DNA from: Streptomyces ortus
Lineage (GTDB): Bacteria; Actinomycetota; Actinomycetes; Streptomycetales; Streptomycetaceae
Assembly: GCF_026341275.1 (NCBI RefSeq)
Contig: NZ_JAIFZO010000002.1
Span: 5,982,118 to 6,046,117, forward strand
Direction of reading: 5' to 3'
DNA: 64,000 nt
The notes under the pieces are model-generated. The model had not been told where the DNA came from and searched no databases. It saw nothing but the letters and a program-made list of their open reading frames with translations. Of the stretch, positions 1 through 64,000 are shown piece by piece (position 1 is the first letter of the stretch; every line of letters begins with the position of its first letter). The position numbers and the translations under genes are program-made.

Positions 1-558
1 GTTGGACTTGCCGGGATGGCGTGGATCCGTGACGACCGTGCCCGAGCAGACCATCGAACCCTCGGGGGAGTCGAAGAAGACCTTCCCGACCGGCGCGGCG
101 TTCTCGTGGTACGGCGTCTTCTCGCGCGTCGCCGTGACCGGCGCGGGCGCCGGGTCGCTGACACCCTGCTCGGCCGCCGCGTCGTTCGTGGAGAGCGTCT
201 TCTGCGGGTCCTCGGCCGCCGTCATCCGCTCGGGCTTCCAGAGGTCCTCGATCACCGGGTTGACGAAGTCCTGGGCCTCACTGAGCCACTTGTCCCTGTC
301 CCAGTTCTTCCACTCGCCGTCCTTCCAGTCGTCGACATCGATGCCGTGCTCCTTGAGCCGGTCGGCGATGTCGGCCGGAATCTTGATCTTGTCGGAACCG
401 GAGGTCTCGGAACCCGTGGCGGCCGGCCTGTCGGCGGCCTTGTCGTCCCCCGAGTCGCAGGCGGTGCCGGTGAGGGCCAGGGCCGCGGCGAGTCCGGCGG
501 CGGCGAGGACGCGGCGCCGTCCGCGACGTGCCGCGTAGGAGGGACGTGTGGGACGCAT
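1..558 (-). CDS. secreted trypsin-fold serine protease lipoprotein, N-terminal part (cut by window edge)
   Basis: Only the first 186 codons are inside the window; the rest runs off the left edge. The start is the ATG at 558-556. The N-terminus is basic and then hydrophobic, ending in LTGTAC, a lipobox, so the protein is probably exported and lipid-anchored. A charged region with the phrase RLKEHGID follows, and then the beginning of the protease domain (FFDSPEGSMVCSGTVV). It is clearly a paralogue of the next minus-strand gene: signal region, linker and protease start all align. The catalytic residues lie outside the window. By homology to its neighbour it should be a chymotrypsin/V8-like peptidase; its substrate is unknown. 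Confidence 0.85.
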   Translation of the reverse strand, partial: MRPTRPSYAARRGRRRVLAAAGLAAALALTGTACDSGDDKAADRPAATGSETSGSDKIKIPADIADRLKEHGIDVDDWKDGEWKNWDRDKWLSEAQDFVNPVIEDLWKPERMTAAEDPQKTLSTNDAAAEQGVSDPAPAPVTATREKTPYHENAAPVGKVFFDSPEGSMVCSGTVVTDPRHPGKSN

Positions 559-698
559 GGTGTGGTTACCCCCGATAGAACGTGTATTTCCGACCTGCGG
601 GGCAGGCGGCTGCGGGTCAGGCACCGGCGAATCGGGCACCTGTGGGTCCAGCCCTGGCCCCAGGAGAGGCCCACCCTGCCGCCGTCCGTCCCGGGCCG

Positions 699-1928
699 CT
701 ACCGCTGTGCCGCGTACTTCTTGCTCACCGCGTCGTAGATCCCCTTGGCCTCCGTGCCCAGGTGCGGACCCGCCAGCCAGCCCGCGGTCACCGGGCCGAT
801 CGAGGTGTTGGAGACCAGCGCGGGCTCACCGTCCGAGCCCGTCGCGACCCAGCCGCCGCCCGAGGAACCGCCGGTCATGGTGCACCCGATGCGGTACATC
901 GTCGGATTGGACTTGACGAGCGAGAGCCGGCCCGGCTTGTCCGTGCACTGGTACATGGTCTCCCCGTCGAACGGCTTCGCCGCCGGGTAACCGGTCGCGG
1001 TGATGTCCCCGACCTCGGACACGGCGGGAGCGTTGAAGTCGACCGGGAGGGCCGAACCGACGGTCTCCTCCAAGGACTTGCCGTCGCCACCCTTCTCCGG
1101 CGTCACATGGATGACGGCGAAGTCGTACGAGGCACCCTCGCCGCCCGTCGGGCCGCCCTGCTCGATCCACTGGTCCGAGGTCTGCGCCCAGTTGCCCCAC
1201 CAGACACCGTACGGAGCGACCTGCTCCTTGGTGGCGTTCGCGTTCTCGCCCGCCGACAGCGCGCTGTTGTTGTACGAGGGCACGAAGGCGATGTTGCGGT
1301 ACCAGCCGCCCTTGGCACCCGCGTGCACACAGTGGCCCGCCGTCCAGACGAGGTTGGACTTGCCCGGGTGGGCGGGGTCCTCGACCACGGTCGCCGAGCA
1401 GACCATGGTGCCCTCGGGGGAGTCGAAGAACACCTTGCCCGCCTCGGGCACGTTCTCGTGGTACGCCGCCGGGACGGCCTGCGCCTCCACCGGCGCCGGC
1501 TCGGGGTCGGTCACACCCTGGTCACCGGAGAGGTCGTTCTCGTCGACCCCCTTGCCCTGGTCCGGGTCCTCGGCCTCGCGCATACGGTCCGGGTCCCACA
1601 GGTCCGCGATGATCGGGTTGATGTAGTCGCCGGCCTCGCGCAACCAGTCGTCCCGGTCCCAGTCCTTCCAGGCCCCGTCCTTCCACTTGTCCATGTCGAT
1701 GCCGTGCTCTTTGAGCCGGTCCTTGATGTCGTCCGGGATCTGGATCTTGCCGTCACCGGCCGCGGCGGCGGACGTCTCGGCAGCCGCGTCGGCGTCCGTA
1801 CCGGAGTCACAGGCGGTGGTGGTCAGAGCCAGCGCGGTGGCCATGCCGACCGCGGCGAGCACGGGGGAGATTCTGCGGCGCGGGCTCCTCCCTGGACGGG
1901 CGGTGAAGAGCGGGCGTATCGGTCGCAT
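699..1928 (-). CDS. secreted serine protease lipoprotein (chymotrypsin/V8-like)
   Basis: Product of 409 residues from the ATG at 1928, chosen because GGGGGAG lies just upstream; a start 20 codons earlier is possible but would put extra residues before the signal peptide. The signal ends in the lipobox LTTTAC (Cys40). A charged region follows, with RLKEHGID near residue 71. The protease domain carries WTAGHC (His199), SYDFAV (Asp269) and GGSSGGG (Ser356), an intact catalytic triad. It should act at the outer face of the membrane. It lies directly upstream of a truncated paralogue in the same direction, about 140 bp apart, so the two are a tandem duplication. Substrate unknown. Confidence 0.9.
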   Translation of the reverse strand: MRPIRPLFTARPGRSPRRRISPVLAAVGMATALALTTTACDSGTDADAAAETSAAAAGDGKIQIPDDIKDRLKEHGIDMDKWKDGAWKDWDRDDWLREAGDYINPIIADLWDPDRMREAEDPDQGKGVDENDLSGDQGVTDPEPAPVEAQAVPAAYHENVPEAGKVFFDSPEGTMVCSATVVEDPAHPGKSNLVWTAGHCVHAGAKGGWYRNIAFVPSYNNSALSAGENANATKEQVAPYGVWWGNWAQTSDQWIEQGGPTGGEGASYDFAVIHVTPEKGGDGKSLEETVGSALPVDFNAPAVSEVGDITATGYPAAKPFDGETMYQCTDKPGRLSLVKSNPTMYRIGCTMTGGSSGGGWVATGSDGEPALVSNTSIGPVTAGWLAGPHLGTEAKGIYDAVSKKYAAQR

Positions 1929-2301
1929 GGTGTGAACTCCCCCTGGAGGTGAACGAACTGCTCTGTGCTGCCACCCCGGACCCCGCACGGATCCGGGGAC
2001 CCGTACGTACCCGACGTGGACCGTGGGTGCTGATCAGCGAGGATCGCCGAACGGCACCACAGACTATGCCGTTGCTGTGGGGGACTTCCGACGGGCCCGC
2101 AACGGTTCCGTCACGGCGAGGATCTTCGGCCCGCCGCTGCCCCGCCGTTGCCCCGCGCGGTTCTTGTCGTTGGTACGTACGGGGGACGTTCCGGCTGCGT
2201 TCATTCCCCCTGCCGCCTCCCATCGGGCGGACCGGCGACGCGCCTCCGCACAGCGTGGCGTGAGCGGCGTGAACAGCGTGAACAGCGTGAGGACGGCAGA
2301 C
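1929..2301. other. divergent intergenic region without a recognised gene
   Basis: This 373-bp stretch separates the minus-strand protease from the plus-strand aminotransferase and must hold both promoters. The minus-strand Shine-Dalgarno GGGGGAG is visible near 1936-1942. Toward 2260-2295 there is a short repeat of GCGTGAACA units leading into the proposed aminotransferase start. I looked for an iron box (consensus TTAGGTTAGGCTCACCTAA) and saw none. Confidence 0.5.
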
Positions 2302-3807
2302 GTGGCTGTGACGGAGTCTGCGCCCGAGACGGCGCCCGCGACCCAGGAAGCGGCGGGGGCGCGCACGATGCATGAAGCGGCGGGGGCGCACGCGGTGCAG
2401 GAGAACGCGAGGGCGCGCACGGCGCGCGACACCGCGACCGTGCACACGATGAACGAGAACGCGACGGCGCGCACGGCGCGCACGGCGCAAGAGGGCATCC
2501 TGCGGCGGCAGTCGGCGCGCGAGTCCGCGGCACGCACCTACGCGCGCGCCCTGCCGATCGTCCCCGTCCGGGCGCGCGGGCTGACCATCGAGGGCGCCGA
2601 CGGGAGCCGCTATCTCGACTGCCTCTCCGGCGCGGGCACACTGGCCCTTGGCCACAACCACCCGGTCGTCCTGGAGGCCATCCGGAAGGTCCTCGACTCG
2701 GGAGCCCCGCTGCACGTCCTGGACCTGGCCACGCCCGTCAAGGACGCCTTCACCACCGAGCTGTTCCGCACCCTGCCGCCCGGTCTCGCCGACCGCGCGC
2801 GGGTGCAGTTCTGCGGCCCCGCGGGCACGGACGCCGTGGAGGCGGCGCTGAAACTGGTGCGCACCGCGACCGGACGCAGCGGGATCCTCGCCTTCACGGG
2901 CGCCTACCACGGGATGACGGAGGGGGCGCTCGCGGCATCCGGAGGCGCTCCCGACGTACGAGTCACGCGCCTGCCCTATCCGCAGGACTACCGCTGCCCG
3001 TTCGGCGTCGGCGGCGAGCACGGGGCCGAACTCGCCGCCCGCTGGACGCAGTCCCTCCTCGACGACACGAAATCCGGGGTGCCGAACCCCGCCGGAATGA
3101 TCCTCGAACCGGTGCAGGGCGAGGGCGGGGTGATCCCGGCCCGCGACGACTGGATGCGGTGGATACGGGAGATCACCGCGGCGCGCTCCATTCCACTGAT
3201 CGCCGACGAGGTGCAGACCGGGGTCGGCCGGACCGGCACCTTCTGGGCGGTCGGGCACAGCGGCGTCACACCCGACGTGATGGTCCTGTCCAAGGCCATC
3301 GGCGGCAGCCTGCCGCTGGCCGTCGTCGTCTACCGCGACGACCTCGACGTATGGGAACCGGGCGCCCACGCCGGCACGTTCCGGGGCAACCAGCTCGCCA
3401 TGGCGGCGGGCGCCGCGACCCTCGCGTACGTCCGCGAGAACGGACTCGCCGAGCGCGCCGCCGCACTGGGCGACCGCATGATCGGCCGACTCCGCGCTCT
3501 GGAGGCCGACTTCGGCTGCGTCGGGGAGGTGCGCGGCCGGGGGCTGATGATCGGCGTCGAGTTCGTGGATCCCGAGAGGCCCTCCACGACCCCCGGCGGG
3601 CCTCCTCCCGCCGCGCCCGCGCCGGCCGCCGCCGTCCAGCGGGCGTGCCTGAGACGCGGACTGATCGTGGAACTGGGTGGCAGGGACTCCAGCGTGGTGC
3701 GTCTGCTTCCACCGCTCACGATCACGGACGAGCAGGCGACCGCGGTACTGGACCGGCTCGCGGACGCGGTGGCGGAGGTGGCGGCGGAGCCGGCGCACTC
3801 CTGGTGA
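2302..3807 (+). CDS. class III PLP aminotransferase, 2,4-diaminobutyrate transaminase-like (siderophore locus)
   Basis: Predicted 501 residues from GTG 2302, with GAGGA at 2289-2293. The start is uncertain because the reading frame extends upstream and the first 50 or so codons are low-complexity. The conserved fold begins around RTYARALPIVPVRARG, and the PLP-binding lysine is in MVLSKAIGGSLPLA (about Lys331). The sequence most resembles diaminobutyrate-2-oxoglutarate transaminases of the RhbA/DAT type, which make 2,4-diaminobutyrate from aspartate semialdehyde. It precedes three NIS siderophore genes in the same direction, so it probably supplies a diamine building block. The usual partner decarboxylase is absent here. 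A shorter start at ATG 2449 would give a more typical length. Confidence 0.85.
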   Translation: MAVTESAPETAPATQEAAGARTMHEAAGAHAVQENARARTARDTATVHTMNENATARTARTAQEGILRRQSARESAARTYARALPIVPVRARGLTIEGADGSRYLDCLSGAGTLALGHNHPVVLEAIRKVLDSGAPLHVLDLATPVKDAFTTELFRTLPPGLADRARVQFCGPAGTDAVEAALKLVRTATGRSGILAFTGAYHGMTEGALAASGGAPDVRVTRLPYPQDYRCPFGVGGEHGAELAARWTQSLLDDTKSGVPNPAGMILEPVQGEGGVIPARDDWMRWIREITAARSIPLIADEVQTGVGRTGTFWAVGHSGVTPDVMVLSKAIGGSLPLAVVVYRDDLDVWEPGAHAGTFRGNQLAMAAGAATLAYVRENGLAERAAALGDRMIGRLRALEADFGCVGEVRGRGLMIGVEFVDPERPSTTPGGPPPAAPAPAAAVQRACLRRGLIVELGGRDSSVVRLLPPLTITDEQATAVLDRLADAVAEVAAEPAHSW

Positions 3808-3873
3808 CCGCCACACGGCAGCACCGAGCAGCACCTCCCACCTCACCACCCCGAACCACTCCAAGGAACCTCT

Positions 3874-5910
3874 TTGAACGCCACGCCCGCATCCGACGGA
3901 CGCCCCCAGCCCCACGAGCGAGCAACCTGCCGCCCACAGGTCCCGCTCGGGCCGGGGGCCGAAGCGGTCCCCCGGCAGAAGGGAGGGGCCAGGAAGTCCG
4001 AAGGACTGTACGGCGCCCACACCGATCTGCTGGAACACCCCGACCCGCACACCGCCGCCCAGGCCGCGGCCGTGGAGAACCTGCTGCGCTGCTGGGTACG
4101 CGAGCACGACCTCCCCGCTCCGGTCGACGGCACCCTGCGCATCCCCCTTCCCGCCAGTGGCACGGCCCTCGTCGTCCCGGTCCAGTACTGGTCCCCCACG
4201 GGCTGGCACCGACTGGGCCCGCCTCACCTGGCCAGCGCCCCCGACGAGGCACCTCCCACCGACGCCGTCACGCTCGCGGCCCTGCTGGGCCGCGAGATCC
4301 CGACGCGCGAAACGCCGATGTACGGCACGCCGACGCACGGGACTCCGGCCGTACCGGGTGCGACCGCCGTCGAGGGAAGCGCGTACGGCGCCGCCGCGGC
4401 GGCGGTCGCCGGGTTCCGGGTACCGGTCGACGACGGTGACCTGGTCGGCCGGGTCGCGGACTCCCTGCGACGGACCGTCGTCTTCATCGCGGACCGCAGG
4501 GCGAACCCCGCCGACGGCTCCGACCTCTTCCTCTCCGCCGAACAGTCACTACTGCTCGGCCATCCGCTCCACCCCACCCCGAAGAGCCGCGACGGCCTCT
4601 CTGTCGCCGAGAACCGGCTCTACTCGCCGGAGTTGAGGGGCTCCTTCGCGCTGCACTGGATGGCCGTAGCCCCCTCCGTGCTCGCCACCGACTCGGCGTG
4701 GACCGAGCGGGGCCGACCTGTGGCGGCCGGACAGCTCACGGCCCGGCTCGCCGGTACTGGACTGCGACTGCCCGAGGGGTACGCCGCGCTGCCGATGCAC
4801 CCCTGGCAGCTTCGAGAAGTCCACCGGCGCCCGGACACCGCGAACCTCCTGACCGCCGGTCTGCTCCGCGACCTCGGCCCCCATGGCTCCCCATGGCACC
4901 CGACCTCCTCCGTCCGCACCCTCTACCGCTCCGGTGCCCCCGCGATGCTGAAGCTGTCGCTGGGCCTGCGCATCACCAACTCCCGCAGGGAGAACCTCCG
5001 CAAGGAATTCCACCGCGGGGTGGAGGTCCACCGCCTGCTGCGGGCCGGCCTCGCCGAACAGTGGCAGGCGGCCCACCCCGGCTTCGACATCGTGCGCGAC
5101 CCCGCGTGGCTCGCGGTGAACGAATCCGACGGCACCCCGGTGACCGGCCTCGACGTGATGATCCGCCACAATCCGTTCACGCCGACCGACGATGTCTCCT
5201 GTATCGCGGGGCTCGTCTCGCCCAGGCCCGGCGGCACGCCCCCCGGACAGCGGCACCCCGAGCCGGCCCGGTCCGTGAGCCGCTCCCGGCTCACCGAGAT
5301 CGTCACCCGGCTCGCCGGACGCACGGGCCGACCGCGCGGAGCGGTCGCCGCCGAGTGGTTCCTGCGCTACCTCGAACACGTCGTCCGCCCGGTCCTCTGG
5401 CTCGACAGCGAAGCGGGCATCGCGCTGGAGGCACACCAGCAGAACACCCTGCTCCTGCTGGACCAGGACGGCTGGCCCAGGGGTGGCCGCTACCGCGACA
5501 ACCAGGGCTACTACTTCCGCGAGTCCCGCCGCGCGGAGCTGAGCAAGCGGCTGCCCGGCATCGGCGAGCACAGCGACACCTTCGTCTCCGACGAGGTCAC
5601 CGACGAACGGTTCGCCTACTACCTCGCCATCAACAACGTGCTCGGTCTCATCGGCGCCTTCGGCTCCCAACGTCTCGCCGATGAACGGCTGTTGCTGGCC
5701 GCCTTCCGTCGCTTCCTCACCAACGTCGCCTCCGGCCCGGGCCGCCTGCCGCGAACCACCCTGCCCGCCCTTCTGCTCGACTCTCCCGTCCTGCGCTGCA
5801 AGGCGAATCTGCTGACCCGGCTGCACGGCCTCGACGAACTCGTCGGCCCGGTCGACACCCAGTCCGTCTACGTCACCATCGCCAACCCCCTGCGCTCCTG
5901 GCGAACATGA
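3874..5910 (+). CDS. IucA/IucC-family NIS siderophore synthetase (first copy)
   Basis: Product of 678 residues from a TTG start preceded by AAGGAA. IucA/IucC enzymes use ATP to condense a carboxylate, often citrate, with an amine or alcohol. Seen here: LPMHPWQLREV, then SSVRTLYRSG followed by MLKLSLGLRITNSR (Lys about 360, nucleotide-binding region), and EAHQQNTLLLL (about 519) in the C-terminal FhuF-like part. The usual family length is about 580-620, so the N-terminal extension of roughly 60 residues suggests either a true extension or a later start. The 66-bp gap after the aminotransferase and the same orientation suggest an operon. Exact substrates cannot be read from sequence. Confidence 0.93.
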   Translation: MNATPASDGRPQPHERATCRPQVPLGPGAEAVPRQKGGARKSEGLYGAHTDLLEHPDPHTAAQAAAVENLLRCWVREHDLPAPVDGTLRIPLPASGTALVVPVQYWSPTGWHRLGPPHLASAPDEAPPTDAVTLAALLGREIPTRETPMYGTPTHGTPAVPGATAVEGSAYGAAAAAVAGFRVPVDDGDLVGRVADSLRRTVVFIADRRANPADGSDLFLSAEQSLLLGHPLHPTPKSRDGLSVAENRLYSPELRGSFALHWMAVAPSVLATDSAWTERGRPVAAGQLTARLAGTGLRLPEGYAALPMHPWQLREVHRRPDTANLLTAGLLRDLGPHGSPWHPTSSVRTLYRSGAPAMLKLSLGLRITNSRRENLRKEFHRGVEVHRLLRAGLAEQWQAAHPGFDIVRDPAWLAVNESDGTPVTGLDVMIRHNPFTPTDDVSCIAGLVSPRPGGTPPGQRHPEPARSVSRSRLTEIVTRLAGRTGRPRGAVAAEWFLRYLEHVVRPVLWLDSEAGIALEAHQQNTLLLLDQDGWPRGGRYRDNQGYYFRESRRAELSKRLPGIGEHSDTFVSDEVTDERFAYYLAINNVLGLIGAFGSQRLADERLLLAAFRRFLTNVASGPGRLPRTTLPALLLDSPVLRCKANLLTRLHGLDELVGPVDTQSVYVTIANPLRSWRT

Positions 5911-5963
5911 CCCACTCCGTCACATGACCCACTCCGTCTCCGTCTCCTGAGAGGAGCGTCGCC

Positions 5964-6650
5964 GTGCCTCCCCCCGACGCCAGCAGCCCGGGCAACGCGG
6001 ACACCCTCGACCTGCGTCTGCCGGACGACTTCCTCGCGCTCTTCACCAAGGACGTCCACCCCTTCACCCCCGCAGGTGAGGACCTGCTCGACCGTGTCGG
6101 TGACTGGGGGCCGACGGCCACCTCCGCGGGCGCCTTCCACCTCGTCCCCGTACGCCTCGACCGTGACCTTCCGCTGATCGGGCGCTGGATGAACGACCCC
6201 GCGGTGGCCGCCTTCTGGGAACTCTCCGGGCCCGGTACGGCGACCGAGGACCATCTGCGCGCCCAGCTCGACGGCGACGGACGCAGCGTCCCCTGTCTCG
6301 GCATGCTGAACGGCACCCCGATGAGCTACTGGGAGATCTACCGCGCCGATCTCGACCCGCTGGCCCGCCATTACCCGGCCCGCCTGCACGACACCGGTAT
6401 CCACCTCCTCATCGGCGGCGTCGCCCATCGCGGGCGGGGACTCGGCACGGTCCTCCTCCGTGCTGTCTCCGACCTCGTCCTCGACCGTCGTCCCTCCTGC
6501 GCACGCGTGGTCGCGGAGCCCGACCTTCGCAACACCCCCTCCGTGGCCGCCTTCCTGGGCGCCGGCTTCCGGTTCTCCGCCGAGGTCGAGCTGCCCGACA
6601 AGAAGGCAGCCCTCATGGTCCGAGACCGGGCCCTGCGCGCTCTGTTGTAG
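5964..6650 (+). CDS. GNAT acyltransferase, IucB/AlcB-like siderophore N-acyltransferase
   Basis: Product of 228 residues from GTG 5964, with GAGAGGAG just upstream. Family features are RWMNDPAVAAFWEL, MSYWEIYRAD, HLLIGGVAHRGRGLGTVLL (acetyl-CoA binding loop) and a C-terminal AAFLGAGFRF. This is the IucB/RhbD/AlcB type, which transfers acetyl or succinyl groups to N-hydroxylated diamines to make hydroxamates. It sits between two IucA/IucC synthetases, so its role in making the siderophore monomer is well supported by context. No N-hydroxylase gene is seen nearby, so hydroxylation must be supplied from elsewhere or the substrate is not hydroxylated. A short direct repeat of ATGACCCACTCCGTC lies just before it (5908-5940). 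Confidence 0.88.
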   Translation: MPPPDASSPGNADTLDLRLPDDFLALFTKDVHPFTPAGEDLLDRVGDWGPTATSAGAFHLVPVRLDRDLPLIGRWMNDPAVAAFWELSGPGTATEDHLRAQLDGDGRSVPCLGMLNGTPMSYWEIYRADLDPLARHYPARLHDTGIHLLIGGVAHRGRGLGTVLLRAVSDLVLDRRPSCARVVAEPDLRNTPSVAAFLGAGFRFSAEVELPDKKAALMVRDRALRALL

Positions 6651-6708
6651 ATCCGTCACTTGCAGTAACGAAACACGTCCCGATCAGGTTCCCAGTCGAG
6701 GAGTCCCT

Positions 6709-8769
6709 GTGCCGAACCCGTCCGCCGCCCCGGCTCCCGGAGAGCCCTCAGATCTCTACGACCCGCCGGAACTGAGCCAGGAGAGATGGGAGGCGGCGGG
6801 GCGCCGCCTGCTCGCGAAGATGATCGGTGAGTTCGCGCACGAGGAGATCCTGCTGCCGGAACCGGCTGCGCACCGCGGCGGCGGTACGGCGGCAGCCGGC
6901 GTTCCCATCAGAGGAGACGATTCGCCTCCCGGCACAGAGGCTCAGGGACCGCCCGCCTCGCCGCCCACCTCGCCCCCCGCCCTCAGGCCCCAGGCCGCGC
7001 CCTCCATCGAGCCCGAACCGGCCGGCCCCGCCCTCGACGGCGAACGCTCCTACACACTCCGTCTCGACGCCGGTGGCATCCTTGCTTTCCGCGCCCGCCG
7101 TGGGGCGTACGACAGCTGGCGGGTCGACCCGTCATCACTCACGCTGACCGAAGCGACCGGGACAACCGCGGCACCTGCCGCCGAACGCGCCGCCTGGACC
7201 GTACTCGCAGCCGAAGCCGAGTCCTCCCCGCACCAGCGGCCCTACACCGACCCCCTCGACTTCCTCACGCGCGCGCGTGCCGTGCTCCACCTCGACGGCG
7301 CCACCCTCGGCCACGTTATCCGAGAGCTGTCCACCACCCTCGCCGCGGACGCCCGGCTGGACCACACCGCACTCCCGGCCGCCCGCCTCGCCGATCTCGG
7401 ATACGCGGAGCTGGAGGGCCACCAGACGGGCCACCCCTGGATCGTCCTCAACAAGGGGCGGCTCGGCTTCTCCGCGACCGACGCCGCCCAGTGGGCGCCC
7501 GAGGGCCGAAGGGCCACCGTCCTGCCCTGGATCGCCGTCCACACCTCGCTCGCCACCTACCGGGGCGTCCGGGGCCTGGACAGCGCCGATCAGCTCTACG
7601 CGCGCGAGCTCGACCCGGCTGTCCGCAAGTCGTACGACACCGCACTGCGCACACGGGGGCTCACTCCGGAGTCGTACCTCTATCTGCCCGTGCATCCCTG
7701 GCAGTGGAACGACGTCGTGCTGCCGCTCTTCGCGCCCTCCGTCGCCGCCGGAGCCATCGTCCCCCTGCCCCCGGACGGCGATCTCCGTCTGCCCCAGCAG
7801 TCGATCCGTACGTTCCTGAACACCTCACGTCCGGACCGGCACACCGTGAAGCTGTCGCTGTCCGTCCTCAACACCCTTGTGTGGCGCGGGCTCCCGACGG
7901 AACGGACGCTCGCCGCCCCCGCGGTCACGGCCTGGATGCACGGGCTGCGGGACACCGATCCCTTCCTGCACGACACCTGCGGGGTGATCCTGCTGGGCGA
8001 GGTCGCGTCCGTGACGGTCGGGCACCCGGTCTACGACGCGCTGCCGGAAGTCCCGTACCAGTACAGGGAACTGCTCGGCGCGATCTGGCGCGAGCCGCTC
8101 TCCCGCCATCTCGCACCCGGCGAACGCGCCCGTACGCTCGCCGCCCTGCTGCACACCGACCCCGAGGGCCGTGCCTTCGCGGCGGAGCTCGTCGACCGCT
8201 CGGGCCTCGACCCGCGCAGCTGGCTGCGCCGCCTGTTCGCCGCGCTGCTGCCGCCCCTGCTGCACTTCCTCTACCGCTACGGCACGGTGTTCAGCCCGCA
8301 CGGCGAGAACGCGATCGTCGTCTTCGACGACCACGACGTACCCGTGCGGCTCGCGGTGAAGGACTTCGTGGACGACGTGAACGTGAGCGCCGAGCGCCTC
8401 CCCGAGCACGCCTCGATGCCCGACGACGTACGGGCGGTGCTGCTCACCGAACCGGCCGCCTTCCTCACCCAGTTCATCCACTCCGGGCTCTTCGTCGGCG
8501 TCTTCCGCTATCTGGCCCCGCTGTGCCAGGAGCAACTGGGTGTCCGTGAGGACGAGTTCTGGTCACTCGTCCGGGCGGAGATCATCCGGCACCACCAGCT
8601 CTTTCCCGAGCTCAAGGAACGCTACGAAACGTTCGACCTGCTCACTCCCCGTATCGAGCGGCTCTGCCTCAACCGCAACCGGCTGCACCTCGACGGTTAC
8701 CGGGACCGGCCGCGGCGCCCGCACGCCGCCGTGCACGGCACCGTCCCGAACCCCCTCCACCGGTCGTGA
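6709..8769 (+). CDS. IucA/IucC-family NIS siderophore synthetase (second copy)
   Basis: Product of 686 residues from GTG 6709, with GAGGAG five bases upstream; the open frame continues upstream but overlaps the acyltransferase. The first 120 residues are Pro/Ala-rich and poorly conserved. The core has LEGHQTGHPW, then YLPVHPWQWNDV, RTFLNTSRPDRHTVKLSLSV (Lys about 381) and SPHGENAIVVF (His about 531, Glu about 533). It differs clearly from the first copy, so the two are distinct subfamilies that probably catalyse successive condensations, as in aerobactin-type assembly. It ends the locus, and the next gene has its own upstream region. The final product is unknown to me. Confidence 0.93.
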   Translation: MPNPSAAPAPGEPSDLYDPPELSQERWEAAGRRLLAKMIGEFAHEEILLPEPAAHRGGGTAAAGVPIRGDDSPPGTEAQGPPASPPTSPPALRPQAAPSIEPEPAGPALDGERSYTLRLDAGGILAFRARRGAYDSWRVDPSSLTLTEATGTTAAPAAERAAWTVLAAEAESSPHQRPYTDPLDFLTRARAVLHLDGATLGHVIRELSTTLAADARLDHTALPAARLADLGYAELEGHQTGHPWIVLNKGRLGFSATDAAQWAPEGRRATVLPWIAVHTSLATYRGVRGLDSADQLYARELDPAVRKSYDTALRTRGLTPESYLYLPVHPWQWNDVVLPLFAPSVAAGAIVPLPPDGDLRLPQQSIRTFLNTSRPDRHTVKLSLSVLNTLVWRGLPTERTLAAPAVTAWMHGLRDTDPFLHDTCGVILLGEVASVTVGHPVYDALPEVPYQYRELLGAIWREPLSRHLAPGERARTLAALLHTDPEGRAFAAELVDRSGLDPRSWLRRLFAALLPPLLHFLYRYGTVFSPHGENAIVVFDDHDVPVRLAVKDFVDDVNVSAERLPEHASMPDDVRAVLLTEPAAFLTQFIHSGLFVGVFRYLAPLCQEQLGVREDEFWSLVRAEIIRHHQLFPELKERYETFDLLTPRIERLCLNRNRLHLDGYRDRPRRPHAAVHGTVPNPLHRS

Positions 8770-8852
8770 TCACCCGCGCCGCCGTGGCCCGGGTACGCGT
8801 CCTGATCACATCCCCCTCCACCGCCGCGATCACCCGGTTGTCAGTGCCGACC

Positions 8853-8858
8853 CGTAGG
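8853..8858 (+). promoter_or_regulatory. putative -10 hexamer for the DinG-type helicase
   Basis: TAGGGT lies 11 bases before the ATG at 8870, and no Shine-Dalgarno sequence is seen in between. This fits a leaderless or near-leaderless transcript. No convincing -35 at normal spacing was found. Confidence 0.35.
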
Positions 8859-8869
8859 GTGGGCTGGCT

Positions 8870-10891
8870 ATGACAGAGCCCTCACTCCCCGAACTCCTGC
8901 ACGCCGCCGTCACAGCCGTCGGCGGTACGGAGCGCCCCGGCCAGGTGACCATGGCCGAATCCGTCGCGCAGGCCATCGACGACGGTTCCCATCTGCTGGT
9001 CCAGGCGGGCACCGGCACCGGTAAGTCCCTCGGCTACCTGGTTCCCGCGCTGGCGCACGGGGAGCGGGTCGTCGTGGCGACCGCCACTCTGGCGCTCCAG
9101 CGGCAGCTCGTGGAGCGGGACCTGCCACGCACGGTGGACGCCCTGCATCCGCTGCTGCGCCGCCGCCCCGAATTCGCGATGCTCAAGGGCCGGTCGAACT
9201 ACCTGTGCCTGCACCGTCTCCACGAAGGGGCGCCGCAGGACGAGGAGGAGGGCCTCTTCGACCAGTTCGAGGCGGCGGCGCCCACCAGCAAGCTGGGCCA
9301 GGACCTGCTGCGGCTGCGGGAGTGGTCGGACGAGACCGAGACGGGGGACCGGGACAACCTCACCCCCGGTGTCTCGGACCGTGCCTGGTCACAGATCTCC
9401 GTCTCCTCCAGGGAGTGCCTCGGCGCCTCGAAGTGCGCCTACGGAGCGGAGTGTTTCGCCGAGGCGGCCCGTGAGCGCGCCAAGCTCGCCGATGTCGTCG
9501 TCACCAACCACGCCCTCCTTGCGATCGACGCCATCGAAGGCGCTCCCGTCCTCCCGCAGCACGAGGTGCTGATCGTCGACGAGGCCCATGAGCTGGTCTC
9601 CCGGGTCACCGGGGTCGCGACCGGCGAGCTCACCCCGGGCCAGGTCAACCGCGCTGTCCGCCGGGCGGCGAAACTGGTGAACGAGAAGGCGGCCGATCAG
9701 CTCCAGACGGCGGCCGAGGGCTTCGAGCGGCTGATGGAGCTGGCCCTGCCCGGCCGCCTCGAAGAGATCCCGGAAGACCTCGGGTACGCGCTGATGGCCC
9801 TGCGGGACGCCGCCCGCACGGTGATCTCGGGGATCGGGGCGACCCGCGACAAGTCCGTCACCGACGAGGACGCGGTCCGCAAGCAGGCCCTCGCCTCCGT
9901 GGAGAGCGTCCACGACGTGGCGGAGCGCATCACGAACGGCTCCGAGTGGGACGTCGTCTGGTACGAGCGGCACGACCGTTTCGGGGCTTCCCTGCGGGTC
10001 GCGCCGATGTCCGTGGCGGGCCTGCTGCGCGAGAAGCTCTTCACGGACCGCTCCGTCGTCCTGGCCTCGGCCACACTGAAGCTCGGCGGGGACTTCAACG
10101 GCGTGGGAGCCTCGCTCGGCCTGTCCCCGGAAGGCGTCCAGGGGGACGACATCCCGCTCTGGAAGGGCCTCGACGTGGGCTCGCCCTTCGACTACGGCAG
10201 ACAGGGCATCCTGTACGTCGCGAAACACCTGGCCAGACCCGCCCGGGACAGCGACCGCGGGGACATGCTCGACGAGCTCACCGAGCTGATCCAGGCGGCC
10301 GGCGGCCGTACGCTCGGCCTGTTCTCCTCCATGCGGGCCGCCCAGCTCGCCGCGGAGGAACTGCGCTCCCGCATCCCGGAGTTCCCCATTTTGTTGCAGG
10401 GCGAGGAGACGCTCGGCGAGCTGATCAAGAACTTCGCCGCGGACCCGAAGACCTGTCTGTTCGGCACGCTCTCGCTCTGGCAGGGCGTGGACGTCCCGGG
10501 CCCCAGCTGTCAGCTGGTCGTCATGGACAAGATCCCCTTCCCGCGCCCCGACGACCCGCTGATGAGCGCCCGGCAGAAGGCGGTCGAGGACGCCGGCGGG
10601 AACGGCTTCATGGCCGTCGCGGCCACGCACGCGGCCCTGCTCATGGCCCAGGGCGCCGGCCGCCTCGTACGGGCGACGGAGGACCGGGGTGTGGTGGCCG
10701 TGCTCGACCAGCGGCTCGCCACCGCGCGCTACGGCAGCTACCTCAAGGCGTCGCTGCCCGACTTCTGGTACACGACGGACCGTAACCAGGCGCGGCGGTC
10801 GCTGGCCGCCATCGACGAGAAGGCCCGCAAGGCCGAGGCGGCTCAGGAGGATGGTGCGGCTCAGGAGGCCGGGGCGGTCGAGGAGGCCTGA
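8870..10891 (+). CDS. DinG-type ATP-dependent DNA helicase (XPD-like, superfamily 2)
   Basis: Product of 673 residues. The Walker A motif GTGTGKS is at about 47-53 and the DEAH box VDEAHE at about 237. Four cysteines (one in NYLCLHR near 113, three in the ECLGASKCAYGAEC region near 183-195) match the iron-sulfur cluster position of XPD/DinG helicases. Late motifs LFSSMRAAQLAAEELR and QGAGRLVRATEDRG complete the helicase. These enzymes unwind DNA 5' to 3' and resolve R-loops or unusual structures. The neighbour downstream is lexA, convergent, with a strong shared terminator between. The C-terminal tail is rich in Ala and Glu. DinG is SOS-controlled in E. coli, but I see no clear SOS box here. 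Confidence 0.93.
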   Translation: MTEPSLPELLHAAVTAVGGTERPGQVTMAESVAQAIDDGSHLLVQAGTGTGKSLGYLVPALAHGERVVVATATLALQRQLVERDLPRTVDALHPLLRRRPEFAMLKGRSNYLCLHRLHEGAPQDEEEGLFDQFEAAAPTSKLGQDLLRLREWSDETETGDRDNLTPGVSDRAWSQISVSSRECLGASKCAYGAECFAEAARERAKLADVVVTNHALLAIDAIEGAPVLPQHEVLIVDEAHELVSRVTGVATGELTPGQVNRAVRRAAKLVNEKAADQLQTAAEGFERLMELALPGRLEEIPEDLGYALMALRDAARTVISGIGATRDKSVTDEDAVRKQALASVESVHDVAERITNGSEWDVVWYERHDRFGASLRVAPMSVAGLLREKLFTDRSVVLASATLKLGGDFNGVGASLGLSPEGVQGDDIPLWKGLDVGSPFDYGRQGILYVAKHLARPARDSDRGDMLDELTELIQAAGGRTLGLFSSMRAAQLAAEELRSRIPEFPILLQGEETLGELIKNFAADPKTCLFGTLSLWQGVDVPGPSCQLVVMDKIPFPRPDDPLMSARQKAVEDAGGNGFMAVAATHAALLMAQGAGRLVRATEDRGVVAVLDQRLATARYGSYLKASLPDFWYTTDRNQARRSLAAIDEKARKAEAAQEDGAAQEAGAVEEA

Positions 10892-10894
10892 ACG

Positions 10895-10954
10895 GTCACA
10901 GGGGCTGCTTTCTTCCGGCTCGGGTGAGAGCCGGAAGAAAGCAGCCCCTGTGAC
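10895..10954. terminator. bidirectional terminator hairpin between the helicase gene and lexA
   Basis: The 27-base arms 10895-10921 and 10928-10954 are perfectly complementary around a 6-base loop (GGGTGA). It begins four bases after the helicase stop codon. There is no U-tract, as is usual in Streptomyces. Confidence 0.92.
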
Positions 10955-11065
10955 GTGCGCAGCGGTCCGGCGCAGGGCCCCGCGGGGAAGGTGTGCGGGA
11001 AACGGGGACAGCACAGGGCCCCGGAACCGGCGCAGAGGTCCCGGGGCCCGGTCAGGGGTGGATCC

Positions 11066-11848
11066 TCAGATCCGCCGGAGCACCGCCACGACCTTCCCGA
11101 GGATGGTCGCCTCGTCACCCGGGATGGGCTGGTAGGCGGAGTTGTGCGGCAGCAGCCACACATGGCCGTCCTCGCGCTTGAAGCGCTTGACCGTCGCCTC
11201 ACCGTCCAGCATGGCGGCCACGATGTCGCCGTTCTCCGCGACCGGCTGGCGCCGGACGGTCACCCAGTCGCCGTCACAGATCGCGGCTTCGATCATCGAG
11301 TCGCCGACGACCTTCAGCACGAACAGCTCGCCGTCGCCGACCAGCTGCCGGGGCAGCGGGAAGACGTCCTCGACCGATTCTTCGGCGAGGATCGGACCAC
11401 CGGCGGCGATCCGGCCGACGAGCGGGACGTACGACGCCGCCGGCTTGCCGGCCGTGTCGGTGGGCTGCGCGGTGGACTGGTCGGATCCGCGGACCTCGTA
11501 GGCCCTGGGGCGGTGCGGATCGCGGCGCAAGAAGCCCTTGCGCTCCAGTGCCATCAGCTGATGGGCCACGGAGGAGGTGCTGGAGAGGCCGACGGCCTGC
11601 CCGATCTCCCTCATGGACGGTGGATATCCCCGCCGCTGCACGGAGTCCCTGATGACTTCGATGACGCGGCGTTGCCGGTCGGTGAGTCCGGAGCTGTCCG
11701 CCCGGATGCCTGGAGGTCGGCCCGGCAGGGAGCGGGCGGGCTTTTGCCCCTCCTGGTTCGCGGTCTCATTCATGGCTTGCACCGGCTCAAATCGGCCCTG
11801 GGAGCGGTCCTGGGCAGTGATGGTGGCACTGTCTGCGGTGGTGGTCAC
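11066..11848 (-). CDS. lexA: LexA, SOS-response repressor
   Basis: Product of 260 residues from GTG 11848, chosen for the AGAGGGG just upstream; the open frame runs 23 codons further but that stretch overlaps regulatory DNA. After a variable N-terminus of about 60 residues comes the winged helix ([20 protein letters not shown], then [19 protein letters not shown]). The self-cleavage site is Ala-Gly in GRIAAGGPI, and the catalytic dyad is Ser184 (GDSMIE) and Lys221 (ATVKRF), 37 residues apart as in the family. It represses DNA-damage genes and cleaves itself when stimulated by RecA. An SOS box about 60 bp upstream indicates autoregulation. Convergent with the helicase gene, divergent from nrdR. 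Confidence 0.97.
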
Positions 11849-11907
11849 GTCGGCCCCTCTCGTTCGTCTCCCTGCTGGACAACGGTAGTTGCTTTCGAAA
11901 GGTTGCG

Positions 11908-11923
11908 CCAAACACACGTTCGA
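11908..11923 (-). promoter_or_regulatory. SOS box (LexA operator) upstream of lexA
   Basis: Read on the minus strand the site is TCGAACGTGTGTTTGG, close to the actinobacterial LexA operator TCGAAC-N4-GTTCGA. The first half-site is perfect, the second partial. It lies 60 bp upstream of the proposed lexA start. Confidence 0.8.
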
Positions 11924-12219
11924 GTGAAAAAACGCGAATGGCCTTACGTGATCACGCGTCTGGGTGTATGGCTACCGCTGCACGGGGCGGACGAAGGTGC
12001 TCGGTGCCGCATTTTCTCGTACTCTTCGTCGCCGATGCCGAGGCCTTGTGGGTCGGAGCGGGACGAAGGCCAGTCTGCCATCAGGCGCCCCGTGGAGCGG
12101 GAACCGGCCCCCGTACCGCTGCCGCACACCGTATCCCCGTACGCTCTCCGCCGGAACGGACGCGCGGCACATGCCAATACGGGTGCGACACGCGCGTAGA
12201 GCGTGAAATTCGGGTCAGG

Positions 12220-12235
12220 CCCTACATATAGTGGT
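12220..12235 (+). promoter_or_regulatory. NrdR box upstream of nrdR-nrdJ
   Basis: CCCTACATATAGTGGT matches the core of the NrdR box (ACACTATATNTAGTGT-like) when read on the opposite strand. It is about 140 bp upstream of nrdR, as expected for autoregulation of the ribonucleotide reductase operon. NrdR boxes usually come in pairs about 31 bp apart; I could not find a clear second copy. Confidence 0.65.
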
Positions 12236-12374
12236 CCGAGTTCCTCAGTGGCCCAGAAGTTGTGGTCCCGGGTCTTCCGGGTCCTAGGTCATCGCCTATG
12301 CTGGGGGCTGCTTCGAGGGGCCCGAGGGCCTGTCGAGGCTATCGAGTCGTGCTGTGCGAGGAGGGTTGGATTCG

Positions 12375-12926
12375 ATGCACTGCCCCTTCTGCAGGCACCC
12401 CGACAGTCGTGTCGTCGACAGTCGTACGACGGACGACGGCACGTCGATCCGCAGGCGCCGCCAGTGTCCCGACTGCTCCCGTCGGTTCACGACCGTGGAG
12501 ACGTGCTCCCTCATGGTGGTGAAGCGGTCCGGAGTCACCGAGCCGTTCAGCCGTACGAAGGTCATCAACGGCGTGCGCAAGGCGTGCCAGGGGCGGCCCG
12601 TCACGGAGGACGCACTCGCTCAGCTCGGCCAGCGGGTCGAGGAGGCGGTGCGGGCCACCGGGAGTGCCGAACTGACCACCCATGACGTGGGTCTGGCCAT
12701 ACTCGGGCCGTTGCAGGAGCTCGATCTCGTCGCTTACCTGCGGTTCGCGTCCGTGTACCGGGCGTTCGACTCGCTGGAGGACTTCGAGTCCGCCATCACG
12801 GAACTCAGGGAAGAGACGCACGGCCCCGCCACGGCCGACGACGACGTGTGCGAGGGGTGCCAAGGGAACGACCGCGGGTCCGGAGAGGCTGTCGAGGTCC
12901 CCGTACCCGCGAACGCCGCCGACTGA
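12375..12926 (+). CDS. nrdR: NrdR, transcriptional repressor of ribonucleotide reductase genes
   Basis: Product of 183 residues starting MHCPFC, the invariant family start; the frame opens seven codons earlier but those are not conserved. The zinc ribbon has Cys3, Cys6, Cys31 and Cys34. The ATP-cone domain follows ([15 protein letters not shown] to about 140, with [13 protein letters not shown]). An acidic tail of about 30 residues extends beyond the usual 150-residue length. NrdR senses the dATP/ATP ratio and represses nrd operons through NrdR boxes; one such box is upstream. nrdJ follows 153 bp downstream on the same strand, the classic Streptomyces nrdRJ arrangement. Confidence 0.97.
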
Positions 12927-12975
12927 CGAGAGGGGCCGGCACCGGCCCTGCCGGTCGGCGGCGACCACATACCTG

Positions 12976-13006
12976 TTGCGAGCGGACGCGTAGGCGGTGC
13001 TCGCAA
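12976..13006 (+). other. small stem-loop in the nrdR-nrdJ spacer
   Basis: TTGCGAGC and GCTCGCAA pair across a 15-base loop. It could be a weak attenuator or a processing site between the two genes. There is no other support for a role. Confidence 0.35.
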
Positions 13007-13079
13007 TACCAGAACACAGACCGTGCCCCGGGAAGAACGAGGCACTTCAGGGCGTTTTAGCCTGATACAGGGAGGCGGC

Positions 13080-15989
<2,910 letters not shown>

Positions 15990-16029
15990 TCCAGGGCGCC
16001 GGCCGGACGTGGGTCCGGCCGGACCCGTA

Positions 16030-16073
16030 CGCCGAAGGGGCGGCACAGCGACAAGCTGTGCCGCCCTTCGGCG
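16030..16073 (+). terminator. terminator after nrdJ
   Basis: Arms 16030-16049 and 16055-16073 pair almost completely (one bulged base) around a GACAA loop. It sits 41 bp after the nrdJ stop codon. It can serve both nrdJ and the convergent terD-like gene. Confidence 0.88.
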
Positions 16074-16136
16074 CGTCCGCGGATCTTCGCCCCTTGGGCG
16101 TGTCCGCGGATCGTCGGCCCTTCGGCGCGTGCGTGC
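16064..16136. repeat. imperfect tandem repeat after nrdJ
   Basis: The phrase CCCTTCGGCGCGTCCGCGG recurs as a degenerate unit of about 30-35 bp, three times up to the terD stop, partly overlapping the terminator arm. It looks like local duplication of the terminator sequence. No coding role. Confidence 0.55.
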
Positions 16137-16149
16137 GAGCCGGAGGTCC

Positions 16150-16683
16150 TCAGGTCGCGTCGGCGTTGCCCATGATCGTCGCGAAGGTCGCCGGATCCGC
16201 GTCGAAGCCGCGAACGGCGGGACGGAAGGTCCACTCTCCGGAGTCGTCACGTACGAACTCCGCGACCGTCGTGGCCGTGGACCCGAGGACGCCGCCGAAG
16301 TCGTCCTCGGACAGGACGGTGTAGCCCTCACGGATCCGCAGGGCCGGGTTGGCGACGCCGACGAACGTGCGCCGTCCGCCGCCCTGCTGTATGGCGACGC
16401 CGACCATCACGCGCGCGTAGCGCTTGTTGAGACGGCTCAGCTCCAGGGTCATCACCTCGTCCCAGCCGAAGCCCTTGCCGTCCTTGCTGTCCCGGTTGAG
16501 GTAGATGGTGCCGTCCGGGGAACGGCTGCCGAAGTGCACTACGTAGTCGGGGTTCTCGTGCGTTCCGGTCGAGAGATAGGTGGCGGCGACGATGTCGAGA
16601 TCGATGGCCGGTTCGCCGGGGGGACTGGGGTCCCACTTCACCGAGACCTCGACCTTGCTGATGCCCTTGTTCAGGCCGTTCAC
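16150..16683 (-). CDS. TerD-family stress protein (tellurite-resistance / calcium-binding type)
   Basis: Product of 177 residues from GTG 16683, with AGGAGGG upstream; the longer open frame upstream has no family similarity. The whole protein is one TerD domain: KVEVSVKWDPSPPGEPAIDLDIVA at the start, then DYVVHFGSRSPDGTIYLN, a GKGFGWDEVMTLELSRL segment, and YARVMVGVAIQQGGGRRTF. TerD proteins bind calcium through acidic loops and act in general stress or phage resistance; the exact reaction is unknown. Streptomyces carries many paralogues, several tied to development. It stands alone here, facing nrdJ. Confidence 0.93.
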   Translation of the reverse strand: MNGLNKGISKVEVSVKWDPSPPGEPAIDLDIVAATYLSTGTHENPDYVVHFGSRSPDGTIYLNRDSKDGKGFGWDEVMTLELSRLNKRYARVMVGVAIQQGGGRRTFVGVANPALRIREGYTVLSEDDFGGVLGSTATTVAEFVRDDSGEWTFRPAVRGFDADPATFATIMGNADAT

Positions 16684-16824
16684 CGCACATCCCTCCTGGT
16701 GCCCCTGTGTCGGCCGCCTCAACTGCCTGGCAGGTGAGGCGTGTTGCCCATCGTGCCACGCACACGGGGGCGCTTGCGCGGATGCAGTGCACCCGACCGT
16801 GACCGACGCCACGTTCCTGGGCCT

Positions 16825-16830
16825 TACGAT
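16825..16830 (+). promoter_or_regulatory. putative -10 for a leaderless transcript
   Basis: TACGAT lies 6 bases before the GTG at 16837. No ribosome binding site is present. This matches the geometry of leaderless actinobacterial genes. Confidence 0.5.
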
Positions 16831-16836
16831 GGCGCC

Positions 16837-17442
16837 GTGCTGGTCAAGTGGATTCGCTGCACCGTGGTGGACCGCCGCGGTTTCGAACGGGGACAGCGAA
16901 AATGGGCGGGACTTCTGGGGGAGCCGGGATTCCGGGGGCAGGGCGGGGGCTGGAGCCGGGGCAGGCCCGGGGTCGCCCACGTTTTCGCCTTCTGGGAGAG
17001 CCGTGCCTTCTACGACTCCTTCATGGCGCGCTCCCATGACCGGCTGGCCGCGTCCCAGTCGGGCACCTTCAAGGACCAGTACGCCACACTCTTCGACCAC
17101 CGCTTCGATGTGAAGACCGGCTTCGAGCCGCGTTTCACGGAGGCCGATCTGGTGCGGGTGGCGCACTGTCGTGTGCACGAGGAGCGCGCCGAGCACTTCG
17201 CGCTGATGCAGGAGAAGGTCTGGAACCCGGCGATGGCCGGCTCGCCCGGCATGGTGCGGGGCCTGTTCGGCGAGGCGCCCGGCAACGAGTTCCTGGTCCT
17301 GTCGATGTGGAAGTCCGCCGCCGAACACGGCAAGTACCGCGCCGAGCGGGTGGAGCGGCTCGCCCTGCGGGCCCAGATAGAGGCGGACGTCGTCGCGCTC
17401 ACGGGGGACATCGTCCAACTGGAACCGACCTGGACCGTCTGA
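16837..17442 (+). CDS. YdbC-family protein (DUF4937-like, monooxygenase-fold)
   Basis: Product of 201 residues from GTG 16837; the frame extends upstream but a -10 hexamer six bases before this GTG makes it the likely leaderless start. The family looks like a duplicated dimeric alpha-beta barrel: a first half (LVKWIRCTVVDR, HVFAFWESRAFYDSFMARSHDR) and a similar second half (VRVAHCRVHEERAEHFALMQEKVWNP, FLVLSMWKSAAEHGKYRAERV). Such folds are found in antibiotic-biosynthesis monooxygenases and other small-molecule enzymes. The reaction is unknown. It is divergent from terD and 160 bp before the phosphatase gene. Confidence 0.75.
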   Translation: MLVKWIRCTVVDRRGFERGQRKWAGLLGEPGFRGQGGGWSRGRPGVAHVFAFWESRAFYDSFMARSHDRLAASQSGTFKDQYATLFDHRFDVKTGFEPRFTEADLVRVAHCRVHEERAEHFALMQEKVWNPAMAGSPGMVRGLFGEAPGNEFLVLSMWKSAAEHGKYRAERVERLALRAQIEADVVALTGDIVQLEPTWTV

Positions 17443-17590
17443 CGGCGTCCCGCCACGCTTCCTGACAGCCCCGCCACGGCCTCCTGACGACGTCCGACAC
17501 GGCTTCCCGACGGCGCCCACCACGGCCGCGATCGGTGTGACCTGTGACGTATGAAGCCCTTACGAGTGCTCCATCGGGCGTGACCCGATC

Positions 17591-17596
17591 TAGGGT
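17591..17596 (+). promoter_or_regulatory. putative -10 for a leaderless transcript
   Basis: TAGGGT lies 6 bases before the ATG at 17603. No Shine-Dalgarno sequence is seen between them. Confidence 0.5.
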
Positions 17597-17602
17597 GCCG
17601 GT

Positions 17603-18262
17603 ATGGCACGTCCACGGCGCATCGTTCTTGTCCGGCACGGCGAGTCGGTGGGCAATGCCGATGACTCCGTCTACGAGCGTGAACCCGACCACGCTCTGGC
17701 ACTCACCGAGAAGGGGTGGCGACAGGCGGAGGAGACGGGCAAGCGGCTCAGGGAGGTCTTCGGCCGCGAGCAGGTGAGCGTGTACGTCTCCCCGTACCGC
17801 CGCACGCACGAGACCTTCAGGTCCTTCCATCTCGATCCCGGCCAGGTCCGCGTCCGCGAGGAGCCCAGGCTGCGCGAGCAGGACTGGGGGAACTGGCAGG
17901 ACCGGGACGACGTTCGTCTCCAGAAGGCCTATCGGGACGCGTACGGGCACTTCTTCTACCGCTTCGCCCAGGGCGAGTCCGGCGCCGACGTGTACGACCG
18001 GGTCGGCAACTTCCTGGAGAGCCTCTTCCGCAGTTTCGAGGCACCCGACCACCCGCCCAACGTGCTGCTGGTGACGCACGGTCTGGCCATGCGGCTGTTC
18101 TGCATGCGCTGGTTCCACTGGACGGTCGCCGAGTTCGAGTCGCTGTCGAACCCGGGGAACGCGGAGATGCGGATGCTGGTCCTCGGGGAGGACGGCCGCT
18201 ACACGATCGACCGTCCTTTCGACCGCTGGCGCGATCCGGAGTCGTACGGGGCCATCGGGTAG
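17603..18262 (+). CDS. histidine phosphatase superfamily protein (phosphoglycerate-mutase-like)
   Basis: Product of 219 residues. The catalytic RHGE motif is at 11-14 (VLVRHGESVGN). YVSPYRRTHETF follows, then a REQDWGNWQ segment and the second catalytic histidine in VLLVTHGLAMRLF. These enzymes remove phosphate through a phosphohistidine intermediate. The subgroup (broad-specificity phosphatase versus mutase) cannot be fixed, but the short length and lack of mutase insertions favour a phosphatase. A TAGGGT hexamer six bases before the ATG suggests a leaderless mRNA. The next gene on the same strand is 77 bp away across a very AT-rich spacer. Confidence 0.9.
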   Translation: MARPRRIVLVRHGESVGNADDSVYEREPDHALALTEKGWRQAEETGKRLREVFGREQVSVYVSPYRRTHETFRSFHLDPGQVRVREEPRLREQDWGNWQDRDDVRLQKAYRDAYGHFFYRFAQGESGADVYDRVGNFLESLFRSFEAPDHPPNVLLVTHGLAMRLFCMRWFHWTVAEFESLSNPGNAEMRMLVLGEDGRYTIDRPFDRWRDPESYGAIG

Positions 18263-18270
18263 CAGGTGCC

Positions 18271-18310
18271 ATTTTTATTTGTTGTACTTTATATTTCTTT
18301 GTCCGTTATT
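18271..18310. other. AT-rich spacer (about 20% GC) before the ADP-ribosylglycohydrolase gene
   Basis: Forty bases contain only 8 G or C, against over 70% GC around them. It contains runs such as TTTTTATTTG and TTTATATTTC. It may be a promoter, an AT-rich binding site for a nucleoid protein such as Lsr2, or foreign DNA. No defined motif was recognised. Confidence 0.6.
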
Positions 18311-18339
18311 CGTCGGCGACGAACCAGAGTGGCAGGGCG

Positions 18340-19251
18340 ATGACCGCTGACTCCTCCTCCGCCGGGCGCCTCGACCGCGCCCTGGCCAGCCTGCGCGGTC
18401 TCGCGGTCGGAGACGCGCTGGGCTCACAGTTCTTCGTGCCCGCGAACTATCCGCTGCTCCAGGACCGCGCACTGCCGCCGGGCCCCTGGAGCTGGACCGA
18501 CGACACGGAAATGGCCGCCTCCGTAGTGGCCACTCTGGCCGCCCATCACCGCATCGACCAGGACGAACTGGCGCGTTCCTTCGCCGAGCGCCACGACGCC
18601 GACCGGGACTACGGGCCCGCGGTGGACCGGCTGCTGCGACAGATCCGGGAGGGCGGCGACTGGCGCGAACTGTCCTCGGCCCTCTTCAAGGGACAGGGCT
18701 CCTGGGGCAACGGCGCGGCGATGCGGATCGCCCCCCTGGGCGCCTGGTACGCCGACGATCCGGAGCAGGCCACCCATCAGGCGGAGATCTCGGCGTACCC
18801 CACGCATCAGCACCGCGAAGCGGTGGTCGGCGCCATGGCCGTGGCGGCCGCCGCCGCGCTGGCCGCGGCGCCGGGAGGGCCGCCCGGGCCCGCCGCGCTG
18901 CTCGACGCGGTCATCGCTCTCGTGCCGCGCAGCGCCGTGAGGGCGGGTCTGCGGCGCGCCCGGGACATGCTCGACTACGGGGACGCGACCACGGTGGCCG
19001 CCGTCCTCGGCTGCGGCCGACGCACGACCGCGCACGACACCGTCCCGTTCGCGCTCTGGTCGGCGGCGCGGGCCCTCGGCGACTACGAAGCGGGGTTCTG
19101 GGCCACCGCCCAGGTGGGCGGCGACATGGATACGACCTGCGCCATCGTCGGCGGCGTGGTGGCCGCCGGGACGGCCGGGGCGCCTCCCGCACAGTGGCTG
19201 GAACGCACCGAGACGCTGCCGGGATGGCTGCCACGGGCGGATGGGGTCTAG
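18340..19251 (+). CDS. ADP-ribosylglycohydrolase family protein
   Basis: Product of 303 residues from ATG 18340, with GGCAGGG upstream. It begins with RLDRALASLRGLAVGDALGSQF and has WSWTDDTEMAAS, NGAAMRIAPLG and a C-terminal GGDMDTTCAIVGGVVAA. These acidic residues bind the two magnesium ions of DraG/ARH3-type hydrolases, which remove ADP-ribose from proteins or split related compounds. The target is unknown. It follows the phosphatase on the same strand; an AT-rich gap separates them, so this gene may have its own promoter. Confidence 0.92.
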   Translation: MTADSSSAGRLDRALASLRGLAVGDALGSQFFVPANYPLLQDRALPPGPWSWTDDTEMAASVVATLAAHHRIDQDELARSFAERHDADRDYGPAVDRLLRQIREGGDWRELSSALFKGQGSWGNGAAMRIAPLGAWYADDPEQATHQAEISAYPTHQHREAVVGAMAVAAAAALAAAPGGPPGPAALLDAVIALVPRSAVRAGLRRARDMLDYGDATTVAAVLGCGRRTTAHDTVPFALWSAARALGDYEAGFWATAQVGGDMDTTCAIVGGVVAAGTAGAPPAQWLERTETLPGWLPRADGV

Positions 19252-19638
19252 GGGGCGGGGGCCGTCCGTCAGGGCTTGAGGATGACTGCGGCAGGGCACC
19301 CCAGGGCGGCCGTCCGGCGTGGCTTGCGGAGGGCTTCGGCAGGGCTTGAGGGGCGCTTCGGCAGGGTCTGAGGGTGGCTGTCTTTGGTTGGCGGCGAGAT
19401 GCCTGCTCAAGTGATGGGCCACGCGCGCGTGCCCTCTTCTCACTCGTCCCACGTGTCGATCCCTGTCACAGCCCTGCCACAGAGAAGCCTTGGCCCGCTG
19501 TCCGGATAACCCCGCGGTTACTCTTTCCGGCACGCCGATCGTTGATCATCAAGCGTCGGCGCCGACAGAAACCGGTCCCCGCGCTTCCCCCGCAGCCGTG
19601 CGCTGCGTGCTGCCCGGACCGGTCGGGGAGGGGGTCCT
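19252..19638. other. intergenic region with short direct repeats
   Basis: This 387-bp gap has repeated phrases of the type TTCGGCAGGGCTTGAGGGG between about 19260 and 19375. No gene or clear promoter is recognised. The ribosome binding site for the next gene (GGGAGGGGG) is near 19627. Confidence 0.5.
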
Positions 19639-21258
19639 GTGTCCGACAAACCGTCCGAGGCGGCCGAGGCGGCCGAGGCGGCCGAGCCGAGCGGGTCGAC
19701 AATCGAAGAGTCGGTGGAGTCGGGGGAGTCAGCGGGGTCTGCGGGGCCCGCCGGGTCTGCCGGCGGCCCCGCGGTGGAGTCCTGGTTCGCGGACATCCAG
19801 CCGGGCACGCCCGCGCCCGTCCGTACCGCGACTCTCTGGGCCGCACTGGCCACCGGACTGCTCAGCATGCTCCTGCTCGGAGAGGGTCTGGCGCTCAATC
19901 TCCTGCTGGTGGCGATACCGGTCACGCTCGGCGTGTACTTCGCGCCAGGGAGAGCGGGCCGACGGCTACGCCCGTGGACGCTGGTGTGGGGCGGTGGCGG
20001 ACTCGCGCTGTTGATCGTTCCGGCCCTGCGGGACGCCGGCTGGCCGTCGTTCCTCGCCGTCGTCGCCGCTCTGGCGGTGGGCTCGCTCGCCCTGCACGGC
20101 GGCCGTACCTGGACAGGGATGCTGTTCGGCCCGATCGGCCTCTACACCTCGCTGGTCACCGGTCCGGGCTGGGGCTGGCGCGGACTGCGCGAGCGGACCG
20201 GCGGGGCGCGCGGCACCGTGGGCCCGGTGCTGCGCGCGATCGTGGTGGCCGCCGTCCTGCTGGTGGTCTTCGGGGCCCTCTTCGCCGGCGCGGACGCGGC
20301 TTTCGCCGACCTCCTGGCGGACCTCGTACCCGACGCGTCGGTCTCCGGCGGTCCCTGGCACGCACTCCTGTTCGTGATCGGCGTGGTCGGCGCTCTGGCG
20401 GCGGCGCACACGGCTGCGGCACCCGTTCGGTGGGACCGCGTCGCGGTGCCCGCGGGCCGTGCCCGTGGCCGAGTCGAGTGGACGTTGCCCCTGATCGTGC
20501 TCGTCGCGCTCTTCGCGGTCTTCAACGCCGTCCAGCTGGTCGTCCTGCTCGGGGGCTACGACGCCGTCCTGGAGAAGACCGGCCAGACGTACTCCGAGTA
20601 CGCGCGTCAGGGCTTCTGGCAGTTGCTCCTGGTCACGCTCCTCACCCTCCTCGTCATCGTCCTCGCCCTGCGCTGGGCGCCCCGGGGCGACCCGCGCGAC
20701 CGGACGCTGGTACGCGCGGTCCTCGGCACCCTCTGTGCCCTCGCCCTGGTGGTCGTGGCCTCGGCGGTCCGGCGCATGGACATGTACGTGGAGGCGTACG
20801 GGCTGACCCGGCTGAGGATTTCCGTGGTGACCGTCGAACTCTGGCTCGGCCTGGTCATCGTGCTCATCATGGCGGCCGGCGTCCTCGGAGCCCGCTGGCT
20901 GCCGCGCGCCGTGCTGGCCGGCGCCGCCGCGACAGTGCTCGTCTTCGGGATCGTGTCGCCCGACGGGCTGATCGCCGAGACCAACGTGGAGCGGTACGAG
21001 CGGACCGGCACGTTCGACCTCGACTACGCGCGCGGGTTGTCCGCCGACGCCGTACCGGCTCTGGACAAACTTGATGAGCCGCTACGTTCCTGTGCCCTGA
21101 AATCCATCGATGAGGACCTGGGGGAGAATGCCCGTCCCTGGTACGCCACGAGTTGGGGCGAGGCACGCGCCCGGAACATCCTCGACGAGCGGAAGCCGTC
21201 CCCCGAGGCCGACTGGCGGGTGTGCGGCCGCCTGGGCCAGGAACTGGCGTACCGCTGA
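19639..21258 (+). CDS. multi-pass membrane protein, DUF4153/DUF4173 type
   Basis: Product of 539 residues from GTG 19639, just after a GGGAGGGGG ribosome binding site. The first 65 residues are low-complexity (Ala/Glu then Ser/Gly rich). About ten hydrophobic segments follow between roughly 70 and 440, including GLLSMLLLGEGLALNLLLV and LLLVTLLTLLVIVLAL. The stretch YSEYARQGFWQLLLV is typical of DUF4173. A soluble tail of about 100 residues carries ETNVERYERTGTFDLDYARGLS and KSIDEDLGENARPWY. The function of the family is unknown. It is last in its strand run and meets the exporter gene tail to tail. Confidence 0.82.
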   Translation: MSDKPSEAAEAAEAAEPSGSTIEESVESGESAGSAGPAGSAGGPAVESWFADIQPGTPAPVRTATLWAALATGLLSMLLLGEGLALNLLLVAIPVTLGVYFAPGRAGRRLRPWTLVWGGGGLALLIVPALRDAGWPSFLAVVAALAVGSLALHGGRTWTGMLFGPIGLYTSLVTGPGWGWRGLRERTGGARGTVGPVLRAIVVAAVLLVVFGALFAGADAAFADLLADLVPDASVSGGPWHALLFVIGVVGALAAAHTAAAPVRWDRVAVPAGRARGRVEWTLPLIVLVALFAVFNAVQLVVLLGGYDAVLEKTGQTYSEYARQGFWQLLLVTLLTLLVIVLALRWAPRGDPRDRTLVRAVLGTLCALALVVVASAVRRMDMYVEAYGLTRLRISVVTVELWLGLVIVLIMAAGVLGARWLPRAVLAGAAATVLVFGIVSPDGLIAETNVERYERTGTFDLDYARGLSADAVPALDKLDEPLRSCALKSIDEDLGENARPWYATSWGEARARNILDERKPSPEADWRVCGRLGQELAYR

Positions 21259-21385
21259 GGCGGGGCGCGCGGGGCGCGCGGGGCGCGTATCCCGCGCGGA
21301 TCCTTCGTGCACCCCTCACAGTCCTTCGCGCACTCCTCGTGCAGTCCTTCGCGCACTCCTCGCAGTCCTTTGCACCCCTCGTGGC
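21259..21385. repeat. two short tandem repeats after the DUF4173 gene
   Basis: First comes GCGCGGG repeated three times (about 21262-21287), then CAGTCCTTCGCGCACTCCTCG repeated about three times with drift (about 21318-21372). They fill the space before the terminator. They look like slippage-type expansions without coding role. Confidence 0.6.
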
Positions 21386-21434
21386 GCGCCCTCGCTTCTC
21401 TCCGATGCCGCCGCGTCGACCGCGTGGGAACCAA

Positions 21435-21475
21435 GCAGGCCGGTCCGCCGTTTCCAGTACGGCGGCCCGGCCTGC
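21435..21475. terminator. bidirectional terminator between DUF4173 gene and MFS exporter gene
   Basis: Arms 21435-21451 and 21459-21475 pair over 17 bases with one mismatch around a TTCCAGT loop. It sits between two convergent genes. Confidence 0.88.
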
Positions 21476-21500
21476 GCATCGCGTCCGTGACGGCGGTCGG

Positions 21501-23048
21501 TCAGCCCGCCGCGACACCCGCCGTGCCCGACAGCGCCTCCAGGTCGCTCTTGCGGACCCGGATCACCAGTGTGGCGACGGCAAGGGCCAGCACGGCCATG
21601 GCGACAGCCGGGAGGAAGGCCGTGGAGATGCCGTGGGCGAGCACCTCATGACTCCAGGGAGCGGGCAGCTGGTGCGTGGTGGCGAACTCCGCCTTCTGTT
21701 CGGGCGAGGCGTTGGCCATGAAGTCCACGACCTGCTTCTCCGCCTCGTCACGGCTCGCCGTACCGAAGACCGTGGTGAGGATGGAGAGGCCGAGCGAACC
21801 GCCCACCTGCTGCGTCGCGTTGAGCAGCCCCGACGCGGCGCCCGCTTCGTGGGTGGCCACTCCGGAGACCGCGGTCAGGGTCAGCGTCACGAAGTTCAGC
21901 CCCATGCCGAAGCCGAACAGCAGCATCGGACCGAGCACACCGCTGACATAGGAGCTCTCGGGGTCGATGAAGGTCAGCCAGCCGAGTCCGATCACCACGA
22001 GGGTCGAGCCGACCACCATGAACGGTTTGGGGCCGAGCACCGGCAGGAACCGCTGCGACAGCCCCGCACCGGTGACGATCGCGACCGTGATGGGGAGGAA
22101 GGCCAGACCGGCCTCGATCGGCGTGTACCGCAGCACGTTCTGCACGAAGAGAACGATGAAGAAGAACATGCCGAACATCGCCGCGGCCAGGCTCAGCATG
22201 ATCACGTACGTACCCGAGCGGTTGCGGTCGGCGAACATCCGCAGCGGTGTGATCGGTTCCCTGGCCCGGGACTCGACCAGCGCGAAGGCCGCCAGGAGGA
22301 TGACCGCGGTGCCGAAGGACGCGATGGTGAGACTGTCCCGCCAGCCCTCCTCCGCGGCCCGGATGAAGCCGTAGACGAGCGAGGCCATACCGAGGGTCGA
22401 GGTCAGGGCGCCCGCGATGTCGAAGCGCCCTGGGTGCCGCTCGGACTCGCTGATGTAGAGCGGGGTGAGCACCGCGATCAGCACACCGATGGGTACGTTG
22501 ACGAAGAGCACCCAGCGCCAGTCGAGCCATTCGGTGAGCATGCCACCGGCGAGCAGCCCGATCGCGCCACCGCCCGCCGAGACCGCGGCGAACACCCCGA
22601 ACGCCCTGTTGCGCTCGGGCCCTTCGGGGAAAGTCGTCGTGATCAGCGCCAACGACGTGGGGGAGGCGATCGCGCCGCCCACCCCCTGCAGTGCGCGCGC
22701 CGCCAGCAGTTGCCAGGGCTCCTGGGCGAGTCCGCCGAGCAGCGAGGCGACCGTGAAGAGCAGGATGCCGGACATGAAGACCCGGCGTCGCCCGAGGATG
22801 TCACCGGCCCGGCCGCCGAGCAGCAGCAGACCGCCGAACGTGAGTGTGTAGGCGCTGACCACCCAGGTGAGATCCGTGGTGGAGAACTTGAGGGCGCCTT
22901 GAATGTGCGGGAGCGCGATGTTCACAATCGTCGCGTCGAGTACCACCATGAGTTGGCAGGCCGCGATGACGGTGAGCGCGATGCCGGGATGCCCTTCCCG
23001 GCGGGCCGCTCCCGGCTTCTGATCTTTGATCAACGGAGAGGTAGTCAC
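21501..23048 (-). CDS. MFS drug exporter, DHA2 (14-TMS) family
   Basis: Product of 515 residues from GTG 23048, with GGGGGACT upstream; an alternative GTG five codons earlier exists. The first helix has CQLMVVLDATIVNIALP, the DHA2 motif with acidic residue in helix 1. Motif A is GGRAGDILGRRRVF, and motif C-like glycines follow in GGAIGLLAGGMLTEWLDWRWVLFVNVPIG. Fourteen membrane segments are expected. Such exporters expel drugs, dyes or the cell's own antibiotics using the proton gradient. It is divergent from a TetR gene, with two matching operators over the promoter, so it should be induced by whatever ligand the repressor binds. Confidence 0.94.
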   Translation of the reverse strand: MTTSPLIKDQKPGAARREGHPGIALTVIAACQLMVVLDATIVNIALPHIQGALKFSTTDLTWVVSAYTLTFGGLLLLGGRAGDILGRRRVFMSGILLFTVASLLGGLAQEPWQLLAARALQGVGGAIASPTSLALITTTFPEGPERNRAFGVFAAVSAGGGAIGLLAGGMLTEWLDWRWVLFVNVPIGVLIAVLTPLYISESERHPGRFDIAGALTSTLGMASLVYGFIRAAEEGWRDSLTIASFGTAVILLAAFALVESRAREPITPLRMFADRNRSGTYVIMLSLAAAMFGMFFFIVLFVQNVLRYTPIEAGLAFLPITVAIVTGAGLSQRFLPVLGPKPFMVVGSTLVVIGLGWLTFIDPESSYVSGVLGPMLLFGFGMGLNFVTLTLTAVSGVATHEAGAASGLLNATQQVGGSLGLSILTTVFGTASRDEAEKQVVDFMANASPEQKAEFATTHQLPAPWSHEVLAHGISTAFLPAVAMAVLALAVATLVIRVRKSDLEALSGTAGVAAG

Positions 23049-23072
23049 TATTGAGTCCCCCACGAGTGCGTT

Positions 23073-23092
23073 AGTGAACGCTCGCGTTCACT
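23073..23092. promoter_or_regulatory. TetR operator 1
   Basis: Arms AGTGAACGC and GCGTTCACT flank a 2-base centre (TC). It lies 24 bp upstream of the exporter start, so binding would block that promoter. Confidence 0.85.
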
Positions 23093-23121
23093 GTCGCGTC
23101 AAAAGGTAGTGAGTCCCCGAC

Positions 23122-23141
23122 AGTGAACGCAAGCGTTCACT
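23122..23141. promoter_or_regulatory. TetR operator 2
   Basis: The same 9-base arms AGTGAACGC and GCGTTCACT flank a different centre (AA). The centre-to-centre distance to operator 1 is 49 bp. Two identical sites between divergent genes point to autoregulation plus exporter control. Confidence 0.85.
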
Positions 23142-23255
23142 GAACTCGCCGCCGATTGATGTCACTCGCCCGCTCACGGACCCCGGTCCGTACGGCGCGT
23201 ACGTGCAGGTGCCCGAACGTGCGCGTCCCTCGCCCGCTCACATGGAGACAGGCTC

Positions 23256-23879
23256 ATGGTTACTTCGAGTTGGACGGCCGTCCCCGCTCAGGCGGCCTCC
23301 CCGCGCAGACGCGGCGCCGTACTCGAACGCGCGATCCTCGACGCCGCGCTGGAGCAGCTCAGCACGGTCGGCTGGAACGGACTCACGATGGAGGGTGTCG
23401 CGGCAGGCGCCCAGACGGGGAAGGCCGCGGTCTACCGCCGCTGGCCGTCCAAGGAGGACCTCGTCGCGGACGCGCTGCGGGCCGGACTGCCGTCGCTGAT
23501 GAACGTGCCCGATCTGGGAAGCGTGCGGGACGACCTGCTCGAACTGTGCCGCCGGGCGCGCGAGGCGATGTTCTCGCGCCCCGGCTTCGCGCTGCGCTCG
23601 GTGATTCACGAATGTGACTCGTCGCAGGCGCAGCGTTTCCATGACGTGATCCTGTCGGGGGTCGTGGAGCCGACGATCCGCCTGCTCGGCGAGGTCGTCG
23701 ACCGTGGGATCCAGCGGGGGGAGGTCCGCCCGGACGCGGCCAACTCCTATGTCCTCGACGCCATTCCGGCGATGATGATGTACCGATCCAAGGTGTGCGC
23801 GAGCGAATGGCACGAGCGGGACATCGAGGAGATGATCGACCAGCTCATGGTCCCGCTGCTGCGCCCGGAAGGTGCCTGA
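23256..23879 (+). CDS. TetR-family repressor of the divergent exporter
   Basis: Product of 207 residues from ATG 23256. The N-terminal helix-turn-helix spans about 20-70 ([41 protein letters not shown] has the usual TetR layout, with recognition helix near KAAVYRRW). The C-terminal ligand domain (about 80-205) resembles the TetR_C subgroup seen with DHA2 exporters. It probably binds the paired palindromes in the intergenic region and releases them on contact with a drug-like ligand. The ligand is unknown. rnhB follows 95 bp downstream. Confidence 0.92.
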
Positions 23880-23974
23880 CCGGGCTTCCGCTGTCGCTCC
23901 GGGCGGAGGTGCGCGGGGCGCTCGTGGGAACCGGGTGTCGGGTGGGGTCGCGGGCGGCGTACGCTGAGCGTGTC

Positions 23975-24676
23975 ATGCCGTACGAACCACCGACCCACGC
24001 CGTCGAGCGCTCCCTGCGCGCCACGACCGGAGCCAAGGTCATCGCCGGTGTCGACGAGGTGGGGCGCGGCGCCTGGGCCGGCCCGGTCACCGTCTGCGCG
24101 GCGGTCACGGGCCTGCGTCGCCCGCCCGAAGGCCTCACCGACTCCAAGCTCCTCACCGTCAAGAGGCGCACAGCGCTCGCCGGGATACTGGCGGAGTGGG
24201 TGACGTCGTACGCCCTCGGGCATGCTTCTCCGGAGGAGATCGACCAGCTGGGGATGACGGCCGCACAGCGGCTGGCCGCCTGCCGCGCCCTCGAAGCGCT
24301 GCCGGTACGTCCCGACGCTGTCATTCTCGACGGGAAACACGACTACCTGGGCCTCCCATGGCGGGTCCGCACGGTGATCAAGGGCGACCAGTCCTGCGTC
24401 TCCGTAGCGGCGGCCTCGGTGCTCGCGAAGGTCCAGCGCGACAAAATGATGGCCGAACTGGGTGTCGACCATGCAGACTTCGGTTTTGCGGCCAACGCCG
24501 GGTATCCGTCACCGGTTCACCGGGCCGCACTGGAGATGCGGGGCCCCACCCCGTACCACCGGCTGTCGTGGGCGTATCTTGATGCGCTGCCCCAGTGGCG
24601 GCACCTCAAGAAGGTCCGCAGTTGGGCGGATGAAACCGTTCCGGAGATCGAAGGGCAACTCGGCTTCGACTTCTGA
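23975..24676 (+). CDS. rnhB: Ribonuclease HII
   Basis: Product of 233 residues from ATG 23975; the open frame extends upstream but overlaps tetR and is not conserved. It cuts RNA in RNA-DNA hybrids, including single misincorporated ribonucleotides. The active-site acidic residues are Asp27 and Glu28 in [14 protein letters not shown], the Asp of [10 protein letters not shown], and the Asp of [10 protein letters not shown]. The C-terminus carries PTPYHRLSW, typical of the family. A TACGCT hexamer nine bases before the ATG is a possible -10, giving a nearly leaderless message. Confidence 0.96.
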
Positions 24677-24744
24677 CAGTTCCGTTCGCACTCATGTGCC
24701 ACCCGCTTGCGCGGGTCGCACCGGCGTTTGATAAAAATCAGCTC

Positions 24745-25374
24745 ATGCCTCTCATTCCCGAGGAGCCTCAGATTCACGAGAGTGCCCAGGGTCCCCGCGT
24801 CAGTCCGGCCACCGGCCGGACCGCGCCGACCCCCCGCCCCGTACCCGGCCCCCGTCCCGCGGCACCGCCGCGTCCAGGCCGTCCGGGTCCTGTCCGGCCG
24901 ATGCCGCCTGCGCAACGCACGCCGCGCGACACGGCCGTGGCCAAGCCGGGGCCTGCCGCTCCGGCGGCCCCACCCGCAGCCTCGTCCCCGACGATCCAGC
25001 TGATCCCGGCCTCGGCCGAGGGCGCGCTGGACGCCGCCGAGGAAGCGGTCGACCTGCTCCTTGACTCGGGCAGGGCCCCCGGTGAGGTGCTGGTGGTCAC
25101 CACCGGCGAACCCCACCCGTGGGCCGCGCACGAGCTCTCCTTCGGCGAGGCCGCGTACTGGGCCCAGCACGACGCGGGAGACGACGTGTTCTACGCCGAC
25201 GCCTCCGCTGTCGGTCGTGCCGCGTCCCGGCCCGTGGTCGTTGTCGCCGTCAATGGCGGGCCCGACGCCACCGCTGCCACCGCGCTGCCGCTGGCCCTCG
25301 GCCGAGCCGGCGCCCTGCTGATCGTCTGCGGAGACCCGCAGCAGATCAACTCGGTGCTGGGCACGAGGGTCTGA
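24745..25374 (+). CDS. unknown protein with proline-rich N-terminus and a helicase-like GDPQQ motif
   Basis: Product of 209 residues from ATG 24745, which begins MPLIPEEPQIHE; an earlier ATG at 24694 is possible but less likely. Residues 25-85 are rich in Pro, Arg and Ala and probably disordered. The rest is a compact alpha/beta domain: TIQLIPASAEGALDAAEEAVDLLLDSG, VLVVTTGEPHPWAAHELS, then RPVVVVAVNGG and LLIVCGDPQQINSVLG. The last motif resembles the GDxxQ motif III of superfamily 1 helicases, but no Walker A is present, so this is not a working helicase alone. It is 68 bp after rnhB. Function unknown. Confidence 0.75.
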   Translation: MPLIPEEPQIHESAQGPRVSPATGRTAPTPRPVPGPRPAAPPRPGRPGPVRPMPPAQRTPRDTAVAKPGPAAPAAPPAASSPTIQLIPASAEGALDAAEEAVDLLLDSGRAPGEVLVVTTGEPHPWAAHELSFGEAAYWAQHDAGDDVFYADASAVGRAASRPVVVVAVNGGPDATAATALPLALGRAGALLIVCGDPQQINSVLGTRV

Positions 25375-25403
25375 GAACTCCCGCTCTTCCAGGGGTTTCA
25401 CAC

Positions 25404-25440
25404 GGCTCGGATGCCACCGCGGTGGCATCCGCTCGGAGCC
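25404..25440. terminator. terminator palindrome between two convergent unknown genes
   Basis: A perfect 22-base palindrome (arms GGATGCCACCG and CGGTGGCATCC) at 25409-25430 is flanked by a short outer stem, GGCTC with GAGCC. It sits between genes that face each other. Confidence 0.8.
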
Positions 25441-25592
25441 TGCGGAGCATGCACAGAGGACGGTCCGACGTGTGCCGGTACGGGGGACGTGCCGGCGTGA
25501 CGCCACCGGTGTGACGTCTGTGACGTCATCAGAGTGGCTGTCGCGTTCGGTCGTGCCGGTGCCGGTGCCGACGGCCGAAGCCGGCCGTCGGC

Positions 25593-26219
25593 TCAGCGCG
25601 CGGCCGCGCGGCGCAGGACCTCCGAAGCGGATCCACCGGTGCGCGGCTGTATGGACTCGGCCGCCGCGAGCGACTCCAGGGACTCCGGCGGTGAGTCCGC
25701 GTTGGGCCGACGGCCGCCGCGTCCCTCACCGAGTACCTGCCAGCCGTCACGCGTCAGCGTGATGTACGCCCCGCAGCGCAGCCCGTGCAACGTGCAGGCG
25801 TCGCGCAGCCCCCACATCCAGGCCCCGTCCTCCTCCGTCCACCGGGCGTCGCCGTCACGGCAGTAGAGCAGCACGGCGGTACGCACCGGGGTGCGGCGCC
25901 GCAGGTCGTGCGGGATGACCCGGCGCAACTGCGCGAGCAGCGCGTTGCGGAACATCCAGCCGTCCGCCGGAGCCGGCCGCCTGACGAAGGACGCGCTCGC
26001 GCTCAGCCGCTCGTCGGGATCGAGCACCGCCAGGATCGCGGTCGTGGGGCCGGGCCGATGTCGGGAGTGCAGCCCGCTGACGACCTCCCGGGGATCACGC
26101 AGTAGCGGAATCCCCGCAGCGGCCCATTCGGCGGGTTCGAGCATCCGGGTCAGTGGGTGGGCGGAAGTGGCGGCCGTCGACATCGATGCCGCCGAGGACG
26201 GAGCGAATCCGAAGGTCAC
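25593..26219 (-). CDS. conserved protein of unknown function downstream of recQ-like gene
   Basis: Product of 208 residues if it starts at GTG 26219 (GGGAGG only three bases away, spacing short); ATG 26183 would give 196. No known catalytic motif is visible. The protein is soluble and has LTRMLEPAEWAAAGIPLLRDPREVVSGLHSRH with a cluster of basic residues, then TTAILAVLDPDERLSASASF, a middle MFRNALLAQLRRVIPHDLRRR, and a Trp-rich EEDGAWMWGLRDACTLHGLRCGAYITLT. A role with the helicase upstream is possible but not shown. The gap of 221 bp to recQ leaves room for a separate promoter (a TATAAG hexamer is present near 26410). Confidence 0.7.
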   Translation of the reverse strand: MTFGFAPSSAASMSTAATSAHPLTRMLEPAEWAAAGIPLLRDPREVVSGLHSRHRPGPTTAILAVLDPDERLSASASFVRRPAPADGWMFRNALLAQLRRVIPHDLRRRTPVRTAVLLYCRDGDARWTEEDGAWMWGLRDACTLHGLRCGAYITLTRDGWQVLGEGRGGRRPNADSPPESLESLAAAESIQPRTGGSASEVLRRAAAR

Positions 26220-26440
26220 GGTCCTCCCTTCGGCTACGCGCCCACACAGCGGGCGAGGTCGGACTGGGGGAGCGCGCCGCGGCACAGCCCGAACGGGCGG
26301 CCTCAGGAGGCCACGCGGGGCGCGAGGCCAATTCTTCCTGTCGAACTTGGTTGCGGCAACGAGCAATTGGGGCCACCGACCGTTATCTGGTGATCCGCTG
26401 CTTATATCCCTGCTCGGTATTTACCACCGCACCGCAGGAA

Positions 26441-28603
26441 TCAACCTTGCACAGCGAGTACCAGCGGCAACACCCCCTGAGCGCCGGCCCGCCGCAGCAT
26501 GCGCGCGGCCACCGCGAGCGTCCAGCCGGTGTCGGTCGAGTCGTCCACGAGCAGGACGGTCCCATCGGCTCCGGCGAGCGCCTCGGCCAGCGGAGGCGGC
26601 ACCACCAGCGCGCCGTCCAAAGCCTTGAGCCGCTGTGCGCTGTTGCTCCTGGAGACCTGTGCGGCGTCGGCTCCCGGGGCGTACTCGATGGAACCCAGCA
26701 GAGGCAGGCGGCCGACCTCGGCGATCCGCGCGCCCAGCGACCGGACGAGGTGCGGCCGGCGCTGCGACGCCATGGTGACGACGCCGACCGGGCGCGCCAC
26801 GGCGCCGGAACCGCCCGAGGCCCAACCGCCCGGTCCCTTGGCCCAGTCGGCCAGGACGCCGACCACGGCCTGCGCCACATCGTCCGGGACAGGTCCGTCC
26901 GGGGCCTGGGGGCCGAGCAGCGGTCGCAGTCGGTTCCCCCAGCCGATGTCCGAAAGCCTCCCCAGCGCCCGTCCGGTGGCGGCCTGCTCCCCGGCCGGGA
27001 TGCGTCCCTTCAGGTCGACGCCCACGGCGGGCAGGCCCGTGGGCCACATCTTCCTGGGGTCCACCTCGATACCCGCGCGGCCGAGCTCGCCACGTGCCGA
27101 GTCCAGTGCGGACGAGGACACGGCGTCGGTGAACCGCGGCTTCGTGCAGGTGTCACAGCGGCCGCACGGGGCGGCCCCCTCGTCGTCCAGCTGCCGGCGC
27201 AGGAACTCCATCCGGCAGCCCGTCGTCGTCACGTAGTCACGCATGGCCTGCTGCTCGGCCGCGCGCTGCTTGGCCACCCACGCGTAGCGCTCGGTGTCGT
27301 ACGTCCAGGGGGTGCCCGTGGAGATCCAGCCGCCCTTGACGCGCTTCACGGCGCCGTCCACGTCCAGGACCTTGAGCATCGTTTCGAGCCGTGACCGGCG
27401 CAGCTCCACCAGCGGTTCGAGCGCGGGGAGCGACAGCGGGCGGCCCGCCTGGCCGAGAACATCCAGGGTGCGCCTGACCTGCTCCTCCGGAGGGAAGGCG
27501 ATCGATGCGAAGTACTGCCAGATCGCCTGGTCCTCCTTGCCGGGCAGGAGCAGCACCTCGGCGTGCTCGACCCCACGGCCCGCACGGCCCACCTGCTGGT
27601 AGTAGGCGATGGGTGAGGACGGCGAACCCAGGTGCACCACGAAGCCGAGGTCGGGCTTGTCGAAGCCCATGCCCAGCGCCGAGGTGGCGACAAGGGCCTT
27701 GACGCGGTTGGCGAGCAGGTCCTCCTCGGCCTGCTGGCGCTCCGCGTTCTCCGTCTTCCCCGTGTACGAGGCCACGGTGTGCCCGGCCTGCCGGAGGAAG
27801 GCGGTGACCTCCTCGGCGGCGGCCACGGTGAGCGTGTAGATGATCCCGGAGCCCGGCAGATCGACCAGGTGCTCGGCGAGCCAGGCCATCCGGTGGGCGG
27901 CGTCCGGCAACTGCAGCACGTTCAGGCTCAGGCTCTCGCGGTCCAGCGGGCCCCGCAGGACGAGGGCGTCGGTGCTTCCGCCGGTGCCCAGTTGCTCGGC
28001 GACGTCGGCGGTCACACGCGCGTTGGCCGTGGCAGTGGTCGCGAGGACCGGGACGCCCGCGGGAAGGTCGGCGAGCATCGTGCGCAGGCGGCGGTAGTCC
28101 GGCCGGAAGTCGTGGCCCCAGTCGGAGATGCAGTGCGCCTCGTCCACCACGAGGAGACCTGTCGCAGCCGCCAGTCTGGGCAGCACCTGGTCCCGGAAGT
28201 CCGGGTTGTTGAGCCGCTCCGGGCTCACCAGCAGGACGTCGACCTCACCCTCGGCGACCTCGTCCTGGATCGTGTCCCACTCCTCCGAATTGGACGAGTT
28301 GATGGTCCGCGCCCGGATGCCGGCGCGGGCGGCTGCCTCGACCTGGTTGCGCATGAGCGCGAGGAGCGGGGAGACGATCACGGTGGGACCGGCCCCTTGC
28401 CCGCGCAGCAGCGCGGTCGCGACGAAGTACACGGCCGACTTGCCCCAGCCGGTGCGCTGTACGACCAGGGCCCTGCGCTTGTCGGCCGCGAGGGCCTCGA
28501 TGGCGCGCCACTGGTCCTCGCGCAGCCGGGCGTCGCCTCCCGGCGCGCCGACGAGGCGGGCGAGGACGGTGTCGGCCGCTGTGCGCAGCTCTTCGTTGCT
28601 CAT
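26441..28603 (-). CDS. RecQ-family DNA helicase fused to a phosphoribosyltransferase-like domain
   Basis: Product of 720 residues from ATG 28603. The helicase core has [34 protein letters not shown] (Walker A), [22 protein letters not shown] (DEAH box II), TTATANARV (III) and [15 protein letters not shown] (VI). A zinc-binding cysteine set follows (CRMEFLRRQ to CGRCDTC). The last 170 residues are not an HRDC domain. They resemble a type I phosphoribosyltransferase: [41 protein letters not shown], and the PRPP-binding loop [13 protein letters not shown] near residue 690. RecQ unwinds DNA 3' to 5' in repair. The role of the PRT domain is unknown. It is divergent from the DUF4192 gene. Confidence 0.93.
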
Positions 28604-28653
28604 GGCCCCATGCAACCCGATGGGTCGGACATCGCGCGAATGAGCCGGTCAGC

Positions 28654-28662
28654 TGTGGACAA
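28654..28662 (-). promoter_or_regulatory. DnaA box match
   Basis: On the minus strand this reads TTGTCCACA, the preferred Streptomyces DnaA box. It lies between the divergent recQ-like and DUF4192 genes. Chance occurrence of a single 9-mer cannot be excluded, but a second box is 24 bp away. Confidence 0.55.
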
Positions 28663-28686
28663 CTTCTGACGTGGCCATGGTCGTGG

Positions 28687-28695
28687 TTATCCACA
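28687..28695 (+). promoter_or_regulatory. DnaA box match inside a GGTTAT-N8-ATAACC inverted repeat
   Basis: TTATCCACA is a perfect general bacterial DnaA box. It overlaps a 6-base inverted repeat (28685-28690 with 28699-28704), so it might instead be part of a repressor site. Confidence 0.5.
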
Positions 28696-28735
28696 GGTAT
28701 AACCAGAATCCCGGGTTTCGCGGGATGGTCACGGC

Positions 28736-30400
28736 ATGACGAATTACAGCGAACCGGCCGAGAACCCCGCCGACGGTGACACCGGCCGATGCGACGAGAC
28801 CGCCGCGCAGAACGGCACGGACAGGCAGGACAGCCAGAGCCAGCAGAGCAATCACAGCCACCAGAGCAGGCAGAGCGGGTGGGAGGGCCACGACGGGACG
28901 ACCTCTGCCGGTGCGGCACACACCGCGGTCGGCGGTTCACCTGGCGCGACCGGCAGCCTGTGTCCGAACCACCAGGTCACCCTCCGCACACCGGCCGAAC
29001 TGGCCGACGCCCTGCCGTACCTGCTCGGATACCGGCCCGAGGACAGCATCGTGCTCGTCGCCCTGCACGACAGGGACGGGCGTGGCCGTTTCGGCGGACG
29101 GGCCCGACTCGGCATCCCGAGCCACGCGGACGACTGGCCGTCCGTGGCGCAGCAGCTGACGCACGGCCTGGTGAAGGGCAGCGAGCGAAGGGGGGCCCTG
29201 CCCGAGAGCATGGTCGCCTTCCTCTGTCACGAACCCGGGAAAGGGGAGTCGGGCCGGGCGGTCATGGAACGGCTGCGTCCGCTCGCCCAGCTGCTGCGCA
29301 CGGCCTGCGGAGCACTCGACGTCCCGGTGATCGAGGCGCTGTGCATCTCGGACGGCCGCTTCTGGTCGTACTGCTGCCCCAGCGAGCACTGCTGTCCGCC
29401 GGACGGTACGTCCATGGGGCTGCCGGGCACGTCCGTGCTGGCGGCGGCTGCCACCTACGCCGGGCTGCAGGTGCGGGGCACCCTGCGGCAGTTGCGGGCG
29501 AGGCTCACGCCCTGGGAGAGCAAGGCGGCGCTGGAGCAGGAATCCGCGCTGGACGCGGTGAGCATGGCGCTGATTCCCCGGATTCTGGACGACGAGAGTC
29601 GCTCCGGGGTGGCGGCCGGCACCTTGGAGCTGGCCCGACAGGTCATGCGCCGGTTCGCCGACACCACCTCCGCAGCTCCGGGGCCCGGCACACTGCCGGC
29701 GGACCTCCGGGACGACGAGCTACTGCGTCACGAGGAGGCGGCCACGTTGATCCTCGGGCTGCAGGACCGCACCACCCGGGACCGGGCGGCAGTGTGGATG
29801 GAGGGGGACGAGGCCGGACCTGCCCTGCGTCTCTGGAGGGCCCTGGCACGCCGCTGCGTCGGATCGTACGGGGAGCACGCGGCGGCGCCCCTCACGCTCG
29901 CCGGGTGGGTCGCCTGGTCCTCGGGCGACGAGCTGGAGGCGCGCGAGGCCCTGGCCATGGCACTCGGAGCGGATTCCGGATACCTCTTCGCCCGGCTGCT
30001 CCACCAGGCGTGCAACGAGGGTCTGGACCCGGAGACGATCCGCCGCTGTCTGCGGGGGGAGCGCGCCGAGCATGCCGACGGTGAGGTGCTTGCCTCGTCG
30101 GCGGCGTGTGTGGGGCCGTCGGGCGCCGATGGGCTGCCCGGAGAGGTTCCGGCGGGGCCCGCCAAGGGCTCCGCCCGTCGCCGACGCAGGTCGCGCGCCG
30201 CGGAGGGCGTGGTCGACCGGCCTGGTTCCCGACCGGCCGGTACGGGTGGCACACGCCGTCCTCGCGCCGCTCCTTCCGGTTCGGCGTCCCATGCGCAGGG
30301 AGGTCCGGGCCGCGATGGCGACGGCACTCCTGGTGCGACTCGCTCTCGCCGCACCGGGCGGTCCGGAACGCCGAAGAGTGAGTCGAAGGGCGAGGCGTGA
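28736..30400 (+). CDS. DUF4192 domain protein
   Basis: Product of 554 residues from ATG 28736. The first 80 residues are polar and low in complexity (many Gln, Asn, Ser, His). The DUF4192 domain begins at VTLRTPAELADALPYLLGYRPEDSIVLVALHD and continues through GLVKGSERRGALPESMVAFLCH to the region RFADTTS (about 310). A second part holds WMEGDEAGPALRLWRALARR and APLTLAGWVAWSSGDELEAREALAMALGAD, followed by a basic, Pro/Gly-rich tail. The family is widespread in actinobacteria, with no known function; the tail and position beside recQ suggest a nucleic-acid link, but that is inference. Confidence 0.88.
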   Translation: MTNYSEPAENPADGDTGRCDETAAQNGTDRQDSQSQQSNHSHQSRQSGWEGHDGTTSAGAAHTAVGGSPGATGSLCPNHQVTLRTPAELADALPYLLGYRPEDSIVLVALHDRDGRGRFGGRARLGIPSHADDWPSVAQQLTHGLVKGSERRGALPESMVAFLCHEPGKGESGRAVMERLRPLAQLLRTACGALDVPVIEALCISDGRFWSYCCPSEHCCPPDGTSMGLPGTSVLAAAATYAGLQVRGTLRQLRARLTPWESKAALEQESALDAVSMALIPRILDDESRSGVAAGTLELARQVMRRFADTTSAAPGPGTLPADLRDDELLRHEEAATLILGLQDRTTRDRAAVWMEGDEAGPALRLWRALARRCVGSYGEHAAAPLTLAGWVAWSSGDELEAREALAMALGADSGYLFARLLHQACNEGLDPETIRRCLRGERAEHADGEVLASSAACVGPSGADGLPGEVPAGPAKGSARRRRRSRAAEGVVDRPGSRPAGTGGTRRPRAAPSGSASHAQGGPGRDGDGTPGATRSRRTGRSGTPKSESKGEA

Positions 30401-30692
30401 GGTCGGCGCCAGGGGCGGGGCGGGGTGTCCAGTGAGGCCGTGGGCTTCCGGGAGTCAGTCAGGCCGGCCGGGCCGCGGTGTCGGTGGATCGGCCGGTCGG
30501 GTCCGATCGGCGGGCTTGCGCCGACCCGGGCGTGACTCGGGACAGGTCAGCTCCGTTCACCTGTGTGGCGCAGCCCGCAAGCGTGCCGTGCCCTCGCATC
30601 GGCCTCGCCCCGTCGGAGCCCTCGCACCTCGCCGAGCCCTCATACACCGCCGAGCATCCACTCAGCGCACGGAGTACGGAAGAAGCCGCCCC
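30401..30692. other. intergenic region with GAGCCCTC repeats
   Basis: This 292-bp gap between DUF4192 and the debranching-like gene contains short repeats of the type CGGAGCCCTCGCACCTCGCC near 30613-30650. No gene or clear promoter was recognised. Confidence 0.4.
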
Positions 30693-32777
30693 ATGCCTCT
30701 GCCCACCCCGTCCTCCATGCCCTCCGGCCCGAACAGCGGCCCGTCGTCCTTCGGCAGTTCCGACCGGCCCTCAATGGGTCGCGGCGCCGCCCTTGCCCCG
30801 CAGACGGCGCCGGTCGTGCCACGCGGCACGGTGTCCCTGCCACCCGCCCACGCCGCACTGATCTGTGTCGCCCTGCCGGGGCTCGCCATCTCCACGGATC
30901 AGGGGCAGCTGACGGGACATGGCCTTGAGGGCTTCTACCGATCGGGCCGGCGCGTGCTCTCCCGGTGCCGGCTGCGGGTGGCGGGCCGGGAGCCGCTCGC
31001 GGTCCAGGCCCGGATGGTCGCGCCCGACCAGGCGCGATTCGCGGCGGTCCTGAGCCTCCGCGCCGACGGTGGCCCCGACCCGGACGTCCTGGTCGAACGT
31101 ATGCGATACGCGGACGGCACGGAGCGGATCACCCTGCGCAGCGCGGCCGACCGGCCTCTGCGCCTCCCCGTCGAGGTGGCGCTCGGCACGGACCTGGCCG
31201 AACTGGGTGCGGTCGCGGCGGGGAGAGCCGGCCCCGATCTGCCGGCCAGCGTCCACGACTCGGGCATGCGGTGGTCGTGTGCCACCGGGGACTCCGTTGT
31301 CACGGCCGACCCGCCGCCCGCGGATGCGCTGGCCTCCGCCGGGCTGCTGCGCTGGGAGTTCGAACTGCTTCCCGGCGGCGCCCGTAGCGTGGAACTGCGG
31401 GTGGGTCCGGCGGGGGCGAGGCCCCTGCGGGTCGTCGCGCGTGGTGCCACAAGCCCCCTCGCTCCGGCCCGGGCCGATAGTGACGATCCACGGGCCGAGG
31501 CACTTCTGCGCGCCAGCATCGAGGATCTGCAGGCCCTTCTGCTGCGTGACCCCGTGCAGCCGTCCGACGCACACCTGGCGGCCGGGGCCCCCTGGCGCTG
31601 CGGCATGGCACCGGCCGAGGCTCTGGCGGCAGCTCGCATGACTCTGCCGCTGGGTACGCGTCTCGCCGCGGGAACCCTGCGAACCCTCGCCCGCACCCAA
31701 CTCGTGGGCGCCGGACCAGGCTCCGGTCTGATTCCCGGCCCGCGCAGGCAGGCCGGTGCGCAACTGCCACCGACCTGCACGGGGCAGGAAGCGACGCTGT
31801 TGTTTCCCGTGGTGCTCGCGGAGGCCCGCCGCTGGGGGCTCTCCGGGGCGGAGACGGAGGAGTTGCTGCCCGCGGCCGAACGTTGCCTCCAGTGGCTGCG
31901 GACCGCGGTCGGGGACGGTACGTACCTGGCGGACCCGCACCCGGGCGGGCCATGGCGCTGTGAGACACAGGCGCACGCTCATCGGGCCGCTCTGCTGGGC
32001 GCCGACCTCCTCGACGCGTACGGCAGGGAAGGCGGCGCCGAGTTGCGGCGGTGGGCGGGGGCTATGAGTACGGCGTTCCGGCAGGACTTCTGGATCGAGG
32101 ACAGAGGAGGCGGCAGACCGGCCGCGGCCCTGCTGCCGGGTGGACGGATCGTGCCGTACCTGGGTTCCGGCGGTGTCCACCTGCTCGATACCGGACTGCT
32201 CGGAGCGGGTGCGGCGGCACCGGGTCTGCTCGATCAGGCGCAGACGGAACAGCTCGCGCGTCTGCTCGGCGGACCCGCCATGGACTCGGGCTGGGGACTG
32301 CGCAGCCTCGGGGTGAAGGAGACGGGCTACAACCCCTTCGGGCATCGGAGCGGTGCCGTGCGCGTCCATGAGACGGCACTCGCCGTGGCGGGGCTGGCCG
32401 CAGCGGGTTACGAGAAGGAGGCGAGTGCGCTGCTGCTGGGCGTGCTGGCGGCGGCGGAGGCCTTCGGTCACCGGCTGCCGGAGATGTACGCGGGGGAGCG
32501 GCGCACGGAAGGCGGTTCCCCGGTTCCGCATCCGGCGGCCTGCAGACCGGCGGCCACCGCCGCGGCCGCCGGTGTCCTCCTGCTCGCCACGCTCACCGGG
32601 ATCCGTCCCGACGTGCCGGCCGGCACGGTGACGCTGCGTCCGGTGCGCGGTGCTCCGCTGGGAGAGATCGGGCTGACCGGCCTGCGCGTCGCGGGTGCCC
32701 CCTTCTCCGTACGTGTCAGCAGGCTGGGTCTGGCCATGGTCGAGGAGGCGGCCGACGGGCTCCAGCTGGGGGCGTGA
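30693..32777 (+). CDS. glycogen debranching N-terminal domain protein (amylo-alpha-1,6-glucosidase-like)
   Basis: Product of 694 residues from ATG 30693; the start is not strongly marked and a nearby later one is possible. The first 60 residues are Ser/Pro-rich. Then comes the GDE N-terminal-like beta-sandwich: AALICVALPGLAISTDQGQLTGHGLEGFYRSGRRVLSRCRLRV. The C-terminal part has an alpha/alpha-toroid look (TLFPVVLAEARRWGLSG-type helices, WLRTAVGDGTYLADP, GLRSLGVKETGYNPFGHRSGAVRVHETALAVAGLAAAGY). This resembles archaeal/bacterial GDE enzymes. The usual catalytic acids were not confirmed, so activity is uncertain. Substrate may be glycogen or a related polysaccharide. Confidence 0.75.
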   Translation: MPLPTPSSMPSGPNSGPSSFGSSDRPSMGRGAALAPQTAPVVPRGTVSLPPAHAALICVALPGLAISTDQGQLTGHGLEGFYRSGRRVLSRCRLRVAGREPLAVQARMVAPDQARFAAVLSLRADGGPDPDVLVERMRYADGTERITLRSAADRPLRLPVEVALGTDLAELGAVAAGRAGPDLPASVHDSGMRWSCATGDSVVTADPPPADALASAGLLRWEFELLPGGARSVELRVGPAGARPLRVVARGATSPLAPARADSDDPRAEALLRASIEDLQALLLRDPVQPSDAHLAAGAPWRCGMAPAEALAAARMTLPLGTRLAAGTLRTLARTQLVGAGPGSGLIPGPRRQAGAQLPPTCTGQEATLLFPVVLAEARRWGLSGAETEELLPAAERCLQWLRTAVGDGTYLADPHPGGPWRCETQAHAHRAALLGADLLDAYGREGGAELRRWAGAMSTAFRQDFWIEDRGGGRPAAALLPGGRIVPYLGSGGVHLLDTGLLGAGAAAPGLLDQAQTEQLARLLGGPAMDSGWGLRSLGVKETGYNPFGHRSGAVRVHETALAVAGLAAAGYEKEASALLLGVLAAAEAFGHRLPEMYAGERRTEGGSPVPHPAACRPAATAAAAGVLLLATLTGIRPDVPAGTVTLRPVRGAPLGEIGLTGLRVAGAPFSVRVSRLGLAMVEEAADGLQLGA

Positions 32778-32873
32778 GGATCGGTCCCCCGCGGACCTGG
32801 GCTCACGAGGGCCGCTGTGTGCTGTCCGAGGGCGTCGGATCCCCATGTGAGCGACCCGTGAAGAGAGTGTTTA

Positions 32874-32888
32874 TCGTCAGGCAGACGA
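32874..32888. promoter_or_regulatory. inverted repeat upstream of the Nudix/NrtR-like gene
   Basis: TCGTC and GACGA flank the spacer AGGCA, ending one base before the -10 hexamer TATGAT (32890-32895). The position fits an autoregulatory operator. Confidence 0.5.
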
Positions 32889-32889
32889 C

Positions 32890-32895
32890 TATGAT
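32890..32895 (+). promoter_or_regulatory. putative -10 for the NrtR-like gene
   Basis: TATGAT is 6 bases before the ATG at 32902. No ribosome binding site lies between, so the message is probably leaderless. Confidence 0.6.
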
Positions 32896-32901
32896 CGCGG
32901 C

Positions 32902-33660
32902 ATGCCCTACGACCCGTCAGCTTTCGCGCCGTTCGCCGTCACCGTCGACCTGGTCGTGCTGACCGTGCGTCGTCACGCGCTGTGCGCGCTGGCGATCCGC
33001 AGGGGCGAGCCGCCCTTCCAGGGGCGGTGGGCACTGCCCGGTGGGTTCGTGCGGCCCGACGAAGACCTGTCGCAGGCCGCGGCCCGGGAGCTGCGGGAGG
33101 AGACCGGGCTGTGCGCACACTCCCCGGACGCTCCCGTGCAGGCGAACGGGGCTCACCTGGAGCAGCTCGCGACCTACGGCGACCCCAAGCGTGACCCGCG
33201 CATGAGGGTCGTCAGCGTCGCCCATCTCGCTCTCGCGCCCGACCTGCCCGCGCCCAGAGCCGGCGGAGACGCGAACAGCGCGCGCTGGGCTCCCGTCGAG
33301 GACCTGCTTCAGCAGGGCGGCTACGGACGTGACGGGGAGCAGGCCGCGCCCCTCGCCTTCGATCACGCCCAGATCCTGTCGGACGGCGTGGAGCGTGCCC
33401 GTTCCAAGATCGAGTACTCGTCGCTGGCCACGGCCTTCTGCCCGCCCGAGTTCACGGTCGGAGAGCTGCGCCGCGTGTACGAGGCGGTGTGGGGGGTGGC
33501 GCTCGACCCGCGCAACTTCCACCGCAAGGTGACCGGTACGCCGGGTTTCCTCGTCCCCACGGGCGGGACCACGACCCGGCAGGGCGGCCGTCCCGCCCAG
33601 CTCTTCCGGGCGGGCGGCGCCACCCTGCTCAACCCGCCGATGCTCCGCCCCGAAGTCTGA
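32902..33660 (+). CDS. Nudix-domain protein with winged helix, NrtR-like regulator or hydrolase
   Basis: Product of 252 residues. The Nudix box GGFVRPDEDLSQAAARELREETGL (47-70) fits GX5EX7REUXEEXGU. The C-terminal third (YSSLATAFCPPEFTVGELRRVYEAVWG to KVTGTPGFLVP) matches the winged helix of NrtR regulators. NrtR proteins usually repress NAD-synthesis or sugar genes and bind ADP-ribose in the Nudix fold; in many the Nudix box is inactive, but here the glutamates are intact. An inverted repeat over the promoter hints at autoregulation. No NAD gene is adjacent, so its targets are unclear. Confidence 0.86.
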   Translation: MPYDPSAFAPFAVTVDLVVLTVRRHALCALAIRRGEPPFQGRWALPGGFVRPDEDLSQAAARELREETGLCAHSPDAPVQANGAHLEQLATYGDPKRDPRMRVVSVAHLALAPDLPAPRAGGDANSARWAPVEDLLQQGGYGRDGEQAAPLAFDHAQILSDGVERARSKIEYSSLATAFCPPEFTVGELRRVYEAVWGVALDPRNFHRKVTGTPGFLVPTGGTTTRQGGRPAQLFRAGGATLLNPPMLRPEV

Positions 33661-33774
33661 CGCCGAGCCGGGAGCCGTCGGCCACGACGACGGCACTGAG
33701 GCAAAGCGGCCGGACCGGCGGGAAGGCTGCTCCCGGGCGCGCCCGAGGTGACCGGGAAACGGTACATATCGCGC

Positions 33775-33780
33775 TATCTT
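33775..33780 (+). promoter_or_regulatory. putative -10 for the degenerate ABC gene
   Basis: TATCTT lies 7 bases before the GTG at 33788, with no ribosome binding site between. This supports the GTG over the slightly earlier TTG as the start. Confidence 0.5.
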
Positions 33781-33787
33781 GCTTTGG

Positions 33788-35587
33788 GTGATCCAGGCCA
33801 TCGGACTGACCAGCAACGCCCGCAAGGAGCTTCCCCCCGCTGTCGACGACGTCTCTTTCGAGGCGCCCCCCGGCCGCGTCACGGCGCTCCTCGGAGCCCC
33901 GGGCGCAGGCAAGACAACCGCCCTCAGGCTCATGCTCGAACTGCAACAGGGCCGCGGAATCACCTACTTCAGAGGCCGCCCGCTGCACCGCATCGCCCAC
34001 CCCTCGCGCGAGGTGGGCGTTCTCCTCGGTGAGGTTCCCGGCCACCCGGCACGCACGGTCCGGGGCCAACTCCGCATGCTGTGCGCCGCGGCGGGCGTAC
34101 CCGCGCGCCGCGCCGACGACGTCCTGGAGGTGGTGGGGCTGGTCAGCCTGCGTGACGAACGTCTGGGAACTCTCTCGCGAGGTATGGACCGCCGCCTGGG
34201 CCTCGCTTGTGCCCTGCTGGCCGATCCGCACACCCTCGTGCTCGACGGCGCCACGGACGGACTCTCCGCTCGCGAAAGCCGCTGGCTGCACGGAGTGCTG
34301 CGCGCCCACGCCGATGCGGGCGGCACCGTGCTGTTCGCCACGGACGACCCCAGGGAGGCCGCGCGGACCGCCGACCGGGTCGTCACGCTGGAGAAGGGCA
34401 GGCTCGTCGCCGACCAGGAGGCCGCGGATTTCGCCCGCACCCGGCTCCGGCCGCGCGTCGTCGTCCGGAGCCCGCACGCCGCCCGGCTCGGTGCCCTGCT
34501 GGTCAAGGAGGCCCGCGCCGACCGGTGTTCCGTCGAGGTCGTGCGGGAGGACGGCAACCGCCTTTCCGTGTACGGCAGCACCTGTGCGGACATCGGCGAG
34601 TCCGCCTACCGCCACGGCATCCTCGTACATCAACTCGCCGACGAGGTGGGGGACATGGGGGCGGCGTCCGCGCCGGAACCGGAGGAGCGTCCCCGGGCGG
34701 GGGAGGTGGAGACCGAGGTCGAGGACGGGGGTGGGGCCGGTCCTTCGGTGCGGAGCGCGGGGGTGCGGGGCGGGCGTGAACTGTCGCCGCTGCCGCCGCC
34801 CGTCACCGTCCGCCGGGGCGCCGGCCCCCTGCGTCCGTTGCGCTACGAGCTGCGCCGGGCGGCGGGAGTCGCGACGGGCTGGCTCACCGCGGCCGCCGTG
34901 CTCGCGGTCTCCGCCCTCGTGTCCGTACTCCTCGCCAGAGCGGGCCACACACCGCAGTCGCGGTTGCTCGCCGCGTGGCCGCGGGACTTTCCCCTGCCGC
35001 CCGCGGCGCTCGGTGCGGGACTGCTCGGCGCCTTCGCCTTCGGTGACGAGTTCCGTCACCCCGCACTGGCCACCGACCGCGGTACCGTCCCCCGGCGCCT
35101 TGGGCTGCTGGCCGCCAAACTCGTCGTCGCGGCGGCCACCGCGCTGACGCTCGCCCTCGGCGTGGTGGGTTTGAACGCCGAACTGCTCCACATCGTCTAC
35201 GGACGGGAGCTGACCGGAGTTCCGCCGGACTGGATCCCTCTGGGTGCCAGTTGGATCGGTCTCGTGATCGGCTGCGCCTGGGCGGGTGTTCTGGCGGCGG
35301 GGATCTTCCGGTCCACCACGGCCGGTCTGGCGGCGGTGCTCGCCGTGCCGATCCTGGTCGTACCGCTGGTGCAGAAGGTTCTGGAGGGGCCGTCGGTCCG
35401 GACGGCCGCCGGGGTCTCGACGCGGCTGCGTGAGCTCGTACTGGTGCGGTGGCCGTTCGGGGGCGAGCACTATCTGGTCGCCGCGGCGGGAGTGATCGCC
35501 CAACCCGTCGCGGGCGCATTGATGTTGTCACTCACCGCTCTGCTCTGCGCTTATCTGCTCACGAGCCTGCGGAGCCGGGTTCGATGA
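33788..35587 (+). CDS. ABC transporter-like protein with degenerate ATPase fused to membrane domain
   Basis: Product of 599 residues. The N-terminal nucleotide-binding domain has a good Walker A (LLGAPGAGKTT, 35-44). Later motifs are altered: the Q-loop region reads VGVLLGEVPGHP without glutamine, Walker B is LVLDGATDGL with Gly in place of the catalytic Glu, and the switch His region reads VLFATDDPREA. An acidic/Gly linker (about 290-335) leads to roughly six hydrophobic segments from about 360 to the end. The half-transporter layout is like drug or peptide exporters, but ATP hydrolysis by this domain looks doubtful. It may act as a regulator or with another ATPase. It precedes whiH by 162 bp. 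Confidence 0.85.
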   Translation: MIQAIGLTSNARKELPPAVDDVSFEAPPGRVTALLGAPGAGKTTALRLMLELQQGRGITYFRGRPLHRIAHPSREVGVLLGEVPGHPARTVRGQLRMLCAAAGVPARRADDVLEVVGLVSLRDERLGTLSRGMDRRLGLACALLADPHTLVLDGATDGLSARESRWLHGVLRAHADAGGTVLFATDDPREAARTADRVVTLEKGRLVADQEAADFARTRLRPRVVVRSPHAARLGALLVKEARADRCSVEVVREDGNRLSVYGSTCADIGESAYRHGILVHQLADEVGDMGAASAPEPEERPRAGEVETEVEDGGGAGPSVRSAGVRGGRELSPLPPPVTVRRGAGPLRPLRYELRRAAGVATGWLTAAAVLAVSALVSVLLARAGHTPQSRLLAAWPRDFPLPPAALGAGLLGAFAFGDEFRHPALATDRGTVPRRLGLLAAKLVVAAATALTLALGVVGLNAELLHIVYGRELTGVPPDWIPLGASWIGLVIGCAWAGVLAAGIFRSTTAGLAAVLAVPILVVPLVQKVLEGPSVRTAAGVSTRLRELVLVRWPFGGEHYLVAAAGVIAQPVAGALMLSLTALLCAYLLTSLRSRVR

Positions 35588-35674
35588 CGACCACCCGTGC
35601 ACGTGTGTTCCCCTGATGCGCACAACTCCGCGCAGAACGCCCATTTCTTTACGATAAGGCGTCAATTGCGACGC

Positions 35675-35688
35675 GGTGAGCGATCACC
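35675..35688. promoter_or_regulatory. inverted repeat GGTGA-N4-TCACC upstream of whiH
   Basis: A perfect 5-base inverted repeat with spacer GCGA, 27 bp before the WhiG-type promoter. A GntR-type autoregulatory site is one possibility; WhiH is known to affect its own transcription. Confidence 0.4.
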
Positions 35689-35714
35689 CTTTCGTGTGCT
35701 TTTCACCAAAGACC

Positions 35715-35742
35715 TCAAGGGAGTTGGAGACGACGCCGACAA
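35715..35742 (+). promoter_or_regulatory. WhiG-type promoter for whiH
   Basis: TCAA (35715-35718), a 16-base spacer, and GCCGACAA (35735-35742) match the sigma-WhiG consensus TAAA-N15/16-GCCGATAA with one change in each element. whiH is an established WhiG target. The -10 ends 7 bases before the GTG, so the message is probably leaderless. Confidence 0.85.
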
Positions 35743-35749
35743 ATGATCC

Positions 35750-36637
35750 GTGACTACCCTTGCGCACGCCATGATGACAGCCGCCCGTTCCGCAGATTCC
35801 GGCCTCACCGGTCCGGGCGAACTCGACCGCTACCCCTACGCGGAGGGACCCGGCGCGGACCGCGTCAGCAGCTCTGTGTGGGATGCCACGGACCCCGACC
35901 TGGGCCGCATGGGGCGACGTGCCGCCGGAAGTCGCGGCCGCGGCCTGCATGGCCAACTGGTTCAGCAGCTGGGTCAGATGATCGTCTCCGGGGACCTGGG
36001 CGCCGACCGCCCGCTCGTCCCCGAGGAGATCGGCCAGCGATTCGAGGTCTCCCGCACCGTCGTCCGTGAGTCCCTGCGCGTCCTTGAGGCGAAGGGCCTG
36101 GTCAGTGCCCGCCCCAATGTCGGCACACGGGTACGTCCGGTCAGCGACTGGAACCTCCTGGACCCCGACATCATCGAATGGCGCGCCTTCGGCCCGCAGC
36201 GCGACGACCAGCGTCGTGAGCTGAGCGAGCTGCGCTGGACGATCGAGCCGCTGGCCGCCCGCCTTGCCGCCGGGCACGGTCGGCCGGAGGTCCAGCAGCG
36301 GCTCACCGACATGGTCGAGATCATGGGGCACGCGATGGGGCAGGGTGACGCGCTCACCTTCTCGCGGGCCGACGCGGAGTTCCACTCGCTGCTCATCCAG
36401 GTCGCGGGCAACCGCATGCTGGAGCACCTCTCCGGGATCGTGTCGGCCGCGCTCCAGGTGTCCGGCGGCCCGATCGCGGGCTGCGACCGGCCGACCGAGG
36501 CCTCCCTCTCGCACCACGCCCGCATCGCCGACGCGCTCGCGGCGGGCGACGCCTCGGGCGCGGAGGCGGCCATGCGGCAGCTGCTCACCGTTCACCCCGA
36601 GGTGGAGCGCGTCGTGCCCGCGCCGCGCGAGCACTGA
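35750..36637 (+). CDS. whiH: WhiH, GntR/FadR-family sporulation regulator
   Basis: Product of 295 residues from GTG 35750. The first 60 residues are variable. The GntR winged helix is around 65-135 (LHGQLVQQLGQMIVSGDLG, RPLVPEEIGQRFEVSRTVVRESLRVLEAKGLV, GTRVRPVSDWNLLDPDI). The C-terminal FadR-type helical domain follows (ELSELRWTIEPLAARLAA, ADAEFHSLLIQVAGNRMLEHL). WhiH is needed for septation of aerial hyphae into spores. Identification rests on its place immediately before hrdB, FadR-type structure and the WhiG promoter. A downstream in-frame ATG at 35771 is an alternative start. Confidence 0.94.
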   Translation: MTTLAHAMMTAARSADSGLTGPGELDRYPYAEGPGADRVSSSVWDATDPDLGRMGRRAAGSRGRGLHGQLVQQLGQMIVSGDLGADRPLVPEEIGQRFEVSRTVVRESLRVLEAKGLVSARPNVGTRVRPVSDWNLLDPDIIEWRAFGPQRDDQRRELSELRWTIEPLAARLAAGHGRPEVQQRLTDMVEIMGHAMGQGDALTFSRADAEFHSLLIQVAGNRMLEHLSGIVSAALQVSGGPIAGCDRPTEASLSHHARIADALAAGDASGAEAAMRQLLTVHPEVERVVPAPREH

Positions 36638-37042
36638 TCGCGTACCGCGGGTGGCGCGGTCGGGAGCGTTCGCCCGGCGTGGCACCGTTCGGCCGGCGAA
36701 CCGTCTGCCGCCGGGCCCCGCCGGATCCTCCAGGAGTCCGGCGGGGCCCGGCGGTGCGATGGGTGCTGGAATCGGCCACCGACCACCTTTGACCGCATCT
36801 GGCAGTTTTAGATGCTTACGGGGTGTGACTCGGGCCACGCAGATTGGGCGTAACACTCTTCGGGACAGCGCGATGACCTAAGAGGTGACAGCCGAGTAGG
36901 GAATACGGGCGCCGCTTCAGGCGCTGTGACTCTCCCCGGCTCCCGCCCGCGCCGTCGGCCCACTCCAAAGCCGGCGGTCGTCGGCTCCTCTCCGCAGTGG
37001 ACGGGGCCGGAAGCCGTTTTCCAACGTTCCGAGAGGTTGTTC
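36638..37042. other. whiH-hrdB intergenic region, hrdB promoter zone
   Basis: This 405-bp region starts with the whiH terminator (36711-36751). The rest should hold the hrdB promoters. TTGACC at 36789-36794 is the best -35-like hexamer, but the -10 spacing is poor. A GGAAT at 36900-36904 resembles a SigR -35 but lacks a good GTT partner. Confidence 0.5.
36711..36751 (+). terminator. terminator after whiH
   Basis: Perfect 15-base arms (36711-36725 and 36737-36751) around an 11-base loop, 73 bp after the whiH stop. Confidence 0.9.
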
Positions 37043-38581
37043 GTGTCGGCCAGCACATCCCGTACGCTCCCGCCGGAGATCGCCGAGTCCGTCTCTGTCA
37101 TGGCGCTCATTGAGCGGGGAAAGGCTGAGGGGCAGATCGCCGGCGATGACGTGCGTCGGGCCTTCGAAGCTGACCAGATTCCGGCCACTCAGTGGAAGAA
37201 CGTACTGCGCAGCCTCAACCAGATCCTCGAGGAAGAGGGTGTGACGCTGATGGTCAGTGCCGCGGAGCCGAAGCGCACCCGGAAGAGCGTCGCAGCGAAG
37301 AGTCCCGCCAAGCGCACCGCCACCAAGACCGTCGCGGCGAAGACGGCGACGGTCAAGAAGGCCACCGCCACCGCCACGCCGACCGTGTCCGAGGTCGACG
37401 ATCCCGCTGAGGACGTGACCGCCAAGAAGGCCGCGGTCAAGAAGACGACCGCCAAGAAGGCGGTCGCGAAGAAGACCGTCGCCAAGAAGACGGCGGCGAA
37501 GAAGACCACCGCCAAGGGCGCCGACGCCGAGCAGGGCGACGACGAGGCGACCGAGGAGACTCCGGGCACGGCCAAGACCGGCGACGAGCCGACCGAGGAC
37601 GGCGCCCAGGGCTTCGTGCTGTCCGACGAGGACGAGGACGACGCGCCCGCGCAGCAGGTCGCCGCGGCCGGTGCCACCGCCGACCCGGTCAAGGACTACC
37701 TCAAGCAGATCGGCAAGGTCCCGCTGCTCAACGCCGAGCAGGAGGTCGAGCTCGCCAAGCGCATCGAGGCCGGTCTGTTCGCCGAGGACAAGCTGGCCAA
37801 CGCCGACAAGCTCGCCCCGAAGCTCAAGCGCGAGCTGGAGATCATCGCCGAGGACGGCCGCCGCGCCAAGAACCACCTCCTGGAGGCCAACCTCCGTCTG
37901 GTGGTCTCCCTGGCCAAGCGTTACACCGGCCGCGGCATGCTCTTCCTGGACCTCATCCAGGAGGGCAACCTCGGTCTGATCCGCGCGGTGGAGAAGTTCG
38001 ACTACACCAAGGGCTACAAGTTCTCGACCTACGCCACGTGGTGGATCCGTCAGGCGATCACCCGCGCCATGGCCGACCAGGCCCGCACCATCCGTATCCC
38101 GGTGCACATGGTCGAGGTCATCAACAAGCTCGCGCGCGTGCAGCGCCAGATGCTCCAGGACCTGGGCCGCGAGCCCACTCCGGAGGAGCTGGCCAAGGAA
38201 CTCGACATGACCCCCGAGAAGGTCATCGAGGTCCAGAAGTACGGCCGTGAGCCGATCTCCCTGCACACCCCCCTGGGTGAGGACGGCGACAGCGAGTTCG
38301 GTGACCTCATCGAGGACTCCGAAGCGGTCGTCCCGGCCGACGCGGTGAGCTTCACGCTCCTCCAGGAGCAGTTGCACTCCGTCCTGGACACCCTGTCCGA
38401 GCGTGAGGCGGGCGTCGTCTCGATGCGCTTCGGCCTCACCGACGGTCAGCCCAAGACCCTCGACGAGATCGGCAAGGTCTACGGCGTGACGCGTGAGCGC
38501 ATCCGCCAGATCGAGTCCAAGACGATGTCGAAGCTGCGTCACCCGTCCCGCTCCCAGGTGCTGCGCGACTACCTGGACTAG
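37043..38581 (+). CDS. hrdB: HrdB, principal RNA polymerase sigma factor (sigma-70 group 1)
   Basis: Product of 512 residues from GTG 37043, after GAGAGG; this gives the known N-terminus [16 protein letters not shown]. Region 1.1 is replaced by a Lys/Ala-rich stretch (about 75-175) with repeated AKKT units, typical of Streptomyces HrdB. The acidic [15 protein letters not shown] precedes region 1.2 ([16 protein letters not shown]). Region 2 has [48 protein letters not shown], and region 4.2 has [23 protein letters not shown]. It directs transcription of most growth genes and is essential. It is followed by a strong terminator. Confidence 0.98.
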
Positions 38582-38600
38582 GCCCCGGCCGCGGTACGCC

Positions 38601-38641
38601 ACCGAGGGCCCGGCTCCCGTCAGGGGAGCCGGGCCCTCGGT
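38601..38641 (+). terminator. terminator after hrdB
   Basis: Perfect 18-base arms 38601-38618 and 38624-38641 with a 5-base loop (GTCAG), 20 bp after the stop. Confidence 0.95.
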
Positions 38642-38715
38642 GCGTGCGGAGTGCGGAGCGCCGCCGACTGGATCACTCTGGGTGTCTCGTGACAACCCCA
38701 GAGTGAGGAGCGCGC

Positions 38716-39531
38716 ATGCGTCGTACCTTCGCCCGTGTACTGGCCCTCGTGGCTGCGGTCGCGGTGATACCGCTGGCATCCCCGGTTCCCGCGACGGCCG
38801 GCGTCGTCATCGGCGGCCACCCCGTGGACATCGCGGAGGCTCCCTGGATGGTGGCCCTGGCCAGCCGTGACCGGTTCGGGGGAACACGCGCGGGACAGTT
38901 CTGCGGGGGAGTGGTGATCGGGCGCGACACGGTGCTGACGGCCGCCCACTGCCTGGGTGAGGAGGTGCTGGGCGCGCCCCCCGGGCAGGTCCGGGACCTG
39001 AGGATCGTCGCGGGTCGCGGGGATCTGCGGGCCCAGGGGGGCAAGGAGATCGCCGTGCGCGACATCTGGATCAATCCGCGGCACGACAGCTACACGAATG
39101 CCGGGGACTTCGCCGTGCTCACCCTCGCGGAGCGGCTCGCCGCCGGTTCGGTCATCCGCGTGGCGGGCGCCGGCGACGCCGCCTACGAGCCCGGAACGGA
39201 AGCGGTGGTGTACGGCTGGGGCGACACGACGGGGGGCGGGGACTACGCGAGTTCCCTGCGGGCCTCGCATGTCCGCGTGCTGTCCGACGCGGTCTGCGAG
39301 AAGGCCTATCCGGGCAGTGCGGACGGAACGTATCTCGCCGGATCCATGCTGTGCGCGGGCGAGACGCGAGGGGGCCGGGACGCCTGTCAGGGGGACAGCG
39401 GTGGGCCCCTGGTCGCTCAGGGGCGGCTGGTCGGCCTTGTGTCGTGGGGAAGCGGCTGCGGACGGGTCGACAGCCCCGGGGTCTACATGAGGGCCTCAGA
39501 GGTCGCCACAGCGCTCGGAACGGGCCGCTGA
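38716..39531 (+). CDS. secreted trypsin-like serine protease
   Basis: Product of 271 residues with RBS GAGGAG upstream. A signal peptide (MRRTFARVLALVAAVAVIP, cleaved near ATAG about 29) is followed directly by a mature start VVIGGHP, lacking a long propeptide. Catalytic residues are His78 (TAAHC), Asp131 (GDFAVL) and Ser228 (GDSGGP). Asp222, six residues before the serine, marks trypsin specificity for Arg/Lys. Cysteines flank the active sites as in animal-like trypsins. Streptomyces trypsins work in mycelial degradation and protease activation. It is single-standing between hrdB and a terminator. Confidence 0.95.
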   Translation: MRRTFARVLALVAAVAVIPLASPVPATAGVVIGGHPVDIAEAPWMVALASRDRFGGTRAGQFCGGVVIGRDTVLTAAHCLGEEVLGAPPGQVRDLRIVAGRGDLRAQGGKEIAVRDIWINPRHDSYTNAGDFAVLTLAERLAAGSVIRVAGAGDAAYEPGTEAVVYGWGDTTGGGDYASSLRASHVRVLSDAVCEKAYPGSADGTYLAGSMLCAGETRGGRDACQGDSGGPLVAQGRLVGLVSWGSGCGRVDSPGVYMRASEVATALGTGR

Positions 39532-39611
39532 GCGCCAACTGACGGCTTCCGTCCACAAGGACGCATGCGTCCTGTCTCCGTCGGCGAGCGCGCGTCTGCG
39601 CGGCCATGACG

Positions 39612-39647
39612 CGAACGGCCGCCCCTGGTGTCAGGGGCGGCCGTTCG
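39612..39647. terminator. bidirectional terminator between trypsin gene and DUF7455 gene
   Basis: Perfect 16-base arms (39612-39627, 39632-39647) with a 4-base loop (GTGT). It lies between convergent genes. Confidence 0.93.
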
Positions 39648-39691
39648 GTCACCGGCCTGTGCCGGAGATGGCTCGTCGTCTGCGCGAAGTG

Positions 39692-39922
39692 TCAGTGCTC
39701 TTCGTCACTGGAGCTTGCCGGAGCGGCAGTCAACCGCTCCGTCTCGTCCTGTATCTCAGCGGCGATCTTCTTGAGTTCCGGCTCGAACTTGCGCCCGTGG
39801 TGGGCGCAGAAGAGCAGTTCACCACCGTTGAGGAGGACGACGCGCAGATATGCCTGGGCGCCGCAACGGTCGCAGCGGTCAGCGGCCGTCAGTGGGCTCG
39901 CGGGGGTCAGAACAGTAGTCAC
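39692..39922 (-). CDS. small zinc-ribbon-like protein (DUF7455 type)
   Basis: Product of 76 residues from GTG 39922, with AGAGGCG upstream. It has CDRCGAQAYLRVVLLNGGELLFCAHHGRKFEP-like spacing, a CxxC pair followed by CxxH, so a small zinc site is likely. The C-terminus is helical and acidic. Such proteins are common beside hrdB/parE in Streptomyces. Function unknown. Divergent from parE across 441 bp. Confidence 0.85.
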   Translation of the reverse strand: MTTVLTPASPLTAADRCDRCGAQAYLRVVLLNGGELLFCAHHGRKFEPELKKIAAEIQDETERLTAAPASSSDEEH

Positions 39923-40363
39923 GTCGCCTCTTCTCTAGCTCGACGAGCTGTCGTACCAGGGTCAACATCCAACCAGGCCGAAAACGTTCCCGCTCGTGGC
40001 TCTTCCTCGAAAAAAATCTTTCCGAGTCGGCTGTCTGCTGCCGGTTGGCGGCGAATGAGCCGTATTGCGTGTCTTCGTGTCTTACGGGTTCGCGCTCTGT
40101 CAGGTTCAGTCCTCACCGGCTGGCTTGCCGGTTGTTCTTGAGGACGTGCCCGGAGCCTAAATGGTTCATGCCTGGAAGGGAACGTGATATGTACTTCACT
40201 CCAACGAGGGATCGAACAGGCATGCGACTCTGGACTAGTCTGCGTTTGGGGCGAGGGTGGCGTTACAACGGCTCTACCAGGCCTCGGTACCCTCGGACCG
40301 GTGACCGAAGCCGGACCCTTACCCAAAAGGGCCCCAACTGAAATTCAGCGAGGAGCGAACCGC
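39923..40363. other. divergent regulatory region between DUF7455 gene and parE
   Basis: This 441-bp region includes a palindrome AGCTCG-A-CGAGCT (39937-39949), about 15 bp upstream of the DUF7455 start. A nested hairpin lies at 40109-40145 and the parE ribosome binding site GAGGAG near 40350. No tRNA or gene is recognised. Confidence 0.5.
40109..40145 (+). other. nested stem-loop in the parE upstream region
   Basis: An outer stem GTCCTCA with TGAGGAC encloses an inner CCGGC-TGGCTT-GCCGG hairpin. It could be a leader structure or an accidental fold. It is 220 bp before parE. Confidence 0.35.
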
Positions 40364-42487
40364 GTGACCGCCGACACGTCCGTGCCGTCCACAGCCCTGC
40401 TGACCGGAGCAGACCGGGACGGTTCCAACTACACCGCGCGGCACCTGCTCGTCCTCGAAGGTCTAGAGGCCGTGCGGAAGCGCCCCGGCATGTACATCGG
40501 ATCGACCGACAGCCGCGGTCTGATGCACTGCCTCTGGGAGATCATCGACAACTCCGTGGACGAAGCCCTCGGGGGGTACTGCGACCACATCGACGTGACC
40601 CTGCACGACGACGGTTCCGTCGAGGTGCGGGACAACGGCCGGGGCATTCCGGTCGATGTCGAGCCCAAAACCGGCCTTTCGGGCATCGAAGTCGTGATGA
40701 CCAAGCTGCACGCCGGAGGAAAGTTCGGCGGCGGCTCGTACGCGGCCTCCGGCGGCCTGCACGGCGTGGGCGCCTCCGTGGTGAACGCGCTCTCGGCCCG
40801 CCTGGACGTCGAGGTGGACCGAGGAGGCAACACCCACGCGGTGAGCTTCCGGCGCGGCACGCCCGGCGCCTTCAAGGGCGACGGCGCCGACGCCACGTTC
40901 GACGCGTCCTCCGGGCTGCGCAAGCTCAAGAGGGTCCCCAAGACGCGCACCGGCACGCGCGTGCGCTACTGGGCCGACCGCCAGATCTTCCTCAAGGACG
41001 CCAAGCTCTCCCTGGAGAACCTCCACCAGCGCGCCCGGCAGACCGCCTTCCTGGTGCCCGGCCTGACCATCGTCGTCCGCGACGAGTACGGACTGGGCGA
41101 AGGCGGCAGCAAGGGCGAGGAGTCCTTCCGCTTCGACGGCGGCATCAGCGAGTTCTGCGAGTACCTGGCCACCGACAAGCCCATCTGCGACGTGCTCCGC
41201 TTCTCCGGCCAGGGCAGCTTCAAGGAGACGGTCCCGGTCCTCGACGACCACGGCCAGATGACTCCGACCGAAGTCACCCGTGAGCTGGGTGTGGACGTCG
41301 CGATGCGCTGGGGCACGGGCTACGACACGACGCTCAAGTCGTTCGTGAACATCATCGCCACGCCCAAGGGCGGCACCCACGTCGCGGGCTACGAGCAGGC
41401 TGTCGCCAAGACCGTCAACGAAGTGCTGCGCAGCAAGAAGCTGCTGCGCGTCGCCGAGGACGACGTCGTCAAGGACGACGCCCTGGAGGGCCTCACCGCC
41501 GTCGTCACCGTGCGTCTCGCGGAGCCCCAGTTCGAGGGGCAGACGAAGGAGGTGCTCGGCACCTCCGCGGCCCGCCGCATCGTGACGAACGTGGTCTCCA
41601 AGGAGCTCAAAGCGTTCCTGACCTCCACCAAGCGGGACGCGGCGGCACAGGCCCGGGTCGTCCTGGAGAAGGCGGTGGCCGCCGCCCGTACGAGGATCGC
41701 GGCCCGCCAGCACAAGGACGCCCAGCGGCGCAAGACGGCCCTGGAGTCCTCCTCGCTCCCCGCCAAGCTCGCCGACTGCCGCAGCGACGACGTGGAGCGC
41801 AGCGAGCTCTTCATCGTCGAGGGCGACTCGGCACTCGGCACCGCCAAGCTCGCCCGGAACTCCGAGTTCCAGGCGCTCCTGCCGATCCGCGGAAAGATCC
41901 TCAACGTTCAGAAGTCATCCGTGTCCGACATGCTGAAGAACGTCGAGTGCGGCGCGATCATCCAGGTCATAGGAGCGGGTTCGGGGCGCACCTTCGATCT
42001 CGACGCGGCCCGCTACGGAAAGATCATCCTGCTCGTCGACGCCGATGTCGACGGGGCGCACATCCGCTGTCTGCTCCTGACGCTCTTCCAGCGCTACATG
42101 CGGCCCATGGTCGAGGCCGGCCGGGTGTTCGCGGCGGTGCCGCCGCTGCACCGGATCGAGCTGAGCCAGCCCAAGAAGGGCCAGGACAAGTACATCTACA
42201 CGTACTCGGACCGGGAGCTTCGGGAGACCCTGCTCGAACTGCAGCGGAAGAACGTGCGCTACAAGGACTCGATCCAGCGTTACAAGGGCCTTGGAGAGAT
42301 GGACGCGGACCAGTTGGCCGAGACGACCATGGACCCGCGCCACCGCACACTGCGCCGGATCAACATCACGGACCTCGAAGCCTCCGAGCAGGTGTTCGAC
42401 CTGCTGATGGGTAACGACGTCGCTCCGCGCAAGGAGTTCATCTCCAGCTCCGCGGCGACCCTGGACCGCTCGCGCATCGACGCGTAG
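40364..42487 (+). CDS. parE: ParE, DNA topoisomerase IV subunit B (second GyrB-like)
   Basis: Product of 707 residues from GTG 40364 with GAGGAG 9-12 bases upstream. The GHKL ATPase begins with RHLLVLEGLEAVRKRPGMYIGS and has EIIDNSVDEAL, DNGRGIPV and the lid GLHGVGASVVNALS. The TOPRIM domain has EGDSALGTAK (Glu about 486) and DADVDGAHIRCLLLTLF. Length fits ParE rather than the longer GyrB. With ParC (plus the separate gyrase elsewhere) it separates daughter chromosomes. The ParC gene is 10 kb downstream on the opposite strand, so subunits are not in one operon. The upstream region contains no clear supercoiling-sensitive promoter I could identify. Confidence 0.95.
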   Translation: MTADTSVPSTALLTGADRDGSNYTARHLLVLEGLEAVRKRPGMYIGSTDSRGLMHCLWEIIDNSVDEALGGYCDHIDVTLHDDGSVEVRDNGRGIPVDVEPKTGLSGIEVVMTKLHAGGKFGGGSYAASGGLHGVGASVVNALSARLDVEVDRGGNTHAVSFRRGTPGAFKGDGADATFDASSGLRKLKRVPKTRTGTRVRYWADRQIFLKDAKLSLENLHQRARQTAFLVPGLTIVVRDEYGLGEGGSKGEESFRFDGGISEFCEYLATDKPICDVLRFSGQGSFKETVPVLDDHGQMTPTEVTRELGVDVAMRWGTGYDTTLKSFVNIIATPKGGTHVAGYEQAVAKTVNEVLRSKKLLRVAEDDVVKDDALEGLTAVVTVRLAEPQFEGQTKEVLGTSAARRIVTNVVSKELKAFLTSTKRDAAAQARVVLEKAVAAARTRIAARQHKDAQRRKTALESSSLPAKLADCRSDDVERSELFIVEGDSALGTAKLARNSEFQALLPIRGKILNVQKSSVSDMLKNVECGAIIQVIGAGSGRTFDLDAARYGKIILLVDADVDGAHIRCLLLTLFQRYMRPMVEAGRVFAAVPPLHRIELSQPKKGQDKYIYTYSDRELRETLLELQRKNVRYKDSIQRYKGLGEMDADQLAETTMDPRHRTLRRINITDLEASEQVFDLLMGNDVAPRKEFISSSAATLDRSRIDA

Positions 42488-42515
42488 GCGGCCACACCGA
42501 CGCGTACACGGTCCC

Positions 42516-42547
42516 AAGGGGCCGGCCGGACCTCCGGTCGGCCCCTT
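42516..42547 (+). terminator. terminator after parE
   Basis: Arms 42516-42530 and 42533-42547 pair with one G-U position. The tip must open, because the loop is only two bases. Confidence 0.75.
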
Positions 42548-42732
42548 CGGCTTGTTGGCCTCACGGGCCCTGCTCAGGCCGTCCGTTACGCCTTCGGGAA
42601 GGGACTTGTGCGGCCACCAGGGGGGTGAATCACCTGATGGGGTGAAGTGCGGGGAGAGAAGAGTCAGGGATCTTCCCGTTCTGTCCATCCTTGGGCACGC
42701 GGCCGAAACGGGCGGCGGACAAGGAGAGTTCG

Positions 42733-43221
42733 GTGGAGAAGCACGACGGTCCCGACCCAGGACAGGTCCGGATCGACGACCCCTGGTACGACGCGCTCGC
42801 CTCCGGGTGGGGCGAGTTGGACGGTACGGGTGCGCCCGCTCCCGCTGTGCCACCCGCGCGCGGGGAGCGGGAGGACCTGAGCGCTCGTACCGCCGACATC
42901 TATCTGGAAGTGCAGCGCAGCGCCGCCTTCCAGGAGGTGCGCAGCCGGTATCGGAGGTTCGTGATTCCGGCCGTCGCGGTGTTCTTCACCTGGTACGTGG
43001 CGTACGTCGTGACCGCGACCACGGCGCCGGACCTCATGGCACGGCCCGTGGCAGGCGCGGTCAACGTGGCGATGGTCGCGGGCCTCGGGCAGTTCCTCAC
43101 GACGTTCCTCTTCACCTGGGCCTACGCGCGGCACGCACGGCTGCGCAGGGACCGGGCCGCGCTCGATCTGCGCTGGGACACCCAGGAGCTGACGCGCGGC
43201 GTCACGGGTGGTGGGAGGTGA
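42733..43221 (+). CDS. DUF485 small membrane protein (partner of the cation symporter)
   Basis: Product of 162 residues from GTG 42733, with AAGGAGAG upstream. A soluble N-terminal part of about 70 residues leads to a DUF485 domain with two hydrophobic helices (VIPAVAVFFTWYVAYVVTATT and VAMVAGLGQFLTTFLFTWAYARHARL). DUF485 proteins accompany ActP-type acetate/solute symporters, perhaps as a regulatory subunit. The GTG of the symporter overlaps its stop (GTGA), so translation is coupled. Confidence 0.9.
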   Translation: MEKHDGPDPGQVRIDDPWYDALASGWGELDGTGAPAPAVPPARGEREDLSARTADIYLEVQRSAAFQEVRSRYRRFVIPAVAVFFTWYVAYVVTATTAPDLMARPVAGAVNVAMVAGLGQFLTTFLFTWAYARHARLRRDRAALDLRWDTQELTRGVTGGGR

Positions 43222-44810
43222 CGGGCAACCATCAGACGCTGGCCCTGCTGCTCTTCGGCGTGTTCGTCGCGATCACTCTGGGGATCACGACCTGGGTGAG
43301 CCGTCACCGGCACGGCTCGGCGGAGGAGTTCTACGCGGGCGGCCGGCTCTTCTCGCCGATGGAGAATGGTTTTGCCATCGCGGGCGACTACATGTCCGCC
43401 GCCTCCTTCCTGGGCATCTCTGGGCTGATCGCGCTCTTCGGCTACGACGGCCTGCTGTACTCGGTGGGGTTCCTCGTCGCGTGGCTGGTCGTCCTCTTCC
43501 TGGTCGCCGAACTGGTCCGCAACTGCGGACGGTTCACGCTCGCCGACGTCGTCGCCGCCCGGATGAGCGAGCGGCCGGTGCGCATCGCGGCGGGCACGTC
43601 CTCGGTGACGGTGTCGGTCCTCTACCTGGTCGCCCAGATGGTCGGAGCGGGCAGCCTGGTCGCGCTGCTGCTGGGAGGCACGAGCGAGGCGGCACAGACC
43701 TGGACGGTCATCGGCGTCGGCGCCCTCATGGTGGTGTACGTGTCGTTCGGCGGGATGCGGGCCACCACATGGATCCAGATCGTCAAGGCTGTCCTGCTCA
43801 TGGGCGGGGCGATCGCGTTGACCGTGCTCGTACTGGTGCGGTTCCACGGGGACTTCGACCAGTTGCTGCGCACGGCCGCGGAGCGGAGCGGGCACGGGAA
43901 GTCGTTCCTGGCGCCCGGTCTGAAGTACGGCGGGGACTGGACGGCGCGCCTCGACTTCATCAGCCTGGGACTGGCTCTGGTGCTCGGCACGGCGGGCCTG
44001 CCGCACATCCTGTCGCGCTTCTACACCGTGCCGACGGCCCGTGCCGCCCGTCGCTCGGTCGTCTGGTCGATCGGGCTGATCGGCGGGTTCTACCTGATGA
44101 CGATCGTGCTGGGGTTCGGAGCGGCGGCGATCGTCGGCCCCGACGCCGTACGCGGATCGAACGCGGCAGGGAACACGGCTGTTCCGCTGCTGGCGCTCGA
44201 TCTTGGGGGCGGGGCCTCGTCCACCGGAGGAACGGTTCTTTTCGCGGTCGTCGCCGCGATCGCCTTCGCCACGATCCTCGCGGTGGTCGCCGGCATCACC
44301 CTCGCCTCCTCGGCTTCCGTCGCCCACGACCTCTACGCGTCGCTGCGGCGACGGCGTGCCAAGCCGCGCAGTGAGGTGGCCGTGGCACGGGCCGCCGCGG
44401 TCGGGGTCGGCGTCGTGGCCATCGCGCTCGGCCTGCTCGCACGCGATCTCAATGTGGCGTTCCTGGTGGGACTGGCCTTCGCGGTCGCCGCGTCGGCGAA
44501 CCTGCCCGTCCTGCTGTACTCACTGTTCTGGCGGAACTTCACGACACGCGGCGCGGTGTGGTCCGTGTACGGGGGCCTGGTGCCCGCCCTGGTGCTCGTG
44601 GTGCTGTCGCCCGTGGTGTCGGGCAGCCCCGGTTCGCTGTTCCCGGGCGTCGACCTGCAGTACTTCCCGCTGGACAATCCGGGCCTGGTGTCCATTCCGG
44701 CGGGCTTCGTCGCGGGGTGGCTCGGCACGGTCACTTCGACGGAGGCGCCGGACGAGGCCAGACACGCCGAGACGGAGGTACGGGCGCTCACAGGAGCGGG
44801 GGCGGTCTGA
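43218..44810 (+). CDS. sodium:solute symporter, acetate-permease (ActP) type
   Basis: Product of 530 residues from GTG 43218. It has about 13 hydrophobic segments, starting LALLLFGVFVAITLGITTW. Family sites are AEEFYAGGRLFSPMENGFAIAGDYMSAASFLGISG, DVVAARMSERPVRI and LPHILSRFYTVPTARAARRSV. ActP-type carriers import acetate, propionate or glycolate with sodium or protons. The substrate here is not fixed; a carboxylate is likely. It is coupled to the DUF485 gene and faces a CitA/CitB-like two-component system, which may control it. Confidence 0.93.
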   Translation: MTGNHQTLALLLFGVFVAITLGITTWVSRHRHGSAEEFYAGGRLFSPMENGFAIAGDYMSAASFLGISGLIALFGYDGLLYSVGFLVAWLVVLFLVAELVRNCGRFTLADVVAARMSERPVRIAAGTSSVTVSVLYLVAQMVGAGSLVALLLGGTSEAAQTWTVIGVGALMVVYVSFGGMRATTWIQIVKAVLLMGGAIALTVLVLVRFHGDFDQLLRTAAERSGHGKSFLAPGLKYGGDWTARLDFISLGLALVLGTAGLPHILSRFYTVPTARAARRSVVWSIGLIGGFYLMTIVLGFGAAAIVGPDAVRGSNAAGNTAVPLLALDLGGGASSTGGTVLFAVVAAIAFATILAVVAGITLASSASVAHDLYASLRRRRAKPRSEVAVARAAAVGVGVVAIALGLLARDLNVAFLVGLAFAVAASANLPVLLYSLFWRNFTTRGAVWSVYGGLVPALVLVVLSPVVSGSPGSLFPGVDLQYFPLDNPGLVSIPAGFVAGWLGTVTSTEAPDEARHAETEVRALTGAGAV

Positions 44811-44844
44811 GGCCCGCCCGGGGGCCCTCTGCCACCGGCGGGCC
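44811..44844. terminator. putative terminator between symporter and response regulator genes
   Basis: GGCCCGCC (44811-44818) pairs with GGCGGGCC (44837-44844) around an 18-base loop. It is weak but well placed between convergent genes only 36 bp apart. Confidence 0.55.
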
Positions 44845-44846
44845 CG

Positions 44847-45527
44847 TCAGAGGCGGGTCGCCCAGACATAGCGGTGTTCGGGGCGGCCCGCGTCGCCGTA
44901 CTTCAGGCTCAGGGTGGCCCGGCCGGTGCGCTCCAGCAGCTTCAGATAGCGCTGGGCGGTCTGCCTGCTGAGGCCGGTCCGCTCGGCGAGCTCCTGGGCG
45001 GACAGAGGGCTCTCCGCGTTCACCAGAGCCTGGCGCACCGCCTCCGCGGTGGTGGGGGAGTGTCCTTTGGGCAGGTCCGGTTCCGTGCTCGTGGAGAGGG
45101 CGCCGAAGATCCGGTCGACCTCGGCCTGCTCCGCCTCGCCGCCGCCGTCGAGGGTGCGGCGCAGTTCGGCGTACGCCTCAAGTTTCGCGCGCAGCCCGGC
45201 GAAGGCGAAAGGTTTCACCAGGTACTGCAGAGCACCGTGCCGCATCGCCGCCTGAACCGTGCTGATGTCACGGGCCGCGGTCACCATGATGACGTCGGCC
45301 TGCAGGCCCCGCCGCCGCATCTCCTGGACGACCGCCAGACCCGTCTCGTCGGGCAGATAGTGGTCGAGCAGCACCAGATCCAGCCGCGGCAGCGCCTCCA
45401 GCTGCCGCAGGGCCTCCGCCGCTGAGTGTGCCTCGGCCGCGACATGGAAACCCGCGACCTTCTCCACGTAGGCGGCGTTGACCCGAGCGACCCGGACGTC
45501 GTCGTCCACGACCAGTACCTCGATCAT
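44847..45527 (-). CDS. response regulator, CitB/DcuR type
   Basis: Product of 226 residues. The receiver domain has the acidic pocket VVDDD (8-10), phospho-acceptor Asp55 (VLLDHYLPD), Thr in VIMVTAARD and Lys in YLVKPF. The C-terminal HTH (ESPLSAQELAERTGLSRQTAQRYLKLLERTGRATL) is the CitB type, not LuxR or OmpR. Its ATG overlaps the stop of the sensor kinase by ATGA, so the two are co-translated. Family members respond to citrate or C4-dicarboxylates and activate transport genes. The convergent symporter next door is the obvious candidate target. Confidence 0.95.
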   Translation of the reverse strand: MIEVLVVDDDVRVARVNAAYVEKVAGFHVAAEAHSAAEALRQLEALPRLDLVLLDHYLPDETGLAVVQEMRRRGLQADVIMVTAARDISTVQAAMRHGALQYLVKPFAFAGLRAKLEAYAELRRTLDGGGEAEQAEVDRIFGALSTSTEPDLPKGHSPTTAEAVRQALVNAESPLSAQELAERTGLSRQTAQRYLKLLERTGRATLSLKYGDAGRPEHRYVWATRL

Positions 45528-47215
45528 CGCTGCTCCTCCTTGGTGGTCGTGGCGGATTCCTGCGGCGCGGGGCCGGACCGCGGCCGGGACGCGGGCGCCG
45601 GTTCCGCGAGGGCTTCCGGCAGCACGATCGTGAATTCCGCGCCTCCGCCCTCCGCCTGCGCGACCTGTGCGCTGCCACCCTGCCGTTCAGCGAGCCGGCG
45701 CACCAGCGGCAGACCGATCCCGCGCCCCCGGTGGGCGGGCGGTTCCTTGGTCGACCAGCCGTCCGTGAAGATCAACTCGTGTTGCCCGGCGGGGATCCCC
45801 GGCCCGGTGTCCCGCACCCGGAGCACGGCGGTACGCCCCTCCGCGCGCAATTCGACCTCCACGCGCGCGTGGAGGGTGCCGGCGACGGCGTCGAGCGCGT
45901 TGTCGACGAGGTTCCCGACGATCGTGACGAGCCCCCGAGCATCCACCAGCCGGTCGGGAAGCAGCGTCCCGTCGGAGACCGTCAGGGCCACGGCGCGCTC
46001 CGCCGCGACGGTGGCCTTGCCCACCAGGAGGGCGGCGAGCAACGGGTCGTGGATCTTCTCGGTGATCTGTTCCGCGGTGGCCCTGTGGTCGCCGACCACC
46101 TCGCCGACGAACTCCACCGCGTCGTCGAACATCTCCAGTTCCAGCAGACCGAGCAGGGTGTGCATCCGGTTGGCGTGTTCGTGGTCCTGGGCGCGCAGGG
46201 CGTCGATCAGACCGCGGGTGGAGTCGAGCTCGCGGCCCAGCTGCTCCAGTTCCGTGCGGTCCCGCAGCGTGGCGACGGCGCCGCCGTCGTCGGTGGGCAT
46301 GCGGTTGGCGACCAGGACCCGCTGTCCGCGTACGGTGAGCAGGTCCGTTCCGCCGACGGTCCCGGCCAGCACATCGGCCGTACGTCCCTCGCCGAGCGCC
46401 GTGCCCAGCGGCTGTCCCACGGCTTCGTCGCCGAGGCCCAGCAGCCGCCGGGCCTCGTCGTTGAGGAGCCGGATCCTGCCCTCGCGGTCCAGCGCGACGA
46501 CGCCCTCCCTGATGCCGTGCAGCATGGCCTCACGTTCCGCCAGGAGTCCCGCGATGTCCGAGAAGGCCAGGTCGCGGGTCTGCCGCTGGACCCGCCGTGA
46601 GATCAGATAGGCGGCCAGCGCGCCGACGGCCATCGCCCCGCCCGCGTACGCGAAGAGCCCGGGGATGGCATGGACCAGGCGGGCCCGCACACTGTCGTAC
46701 TCGATACCGACCGAGACCGCGCCGACGATGTCGCCTTCGGCGTCGCGCAGCGGCACCTTGCCGCGTGCCGAGCGGCCCAGCGTGCCGTCGTCGATCTGCA
46801 TGACCTCCCGGCCCGCCAGCGCCTGCTGCGGGTCGGTGGAGACGCGTCCCCCGATCTCGGCGGGGTTGGTGTGCGACCAGCGCACGCCGTGCATGTCCAT
46901 CACCACGACATACTCGGCGCCGCTCGCCCTGCGGATCCGCTCCGCCTCGGCCTGGACGGGCCCGTCCGTCGAGGGGCGCGTCGACGTCAGCTCGTCGGCG
47001 AGCTGCGGCTGAGCCGCCGTGGTCTGCGCGATCGCGAGCGCGCGACGCATCGCCTGGTCGTCCAGCTGATCACTGAGAGGGGCGAGGAACAGACCCGTCG
47101 CGAGTACGGCGACTCCGGCGGCGATCGCCACCTGCATCAGCAGGACCTGCGAGAACATCCGCCTGGGCATACCGAGGCGGAGTCGTCGAGCAGGGGGAGT
47201 GGAGCTCATACCCAT
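45524..47215 (-). CDS. sensor histidine kinase, CitA/DcuS type
   Basis: Product of 563 residues from ATG 47215 (ATG 47209 and a GTG at 47239 are alternatives). A first membrane helix (VLLMQVAIAAGVAVLATGLFL, about 22-42) and a second (GLFAYAGGAMAVGALAAYLIS, about 190-212) enclose a periplasmic-type Cache/PAS sensor with SGAEYVVVMDMHGVRWSHTNP and VGAVSVGIEYDSVR. A cytoplasmic PAS domain follows (GIREGVVALDREGRIRLLN). The phospho-acceptor lies in ALRAQDHEHANRMHTLLGLL, and the ATP domain has NLVDNALDAV, DTGPGIP and GRGIGLPLV. Ligand is probably citrate or a dicarboxylate by family. Paired with the response regulator. Confidence 0.95.
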   Translation of the reverse strand: MGMSSTPPARRLRLGMPRRMFSQVLLMQVAIAAGVAVLATGLFLAPLSDQLDDQAMRRALAIAQTTAAQPQLADELTSTRPSTDGPVQAEAERIRRASGAEYVVVMDMHGVRWSHTNPAEIGGRVSTDPQQALAGREVMQIDDGTLGRSARGKVPLRDAEGDIVGAVSVGIEYDSVRARLVHAIPGLFAYAGGAMAVGALAAYLISRRVQRQTRDLAFSDIAGLLAEREAMLHGIREGVVALDREGRIRLLNDEARRLLGLGDEAVGQPLGTALGEGRTADVLAGTVGGTDLLTVRGQRVLVANRMPTDDGGAVATLRDRTELEQLGRELDSTRGLIDALRAQDHEHANRMHTLLGLLELEMFDDAVEFVGEVVGDHRATAEQITEKIHDPLLAALLVGKATVAAERAVALTVSDGTLLPDRLVDARGLVTIVGNLVDNALDAVAGTLHARVEVELRAEGRTAVLRVRDTGPGIPAGQHELIFTDGWSTKEPPAHRGRGIGLPLVRRLAERQGGSAQVAQAEGGGAEFTIVLPEALAEPAPASRPRSGPAPQESATTTKEEQR

Positions 47216-47327
47216 GACGGTACGGGGAACGGCGGGCACGTCCGTAGCCGAAGTGGCGTGGATCTCGTACGGACGCCGTGGTCAGCGGGTCAAGAGGCCG
47301 GCGGGGCGGCGGGCCGGTGCGTCCACA

Positions 47328-47354
47328 GGTCAACGGGTCAACGGGTCAACGGGG
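47328..47354. repeat. 8-bp tandem repeat GGTCAACG x3
   Basis: Three perfect copies of GGTCAACG (47328-47351), then a degenerate fourth. It lies between the sensor kinase start and the stop of the ferredoxin-like gene. It may be slippage only, though it sits in the sensor kinase promoter area. Confidence 0.7.
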
Positions 47355-47360
47355 CAAGAG

Positions 47361-48320
47361 TCAACGTGTCGCGGGGCCCGTGGTGCCTTGTGCGCCTGTA
47401 CGTGACAGCTCACGCACCGCCGTCACGTCCATACGGGCCGGGGAGCCCAGAGCCGAGCCGCAGCTCTCCGCACGGGGTGGCTGGGAGGCGCCCTGGCCGA
47501 CCGAGACGAGCCAGTGGCGGCCATCGGTGTGGGCGACCGTCACCTCCCAGTGCGGGGCCTGGCCCTCGGTACGGACCACGCTCAGCGCGCCCGCCGCGTC
47601 CTCGCCGACCGCCGTACGCACCGCCAGCTCCGCGGCCTGGCCGGGGCGTTCCCAGGCGGAGCTGCCACGGCACCGCTCGGTGACGACCCGCCCTTCGCGC
47701 ACGCCGTGGAGGACCTCCTTCACGGCGTGGGCCCCGGCGCGCCCGTACGCGTAACCGAACGGCAGGACGAGGAGGGTGGGTGAGAAGCGGTGGCCTCCCA
47801 GGTGCGTGACCTCCCAGGCTCCCGACACTCCGGAGGCGGCGAGTTCAGCGGCGAGGGGGCGGCCGAGCAGGGCACAGCACCGGTCGCGCTTGCCGTTGGT
47901 GCACACGAGGGCGAGCGGGTCATCGGCGTGGGGGCGGCCGTCCAGCGCGGTGTCGAAAGAGCCGGACAGACCCCTGCCCAGCGCGGCGAAGTCAAGGGTG
48001 AGCAGCCGCCCCGGGTCCGACGTGGTGGCGCTGTGCAGCCAGACGTTTCCCGGCGCGGTGTGGGCCGCGTACACCTGACGCTCGGCGACCTTGCGGCAGT
48101 CCGCGTGGCGTCCCGGGCGGCGGATCAGCGCGACGCGTACGCCGGTGCCCTCGGCGGCCCGCTCCAGGGCGCGGCCCAGCACGGGATCCAGGTGACTCGA
48201 TGTCAGCGCTGCGGCGCCCCAGGGGCCGGGCTGTTCGACCAGCAGCCACGTCCTCGCCGTGGCGGCGGTCCCCGCGAGGGGCTCCTCCAGGTCTCGTGAG
48301 ACCTTCGCGCACGTACTCAC
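47361..48320 (-). CDS. sucrase/ferredoxin-like protein (thioredoxin-fold [2Fe-2S], Apd1-like), iron-box controlled
   Basis: Product of 319 residues from GTG 48320. The family start STCAKVSRDLEEPLAGTA and TWLLVEQPGPWG are present. The C-terminal thioredoxin-like ferredoxin has LVCTNGKRDRCCALLGRPLA (Cys140, Cys148, Cys149) and THLGGHRF (His173, His177). Mixed Cys/His [2Fe-2S] ligation is known for the related yeast Apd1. Such proteins may pass electrons, perhaps to reduce ferric siderophores. An almost perfect iron box (48321-48339) touches the start codon, so the gene should be derepressed when iron is scarce, and the mRNA would be leaderless or nearly so. It follows the HTH-citrate synthase gene by 52 bp. 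Confidence 0.9.
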   Translation of the reverse strand: MSTCAKVSRDLEEPLAGTAATARTWLLVEQPGPWGAAALTSSHLDPVLGRALERAAEGTGVRVALIRRPGRHADCRKVAERQVYAAHTAPGNVWLHSATTSDPGRLLTLDFAALGRGLSGSFDTALDGRPHADDPLALVCTNGKRDRCCALLGRPLAAELAASGVSGAWEVTHLGGHRFSPTLLVLPFGYAYGRAGAHAVKEVLHGVREGRVVTERCRGSSAWERPGQAAELAVRTAVGEDAAGALSVVRTEGQAPHWEVTVAHTDGRHWLVSVGQGASQPPRAESCGSALGSPARMDVTAVRELSRTGAQGTTGPATR

Positions 48321-48339
48321 AGAGGTGAGCCTAACCTGA
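48321..48339 (-). promoter_or_regulatory. iron box (DmdR/IdeR operator)
   Basis: Read toward the gene it is TCAGGTTAGGCTCACCTCT, against the Streptomyces consensus TTAGGTTAGGCTCACCTAA; 16 of 19 bases match, including the whole 15-base core. It ends immediately at the GTG start. Confidence 0.9.
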
Positions 48340-48372
48340 CTTGCCTCCCAGTGGCCTGTGGGGCCGGTGGTG

Positions 48373-49638
48373 TCACTGCTCCGGTAGGGGCTGAGGTGGC
48401 GGATCTCCCACGTAGTGGCCGCTCGGGCGCATGCGCAGTGGTGCCTCGCCGTACTCCTCCAGCGCGTGGGCGATCCAGCCGGCTGTCCGGGCCACGGCGA
48501 AGATCGTCTCGCCCGCCGAGGCGGACATGCCGGACGAGGCGGTGAGGACGGCGAGAGCGAGGTCCACGTTGGCGTGCAGCGGCACGTGACGAGCGGTCGT
48601 GGCCACGACGTCGTGAGCCGCGGCCAACGCCGGCGCGGCGTGGGGGATGTCCTCCAGGAGCGCGAACAGTGCTCGCGCGCGTGGGTCCTCGCCCGTGTAG
48701 AGGCGGTGGCCGAGGCCGGGAACGCGGCGTCCCGCGCGCAGCTCGTCGGCGATCACCGGGGCCGCTGTGCCGTGGTCGAGGACATCCAGGAGCATCCGGT
48801 GCGCCAGGCGACTGGCCGCCCCGTGCAGGGGGCCTTCGAGGACGCCGAGGCCCGCCGAGACGGCTGCGTACGGATGGGCGCGGGCCGAGGCCGCGACCCG
48901 GACCGCCAGTGTCGAGGCGGCCAGGTCGTGGTCGACGAGCAGCGCGAGGGCCGTGTCCAGGGCTCGCAGGGCCGCCGGTGAGGCGTCGCGTCCGCTGAGC
49001 CGGGTCCACAGGCGGTGAGCCAGCGGGCCGTCGTCCCGCTGGTCGTGCCTCTTGGGCGGGAGGGCGGCGACGAGCGTGGGGATCAGGGTGCGGGCCGTGC
49101 CGAGCACGGACTGTTCGGAGAGGTCGAAACGCAGGGGATCGGCGGTCGCGGCTGCGATGGCGGCCACCCGGAGGCGGTCGGTGGGGCCCGTGTGCTCGGG
49201 CAGCGAGTCGACGGCGCGGCGCGCCACCGCGACGGATGCCTCGGGCGCCGTGAAGGTGGCGCCGGCGCGCAGAACGCCCGTCCAGAGCCACTCCGCGACC
49301 TCCTCGTAGGAGTGGCGCGCGGCGAGCTCGGTCGCGTCCACGCCCCGGAAGTAGTAGCGGCCCTTGTCGATCAAGGTGATCCGGGTGCGGACGGAGAGCG
49401 CGCCCGAGGCCGGTGAACCCATCGCCGGTTCCCGCCTGTTGCGGCGCGCGAGAGCCTCCACCTCCTTGCGGTCGAAGGTGCTGCCCCGACCGCCCGGGTT
49501 GTTCCGGCTGCCGAGCCGGCCACGGCTCACGTAGGCGTACACCGTCTCGGGCTTCACGCCGAGGAGCTCGGCCGCTTCCCGGGTGCTGATCCGGCGCCCG
49601 CCGCCGTCGTAGGGCGGGGCCGCTTCTTGATCCGTCAT
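48373..49638 (-). CDS. citrate synthase-like enzyme with N-terminal MerR/excisionase-type HTH
   Basis: Product of 421 residues from ATG 49638. Residues about 18-65 form a DNA-binding helix-turn-helix with wing (RISTREAAELLGVKPETVYAYVSRGRL, RGSTFDRKEVEALARR). The remainder is a shortened citrate synthase fold. The three catalytic positions are kept: His272 (GPLHGAA), His311 (GLGHRLY) and Asp359 (HANVDLA). So it could condense oxaloacetate with acetyl-CoA, or a related acyl-CoA, and also bind DNA. The divergent second citrate synthase starts 97 bp away, with a palindrome between, so self- and neighbour-regulation is a natural guess. Confidence 0.9.
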   Translation of the reverse strand: MTDQEAAPPYDGGGRRISTREAAELLGVKPETVYAYVSRGRLGSRNNPGGRGSTFDRKEVEALARRNRREPAMGSPASGALSVRTRITLIDKGRYYFRGVDATELAARHSYEEVAEWLWTGVLRAGATFTAPEASVAVARRAVDSLPEHTGPTDRLRVAAIAAATADPLRFDLSEQSVLGTARTLIPTLVAALPPKRHDQRDDGPLAHRLWTRLSGRDASPAALRALDTALALLVDHDLAASTLAVRVAASARAHPYAAVSAGLGVLEGPLHGAASRLAHRMLLDVLDHGTAAPVIADELRAGRRVPGLGHRLYTGEDPRARALFALLEDIPHAAPALAAAHDVVATTARHVPLHANVDLALAVLTASSGMSASAGETIFAVARTAGWIAHALEEYGEAPLRMRPSGHYVGDPPPQPLPEQ

Positions 49639-49665
49639 GAACATCACCGTATCCAGGGGTTGTGT

Positions 49666-49680
49666 ATTGATTCAATCAAT
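49666..49680. promoter_or_regulatory. palindrome in the divergent citrate synthase promoter
   Basis: ATTGATT-C-AATCAAT is a perfect 7-base inverted repeat in an AT-rich patch. It is a candidate operator for the HTH-citrate synthase. Confidence 0.65.
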
Positions 49681-49681
49681 A

Positions 49682-49700
49682 TTGACAGTGAGTAAGTCAA
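49682..49700. promoter_or_regulatory. second inverted repeat TTGAC-N9-GTCAA
   Basis: Directly after the first palindrome. TTGACA here is also a good -35 hexamer for the plus-strand citrate synthase, so a protein bound here would block it. Confidence 0.5.
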
Positions 49701-49735
49701 GCATGGACAGTCAAATCAAGTTCGAGGAGGCAAGC

Positions 49736-50917
49736 ATGTCGATCAACCGGGCCGCGAACGGCCGGGACGCAGACGCTTTTGTCGACGTCCCGCGAGGACT
49801 CGCGGGCGTCGTCGTCACCGATACCGCGCTGGGTGACGTCAGAGGGGGCGAGGGGTTCTACCACTACCGCCAGTACTCGGCCGTGGAACTCGCGAGGAGC
49901 CGCGGCTTCGAGGACGTATGGCATCTGCTGACGCACGGTGAACTGCCGGACGCGGCGCAGAGTTCCGCATTCGCCGCGCGAACGGCGGAACTGCGGCGGC
50001 TGCCCGCGGAGGTGCGGGCGGCACTGCCCGCGATCGCCGCGGCCAGTGGCCGGGCCGGAGCGCTCGCGGGGATGCGGACGGCGTTGTCCCTGTTCGGCGC
50101 GGCCCGTGGGTTCCGGCCGGTGTACGACCTCGGCAGGGAGGAGCGCCTGGCGGACGCGCTGGCGGCGTCGGCGGCCGTACCGACGCTGCTGACGGCGCTC
50201 CACCGGCTCGGGCGGGGCCTTGCTCCCGTCGAGCCGCGCGACGATCTGCCGTACGCCGCCAACTACCTCTACATGATCACGGGTTCAGAACCGCAACCCG
50301 CCCTGGCGCGGGCCGTGGAGCAGTATCTGATCTCAACCATTGATCACGGATTCAATGCGTCAACCTTCACGGCTCGGGTGATCGCGTCGACGGGGGCTGA
50401 CGTGGCGGCCTGCCTCGGCGGGGCGGTGGGAGCCCTGTCCGGCCCGCTGCACGGCGGCGCGCCCAGCCGGGCCCTGGACACGCTGGACGCGATCGGAACG
50501 CCCGACCGCATCGACTCCTGGATCCGTGAACGGGTTCTGGCGGGCGACCGCATCATGGGCTTCGGCCATCCCGTCTACCGCACCGAGGATCCACGCTCGC
50601 GCATGCTCCGGGAGATCGCCCAGGGCTTCGGCGGCCCTCTGGTCGACTTCGCCGTCGAGGTCGAGCGCCAGGTGGAGGCCATTCTGGCGGAGCTCAAGCC
50701 GGGGCGTGAGCTGCACACCAACGTGGAGTTCTACGCGGGGGTCGTCATGGAACTGTGCGGTCTGCCGCGCGAGATGTTCACGCCGACGTTCGCGGCGGCC
50801 CGCGTGGTCGGCTGGAGCGCGAACATCCTGGAGCAGGCGGAGGACTCGAAGATCATTCGCCCGGCGGCGCGGTATGTGGGGCCGGGGGCGCCGGTGGCGG
50901 TACCGGCGGTCGCCTGA
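49736..50917 (+). CDS. citrate synthase family protein (citrate/2-methylcitrate synthase)
   Basis: Product of 393 residues from ATG 49736, after GAGGAGG; the frame is open upstream but without similarity. Catalytic His239 (GPLHGGA) and His278 (GFGHPVY) are present. The third catalytic position, normally Asp in NVDFYSG, is Glu331 (TNVEFYAG). The C-terminal FTPTFAAARVVGWSANILEQ and RPAARYVGP are typical. It condenses acetyl-CoA or propionyl-CoA with oxaloacetate. Streptomyces has another, main citrate synthase elsewhere, so this one is likely accessory. Expression is probably under control of the divergent HTH-citrate synthase. Confidence 0.92.
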   Translation: MSINRAANGRDADAFVDVPRGLAGVVVTDTALGDVRGGEGFYHYRQYSAVELARSRGFEDVWHLLTHGELPDAAQSSAFAARTAELRRLPAEVRAALPAIAAASGRAGALAGMRTALSLFGAARGFRPVYDLGREERLADALAASAAVPTLLTALHRLGRGLAPVEPRDDLPYAANYLYMITGSEPQPALARAVEQYLISTIDHGFNASTFTARVIASTGADVAACLGGAVGALSGPLHGGAPSRALDTLDAIGTPDRIDSWIRERVLAGDRIMGFGHPVYRTEDPRSRMLREIAQGFGGPLVDFAVEVERQVEAILAELKPGRELHTNVEFYAGVVMELCGLPREMFTPTFAAARVVGWSANILEQAEDSKIIRPAARYVGPGAPVAVPAVA

Positions 50918-51134
50918 ACGGAGAGGGCGGGCGCCGGGAAGGGGGCGGGCCCCGTTCGGAGTGGGTGTCGGCGGGTTCGCTTCGCGGTGCAGGTCACCGA
51001 CGACACGGGCGAAGAGGCTGCACGGACGCCCTTCGTCGCTTCCCGGGGCGGCTCATATCCTTGACGGGCATTCGTCCCCCGTCGTGCGAGCCGGTTCGTG
51101 AGCCGGAGCACGCAATCGGTATGAGAGAGGTCGC

Positions 51135-52300
<1,166 letters not shown>

Positions 52301-52304
<4 letters not shown>

Positions 52305-54751
52305 ACCGGGCCCGCCACCACCGAGACCGTCTTCGCCAGGGAGACCCCCGAGCCGTCGCGGCGCGGGTCCATCTCCGGCAGTTCCGCCGGTGTCCCGTCC
52401 TTCTGCGCGGCCCGTGCGGGAGCGGGGCCGGCCCAGGCCAGGCTCAGGCAGTCCTCGCCCTTCAGGAACCGCTGGCAGCGCACGCCGCCCGTGGCGCGGC
52501 CCTTGCGCGGGTACTGGTCGAACGGGGTCAGCTTGGCCGTGGTCTGGACCGAGTCGTCCAGCGTGCCCCGAGAGCCCGCCACGGTGAAGACCACCGCGTC
52601 CGCGGCCGGGTCCACGGCCGTGAACGAGATGACCTTGGCCCCGTCCGTCAGCTTCACACCCGTCATGCCGCCCGCGGGCCGCCCCTGCGGGCGGACCTGG
52701 GACGCCTGGTAGCGCAGCAGCTGCGCGTCGTCGGTGATGAAGATGAGGTCCTCCTCGCCGGTGCGCAACTCGGCGCCGCCGACGATCCGGTCACCGTCCT
52801 TGAGGGTGATGACCTCCAGCTCCTCCTTGTTCGACGGATAGTCCGGGACCACGCGCTTGACCACACCCTGCTGGGTGCCGATCGCCAGGCCCGGCGACGA
52901 CTCGTCGAGCGTCATCAGGCAGACCACCTGCTCGTCGCCCTCCAGCGCCAGGAACTCCGAGATCGGCGCGCCCCCGGAGAGATTGGGCGCCGAGGCGGTC
53001 TCGGGCAGCTGCGGAAGGTCGATGACGTTGATCCGCAGGAGCCGTCCGCTGGACGTGACCGCGCCGATCTCGCCCTGTGCCGTCGCCGGGACGGCGGAGA
53101 CGATCAGATCGTGCTTGACGCGCCTGCCCTCGCTCTCCCCGAAGGGGTCACCGTTTGCCGTACGCGCGAGCAGTGCCGTGGAGGACAGGAGCACCCGGCA
53201 CGGGTCGTCCGCCACCTGCAGCGGAACGGCCGTGGCAGTGGAACCGGAGGACGCCAGCAGCACCGTACGCCGGTCGGTGCCGAACTTCTTGGCCACCGCG
53301 GCCAGTTCGGTCGACACCAGCTTGCGCAGCTCGGCGTCCGACTCCAGGATGCCGGTCAGCTCGTCGATCTCGCCGTTGAGCCGGTCGCGCTCGGTCTCCA
53401 GCTCGATGCGGTCGAACTTGGTCAGCCGGCGCAGCGGCGTGTCCAGGATGTACTGCGTCTGGATCTCACTCAGTGAGAAGTGCTCGATCAGGCGCTGCTT
53501 GGCCTGGGCGGAGTTCTCGCTGGAGCGGATGAGGCGGATGACCTCGTCGATGTCCAGCAGCGCGACGAGCAGGCCCTCGACCAGATGCAGCCGGTCGCGC
53601 TTCTTGGTGCGGCGGAACTCGCTGCGGCGGCGCACGACCTCGAAACGGTGGTCGAGGTACACCTCCAGCAGTTCCTTGAGGCCCAGGGTGAGCGGCTGGC
53701 CGTCCACCAGCGCCACGTTGTTGATGCCGAAGGACTCCTCCATCGGCGTCAGCTTGTAGAGCTGCTCCAGGACCGCTTCCGGTACGAAGCCGTTCTTGAT
53801 CTCGATGACCAGGCGCAGGCCGTGCGAGCGGTCCGTGAGGTCCTTGACGTCGGCGATGCCCTGCAGCTTCTTCGAGCCGACCAGGTCCTTGATCTTGGCG
53901 ATCACCTTCTCCGGGCCGACGGTGAAGGGCAGTTCGGTGACGACGAGGCCCTTGCGGCGCGCCGTCACGTTCTCCACGGACACCGTCGCGCGGATCTTGA
54001 AGGTGCCGCGGCCCGATTCGTACGCGTCCCTGATCCCGGTCAGACCGACGATCCGGCCGCCGGTGGGCAGGTCGGGGCCCGGGACGTACTTCATGAGCGT
54101 TTCGAGATCGGCCCCGGGGTGGCGGATCAGGTGGCGGGCGGCGGCGATGACCTCGCCGAGGTTGTGCGGCGCCATGTTCGTCGCCATGCCGACCGCGATG
54201 CCCGACGCGCCGTTGACCAGGAGGTTCGGATACGCGGCCGGGAGGACCGACGGCTCCTGCTCCTGGCCGTCGTAGTTCGGGGCGAAGTCGACGGTGTTCT
54301 CTTCGATCGACTCCGTCATGAGGGAGGTGGCGTCGGCCATCCTCGCCTCCGTGTACCGCATGGCGGCCGGCGGGTCGTCGTTGCCCAGCGAACCGAAGTT
54401 GCCGTGGCCGTCGACCAGGGGCAGCCGCATGGAGAAGGGCTGGGCCAGGCGGACCAGGGCGTCGTAGATCGACGCGTCGCCGTGGGGGTGGAGCTTACCC
54501 ATGACCTCGCCGACGACGCGGGCGCACTTCACGTAGCCGCGGTCGGGGCGGAGCCCCATCTCGTTCATCTGGTAGACGATGCGGCGGTGCACGGGCTTGA
54601 GGCCGTCGCGGGCGTCCGGCAGGGCTCGGGAGTAGATGACCGAGTACGCGTACTCAAGAAAAGAGCCCTGCATCTCGTCGACGACGTCGATGTCGAGGAT
54701 GCGCTCCTCGAAGTCGTCGGAAGGCGGGGTCTTCGTGCTGCGGCGGGCCAT
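52301..54751 (-). CDS. parC: ParC, DNA topoisomerase IV subunit A
   Basis: Product of 816 residues from ATG 54751 ([13 protein letters not shown]), which has AAGGAG upstream. An open extension of 27 codons is not conserved. The breakage-reunion domain holds [27 protein letters not shown], then the quinolone-target region [17 protein letters not shown] and catalytic Tyr133 in [10 protein letters not shown]. The C-terminal beta-pinwheel (about 510-790) lacks the GyrA box of gyrase, fitting topoisomerase IV. It works with ParE to decatenate chromosomes. It is convergent with the CobW gene; the two stop codons overlap. Confidence 0.94.
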
Positions 54752-55082
54752 CGCTGCTGCGACTCCTTCACAGTCTCTGCCGGGGCATGAGCGGGTTCTG
54801 ACGCGGTCCATTGTGGACCGCAGTACTGACAACGCGGACCACGACCCGTCCGTACGGGCTGTACGGAGCTGGTGCGCGGTCGTCCCAACAGGCCCGGCGG
54901 GCCGCGGTTCCGGGGGCCCCGGGGGGCTTCGTGGGCGCGGCCTCCGGGTGCCTGCGGAGGTTTGAGGACGCTACCGCGTCGCCGGGGGCGGAGGGGCGCG
55001 CGGGCCGCTCCGCGGGGTGGCGGCTCCCTTTTAGGGGCACTGGGCAGGGGGCTTGACGGGTGCGGGCCGACTGAGGCCGGCC

Positions 55083-55102
55083 GCGCAGTTCCCCGCGCCC
55101 CT
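55083..55102 (+). repeat. Streptomyces intergenic repeat, copy 1
   Basis: GCGCAGTTCCCCGCGCCCCT belongs to a short repeat that I recall being scattered through Streptomyces intergenic DNA. It is usually found in hairpin form with a GGGGCGCGGGGAACTG partner; no full partner was seen here. Confidence 0.65.
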
Positions 55103-55138
55103 GACGACGCGCGAAGGTCCCCGCGTGTCTGAAAGATC

Positions 55139-55158
55139 GCGCCGTTCCCCGCGCCCCT
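55139..55158 (+). repeat. Streptomyces intergenic repeat, copy 2
   Basis: GCGCCGTTCCCCGCGCCCCT, one base different from copy 1 and in the same orientation, 56 bp away. Confidence 0.65.
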
Positions 55159-55420
55159 TCAGGGTCGCGCCGCCGACCGGTCGCGCAGGCCCCCGCGCTG
55201 CCACCGGGGCGCCCCCGACGGGGGGCGCCTCTAGTGCGGAGCGGCATGCGTGCTCGCGTGGATGTACCAGACTCCGTGCGTCTGGCGGCCGGGGCCGGGG
55301 ACGGTTGCGTGCTCGCTCTCGGCGTACCCGACGCGGGAACTTCGCCAGCCGTCCGCGCGCTTGCATACAGTGGCACGACTAGCAGGAATCAAGCAGTTTC
55401 CCGCGATCGAAGGGACGTAC

Positions 55421-56809
55421 ATGCCCATGGGTCACACGGCCACAGCCGAGGCCGGTTCCGGCGGCCTGACAGCGACCGAGCACCGCCTGGCCAACGGCCT
55501 GCGCGTGGTGCTCTCCGAGGACCACCTGACCCCGGTCGCCGCGGTGTGCCTCTGGTACGACGTCGGCTCACGTCATGAGGTCGCGGGCCGCACCGGGCTC
55601 GCCCACCTCTTCGAGCACCTGATGTTCCAGGGCTCCGGCCAGGTCAAGGGCAACGGCCACTTCGAACTGGTCCAGGGAGCGGGCGGTTCGCTCAACGGCA
55701 CGACGAGTTTCGAGCGCACCAACTACTTCGAGACCATGCCGACGCACCAGCTGGAGCTCGCCCTCTGGCTGGAGGCCGACCGCATGGGCTCGCTGCTCGC
55801 CGCCCTCGACGAGGAGTCGATGGAAAACCAGCGGGACGTCGTCAAGAACGAGCGCAGGCAGCGCTACGACAACGTCCCCTACGGCACCGCCTTCGAGAAG
55901 CTGACCGCCCTCGCCTACCCGGAGGGCCACCCCTACCACCACACCCCGATCGGGTCGATGGCCGACCTGGACGCGGCCACCCTCGAGGACGCGCGCGCCT
56001 TCTTCCGCACCTACTACGCGCCCAACAACGCCGTGCTGTCGATCGTCGGGGACATCGACCCGGAGCAGACGCTCGCCTGGGTCGAGAAGTACTTCGGCTC
56101 CATCGCGGGACACGACGGCAAGCCGGCCCCGCGCGACGGCTCGCTCCCGGAGACCATGGGCGGGCAGTTGCGCGAGGTCGTCGAGGAGGAGGTCCCGGCG
56201 CGCGCGCTGATGGCCGCCTACCGGCTCCCGGAGGACGGCACGCGCGCGTCGGACGCGGCCGACCTCGCCCTGACCGTGCTCGGCGGCGGCGAGTCGTCCC
56301 GGCTCTACAACCGGCTCGTACGCCGTGACCGCACCGCCGTCGCGGCCGGGTTCGGGCTGCTGCGCCTCGCCGGAGCGCCCTCCCTGGGGTGGCTCGACGT
56401 GAAGACGTCCGGCGATGTCGAGGTCCCGGTGATCGAGGCCGCCGTCGACGAGGAGCTCGCCCGGTTCGCCGCGGAGGGCCCCACGGCCGAGGAGATGGAG
56501 CGCGCCCAGGCCCAGTTGGAGCGTGAGTGGCTGGACCGCCTCGGCACGGTCGCGGGCCGCGCCGACGAACTGTGCCGCTACGCGGTCCTGTTCGGCGACC
56601 CCCAGCTCGCCCTGACCGCCGTGCAGCGCGTCCTGGACATCACAGCGGAGGAGGTCCAGGAGGTCGCCAAGGCCCGCCTGCGCCCCGACAACCGCGCGGT
56701 GCTGGTCTACGAACCCCTCGCCCCGTCCGAGACCGACGCGCCCGAAGAGACCGACGCCGCCGGGGCCACCGGCGCCGCCGCCCACACCGACGAGGAGGCG
56801 GCCAAGTGA
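55421..56809 (+). CDS. M16 zinc metallopeptidase, catalytic subunit
   Basis: Product of 462 residues from ATG 55421, after AAGGGAC. The inverted zinc motif HxxEH is AHLFEHLMF (His62, Glu65, His66), and a downstream glutamate in ESMENQRDVV (about 135) is the likely third ligand. Typical segments are GSLNGTTSFERTNYFETMP and RTYYAPNNAVLSIVGD. The family cuts peptides inside a closed chamber made with a second, inactive subunit. The next gene is that partner; its GTG overlaps the stop here, and the two proteins have the same length. Role perhaps in peptide or signal-peptide degradation. Confidence 0.94.
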   Translation: MPMGHTATAEAGSGGLTATEHRLANGLRVVLSEDHLTPVAAVCLWYDVGSRHEVAGRTGLAHLFEHLMFQGSGQVKGNGHFELVQGAGGSLNGTTSFERTNYFETMPTHQLELALWLEADRMGSLLAALDEESMENQRDVVKNERRQRYDNVPYGTAFEKLTALAYPEGHPYHHTPIGSMADLDAATLEDARAFFRTYYAPNNAVLSIVGDIDPEQTLAWVEKYFGSIAGHDGKPAPRDGSLPETMGGQLREVVEEEVPARALMAAYRLPEDGTRASDAADLALTVLGGGESSRLYNRLVRRDRTAVAAGFGLLRLAGAPSLGWLDVKTSGDVEVPVIEAAVDEELARFAAEGPTAEEMERAQAQLEREWLDRLGTVAGRADELCRYAVLFGDPQLALTAVQRVLDITAEEVQEVAKARLRPDNRAVLVYEPLAPSETDAPEETDAAGATGAAAHTDEEAAK

Positions 56810-58194
56810 CCGAGCTCGCCACGATGGAGTTCCACCCGCGGCCCCAGGCCGGCGCGGCCAGGCCCTGGGCCTTCCCCGCGCCCGAGCGCGGCACCCTCGG
56901 CAACGGCCTGACGCTGTTGCGCTGCCACCGCCCCGGCCAGCAGGTCGTCGCCGTGGAAGTCCTCCTGGACGCCCCGCTGGAGGCCGAGCCCAAGGGCCTC
57001 GACGGCATCGCCACGATCATGGCGCGGGCCTTCTCGGAGGGCACCGACAAGCACTCCGCCGAGGAGTTCGCCGCCGAGCTGGAGCGCTGCGGCGCCACGC
57101 TCGACGCCCACGCGGACCACCCCGGCGTACGGCTCAGCCTCGAAGTGCCCGTCTCCCGGCTGCCCAAGGCGCTCGGCCTGCTCGCCGACGCCCTCAGGGC
57201 GCCCGCGTTCGAGGACGGCGAGATCGAGCGGCTGGTGCGCAACCGGCTCGACGAGATCCCGCACGAGAGCGCGAACCCGGCCCGGCGGGCCGCCAAGGAG
57301 CTGTCCCGGCAGCTCTTCCCGGCGGACTCCCGGATGTCGCGCCCGCGCCAGGGCACCGAGGAGACGGTCACCGCGATCGACTCCGCGGCCGTGCGCGCCT
57401 TCTACGAGAAGCACGTACGCCCCGCCACGGCCACCGCCGTCGTCGTCGGCGACCTCACGGACGTCGACCTCGACGCGCTGCTGGCGGACACGCTCGGTGC
57501 CTGGACCGGATCCCAGGCCCAGGCGCGACCCGTGCCCTCGGTGACCGCCGACGACGCCGGCCGCGTGATCATCGTCGACCGGCCCGGCGCCGTCCAGACG
57601 CAGTTGCTCATCGGCCGGGTCGGCGCGGACCGGCACGACCGTGTGTGGCCCGCACAGGTGCTCGGCACGTACTGCCTCGGTGGCACCCTCACCTCCCGTC
57701 TGGACCGGGTCCTGCGGGAGGAGAAGGGATACACCTACGGAGTGCGGGCGTTCGGCCAGGTGCTGCGCTCCGCTCCGGACGGGACGGGCATCTCGATGCT
57801 CGCCATCAGCGGCTCCGTGGACACCCCGAACACCGGCCCGGCGCTCGACGACCTGTGGAAGGTGCTGCGCACCCTGGCCGCCGAGGGCCTGACGGACGCC
57901 GAGCGCGACGTGGCCGTACAGAACCTGGTGGGTGTGGCGCCCCTGAAGTACGAGACCGCGGGAGCCGTCGCGGGCACACTCGCCGACCAGGTCGAGCAGC
58001 ACCTGCCGGACGACTTCCAGGCGACGCTGTACAAGCAGCTCGCCGCCACCGGCACCGTGGAGGCCACCGCGGCCGTCGTGAACGCGTTCCCGGTGGACCG
58101 GCTGGTGACCGTCCTCGTCGGGGACGCCGGGCAGATCGAGGAGCCCGTCAGGGCCCTCGGTATCGGTGAAGTCAGCGTCGTGACAGCCGAATAG
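56806..58194 (+). CDS. M16 peptidase-like non-catalytic subunit
   Basis: Product of 462 residues from GTG 56806, overlapping the previous stop as GTGA. The zinc motif is gone: the equivalent segment reads LDGIATIMARAF. The R/Y pair typical of the inactive partner is kept (GGTLTSRLDRVLREEKGYTYGV). So it should form a heterodimer with the preceding gene's product and help bind substrate. Together they resemble small bacterial M16 heterodimers and the mitochondrial processing peptidase. Confidence 0.92.
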   Translation: MTELATMEFHPRPQAGAARPWAFPAPERGTLGNGLTLLRCHRPGQQVVAVEVLLDAPLEAEPKGLDGIATIMARAFSEGTDKHSAEEFAAELERCGATLDAHADHPGVRLSLEVPVSRLPKALGLLADALRAPAFEDGEIERLVRNRLDEIPHESANPARRAAKELSRQLFPADSRMSRPRQGTEETVTAIDSAAVRAFYEKHVRPATATAVVVGDLTDVDLDALLADTLGAWTGSQAQARPVPSVTADDAGRVIIVDRPGAVQTQLLIGRVGADRHDRVWPAQVLGTYCLGGTLTSRLDRVLREEKGYTYGVRAFGQVLRSAPDGTGISMLAISGSVDTPNTGPALDDLWKVLRTLAAEGLTDAERDVAVQNLVGVAPLKYETAGAVAGTLADQVEQHLPDDFQATLYKQLAATGTVEATAAVVNAFPVDRLVTVLVGDAGQIEEPVRALGIGEVSVVTAE

Positions 58195-58279
58195 GGATCT
58201 GCGACGGGGCGGGGCCTGCGACGGGACAGGACCTGCGATCGGGCAGAGCCCGCGATCGGGCAGGACCCGCACCGGCCGG

Positions 58280-58310
58280 GGCCCGGGTGACGGAACGCGT
58301 CGCCCGGGCC
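58280..58310 (+). terminator. terminator after the M16 pair
   Basis: Arms 58280-58292 and 58298-58310 pair with one G-T position around GAACG, followed by CTTTCCTG. Confidence 0.88.
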
Positions 58311-58489
58311 CTTTCCTGTCCCCCTACTCCTATGTCCATGGTTATGTCCATGGTTTGTCCGTATTGCAGGGAAGTTGCCCGTCTGCCCTGTGGCGTGCGC
58401 TACAAAAATGGTGATCCGTTTGTCGAATGAAAGAGGCGCCGCTTAGCGTCGGTCCGGCTGTCCGTCAGGCACTGCGCCGCGTCCGCGGC

Positions 58490-58650
58490 ACCGGACAGTC
58501 ATCGCCGAGTCCCCGCATGGCGCGAGCCAGGGGAGCCGGGGACCCAGGTCCCTGGGGTGAATCGGACGCCCTTCCCGAAGGGGGTCCGTAGGAGACCTTC
58601 CTGCTCCGAACCCGTCAGCTAACCCGGTAGGCGAGAAGGAAGGAAAGGAC
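58490..58650 (+). ncRNA. cyclic-di-AMP riboswitch (ydaO/yuaA class)
   Basis: Conserved blocks are in order: GCGAGCCAGGGGAGCCGGGG, then GGGGTGAATC, then AGGAGACCTTCC, CCGAACCCGTCAGCTAACCC, GGTAGGCG and GAAGGAAGGA. These are the hallmarks of the ydaO motif, which turns expression off when c-di-AMP is high. It lies just upstream of a cell-wall hydrolase, the known use of this riboswitch in actinobacteria. Boundaries are approximate. Confidence 0.93.
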
Positions 58651-58660
58651 CAGCCACTTC

Positions 58661-59434
58661 ATGGCGTTCACCCGCGCCACGGGGAAGCACCGTCTTCCCA
58701 GCCGCATGACGCGCACCACCCGCAGGACCGTCGGCGTCGCCGCCCTGGCCACCACCGGCGTCGTGGGCACGCTGGCCGCCCCGGCGTTCGCCGCGGAGAG
58801 CGAGATCGAGCAGACGGGCCCCCTGAAGGCAGTCACCATGGGCGACACGGTCGCCCACGAGGTCGACGCCCAGGCCATGGCCCAGCGTCAGGCCGCCGAG
58901 CAGGCCGCCGCCCGCGAGAAGGCCGAGGCCGCCGCGGAGAAGCGCGCGGAGGAGGCCCGTGAGAAGGCCGAGAAGGAGCGCGAGGCCAAGGCCCGTGCGG
59001 CCCGCGAGGCCGAGCGCAAGCGCCTCAACGCCTACACCGCGCCGATCACCGGCTCGTACGTCTCCACGTCCTACCAGGCCGGTGGCGGCATCTGGTCCTC
59101 CGGCAGCCATACCGGGATCGACTTCCACGCCGCCAGCGGCACCGCCGTGCACGCGGTGGGCTCCGGCACCGTCGTGGAGGCCGGCTGGGGCGGCTCCTAC
59201 GGCAATCAAGTCGTCATCAAGATGGTTGACGGCACGTACACCCAGTACGGGCACCTCTCGTCCATCGGTGTCTCGGTCGGCCAGACGGTCACTCCGGGGC
59301 AGCAGATAGCCCTCTCCGGGGCGACCGGCAACGTCACGGGGGCGCACCTGCACTTCGAGGCGCGGACGACCGCCGAGTACGGATCCGACATGGACCCGAT
59401 CGCGTACCTGCGCGGGCACGGCGTGAACGTCTGA
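58661..59434 (+). CDS. secreted M23 (LytM) peptidoglycan endopeptidase under c-di-AMP riboswitch
   Basis: Product of 257 residues from ATG 58661. A signal peptide with a long basic n-region ([27 protein letters not shown], cut near 44) is followed by an Ala/Glu/Lys/Arg coiled coil (about 70-122). The LytM domain has HTGIDF (His150, Asp154), a GYGHLSS-like TQYGHLSS and HLHFE (His229, His231), all zinc or catalytic positions. It cuts peptide cross-links in the wall, acting in growth or germination. The riboswitch upstream makes production depend on c-di-AMP. Confidence 0.95.
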   Translation: MAFTRATGKHRLPSRMTRTTRRTVGVAALATTGVVGTLAAPAFAAESEIEQTGPLKAVTMGDTVAHEVDAQAMAQRQAAEQAAAREKAEAAAEKRAEEAREKAEKEREAKARAAREAERKRLNAYTAPITGSYVSTSYQAGGGIWSSGSHTGIDFHAASGTAVHAVGSGTVVEAGWGGSYGNQVVIKMVDGTYTQYGHLSSIGVSVGQTVTPGQQIALSGATGNVTGAHLHFEARTTAEYGSDMDPIAYLRGHGVNV

Positions 59435-59475
59435 CCGCACGGCGCCCCCCGTACGCCTCCGCGGCGCACCTCCGT

Positions 59476-59508
59476 CGAAGGCCCCGGCTCACCGAGCCGG
59501 GGCCTTCG
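59476..59508 (+). terminator. terminator after the M23 gene
   Basis: Perfect 15-base arms (59476-59490, 59494-59508) with a 3-base loop. Confidence 0.92.
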
Positions 59509-59688
59509 TGCGTCCGTGCCGCTTTCGGTCACTTCCGCACCGGACGACTGCCTGTTCAGAAGCATGGTGTGTCCAAAAAATATCCATGGATTCCCGCCTG
59601 CCTTCGGAATTTCCCGTTCTCTGCAATAGAGTCACCGAACAAGCGTCAATCGACCGCGTTTCGCGGGGATTAAGGCGGAGGTCCGGTC

Positions 59689-60381
59689 ATGCGTATTCCC
59701 GCGCGCTCGGTATGCACGGCGATCCGGGACGACATCGTCGCGGGTGTCTACGAGCGCGGCAGCCGGCTCACCGAAGAACTGCTCGCGCGCCGCTACGGCG
59801 TCTCGCGGGTCCCCGTCCGCGAGGCGCTGCGCACCCTGGAGGCGGAGGGCTTCGTGGTCACCCGCCGGCACGCGGGCGCGTGCGTCGCGGAACCCACGGA
59901 GCAGGAGGCCGCCGACCTCCTGGAGATGCGCGTGCTGCTGGAGCCGCTGGGCGCCGCCCGGGCCGCCCAGCGACGCACCGAGGCGCACCTCAAGGTGCTG
60001 CGCGGCCTGGTCAGGCTCGGCCAGGAGCGGGCCAGGCGGGGCAACAGCGAGGATCTGCGCTCGCTCGGCGCCTGGTTCCACGAGACGCTCGCGCAGTCCT
60101 CGGGGAGCCCCGCGCTGACCTCGACCCTCGGCCAGCTGCGGCACAAGATCGCCTGGATGTACTCGGTCGAGGCGCCCACGCACCCCGCCGAGTCCTGGAC
60201 CGAGCACGGAGCCATCGTGGACGCCGTGGCCCGCGGTGACAGCGACCGGGCCAGGGCGATCACGGCGCTGCACGCGGAGCGGGCGACGTCCGCGCACCGG
60301 CTGCGGTTTCCCGGCGGGGACCGCGTCGAGCGTGTGAGGACTTCGCAACATCCCGTAAACACGGCGGGCCTGCGGCATTAA
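59689..60381 (+). CDS. GntR/FadR-family transcription regulator
   Basis: Product of 230 residues from ATG 59689, after GGCGGAGG. The winged helix is at about 5-70 (RDDIVAGVYERGSRLTEELLARRYGVSRVPVREALRTLEAEGFV). The FCD ligand domain is at about 75-205 (LLEMRVLLEPLGAARAA, FHETLAQSSGSPALTSTL, HGAIVDAVARGDSDRARAI), with His residues that in this family bind a metal next to a carboxylate effector. The upstream region is AT-rich (59570-59640). Target unknown; ptsH lies convergent, downstream. Confidence 0.92.
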   Translation: MRIPARSVCTAIRDDIVAGVYERGSRLTEELLARRYGVSRVPVREALRTLEAEGFVVTRRHAGACVAEPTEQEAADLLEMRVLLEPLGAARAAQRRTEAHLKVLRGLVRLGQERARRGNSEDLRSLGAWFHETLAQSSGSPALTSTLGQLRHKIAWMYSVEAPTHPAESWTEHGAIVDAVARGDSDRARAITALHAERATSAHRLRFPGGDRVERVRTSQHPVNTAGLRH

Positions 60382-60720
60382 CAGAAGCACCGTATACAAA
60401 GAGGGATATTCGGCGGGGTCCTATTTCAGGTGCCCTTTTCTTCCGCGTGCCCGGAATTGTCGAGCGCGCCGTTTCCGGTCGCGCACAAACGGGTGCGGAA
60501 ATCGATACGCCGAGCGTCACGCACCGGAAAAGAACGGCCCCCGGTCCCGCACGTTCCGGTCCGCACGGGTACGTACGTTCCGGTCCGCACGAACGGCGGA
60601 GCCGCGTCGCCCGGGGTGTGGGTGACGCGGCTCCGCCGTATCGGGATCCGACGGGACCGATGGGGTCCTACGGGATCCGGGAGACCCGAAGAGGGTCGAG
60701 GGGCCCGAGGGGCCCGAAGG
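60382..60720. other. intergenic region between GntR gene and ptsH
   Basis: Contains a 17-bp direct repeat ACGTTCCGGTCCGCACG (60551-60567 and 60575-60591), and a terminator at 60593-60639. GAGGGGCCC repeats follow near 60700. No gene seen. Confidence 0.6.
60593..60639. terminator. bidirectional terminator between GntR gene and ptsH
   Basis: Perfect 16-base arms (60593-60608, 60624-60639) around a 15-base loop, between convergent genes. Confidence 0.85.
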
Positions 60721-61002
60721 TCAGACCGTCTCGGGGAGCTCGTCGAGCCCTTCGGCGACCAGCTTCGCCAGACGGTCGAGCGCGGCGTCCGCGCCCTCGG
60801 CGTCGGAGGCCAGGACGATCTCCTCGCCGCCCTGGGCGCCCAGGCCGAGGACCGCGAGCATGGACGCGGCGTTGACGGGGTTGCCGTCGGCCTTGGCGAT
60901 CGTCACAGGGACGCCGGTGGCCGTGGCCGCCCGGACGAAGATGGAGGCGGGACGGGCGTGCAGGCCCTCGGCCCAGCCGACGTTGACGCGGCGCTCAGCC
61001 AT
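60721..61002 (-). CDS. ptsH: HPr, phosphocarrier of the sugar phosphotransferase system
   Basis: Product of 93 residues from ATG 61002, with GAAGGGC upstream. The phosphorylated His15 is in WAEGLHARPAS. The second family region is NAASMLAVLGLGAQGGEEI; the HPr kinase serine position is present in NAASML. HPr carries phosphate from enzyme I to sugar-specific components and signals carbon status. Enzyme I and other pts genes are not in the window. It is divergent from the acetyltransferase gene. Confidence 0.96.
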   Translation of the reverse strand: MAERRVNVGWAEGLHARPASIFVRAATATGVPVTIAKADGNPVNAASMLAVLGLGAQGGEEIVLASDAEGADAALDRLAKLVAEGLDELPETV

Positions 61003-61162
61003 GTGATGCTGCCCTTCAGGTGTCAAGGTTGTCTAGACCAGTCTTCCATACGGTGAACGGTGAGGCGTGCCTCGCGCAGGTACGGACCCCGACCGGCCCG
61101 GGACCCCAAGACTGCCCCGGGTCTCCGCCGGACGCGAACCCGCCGTTGTCGGACCCGAGTCG

Positions 61163-61168
61163 TAGTCT
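61163..61168 (+). promoter_or_regulatory. putative -10 for the acetyltransferase gene
   Basis: TAGTCT lies 7 bases before the ATG at 61176. No Shine-Dalgarno sequence intervenes, so the mRNA is probably leaderless. Confidence 0.5.
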
Positions 61169-61175
61169 GGGCCCC

Positions 61176-64000
61176 ATGCAGACCCCGCCGGACCGGCACG
61201 AGTACCCCGCTCACTGGGAGGCCGACGTCGTGCTGCGCGACGGCGGCACCGCGCGCATCCGGCCCATCGCGGCCGACGACGCCGACCGCCTCGTCAGCTT
61301 CTACGAGCAGGTGTCCGCCGAGTCGAAGTACTACCGCTTCTTCGCGCCGTACCCGCGGCTGTCCGCCAAGGACGTGCACCGCTTCACCCACCACGACTTC
61401 GTGGACCGGGTCGGACTCGCGGCGACCGTCGGCGGTGAATTCATCGCCACCGTACGGTACGACCGCATCGCCGCGGACGGCCGGCCCGCCTCCGCCCCCG
61501 CGGACGAGGCGGAGGTCGCCTTCCTCGTCCAGGACGCCCATCAGGGCCGGGGCGTGGCCTCCGCCCTGCTCGAACATGTCGCGGCCGTCGCCCGTGAGCG
61601 CGGCATCCGCCGCTTCGCCGCCGAGGTGCTGCCCGCCAACACCAAGATGATCAAGGTGTTCACGGACGCCGGGTACCAGCAGAAGCGCAGCTTCGAGGAC
61701 GGCGTCGTACGCCTGGAGTTCGACCTGGAGCCCACCGACCGCTCGCTTGCCGTGCAGCGCGCGCGGGAGCAGCGGGCGGAGGCGCGTTCCGTGGCCCGGC
61801 TCCTGGCACCCGGTTCGGTCGCCGTCGTCGGAGCGGGCCGCGCACCCGGGGGAGTGGGCCGCAGCATCCTGGAGAACCTGCGCGACGCGGGCTTCACCGG
61901 ACGTCTGTACGCGGTGAACGGAGCACTTCTGGAGAAGGAGTTGGCCGGGGTCCCGGCCCACCGCTCCATGCGCGACATCGGCGAGCCCGTCGACCTCGCG
62001 GTGATCGCCGTCCCGGCCGGACGGGTCCCGGAAGCGGTCGCGGAGTGCGGCGAGCACGGGGTGCAGGGGCTCGTCGTGGTCTCCGCGGGGTACGCCGAGA
62101 GCGGCCCCGAGGGCCGGGAGCGCCAGCGCGAGCTCGTACGCCAGGCGCGTACGTACGGAATGCGGCTGATCGGGCCGAACGCCTTCGGAGTCATCAACAC
62201 CTCCCCGCGGACCCGGCTCAACGCCTCGCTCGCGCCCCAGATGCCGCGCACCGGACGCATCGGCCTGTTCGCCCAGTCCGGGGCCATCGGGATCGCGCTG
62301 CTGTCCCGGCTGCACCGGCGCGGCGGCGGTGTCACGGGGGTGACGGGCGTGTCGACGTTCGTCTCCTCCGGCAACCGCGCGGACGTGTCCGGCAACGACG
62401 TCCTTCAGTACTGGTACGACGACCCGGACACCGATGTCGCCCTCATGTACCTCGAATCGATCGGCAACCCGCGGAAGTTCACCCGCCTCGCCCGCCGGAC
62501 GGCCGCGGCCAAACCGCTGGTCGTCGTCCAGGGCGCGCGGCACGGCGGGGCGGCGCCCCAGGGGCACGCGGTACGGGCCACCCGGCTGCCCCACGCCACG
62601 GTGTCCGCCCTGCTGCGGCAGGCCGGGGTCATCCGGGTGGACACGATCACGGAGCTGGTCGACGCGGGGCTGCTGCTGGCCCGCCAGCCCCTGCCCGCGG
62701 GCCCCAGGGTGGCGATCCTCGGGAACTCCGAGTCGCTCGGGCTGCTGACGTACGACGCGTGTCTCGCCCAGGGGCTGCGACCGCTGCCGCCCCGCGACCT
62801 GACGACGGGCGCCTCCGCCGAGGACTTCCGTGCCGCCCTTGCGCACGCCCTCGCCGACGACGCCTGCGACGCCGTCGTGGTCACGGCGATTCCGGCGGTG
62901 GGCGAGCGGTCCGCGGCGGACGCCGCCCTGGCGGAGGCCCTCCGCTCGGCCTCGGCGGCGGCACCCGCCAAACCGGTCCTCGTGGTGCACGTGGAGCTGG
63001 GCGGACTCGCGGAGGCCCTGTCCGCGGCGGCCAGCACCGCCCCGGCCGGAGGCACGACACCGGACGGCACCACCCGGACCGGCACCACGCCGGACGGCAT
63101 CGCGTCGGCAGCCGGCCCCGCCCAGCGCTCCGCTGCCGTCCTCCCCGAGGTGGAGAACGCAGAGGCAGGAAGCGCAGAGCCAGGAAGCGCCGAGGTGGAC
63201 TCCCGCCTCATCCCCGCCTACCCCGCCGCCGAGCGGGCCGTGCGCGCGCTCGCGGAAGCGGTGAAGTACGGCCAGTGGCGGCAGGAGGCCGCCGATCCGG
63301 GGCGGGTGCCCGAGTACGAGGACATCGACGAGAAGGGCGCGGCCGAACAGATCGGCCGCCTTCTCGTCGACGGGGAGGGCGGCACCACCGCGGATACGGG
63401 ACAGACGCAGCCGGGAGCGGCCGTGCCTACGACGGACCCGGGCCCGGTCGCGGACGCGCTCACCCTCGGCCCCGACGACACCTGCGCACTCCTCGCCCGG
63501 TACGGCATCGACGTCCGCCGCGCCCTGCCCGCCCCCACCCCCGGAGAGGCCGCCGCCGCGGCGAAGAACCTCGGCTACCCCGTTGCCCTGAAGACCACCG
63601 CCCCGCACCTGCGGCACCGCGCCGACCTGGGCGGCGTCCGCCTCGACCTGGCGGACGAGGAGCAACTGCGGCGCGCGTACGCCGAATTGACCAGCCTCTT
63701 CGGGGAGCCCGGCGAACTGCGCCCGGTGGTACAGGCCATGGCACCGCGCGGCGTCGACACGGTCGTACGGGCGGTCATCGACCCGGCCGCCGGAGCGGTG
63801 CTCTCCTTCGGGCTCGCCGGAGCGGCCTCGGAGCTGCTCGGAGACACCGCACACCGACTGATTCCGGTCACCGACCGCGACGCCGCCTCCCTGGTCCGCT
63901 CCATCCGGACCGCCCCCCTCCTCTTCGGCTGGCGCGGTTCGGCCCCCGCGGACGTCGCGGCCCTGGAAGAGCTGCTGCTGCGCCTGTCACGGCTTGTCGA
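61176..64000 (+). CDS. GNAT fused to NDP-forming acyl-CoA synthetase-like domain (Pat-type protein acetyltransferase), cut by window edge
   Basis: The first 941 codons are inside the window and remain open at the end. The GNAT domain comes first (about 15-180): RIRPIAADDADRLVSFYEQVS, EVAFLVQDAHQGRGVASALL (acetyl-CoA loop 121-132) and a C-terminal KVFTDAGYQQKRSF. The acyl-CoA synthetase-like part follows: LLAPGSVAVVGAGRAPGGVGRSILENL, RLIGPNAFGVINTSP and GLFAQSGAIGIALLSRL. An ATP-grasp beginning (LARYGIDVRRALPAPT, LGYPVALKTTAPHL) is near the edge. Pat enzymes acetylate and silence acyl-CoA synthetases. The order is opposite to enterobacterial Pat. The SHTG phospho-His motif of true synthetases is not recognisable (PHATV instead). 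Confidence 0.92.
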   Translation, partial: MQTPPDRHEYPAHWEADVVLRDGGTARIRPIAADDADRLVSFYEQVSAESKYYRFFAPYPRLSAKDVHRFTHHDFVDRVGLAATVGGEFIATVRYDRIAADGRPASAPADEAEVAFLVQDAHQGRGVASALLEHVAAVARERGIRRFAAEVLPANTKMIKVFTDAGYQQKRSFEDGVVRLEFDLEPTDRSLAVQRAREQRAEARSVARLLAPGSVAVVGAGRAPGGVGRSILENLRDAGFTGRLYAVNGALLEKELAGVPAHRSMRDIGEPVDLAVIAVPAGRVPEAVAECGEHGVQGLVVVSAGYAESGPEGRERQRELVRQARTYGMRLIGPNAFGVINTSPRTRLNASLAPQMPRTGRIGLFAQSGAIGIALLSRLHRRGGGVTGVTGVSTFVSSGNRADVSGNDVLQYWYDDPDTDVALMYLESIGNPRKFTRLARRTAAAKPLVVVQGARHGGAAPQGHAVRATRLPHATVSALLRQAGVIRVDTITELVDAGLLLARQPLPAGPRVAILGNSESLGLLTYDACLAQGLRPLPPRDLTTGASAEDFRAALAHALADDACDAVVVTAIPAVGERSAADAALAEALRSASAAAPAKPVLVVHVELGGLAEALSAAASTAPAGGTTPDGTTRTGTTPDGIASAAGPAQRSAAVLPEVENAEAGSAEPGSAEVDSRLIPAYPAAERAVRALAEAVKYGQWRQEAADPGRVPEYEDIDEKGAAEQIGRLLVDGEGGTTADTGQTQPGAAVPTTDPGPVADALTLGPDDTCALLARYGIDVRRALPAPTPGEAAAAAKNLGYPVALKTTAPHLRHRADLGGVRLDLADEEQLRRAYAELTSLFGEPGELRPVVQAMAPRGVDTVVRAVIDPAAGAVLSFGLAGAASELLGDTAHRLIPVTDRDAASLVRSIRTAPLLFGWRGSAPADVAALEELLLRLSRLV

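What the first reader, a model, noticed from the sequence alone, without database searches (positions are those of the whole stretch)
26441..28603. RecQ helicase carrying a phosphoribosyltransferase domain
The C-terminal 170 residues show the PRPP loop [13 protein letters not shown] in place of HRDC. A helicase that could bind PRPP or nucleotides suggests a link between nucleotide status and repair, or an unrecognised nucleic-acid modification.
Basis: partly seen in the sequence, partly recalled or inferred. Interest (0 to 1): 0.6.

Follow-up and report, generated by a model that had tools for sequence, protein, structure and literature searches.

The report
Streptomyces RqlH helicase, no partner antitoxin
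The gene encodes a known kind of DNA-unwinding enzyme with a sugar-phosphate (PRPP)-binding type of domain at its end; relatives of it act as toxins kept in check by a partner protein, but this soil bacterium keeps the enzyme without that partner.

Summary
[quoted passage not shown] It is not a new fusion. This is RqlH, reported from M. smegmatis in 2012 and E. coli in 2015; PADLOC calls it PsyrT. The 2015 paper already lists Streptomyces as carrying RqlH alone. The domain groups with ComF/ComFC by profile and predicted fold.

What I add: 226 of 345 class genomes carry RqlH, 1 of 345 the partner PsyrA/RqlI. Residue 691 is acidic in 11 of 11 partnered proteins but 30 of 54 called partnerless. 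The canonical PRPP loop without 691 does not differ significantly, so this is a post hoc lead; the 2015 authors saw no major allele differences.

Most likely function: a housekeeping 3'-5' DNA helicase whose ComFC-like domain binds PRPP or nucleotides. Ligand and reaction are untested.

The parts
26441..28603 (-). RqlH/PsyrT-family helicase gene, 720 aa
   Evidence: ORF and translation; PADLOC PsyrT 715.8 bits over residues 9-718
28010..28519 (-). RecA-like domain 1 (DEAD; residues 29-198; Walker K55, DEAH 154-157)
   Evidence: Pfam DEAD E 7.6e-23; K55 in 64 of 65 and D154, E155, H157 in 65 of 65 aligned proteins
27575..27865 (-). RecA-like domain 2 (Helicase_C; residues 247-343; Q336, R340, R343)
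   Evidence: Pfam Helicase_C E 9.3e-18; the three residues 65 of 65
27320..27487 (-). helix-helix-helix-strand-strand segment, residues 373-428, winged-helix-like by inference
   Evidence: DSSP of the model; no Pfam match there; the winged-helix reading is inference
27143..27268 (-). RecQ-type tetracysteine zinc-binding region (residues 446-487; C463, C480, C483, C486)
   Evidence: Pfam RecQ_Zn_bind 24.3 bits against cut-off 25; all four Cys in 44 of 44 of the window's clade and 62 of 65 overall
26444..27106 (-). C-terminal ComFC-like region modelled apart (residues 500-720)
   Evidence: AlphaFold2 model pLDDT 90.2; VIA-align to ComFC 7p0h Z 13.0; hhalign to ComF 98.9%
26621..26659 (-). ComF-like Q..NS..Q/R..N segment (residues 649-661); the window keeps Q649, N654, S655 but has R658 and A661
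   Evidence: alignment; counts
26519..26557 (-). PRPP loop [13 protein letters not shown] (residues 683-695)
   Evidence: translation; conservation

Best explanation
It is the Streptomyces RqlH orthologue: a RecQ-like, ATP-driven 3'-5' DNA translocase/helicase in which HRDC is replaced by a ComFC-like PRTase domain. Most likely it is a chromosomal, vertically inherited repair helicase. The PRTase domain binds PRPP or a nucleotide and thereby couples or gates how the motor handles single-stranded DNA, in the way the ComFA helicase, the PRTase ComFC and DprA work together on ssDNA in transformation (recalled). The partner that restrains this domain in E. coli (RqlI/PsyrA, DprA-like) was not found here, so it should not act as that toxin-antitoxin pair. 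Shown here: domain content, ComF relationship, predicted fold, no partner found, conservation. Established elsewhere for relatives: helicase activity, PRTase-dependent toxicity without RqlI, PRPP/AMP binding by ComFC. Inferred: that this domain binds PRPP and that binding regulates the motor.
For: Full-length match to PsyrT/RqlH; 40% identity to an E. coli RqlH, whose K49 and D148 fall at the catalytic positions named for strain F11 RqlH. ComF profile match 98.9% against HPRT 41% and APRT 32% for the whole set; nearest solved fold in the VIA list ComFC. RqlH in 226 of 345 class genomes, one match each at E 1e-120 with up to three candidates scored per genome; of the listed genomes of the genus (own included) 32 have it and 1 does not, 99 rows without a match being unlisted. 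PsyrA in 1 of 345. In the own genome the only PsyrA match is a DprA core, 79.7 bits, about 194 kb away, and that stretch matches Pfam DprA. Stable place in its family: rnhB within the held flank in 57 of 62 named loci of at least 20 kb. Purifying selection on the PRTase part, median dN/dS 0.31, against 0.11 for RecA1.
Against: No experiment on this protein. PRPP binding is inferred from a loop and a predicted fold; Pfam scores the domain below its cut-off and Foldseek E-values are weak. The PRTase part evolves fastest of the five segments measured, and the ComF segment residues Q658 and N661 are not kept in the window. Some relatives called partnerless have degenerate loops (Tsukamurella L040, L161, L141), so ligand binding need not be essential to the family. 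In M. smegmatis the PRTase domain is dispensable for ATPase and helicase activity (cited in PMC4670107), against tight gating. Repair is inferred from the family and from stable inheritance; no repair phenotype is known to me for Streptomyces. The gene was not compared directly with MSMEG_5935.
Confidence: 0.58

Rival explanations
1. Anti-phage effector without its own antitoxin: the Streptomyces protein is a PsyrT toxin held off by its own helicase domain or another host factor and released by phage or DNA damage.
For: PADLOC names it PsyrT. Partnered relatives sit in defence operons: between hsdS and hsdR on an E. coli plasmid and inside BREX in Acinetobacter. In E. coli, helicase-dead RqlH lowered viable counts and raised the SOS response, read by the authors as the helicase helping to restrain the PRTase (PMC4670107 passages). 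The related ShosT structure entry is titled as a phage-defence toxin-antitoxin.
Against: Widespread in its class and syntenic in its family, unlike the sporadic E. coli pair (53 of 5426 genomes hold this allele); no PsyrA found. Ten neighbouring proteins between 19639 and 35587 gave no convincing PADLOC match: only the NUDIX protein (24 bits, to a candidate model) and the ABC transporter protein (53 and 33 bits, to MADS models, over part of those models).
Confidence: 0.14
2. Active enzyme: the PRTase transfers phosphoribose to, or removes a base from, DNA or nucleobases, with the helicase exposing the substrate (close to the model of Russell and Mulvey).
For: In E. coli, changes in the putative PRPP pocket remove the effects on growth, SOS and filamentation, with a modest effect on viable counts left. 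Residue 691, which by recall matches the catalytic Asp of HPRT, is acidic in 11 of 11 partnered and 71 of 71 Streptomycetaceae proteins.
Against: No modified base or product is reported in the passages read. [quoted passage not shown] Residue 691 is not acidic in 24 of 54 proteins called partnerless. For ComFC, the closest family, the authors could not conclude on transferase activity.
Confidence: 0.13
3. Non-catalytic scaffold: the PRTase fold no longer uses PRPP and only binds ssDNA or a protein.
For: Faster evolution of the PRTase part; degenerate loops in several relatives called partnerless; Q658 kept in 20 and N661 in 25 of those 54; ComFC T165A, which abolishes nucleotide binding, still binds ssDNA.
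Against: In the window's own family the loop positions D687, D688, G693, W694 and T695 are each 71 of 71 and 692 is always S or T, which fits retained phosphate binding.
Confidence: 0.15

Closest known systems
RqlH of Mycolicibacterium smegmatis (Ordonez, Unciuleac and Shuman 2012; paper not held; known from citing passages and the reference list, otherwise recalled)
   Same: RecQ-like motor, zinc domain, no HRDC, ComF-like PRTase at the C-terminus; no partner mentioned in the passages read
   Different: not compared directly; the window protein is from Streptomyces and I know of no activity measured on it
RqlH-RqlI of E. coli F11 / PsyrTA (Russell and Mulvey 2015, passages; PADLOC PsyrT/PsyrA)
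   Same: full-length homology, 40% identity to an E. coli RqlH, same domain order
   Different: no RqlI/PsyrA found next door or elsewhere in the genome; chromosomal and widespread in its class rather than sporadic
ComFC/ComF (H. pylori structure 7p0h; PMC9005727 passages) and the genome's own ComF-like ORF (L051)
   Same: ComF profile and fold, PRPP loop, Q..R..N segment in part
   Different: fused to a RecQ helicase; W694 in the loop; D or E at 691 where H. pylori ComFC has T (loop as quoted)
ShosT (8zvb, 8zvc, 8zvd; entry titles only)
   Same: PRTase fold, PRPP named in 8zvc; a DprA homologue as antitoxin per a PMC9122126 passage
   Different: I know its architecture from no call; no membership claimed

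Membership tests
RqlH | RecQ-like ATPase domain | tested here: met
   NCBIfam recQ_fam above cut-off (229.7 against 219.8 bits) and Pfam helicase domains; Foldseek to RecQ E 1.8e-29
RqlH | tetracysteine zinc domain | tested here: met
   C463, C480, C483, C486; Pfam just below cut-off
RqlH | no HRDC domain | tested here: met
   none listed; found in own RecQ as control
RqlH | C-terminal ComF-like PRTase domain | tested here: met
   hhalign 98.9%; ComFC top of the VIA list, Z 13.0
RqlH | 3'-5' translocase and helicase activity | not testable with these tools
   needs purified protein
RqlH | direct homology to MSMEG_5935 | not tested
   sequence not fetched by name; only an E. coli RqlH compared
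PsyrTA / RqlHI toxin-antitoxin system | PsyrT/RqlH toxin protein | tested here: met
   PDLC03928, 715.8 bits, residues 9-718
PsyrTA / RqlHI toxin-antitoxin system | adjacent PsyrA/RqlI antitoxin | tested here: not met
   only a DprA-core match at 79.7 bits about 194 kb away; no match within 1.5 kb of the gene (L001)
PsyrTA / RqlHI toxin-antitoxin system | toxicity when expressed alone | not testable with these tools
   needs expression assay
ComF/ComFC PRTase (domain only) | PRPP loop with acidic pair and S/T..T | tested here: met
   DDSTDTGWT
ComF/ComFC PRTase (domain only) | ComF profile match better than to HPRT and APRT | tested here: met
   98.9% against 41% and 32% (whole set)
ComF/ComFC PRTase (domain only) | Q..R..N segment before the loop | tested here: inconclusive
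   Q649 present, R658 in place of Q and A661 in place of N in the RqlH alignment
ComF/ComFC PRTase (domain only) | PRPP or nucleotide binding | not testable with these tools
   needs binding assay
canonical RecQ | RQC and HRDC domains | tested here: not met
   neither found; the genome's other RecQ has both

The most novel reading that the evidence does not exclude
Partnerless RqlH is a domesticated toxin: after loss of (or before gain of) the DprA-like antitoxin, the acidic residue at position 691 is free to vary while phosphate/PRPP-binding residues mostly stay, so the domain has turned from a genotoxic PRTase into a PRPP/nucleotide sensor on a repair helicase. The strict loop (D687, D688, D691, S/T692, S/T695) is complete in 11 of 11 partnered rows of the tree and in 23 of 54 rows called partnerless, or 21 of 50 once four rows that end at a contig edge are set aside. 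Three partnered proteins left out of the tree as split or partial also keep D-D..D-S/T..T. A correlated-evolution likelihood test gives p 0.0016 for the strict loop and 0.0055 with D or E at 691, but 0.35 for the canonical loop without 691. Against it for this gene: all 71 aligned Streptomycetaceae proteins keep D or E at 691.
Probability: 0.2. Interest if true: 0.55.

Novelty: already known. Interest (0 to 1): 0.3.

Why it matters
What the PRTase domain of RqlH does was called unclear in 2015, and why so many bacteria carry a potentially genotoxic helicase without the antitoxin was left unexplained there. Those authors considered less toxic alleles but saw no major sequence differences. The window's gene is a clean representative of the partnerless form, and residue 691 is a concrete, testable candidate for such a difference. 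If PRPP gates a repair helicase, it would tie nucleotide supply to DNA repair in antibiotic-producing bacteria.

Tried and rejected
Rejected: a new fusion (known family); sequencing or annotation artefact (no internal stop in the matched stretches of the window's gene and 70 other Streptomycetaceae sequences); HPRT- or APRT-type salvage enzyme (weak profile matches); toxin-antitoxin pair at this locus. The downstream co-directional gene 25593-26366 as a fixed operon partner: rejected, since in L099 RqlH is inverted while that gene is not. DUF4192 as a functional partner: it is near in Streptomyces, Kitasatospora and Actinacidiphila loci, but in four loci outside that family whose hits I printed (L122, L125, L128, L130) no probe but RqlH hit, so it looks like shared position only.

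Led nowhere: scan of viral contigs with E. coli PsyrA (nothing confirmed); phage records with E. coli RqlH (26 records, none covering 80%); paper searches for ShosTA (word-start hits on unrelated words among the 20 listed; none by whole word together with phosphoribosyltransferase). A structure search with the full-length model lists only RecQ-type helicases in the 50 rows shown, so the C-terminal part was modelled alone. The VIA list is a second look at Foldseek's hits, so families absent from it are not excluded.

Limits of the partner/loop comparison. The residue set was chosen after seeing the alignment. Rows are related. The partnered sample is 11 rows (14 with the three left out). Four rows called partnerless (L134, L141, L152, L158) have under 400 bases held 3' of the match because the contig ends there, so a partner may be cut off; without them the strict loop is 21 of 50 (Fisher 0.0004) and an acidic 691 is 28 of 50 (Fisher 0.005). 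The tree and the likelihood test were not rerun without them. The root is a midpoint and several rates in the test sit at bounds. With a loop that leaves out residue 691 the contrast is 11 of 11 against 39 of 54, Fisher 0.055, likelihood test p 0.35; for Q649 with N661 it is 11 of 11 against 24 of 54, likelihood test p 0.28. By lineage the strict loop is 10 of 10 against 11 of 22, Fisher 0.006, where two of the ten are near copies (S. meliloti and a viral contig).

Full report
What is there. The finding's coordinates hold one gene, on the minus strand: ATG at 28603, stop ending at 26441, 720 aa. I take the long plus-strand ORFs over it as G+C shadow frames and did not test them. Pfam sees DEAD, Helicase_C, a zinc-binding stretch just under its cut-off and a phosphoribosyltransferase stretch under its cut-off; no RQC or HRDC is listed. 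The genome's other RecQ (L002, 699 aa) has RQC, zinc domain and HRDC, each above cut-off, so the window gene is a second, different RecQ-type helicase.

Is the PRTase domain real? Yes. A profile of the C-terminal region of 65 family members matches a ComF profile of 25 sequences (of 26 loci given) with probability 98.9%, E 4e-17 over 141 columns; HPRT (30 of 30 loci) gives 41% and APRT (24 of 25 loci) 32%. By subset, ComF is 98.7 and 98.6%, HPRT 50 and 24%, APRT 12 and 34% for partnered and partnerless rows. The helicase segment of the same proteins gives 0.2-0.3% against all three. The Actinobacterial ComF loci themselves lie below NCBI's comF cut-off (0 of 31 genomes above it). A model of residues 500-720 (30-row alignment, mean pLDDT 90.2) is closest to ComFC 7p0h, Z 13.0, rmsd 4.2 over 173 residues, then ShosT 8zvc and 8zvd, Z 10.8 and 10.0; the other rows shown, mostly APRT, HPRT-type, PurF and PurR chains, lie at 8.6-9.9. 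Foldseek alone ranks an APRT first with E 5.9e-4 and ComFC fourth. The full-length model (pLDDT 84.7) matches RecQ, E 1.8e-29.

It is a known family. E. coli F11 RqlH is described as a RecQ-family helicase with a PRTase domain, 41.2% identical to M. smegmatis RqlH MSMEG_5935; expressed alone it is genotoxic, the toxicity needs the PRTase domain, and RqlI binds and restrains it (PMC4670107, passages). PADLOC's PsyrT model matches the window protein from residue 9 to 718 with 715.8 bits, and the DprA-like neighbours in E. coli and Acinetobacter match PsyrA. The same paper reports that Streptomyces encode RqlH without RqlI, and that 99.6% of Gram-positives in its set have RqlH alone. The 2012 M. 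smegmatis paper is not held; I know it from citations and recall.

Distribution. In 296 genomes of the phylum, full-length RqlH stands at 56 places in 55 genomes, plus three split or partial places (my count from the rows listed). Strong PsyrA matches (170 bits or more) stand at 9 places in 8 genomes, each beside a full or partial RqlH; the next best match is 130.7 bits. A draw of 396, overlapping the first, gives the same 8 genomes at E 1e-42. In the class, 226 of 345 genomes have RqlH at E 1e-120 and 1 of 345 has PsyrA at E 1e-42, in a genome listed without RqlH at that threshold. Of the listed genomes of the genus 32 have RqlH and 1 does not. Nearest named relatives are Streptomyces (up to 88%). 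By contrast the E. coli pair occurs in 53 of 5426 complete genomes at 99% identity or more; diverged alleles would be missed.

Context elsewhere. The E. coli plasmid NZ_OX030731 carries hsdM-hsdS-RqlH-DprA-hsdR by annotation; the Acinetobacter plasmid NZ_CP090068 carries the pair between pglX and a DUF262 gene of BREX; Nostoc pNPM3 has the pair; S. meliloti has an RqlH followed by a PsyrA-like frame absent from the listed annotation, 50.6% identical to one of my three PsyrA queries. The Halanaeroarchaeum, Tsukamurella and Arthrobacter loci show no PsyrA within 6 kb. The Streptomyces gene lies in a chromosomal block that is stable within its family, and ten neighbouring proteins gave no convincing PADLOC match.

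Tree and active site. A tree of 65 proteins separates 44 called partnerless, the window's included, from 21 that hold all 11 partnered ones, on a branch with 100/99 support. Left out: the three split or partial partnered proteins (L143-L145), a partial RqlH (L148), two partial viral hits (L135, L136) and L137, which gave no hit in that script. Counts, partnered against called partnerless: D687 11/11 and 51/54; D688 11/11 and 41/54; D691 11/11 and 28/54 (30/54 with E); S/T692 11/11 and 54/54; W694 11/11 and 54/54; S/T695 11/11 and 52/54; Q658 11/11 and 20/54; N661 11/11 and 25/54. Helicase identity is higher in the 44 (mean pairwise 0.65, partnered 0.60) while PRTase identity is lower (0.44 against 0.52). 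The three left-out partnered proteins keep D-D..D-S/T..T; one has A for W694. The likelihood test of correlated change favours dependence for loops that include residue 691 (p 0.0016 strict, 0.0055 with D or E) but not for the canonical loop without it (p 0.35), nor for Q649 with N661 (p 0.28). Four rows called partnerless end at contig edges; setting them aside leaves 21 of 50 strict loops. So the honest statement is narrow: residue 691 tracks partnership, PRPP-binding positions do not clearly do so. From recall, 691 aligns with the catalytic Asp of HPRT. The published F11 mutant D663A is in this acidic segment; from the 698-aa length of F11 RqlH and the place of DIVD in the 710-aa plasmid protein it is more likely residue 688 than 691, but the numbering is not settled.

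Within the window's own family the picture is different: in 71 Streptomycetaceae proteins D687 and D688 are invariant, 691 is D in 41 and E in 30, G693, W694 and T695 are invariant, and the PRTase part evolves under constraint (median dN/dS 0.311; RecA1 0.107, RecA2 0.125). The phylum sample contains one genome of the genus with A at 691 (L013). So the window's domain should still be able to bind PRPP, and the domestication reading applies less well to Streptomyces than to other partnerless lineages.

How it most likely works. By analogy with ComFA-ComFC-DprA (recalled) and with ComFC itself, which binds PRPP, AMP and ssDNA, I read the protein as a 3'-5' ssDNA motor carrying a PRPP/nucleotide-binding ssDNA-handling module. 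Motor activity is established for the M. smegmatis relative (cited) and inferred here. Ligand binding and gating are inferred. Verdict: an already described family member, with one modest lead. Papers: PMC4670107, PMC5512222, PMC9122126, PMC9005727 and PMC8790059 were seen as passages only.

Noticed in passing
window 32902-33660 (+): NUDIX protein with an NrtR-type winged helix, a class of regulator linked to NAD metabolism (recalled); found in 54 of 62 named loci.
   Followed up: partly
window 28736-30400 (+): DUF4192 gene divergent to RqlH (266 bits); in 42 of 54 named loci with both it is divergent, in 12 in the same direction.
   Followed up: partly
window 25593-26366 (-) and 24694-25374 (+): Two conserved proteins without any Pfam match, found in 57 and 56 of 62 named loci.
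   Followed up: no
window 27320-27487 (-), residues 373-428: Predicted helix-helix-helix-strand-strand unit between RecA2 and the zinc region, winged-helix-like, whereas the genome's canonical RecQ has its RQC after the zinc domain.
   Followed up: no
L035 (E. coli plasmid NZ_OX030731) 2688-12767; L039 (Acinetobacter NZ_CP090068) 1-14076: RqlH-DprA pair set inside a type I restriction operon and inside a BREX operon.
   Followed up: partly
L037 (S. meliloti) 5944-8019; viral contig loci L133, L134: RqlH proteins without the four zinc-binding cysteines but with an intact PRPP loop; the only 3 of 65 rows so.
   Followed up: partly
L040 (Tsukamurella plasmid), L161, L141: RqlH called partnerless with clearly degenerate PRPP loops; L141 ends near a contig edge.
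   Followed up: no
L146 and L147 (G045 contig 10): Two RqlH-PsyrA pairs about 21 kb apart in one genome.
   Followed up: no
L170 (G324 contig 46): The only strong PsyrA in 345 class genomes, in a genome listed without RqlH at E 1e-120.
   Followed up: no
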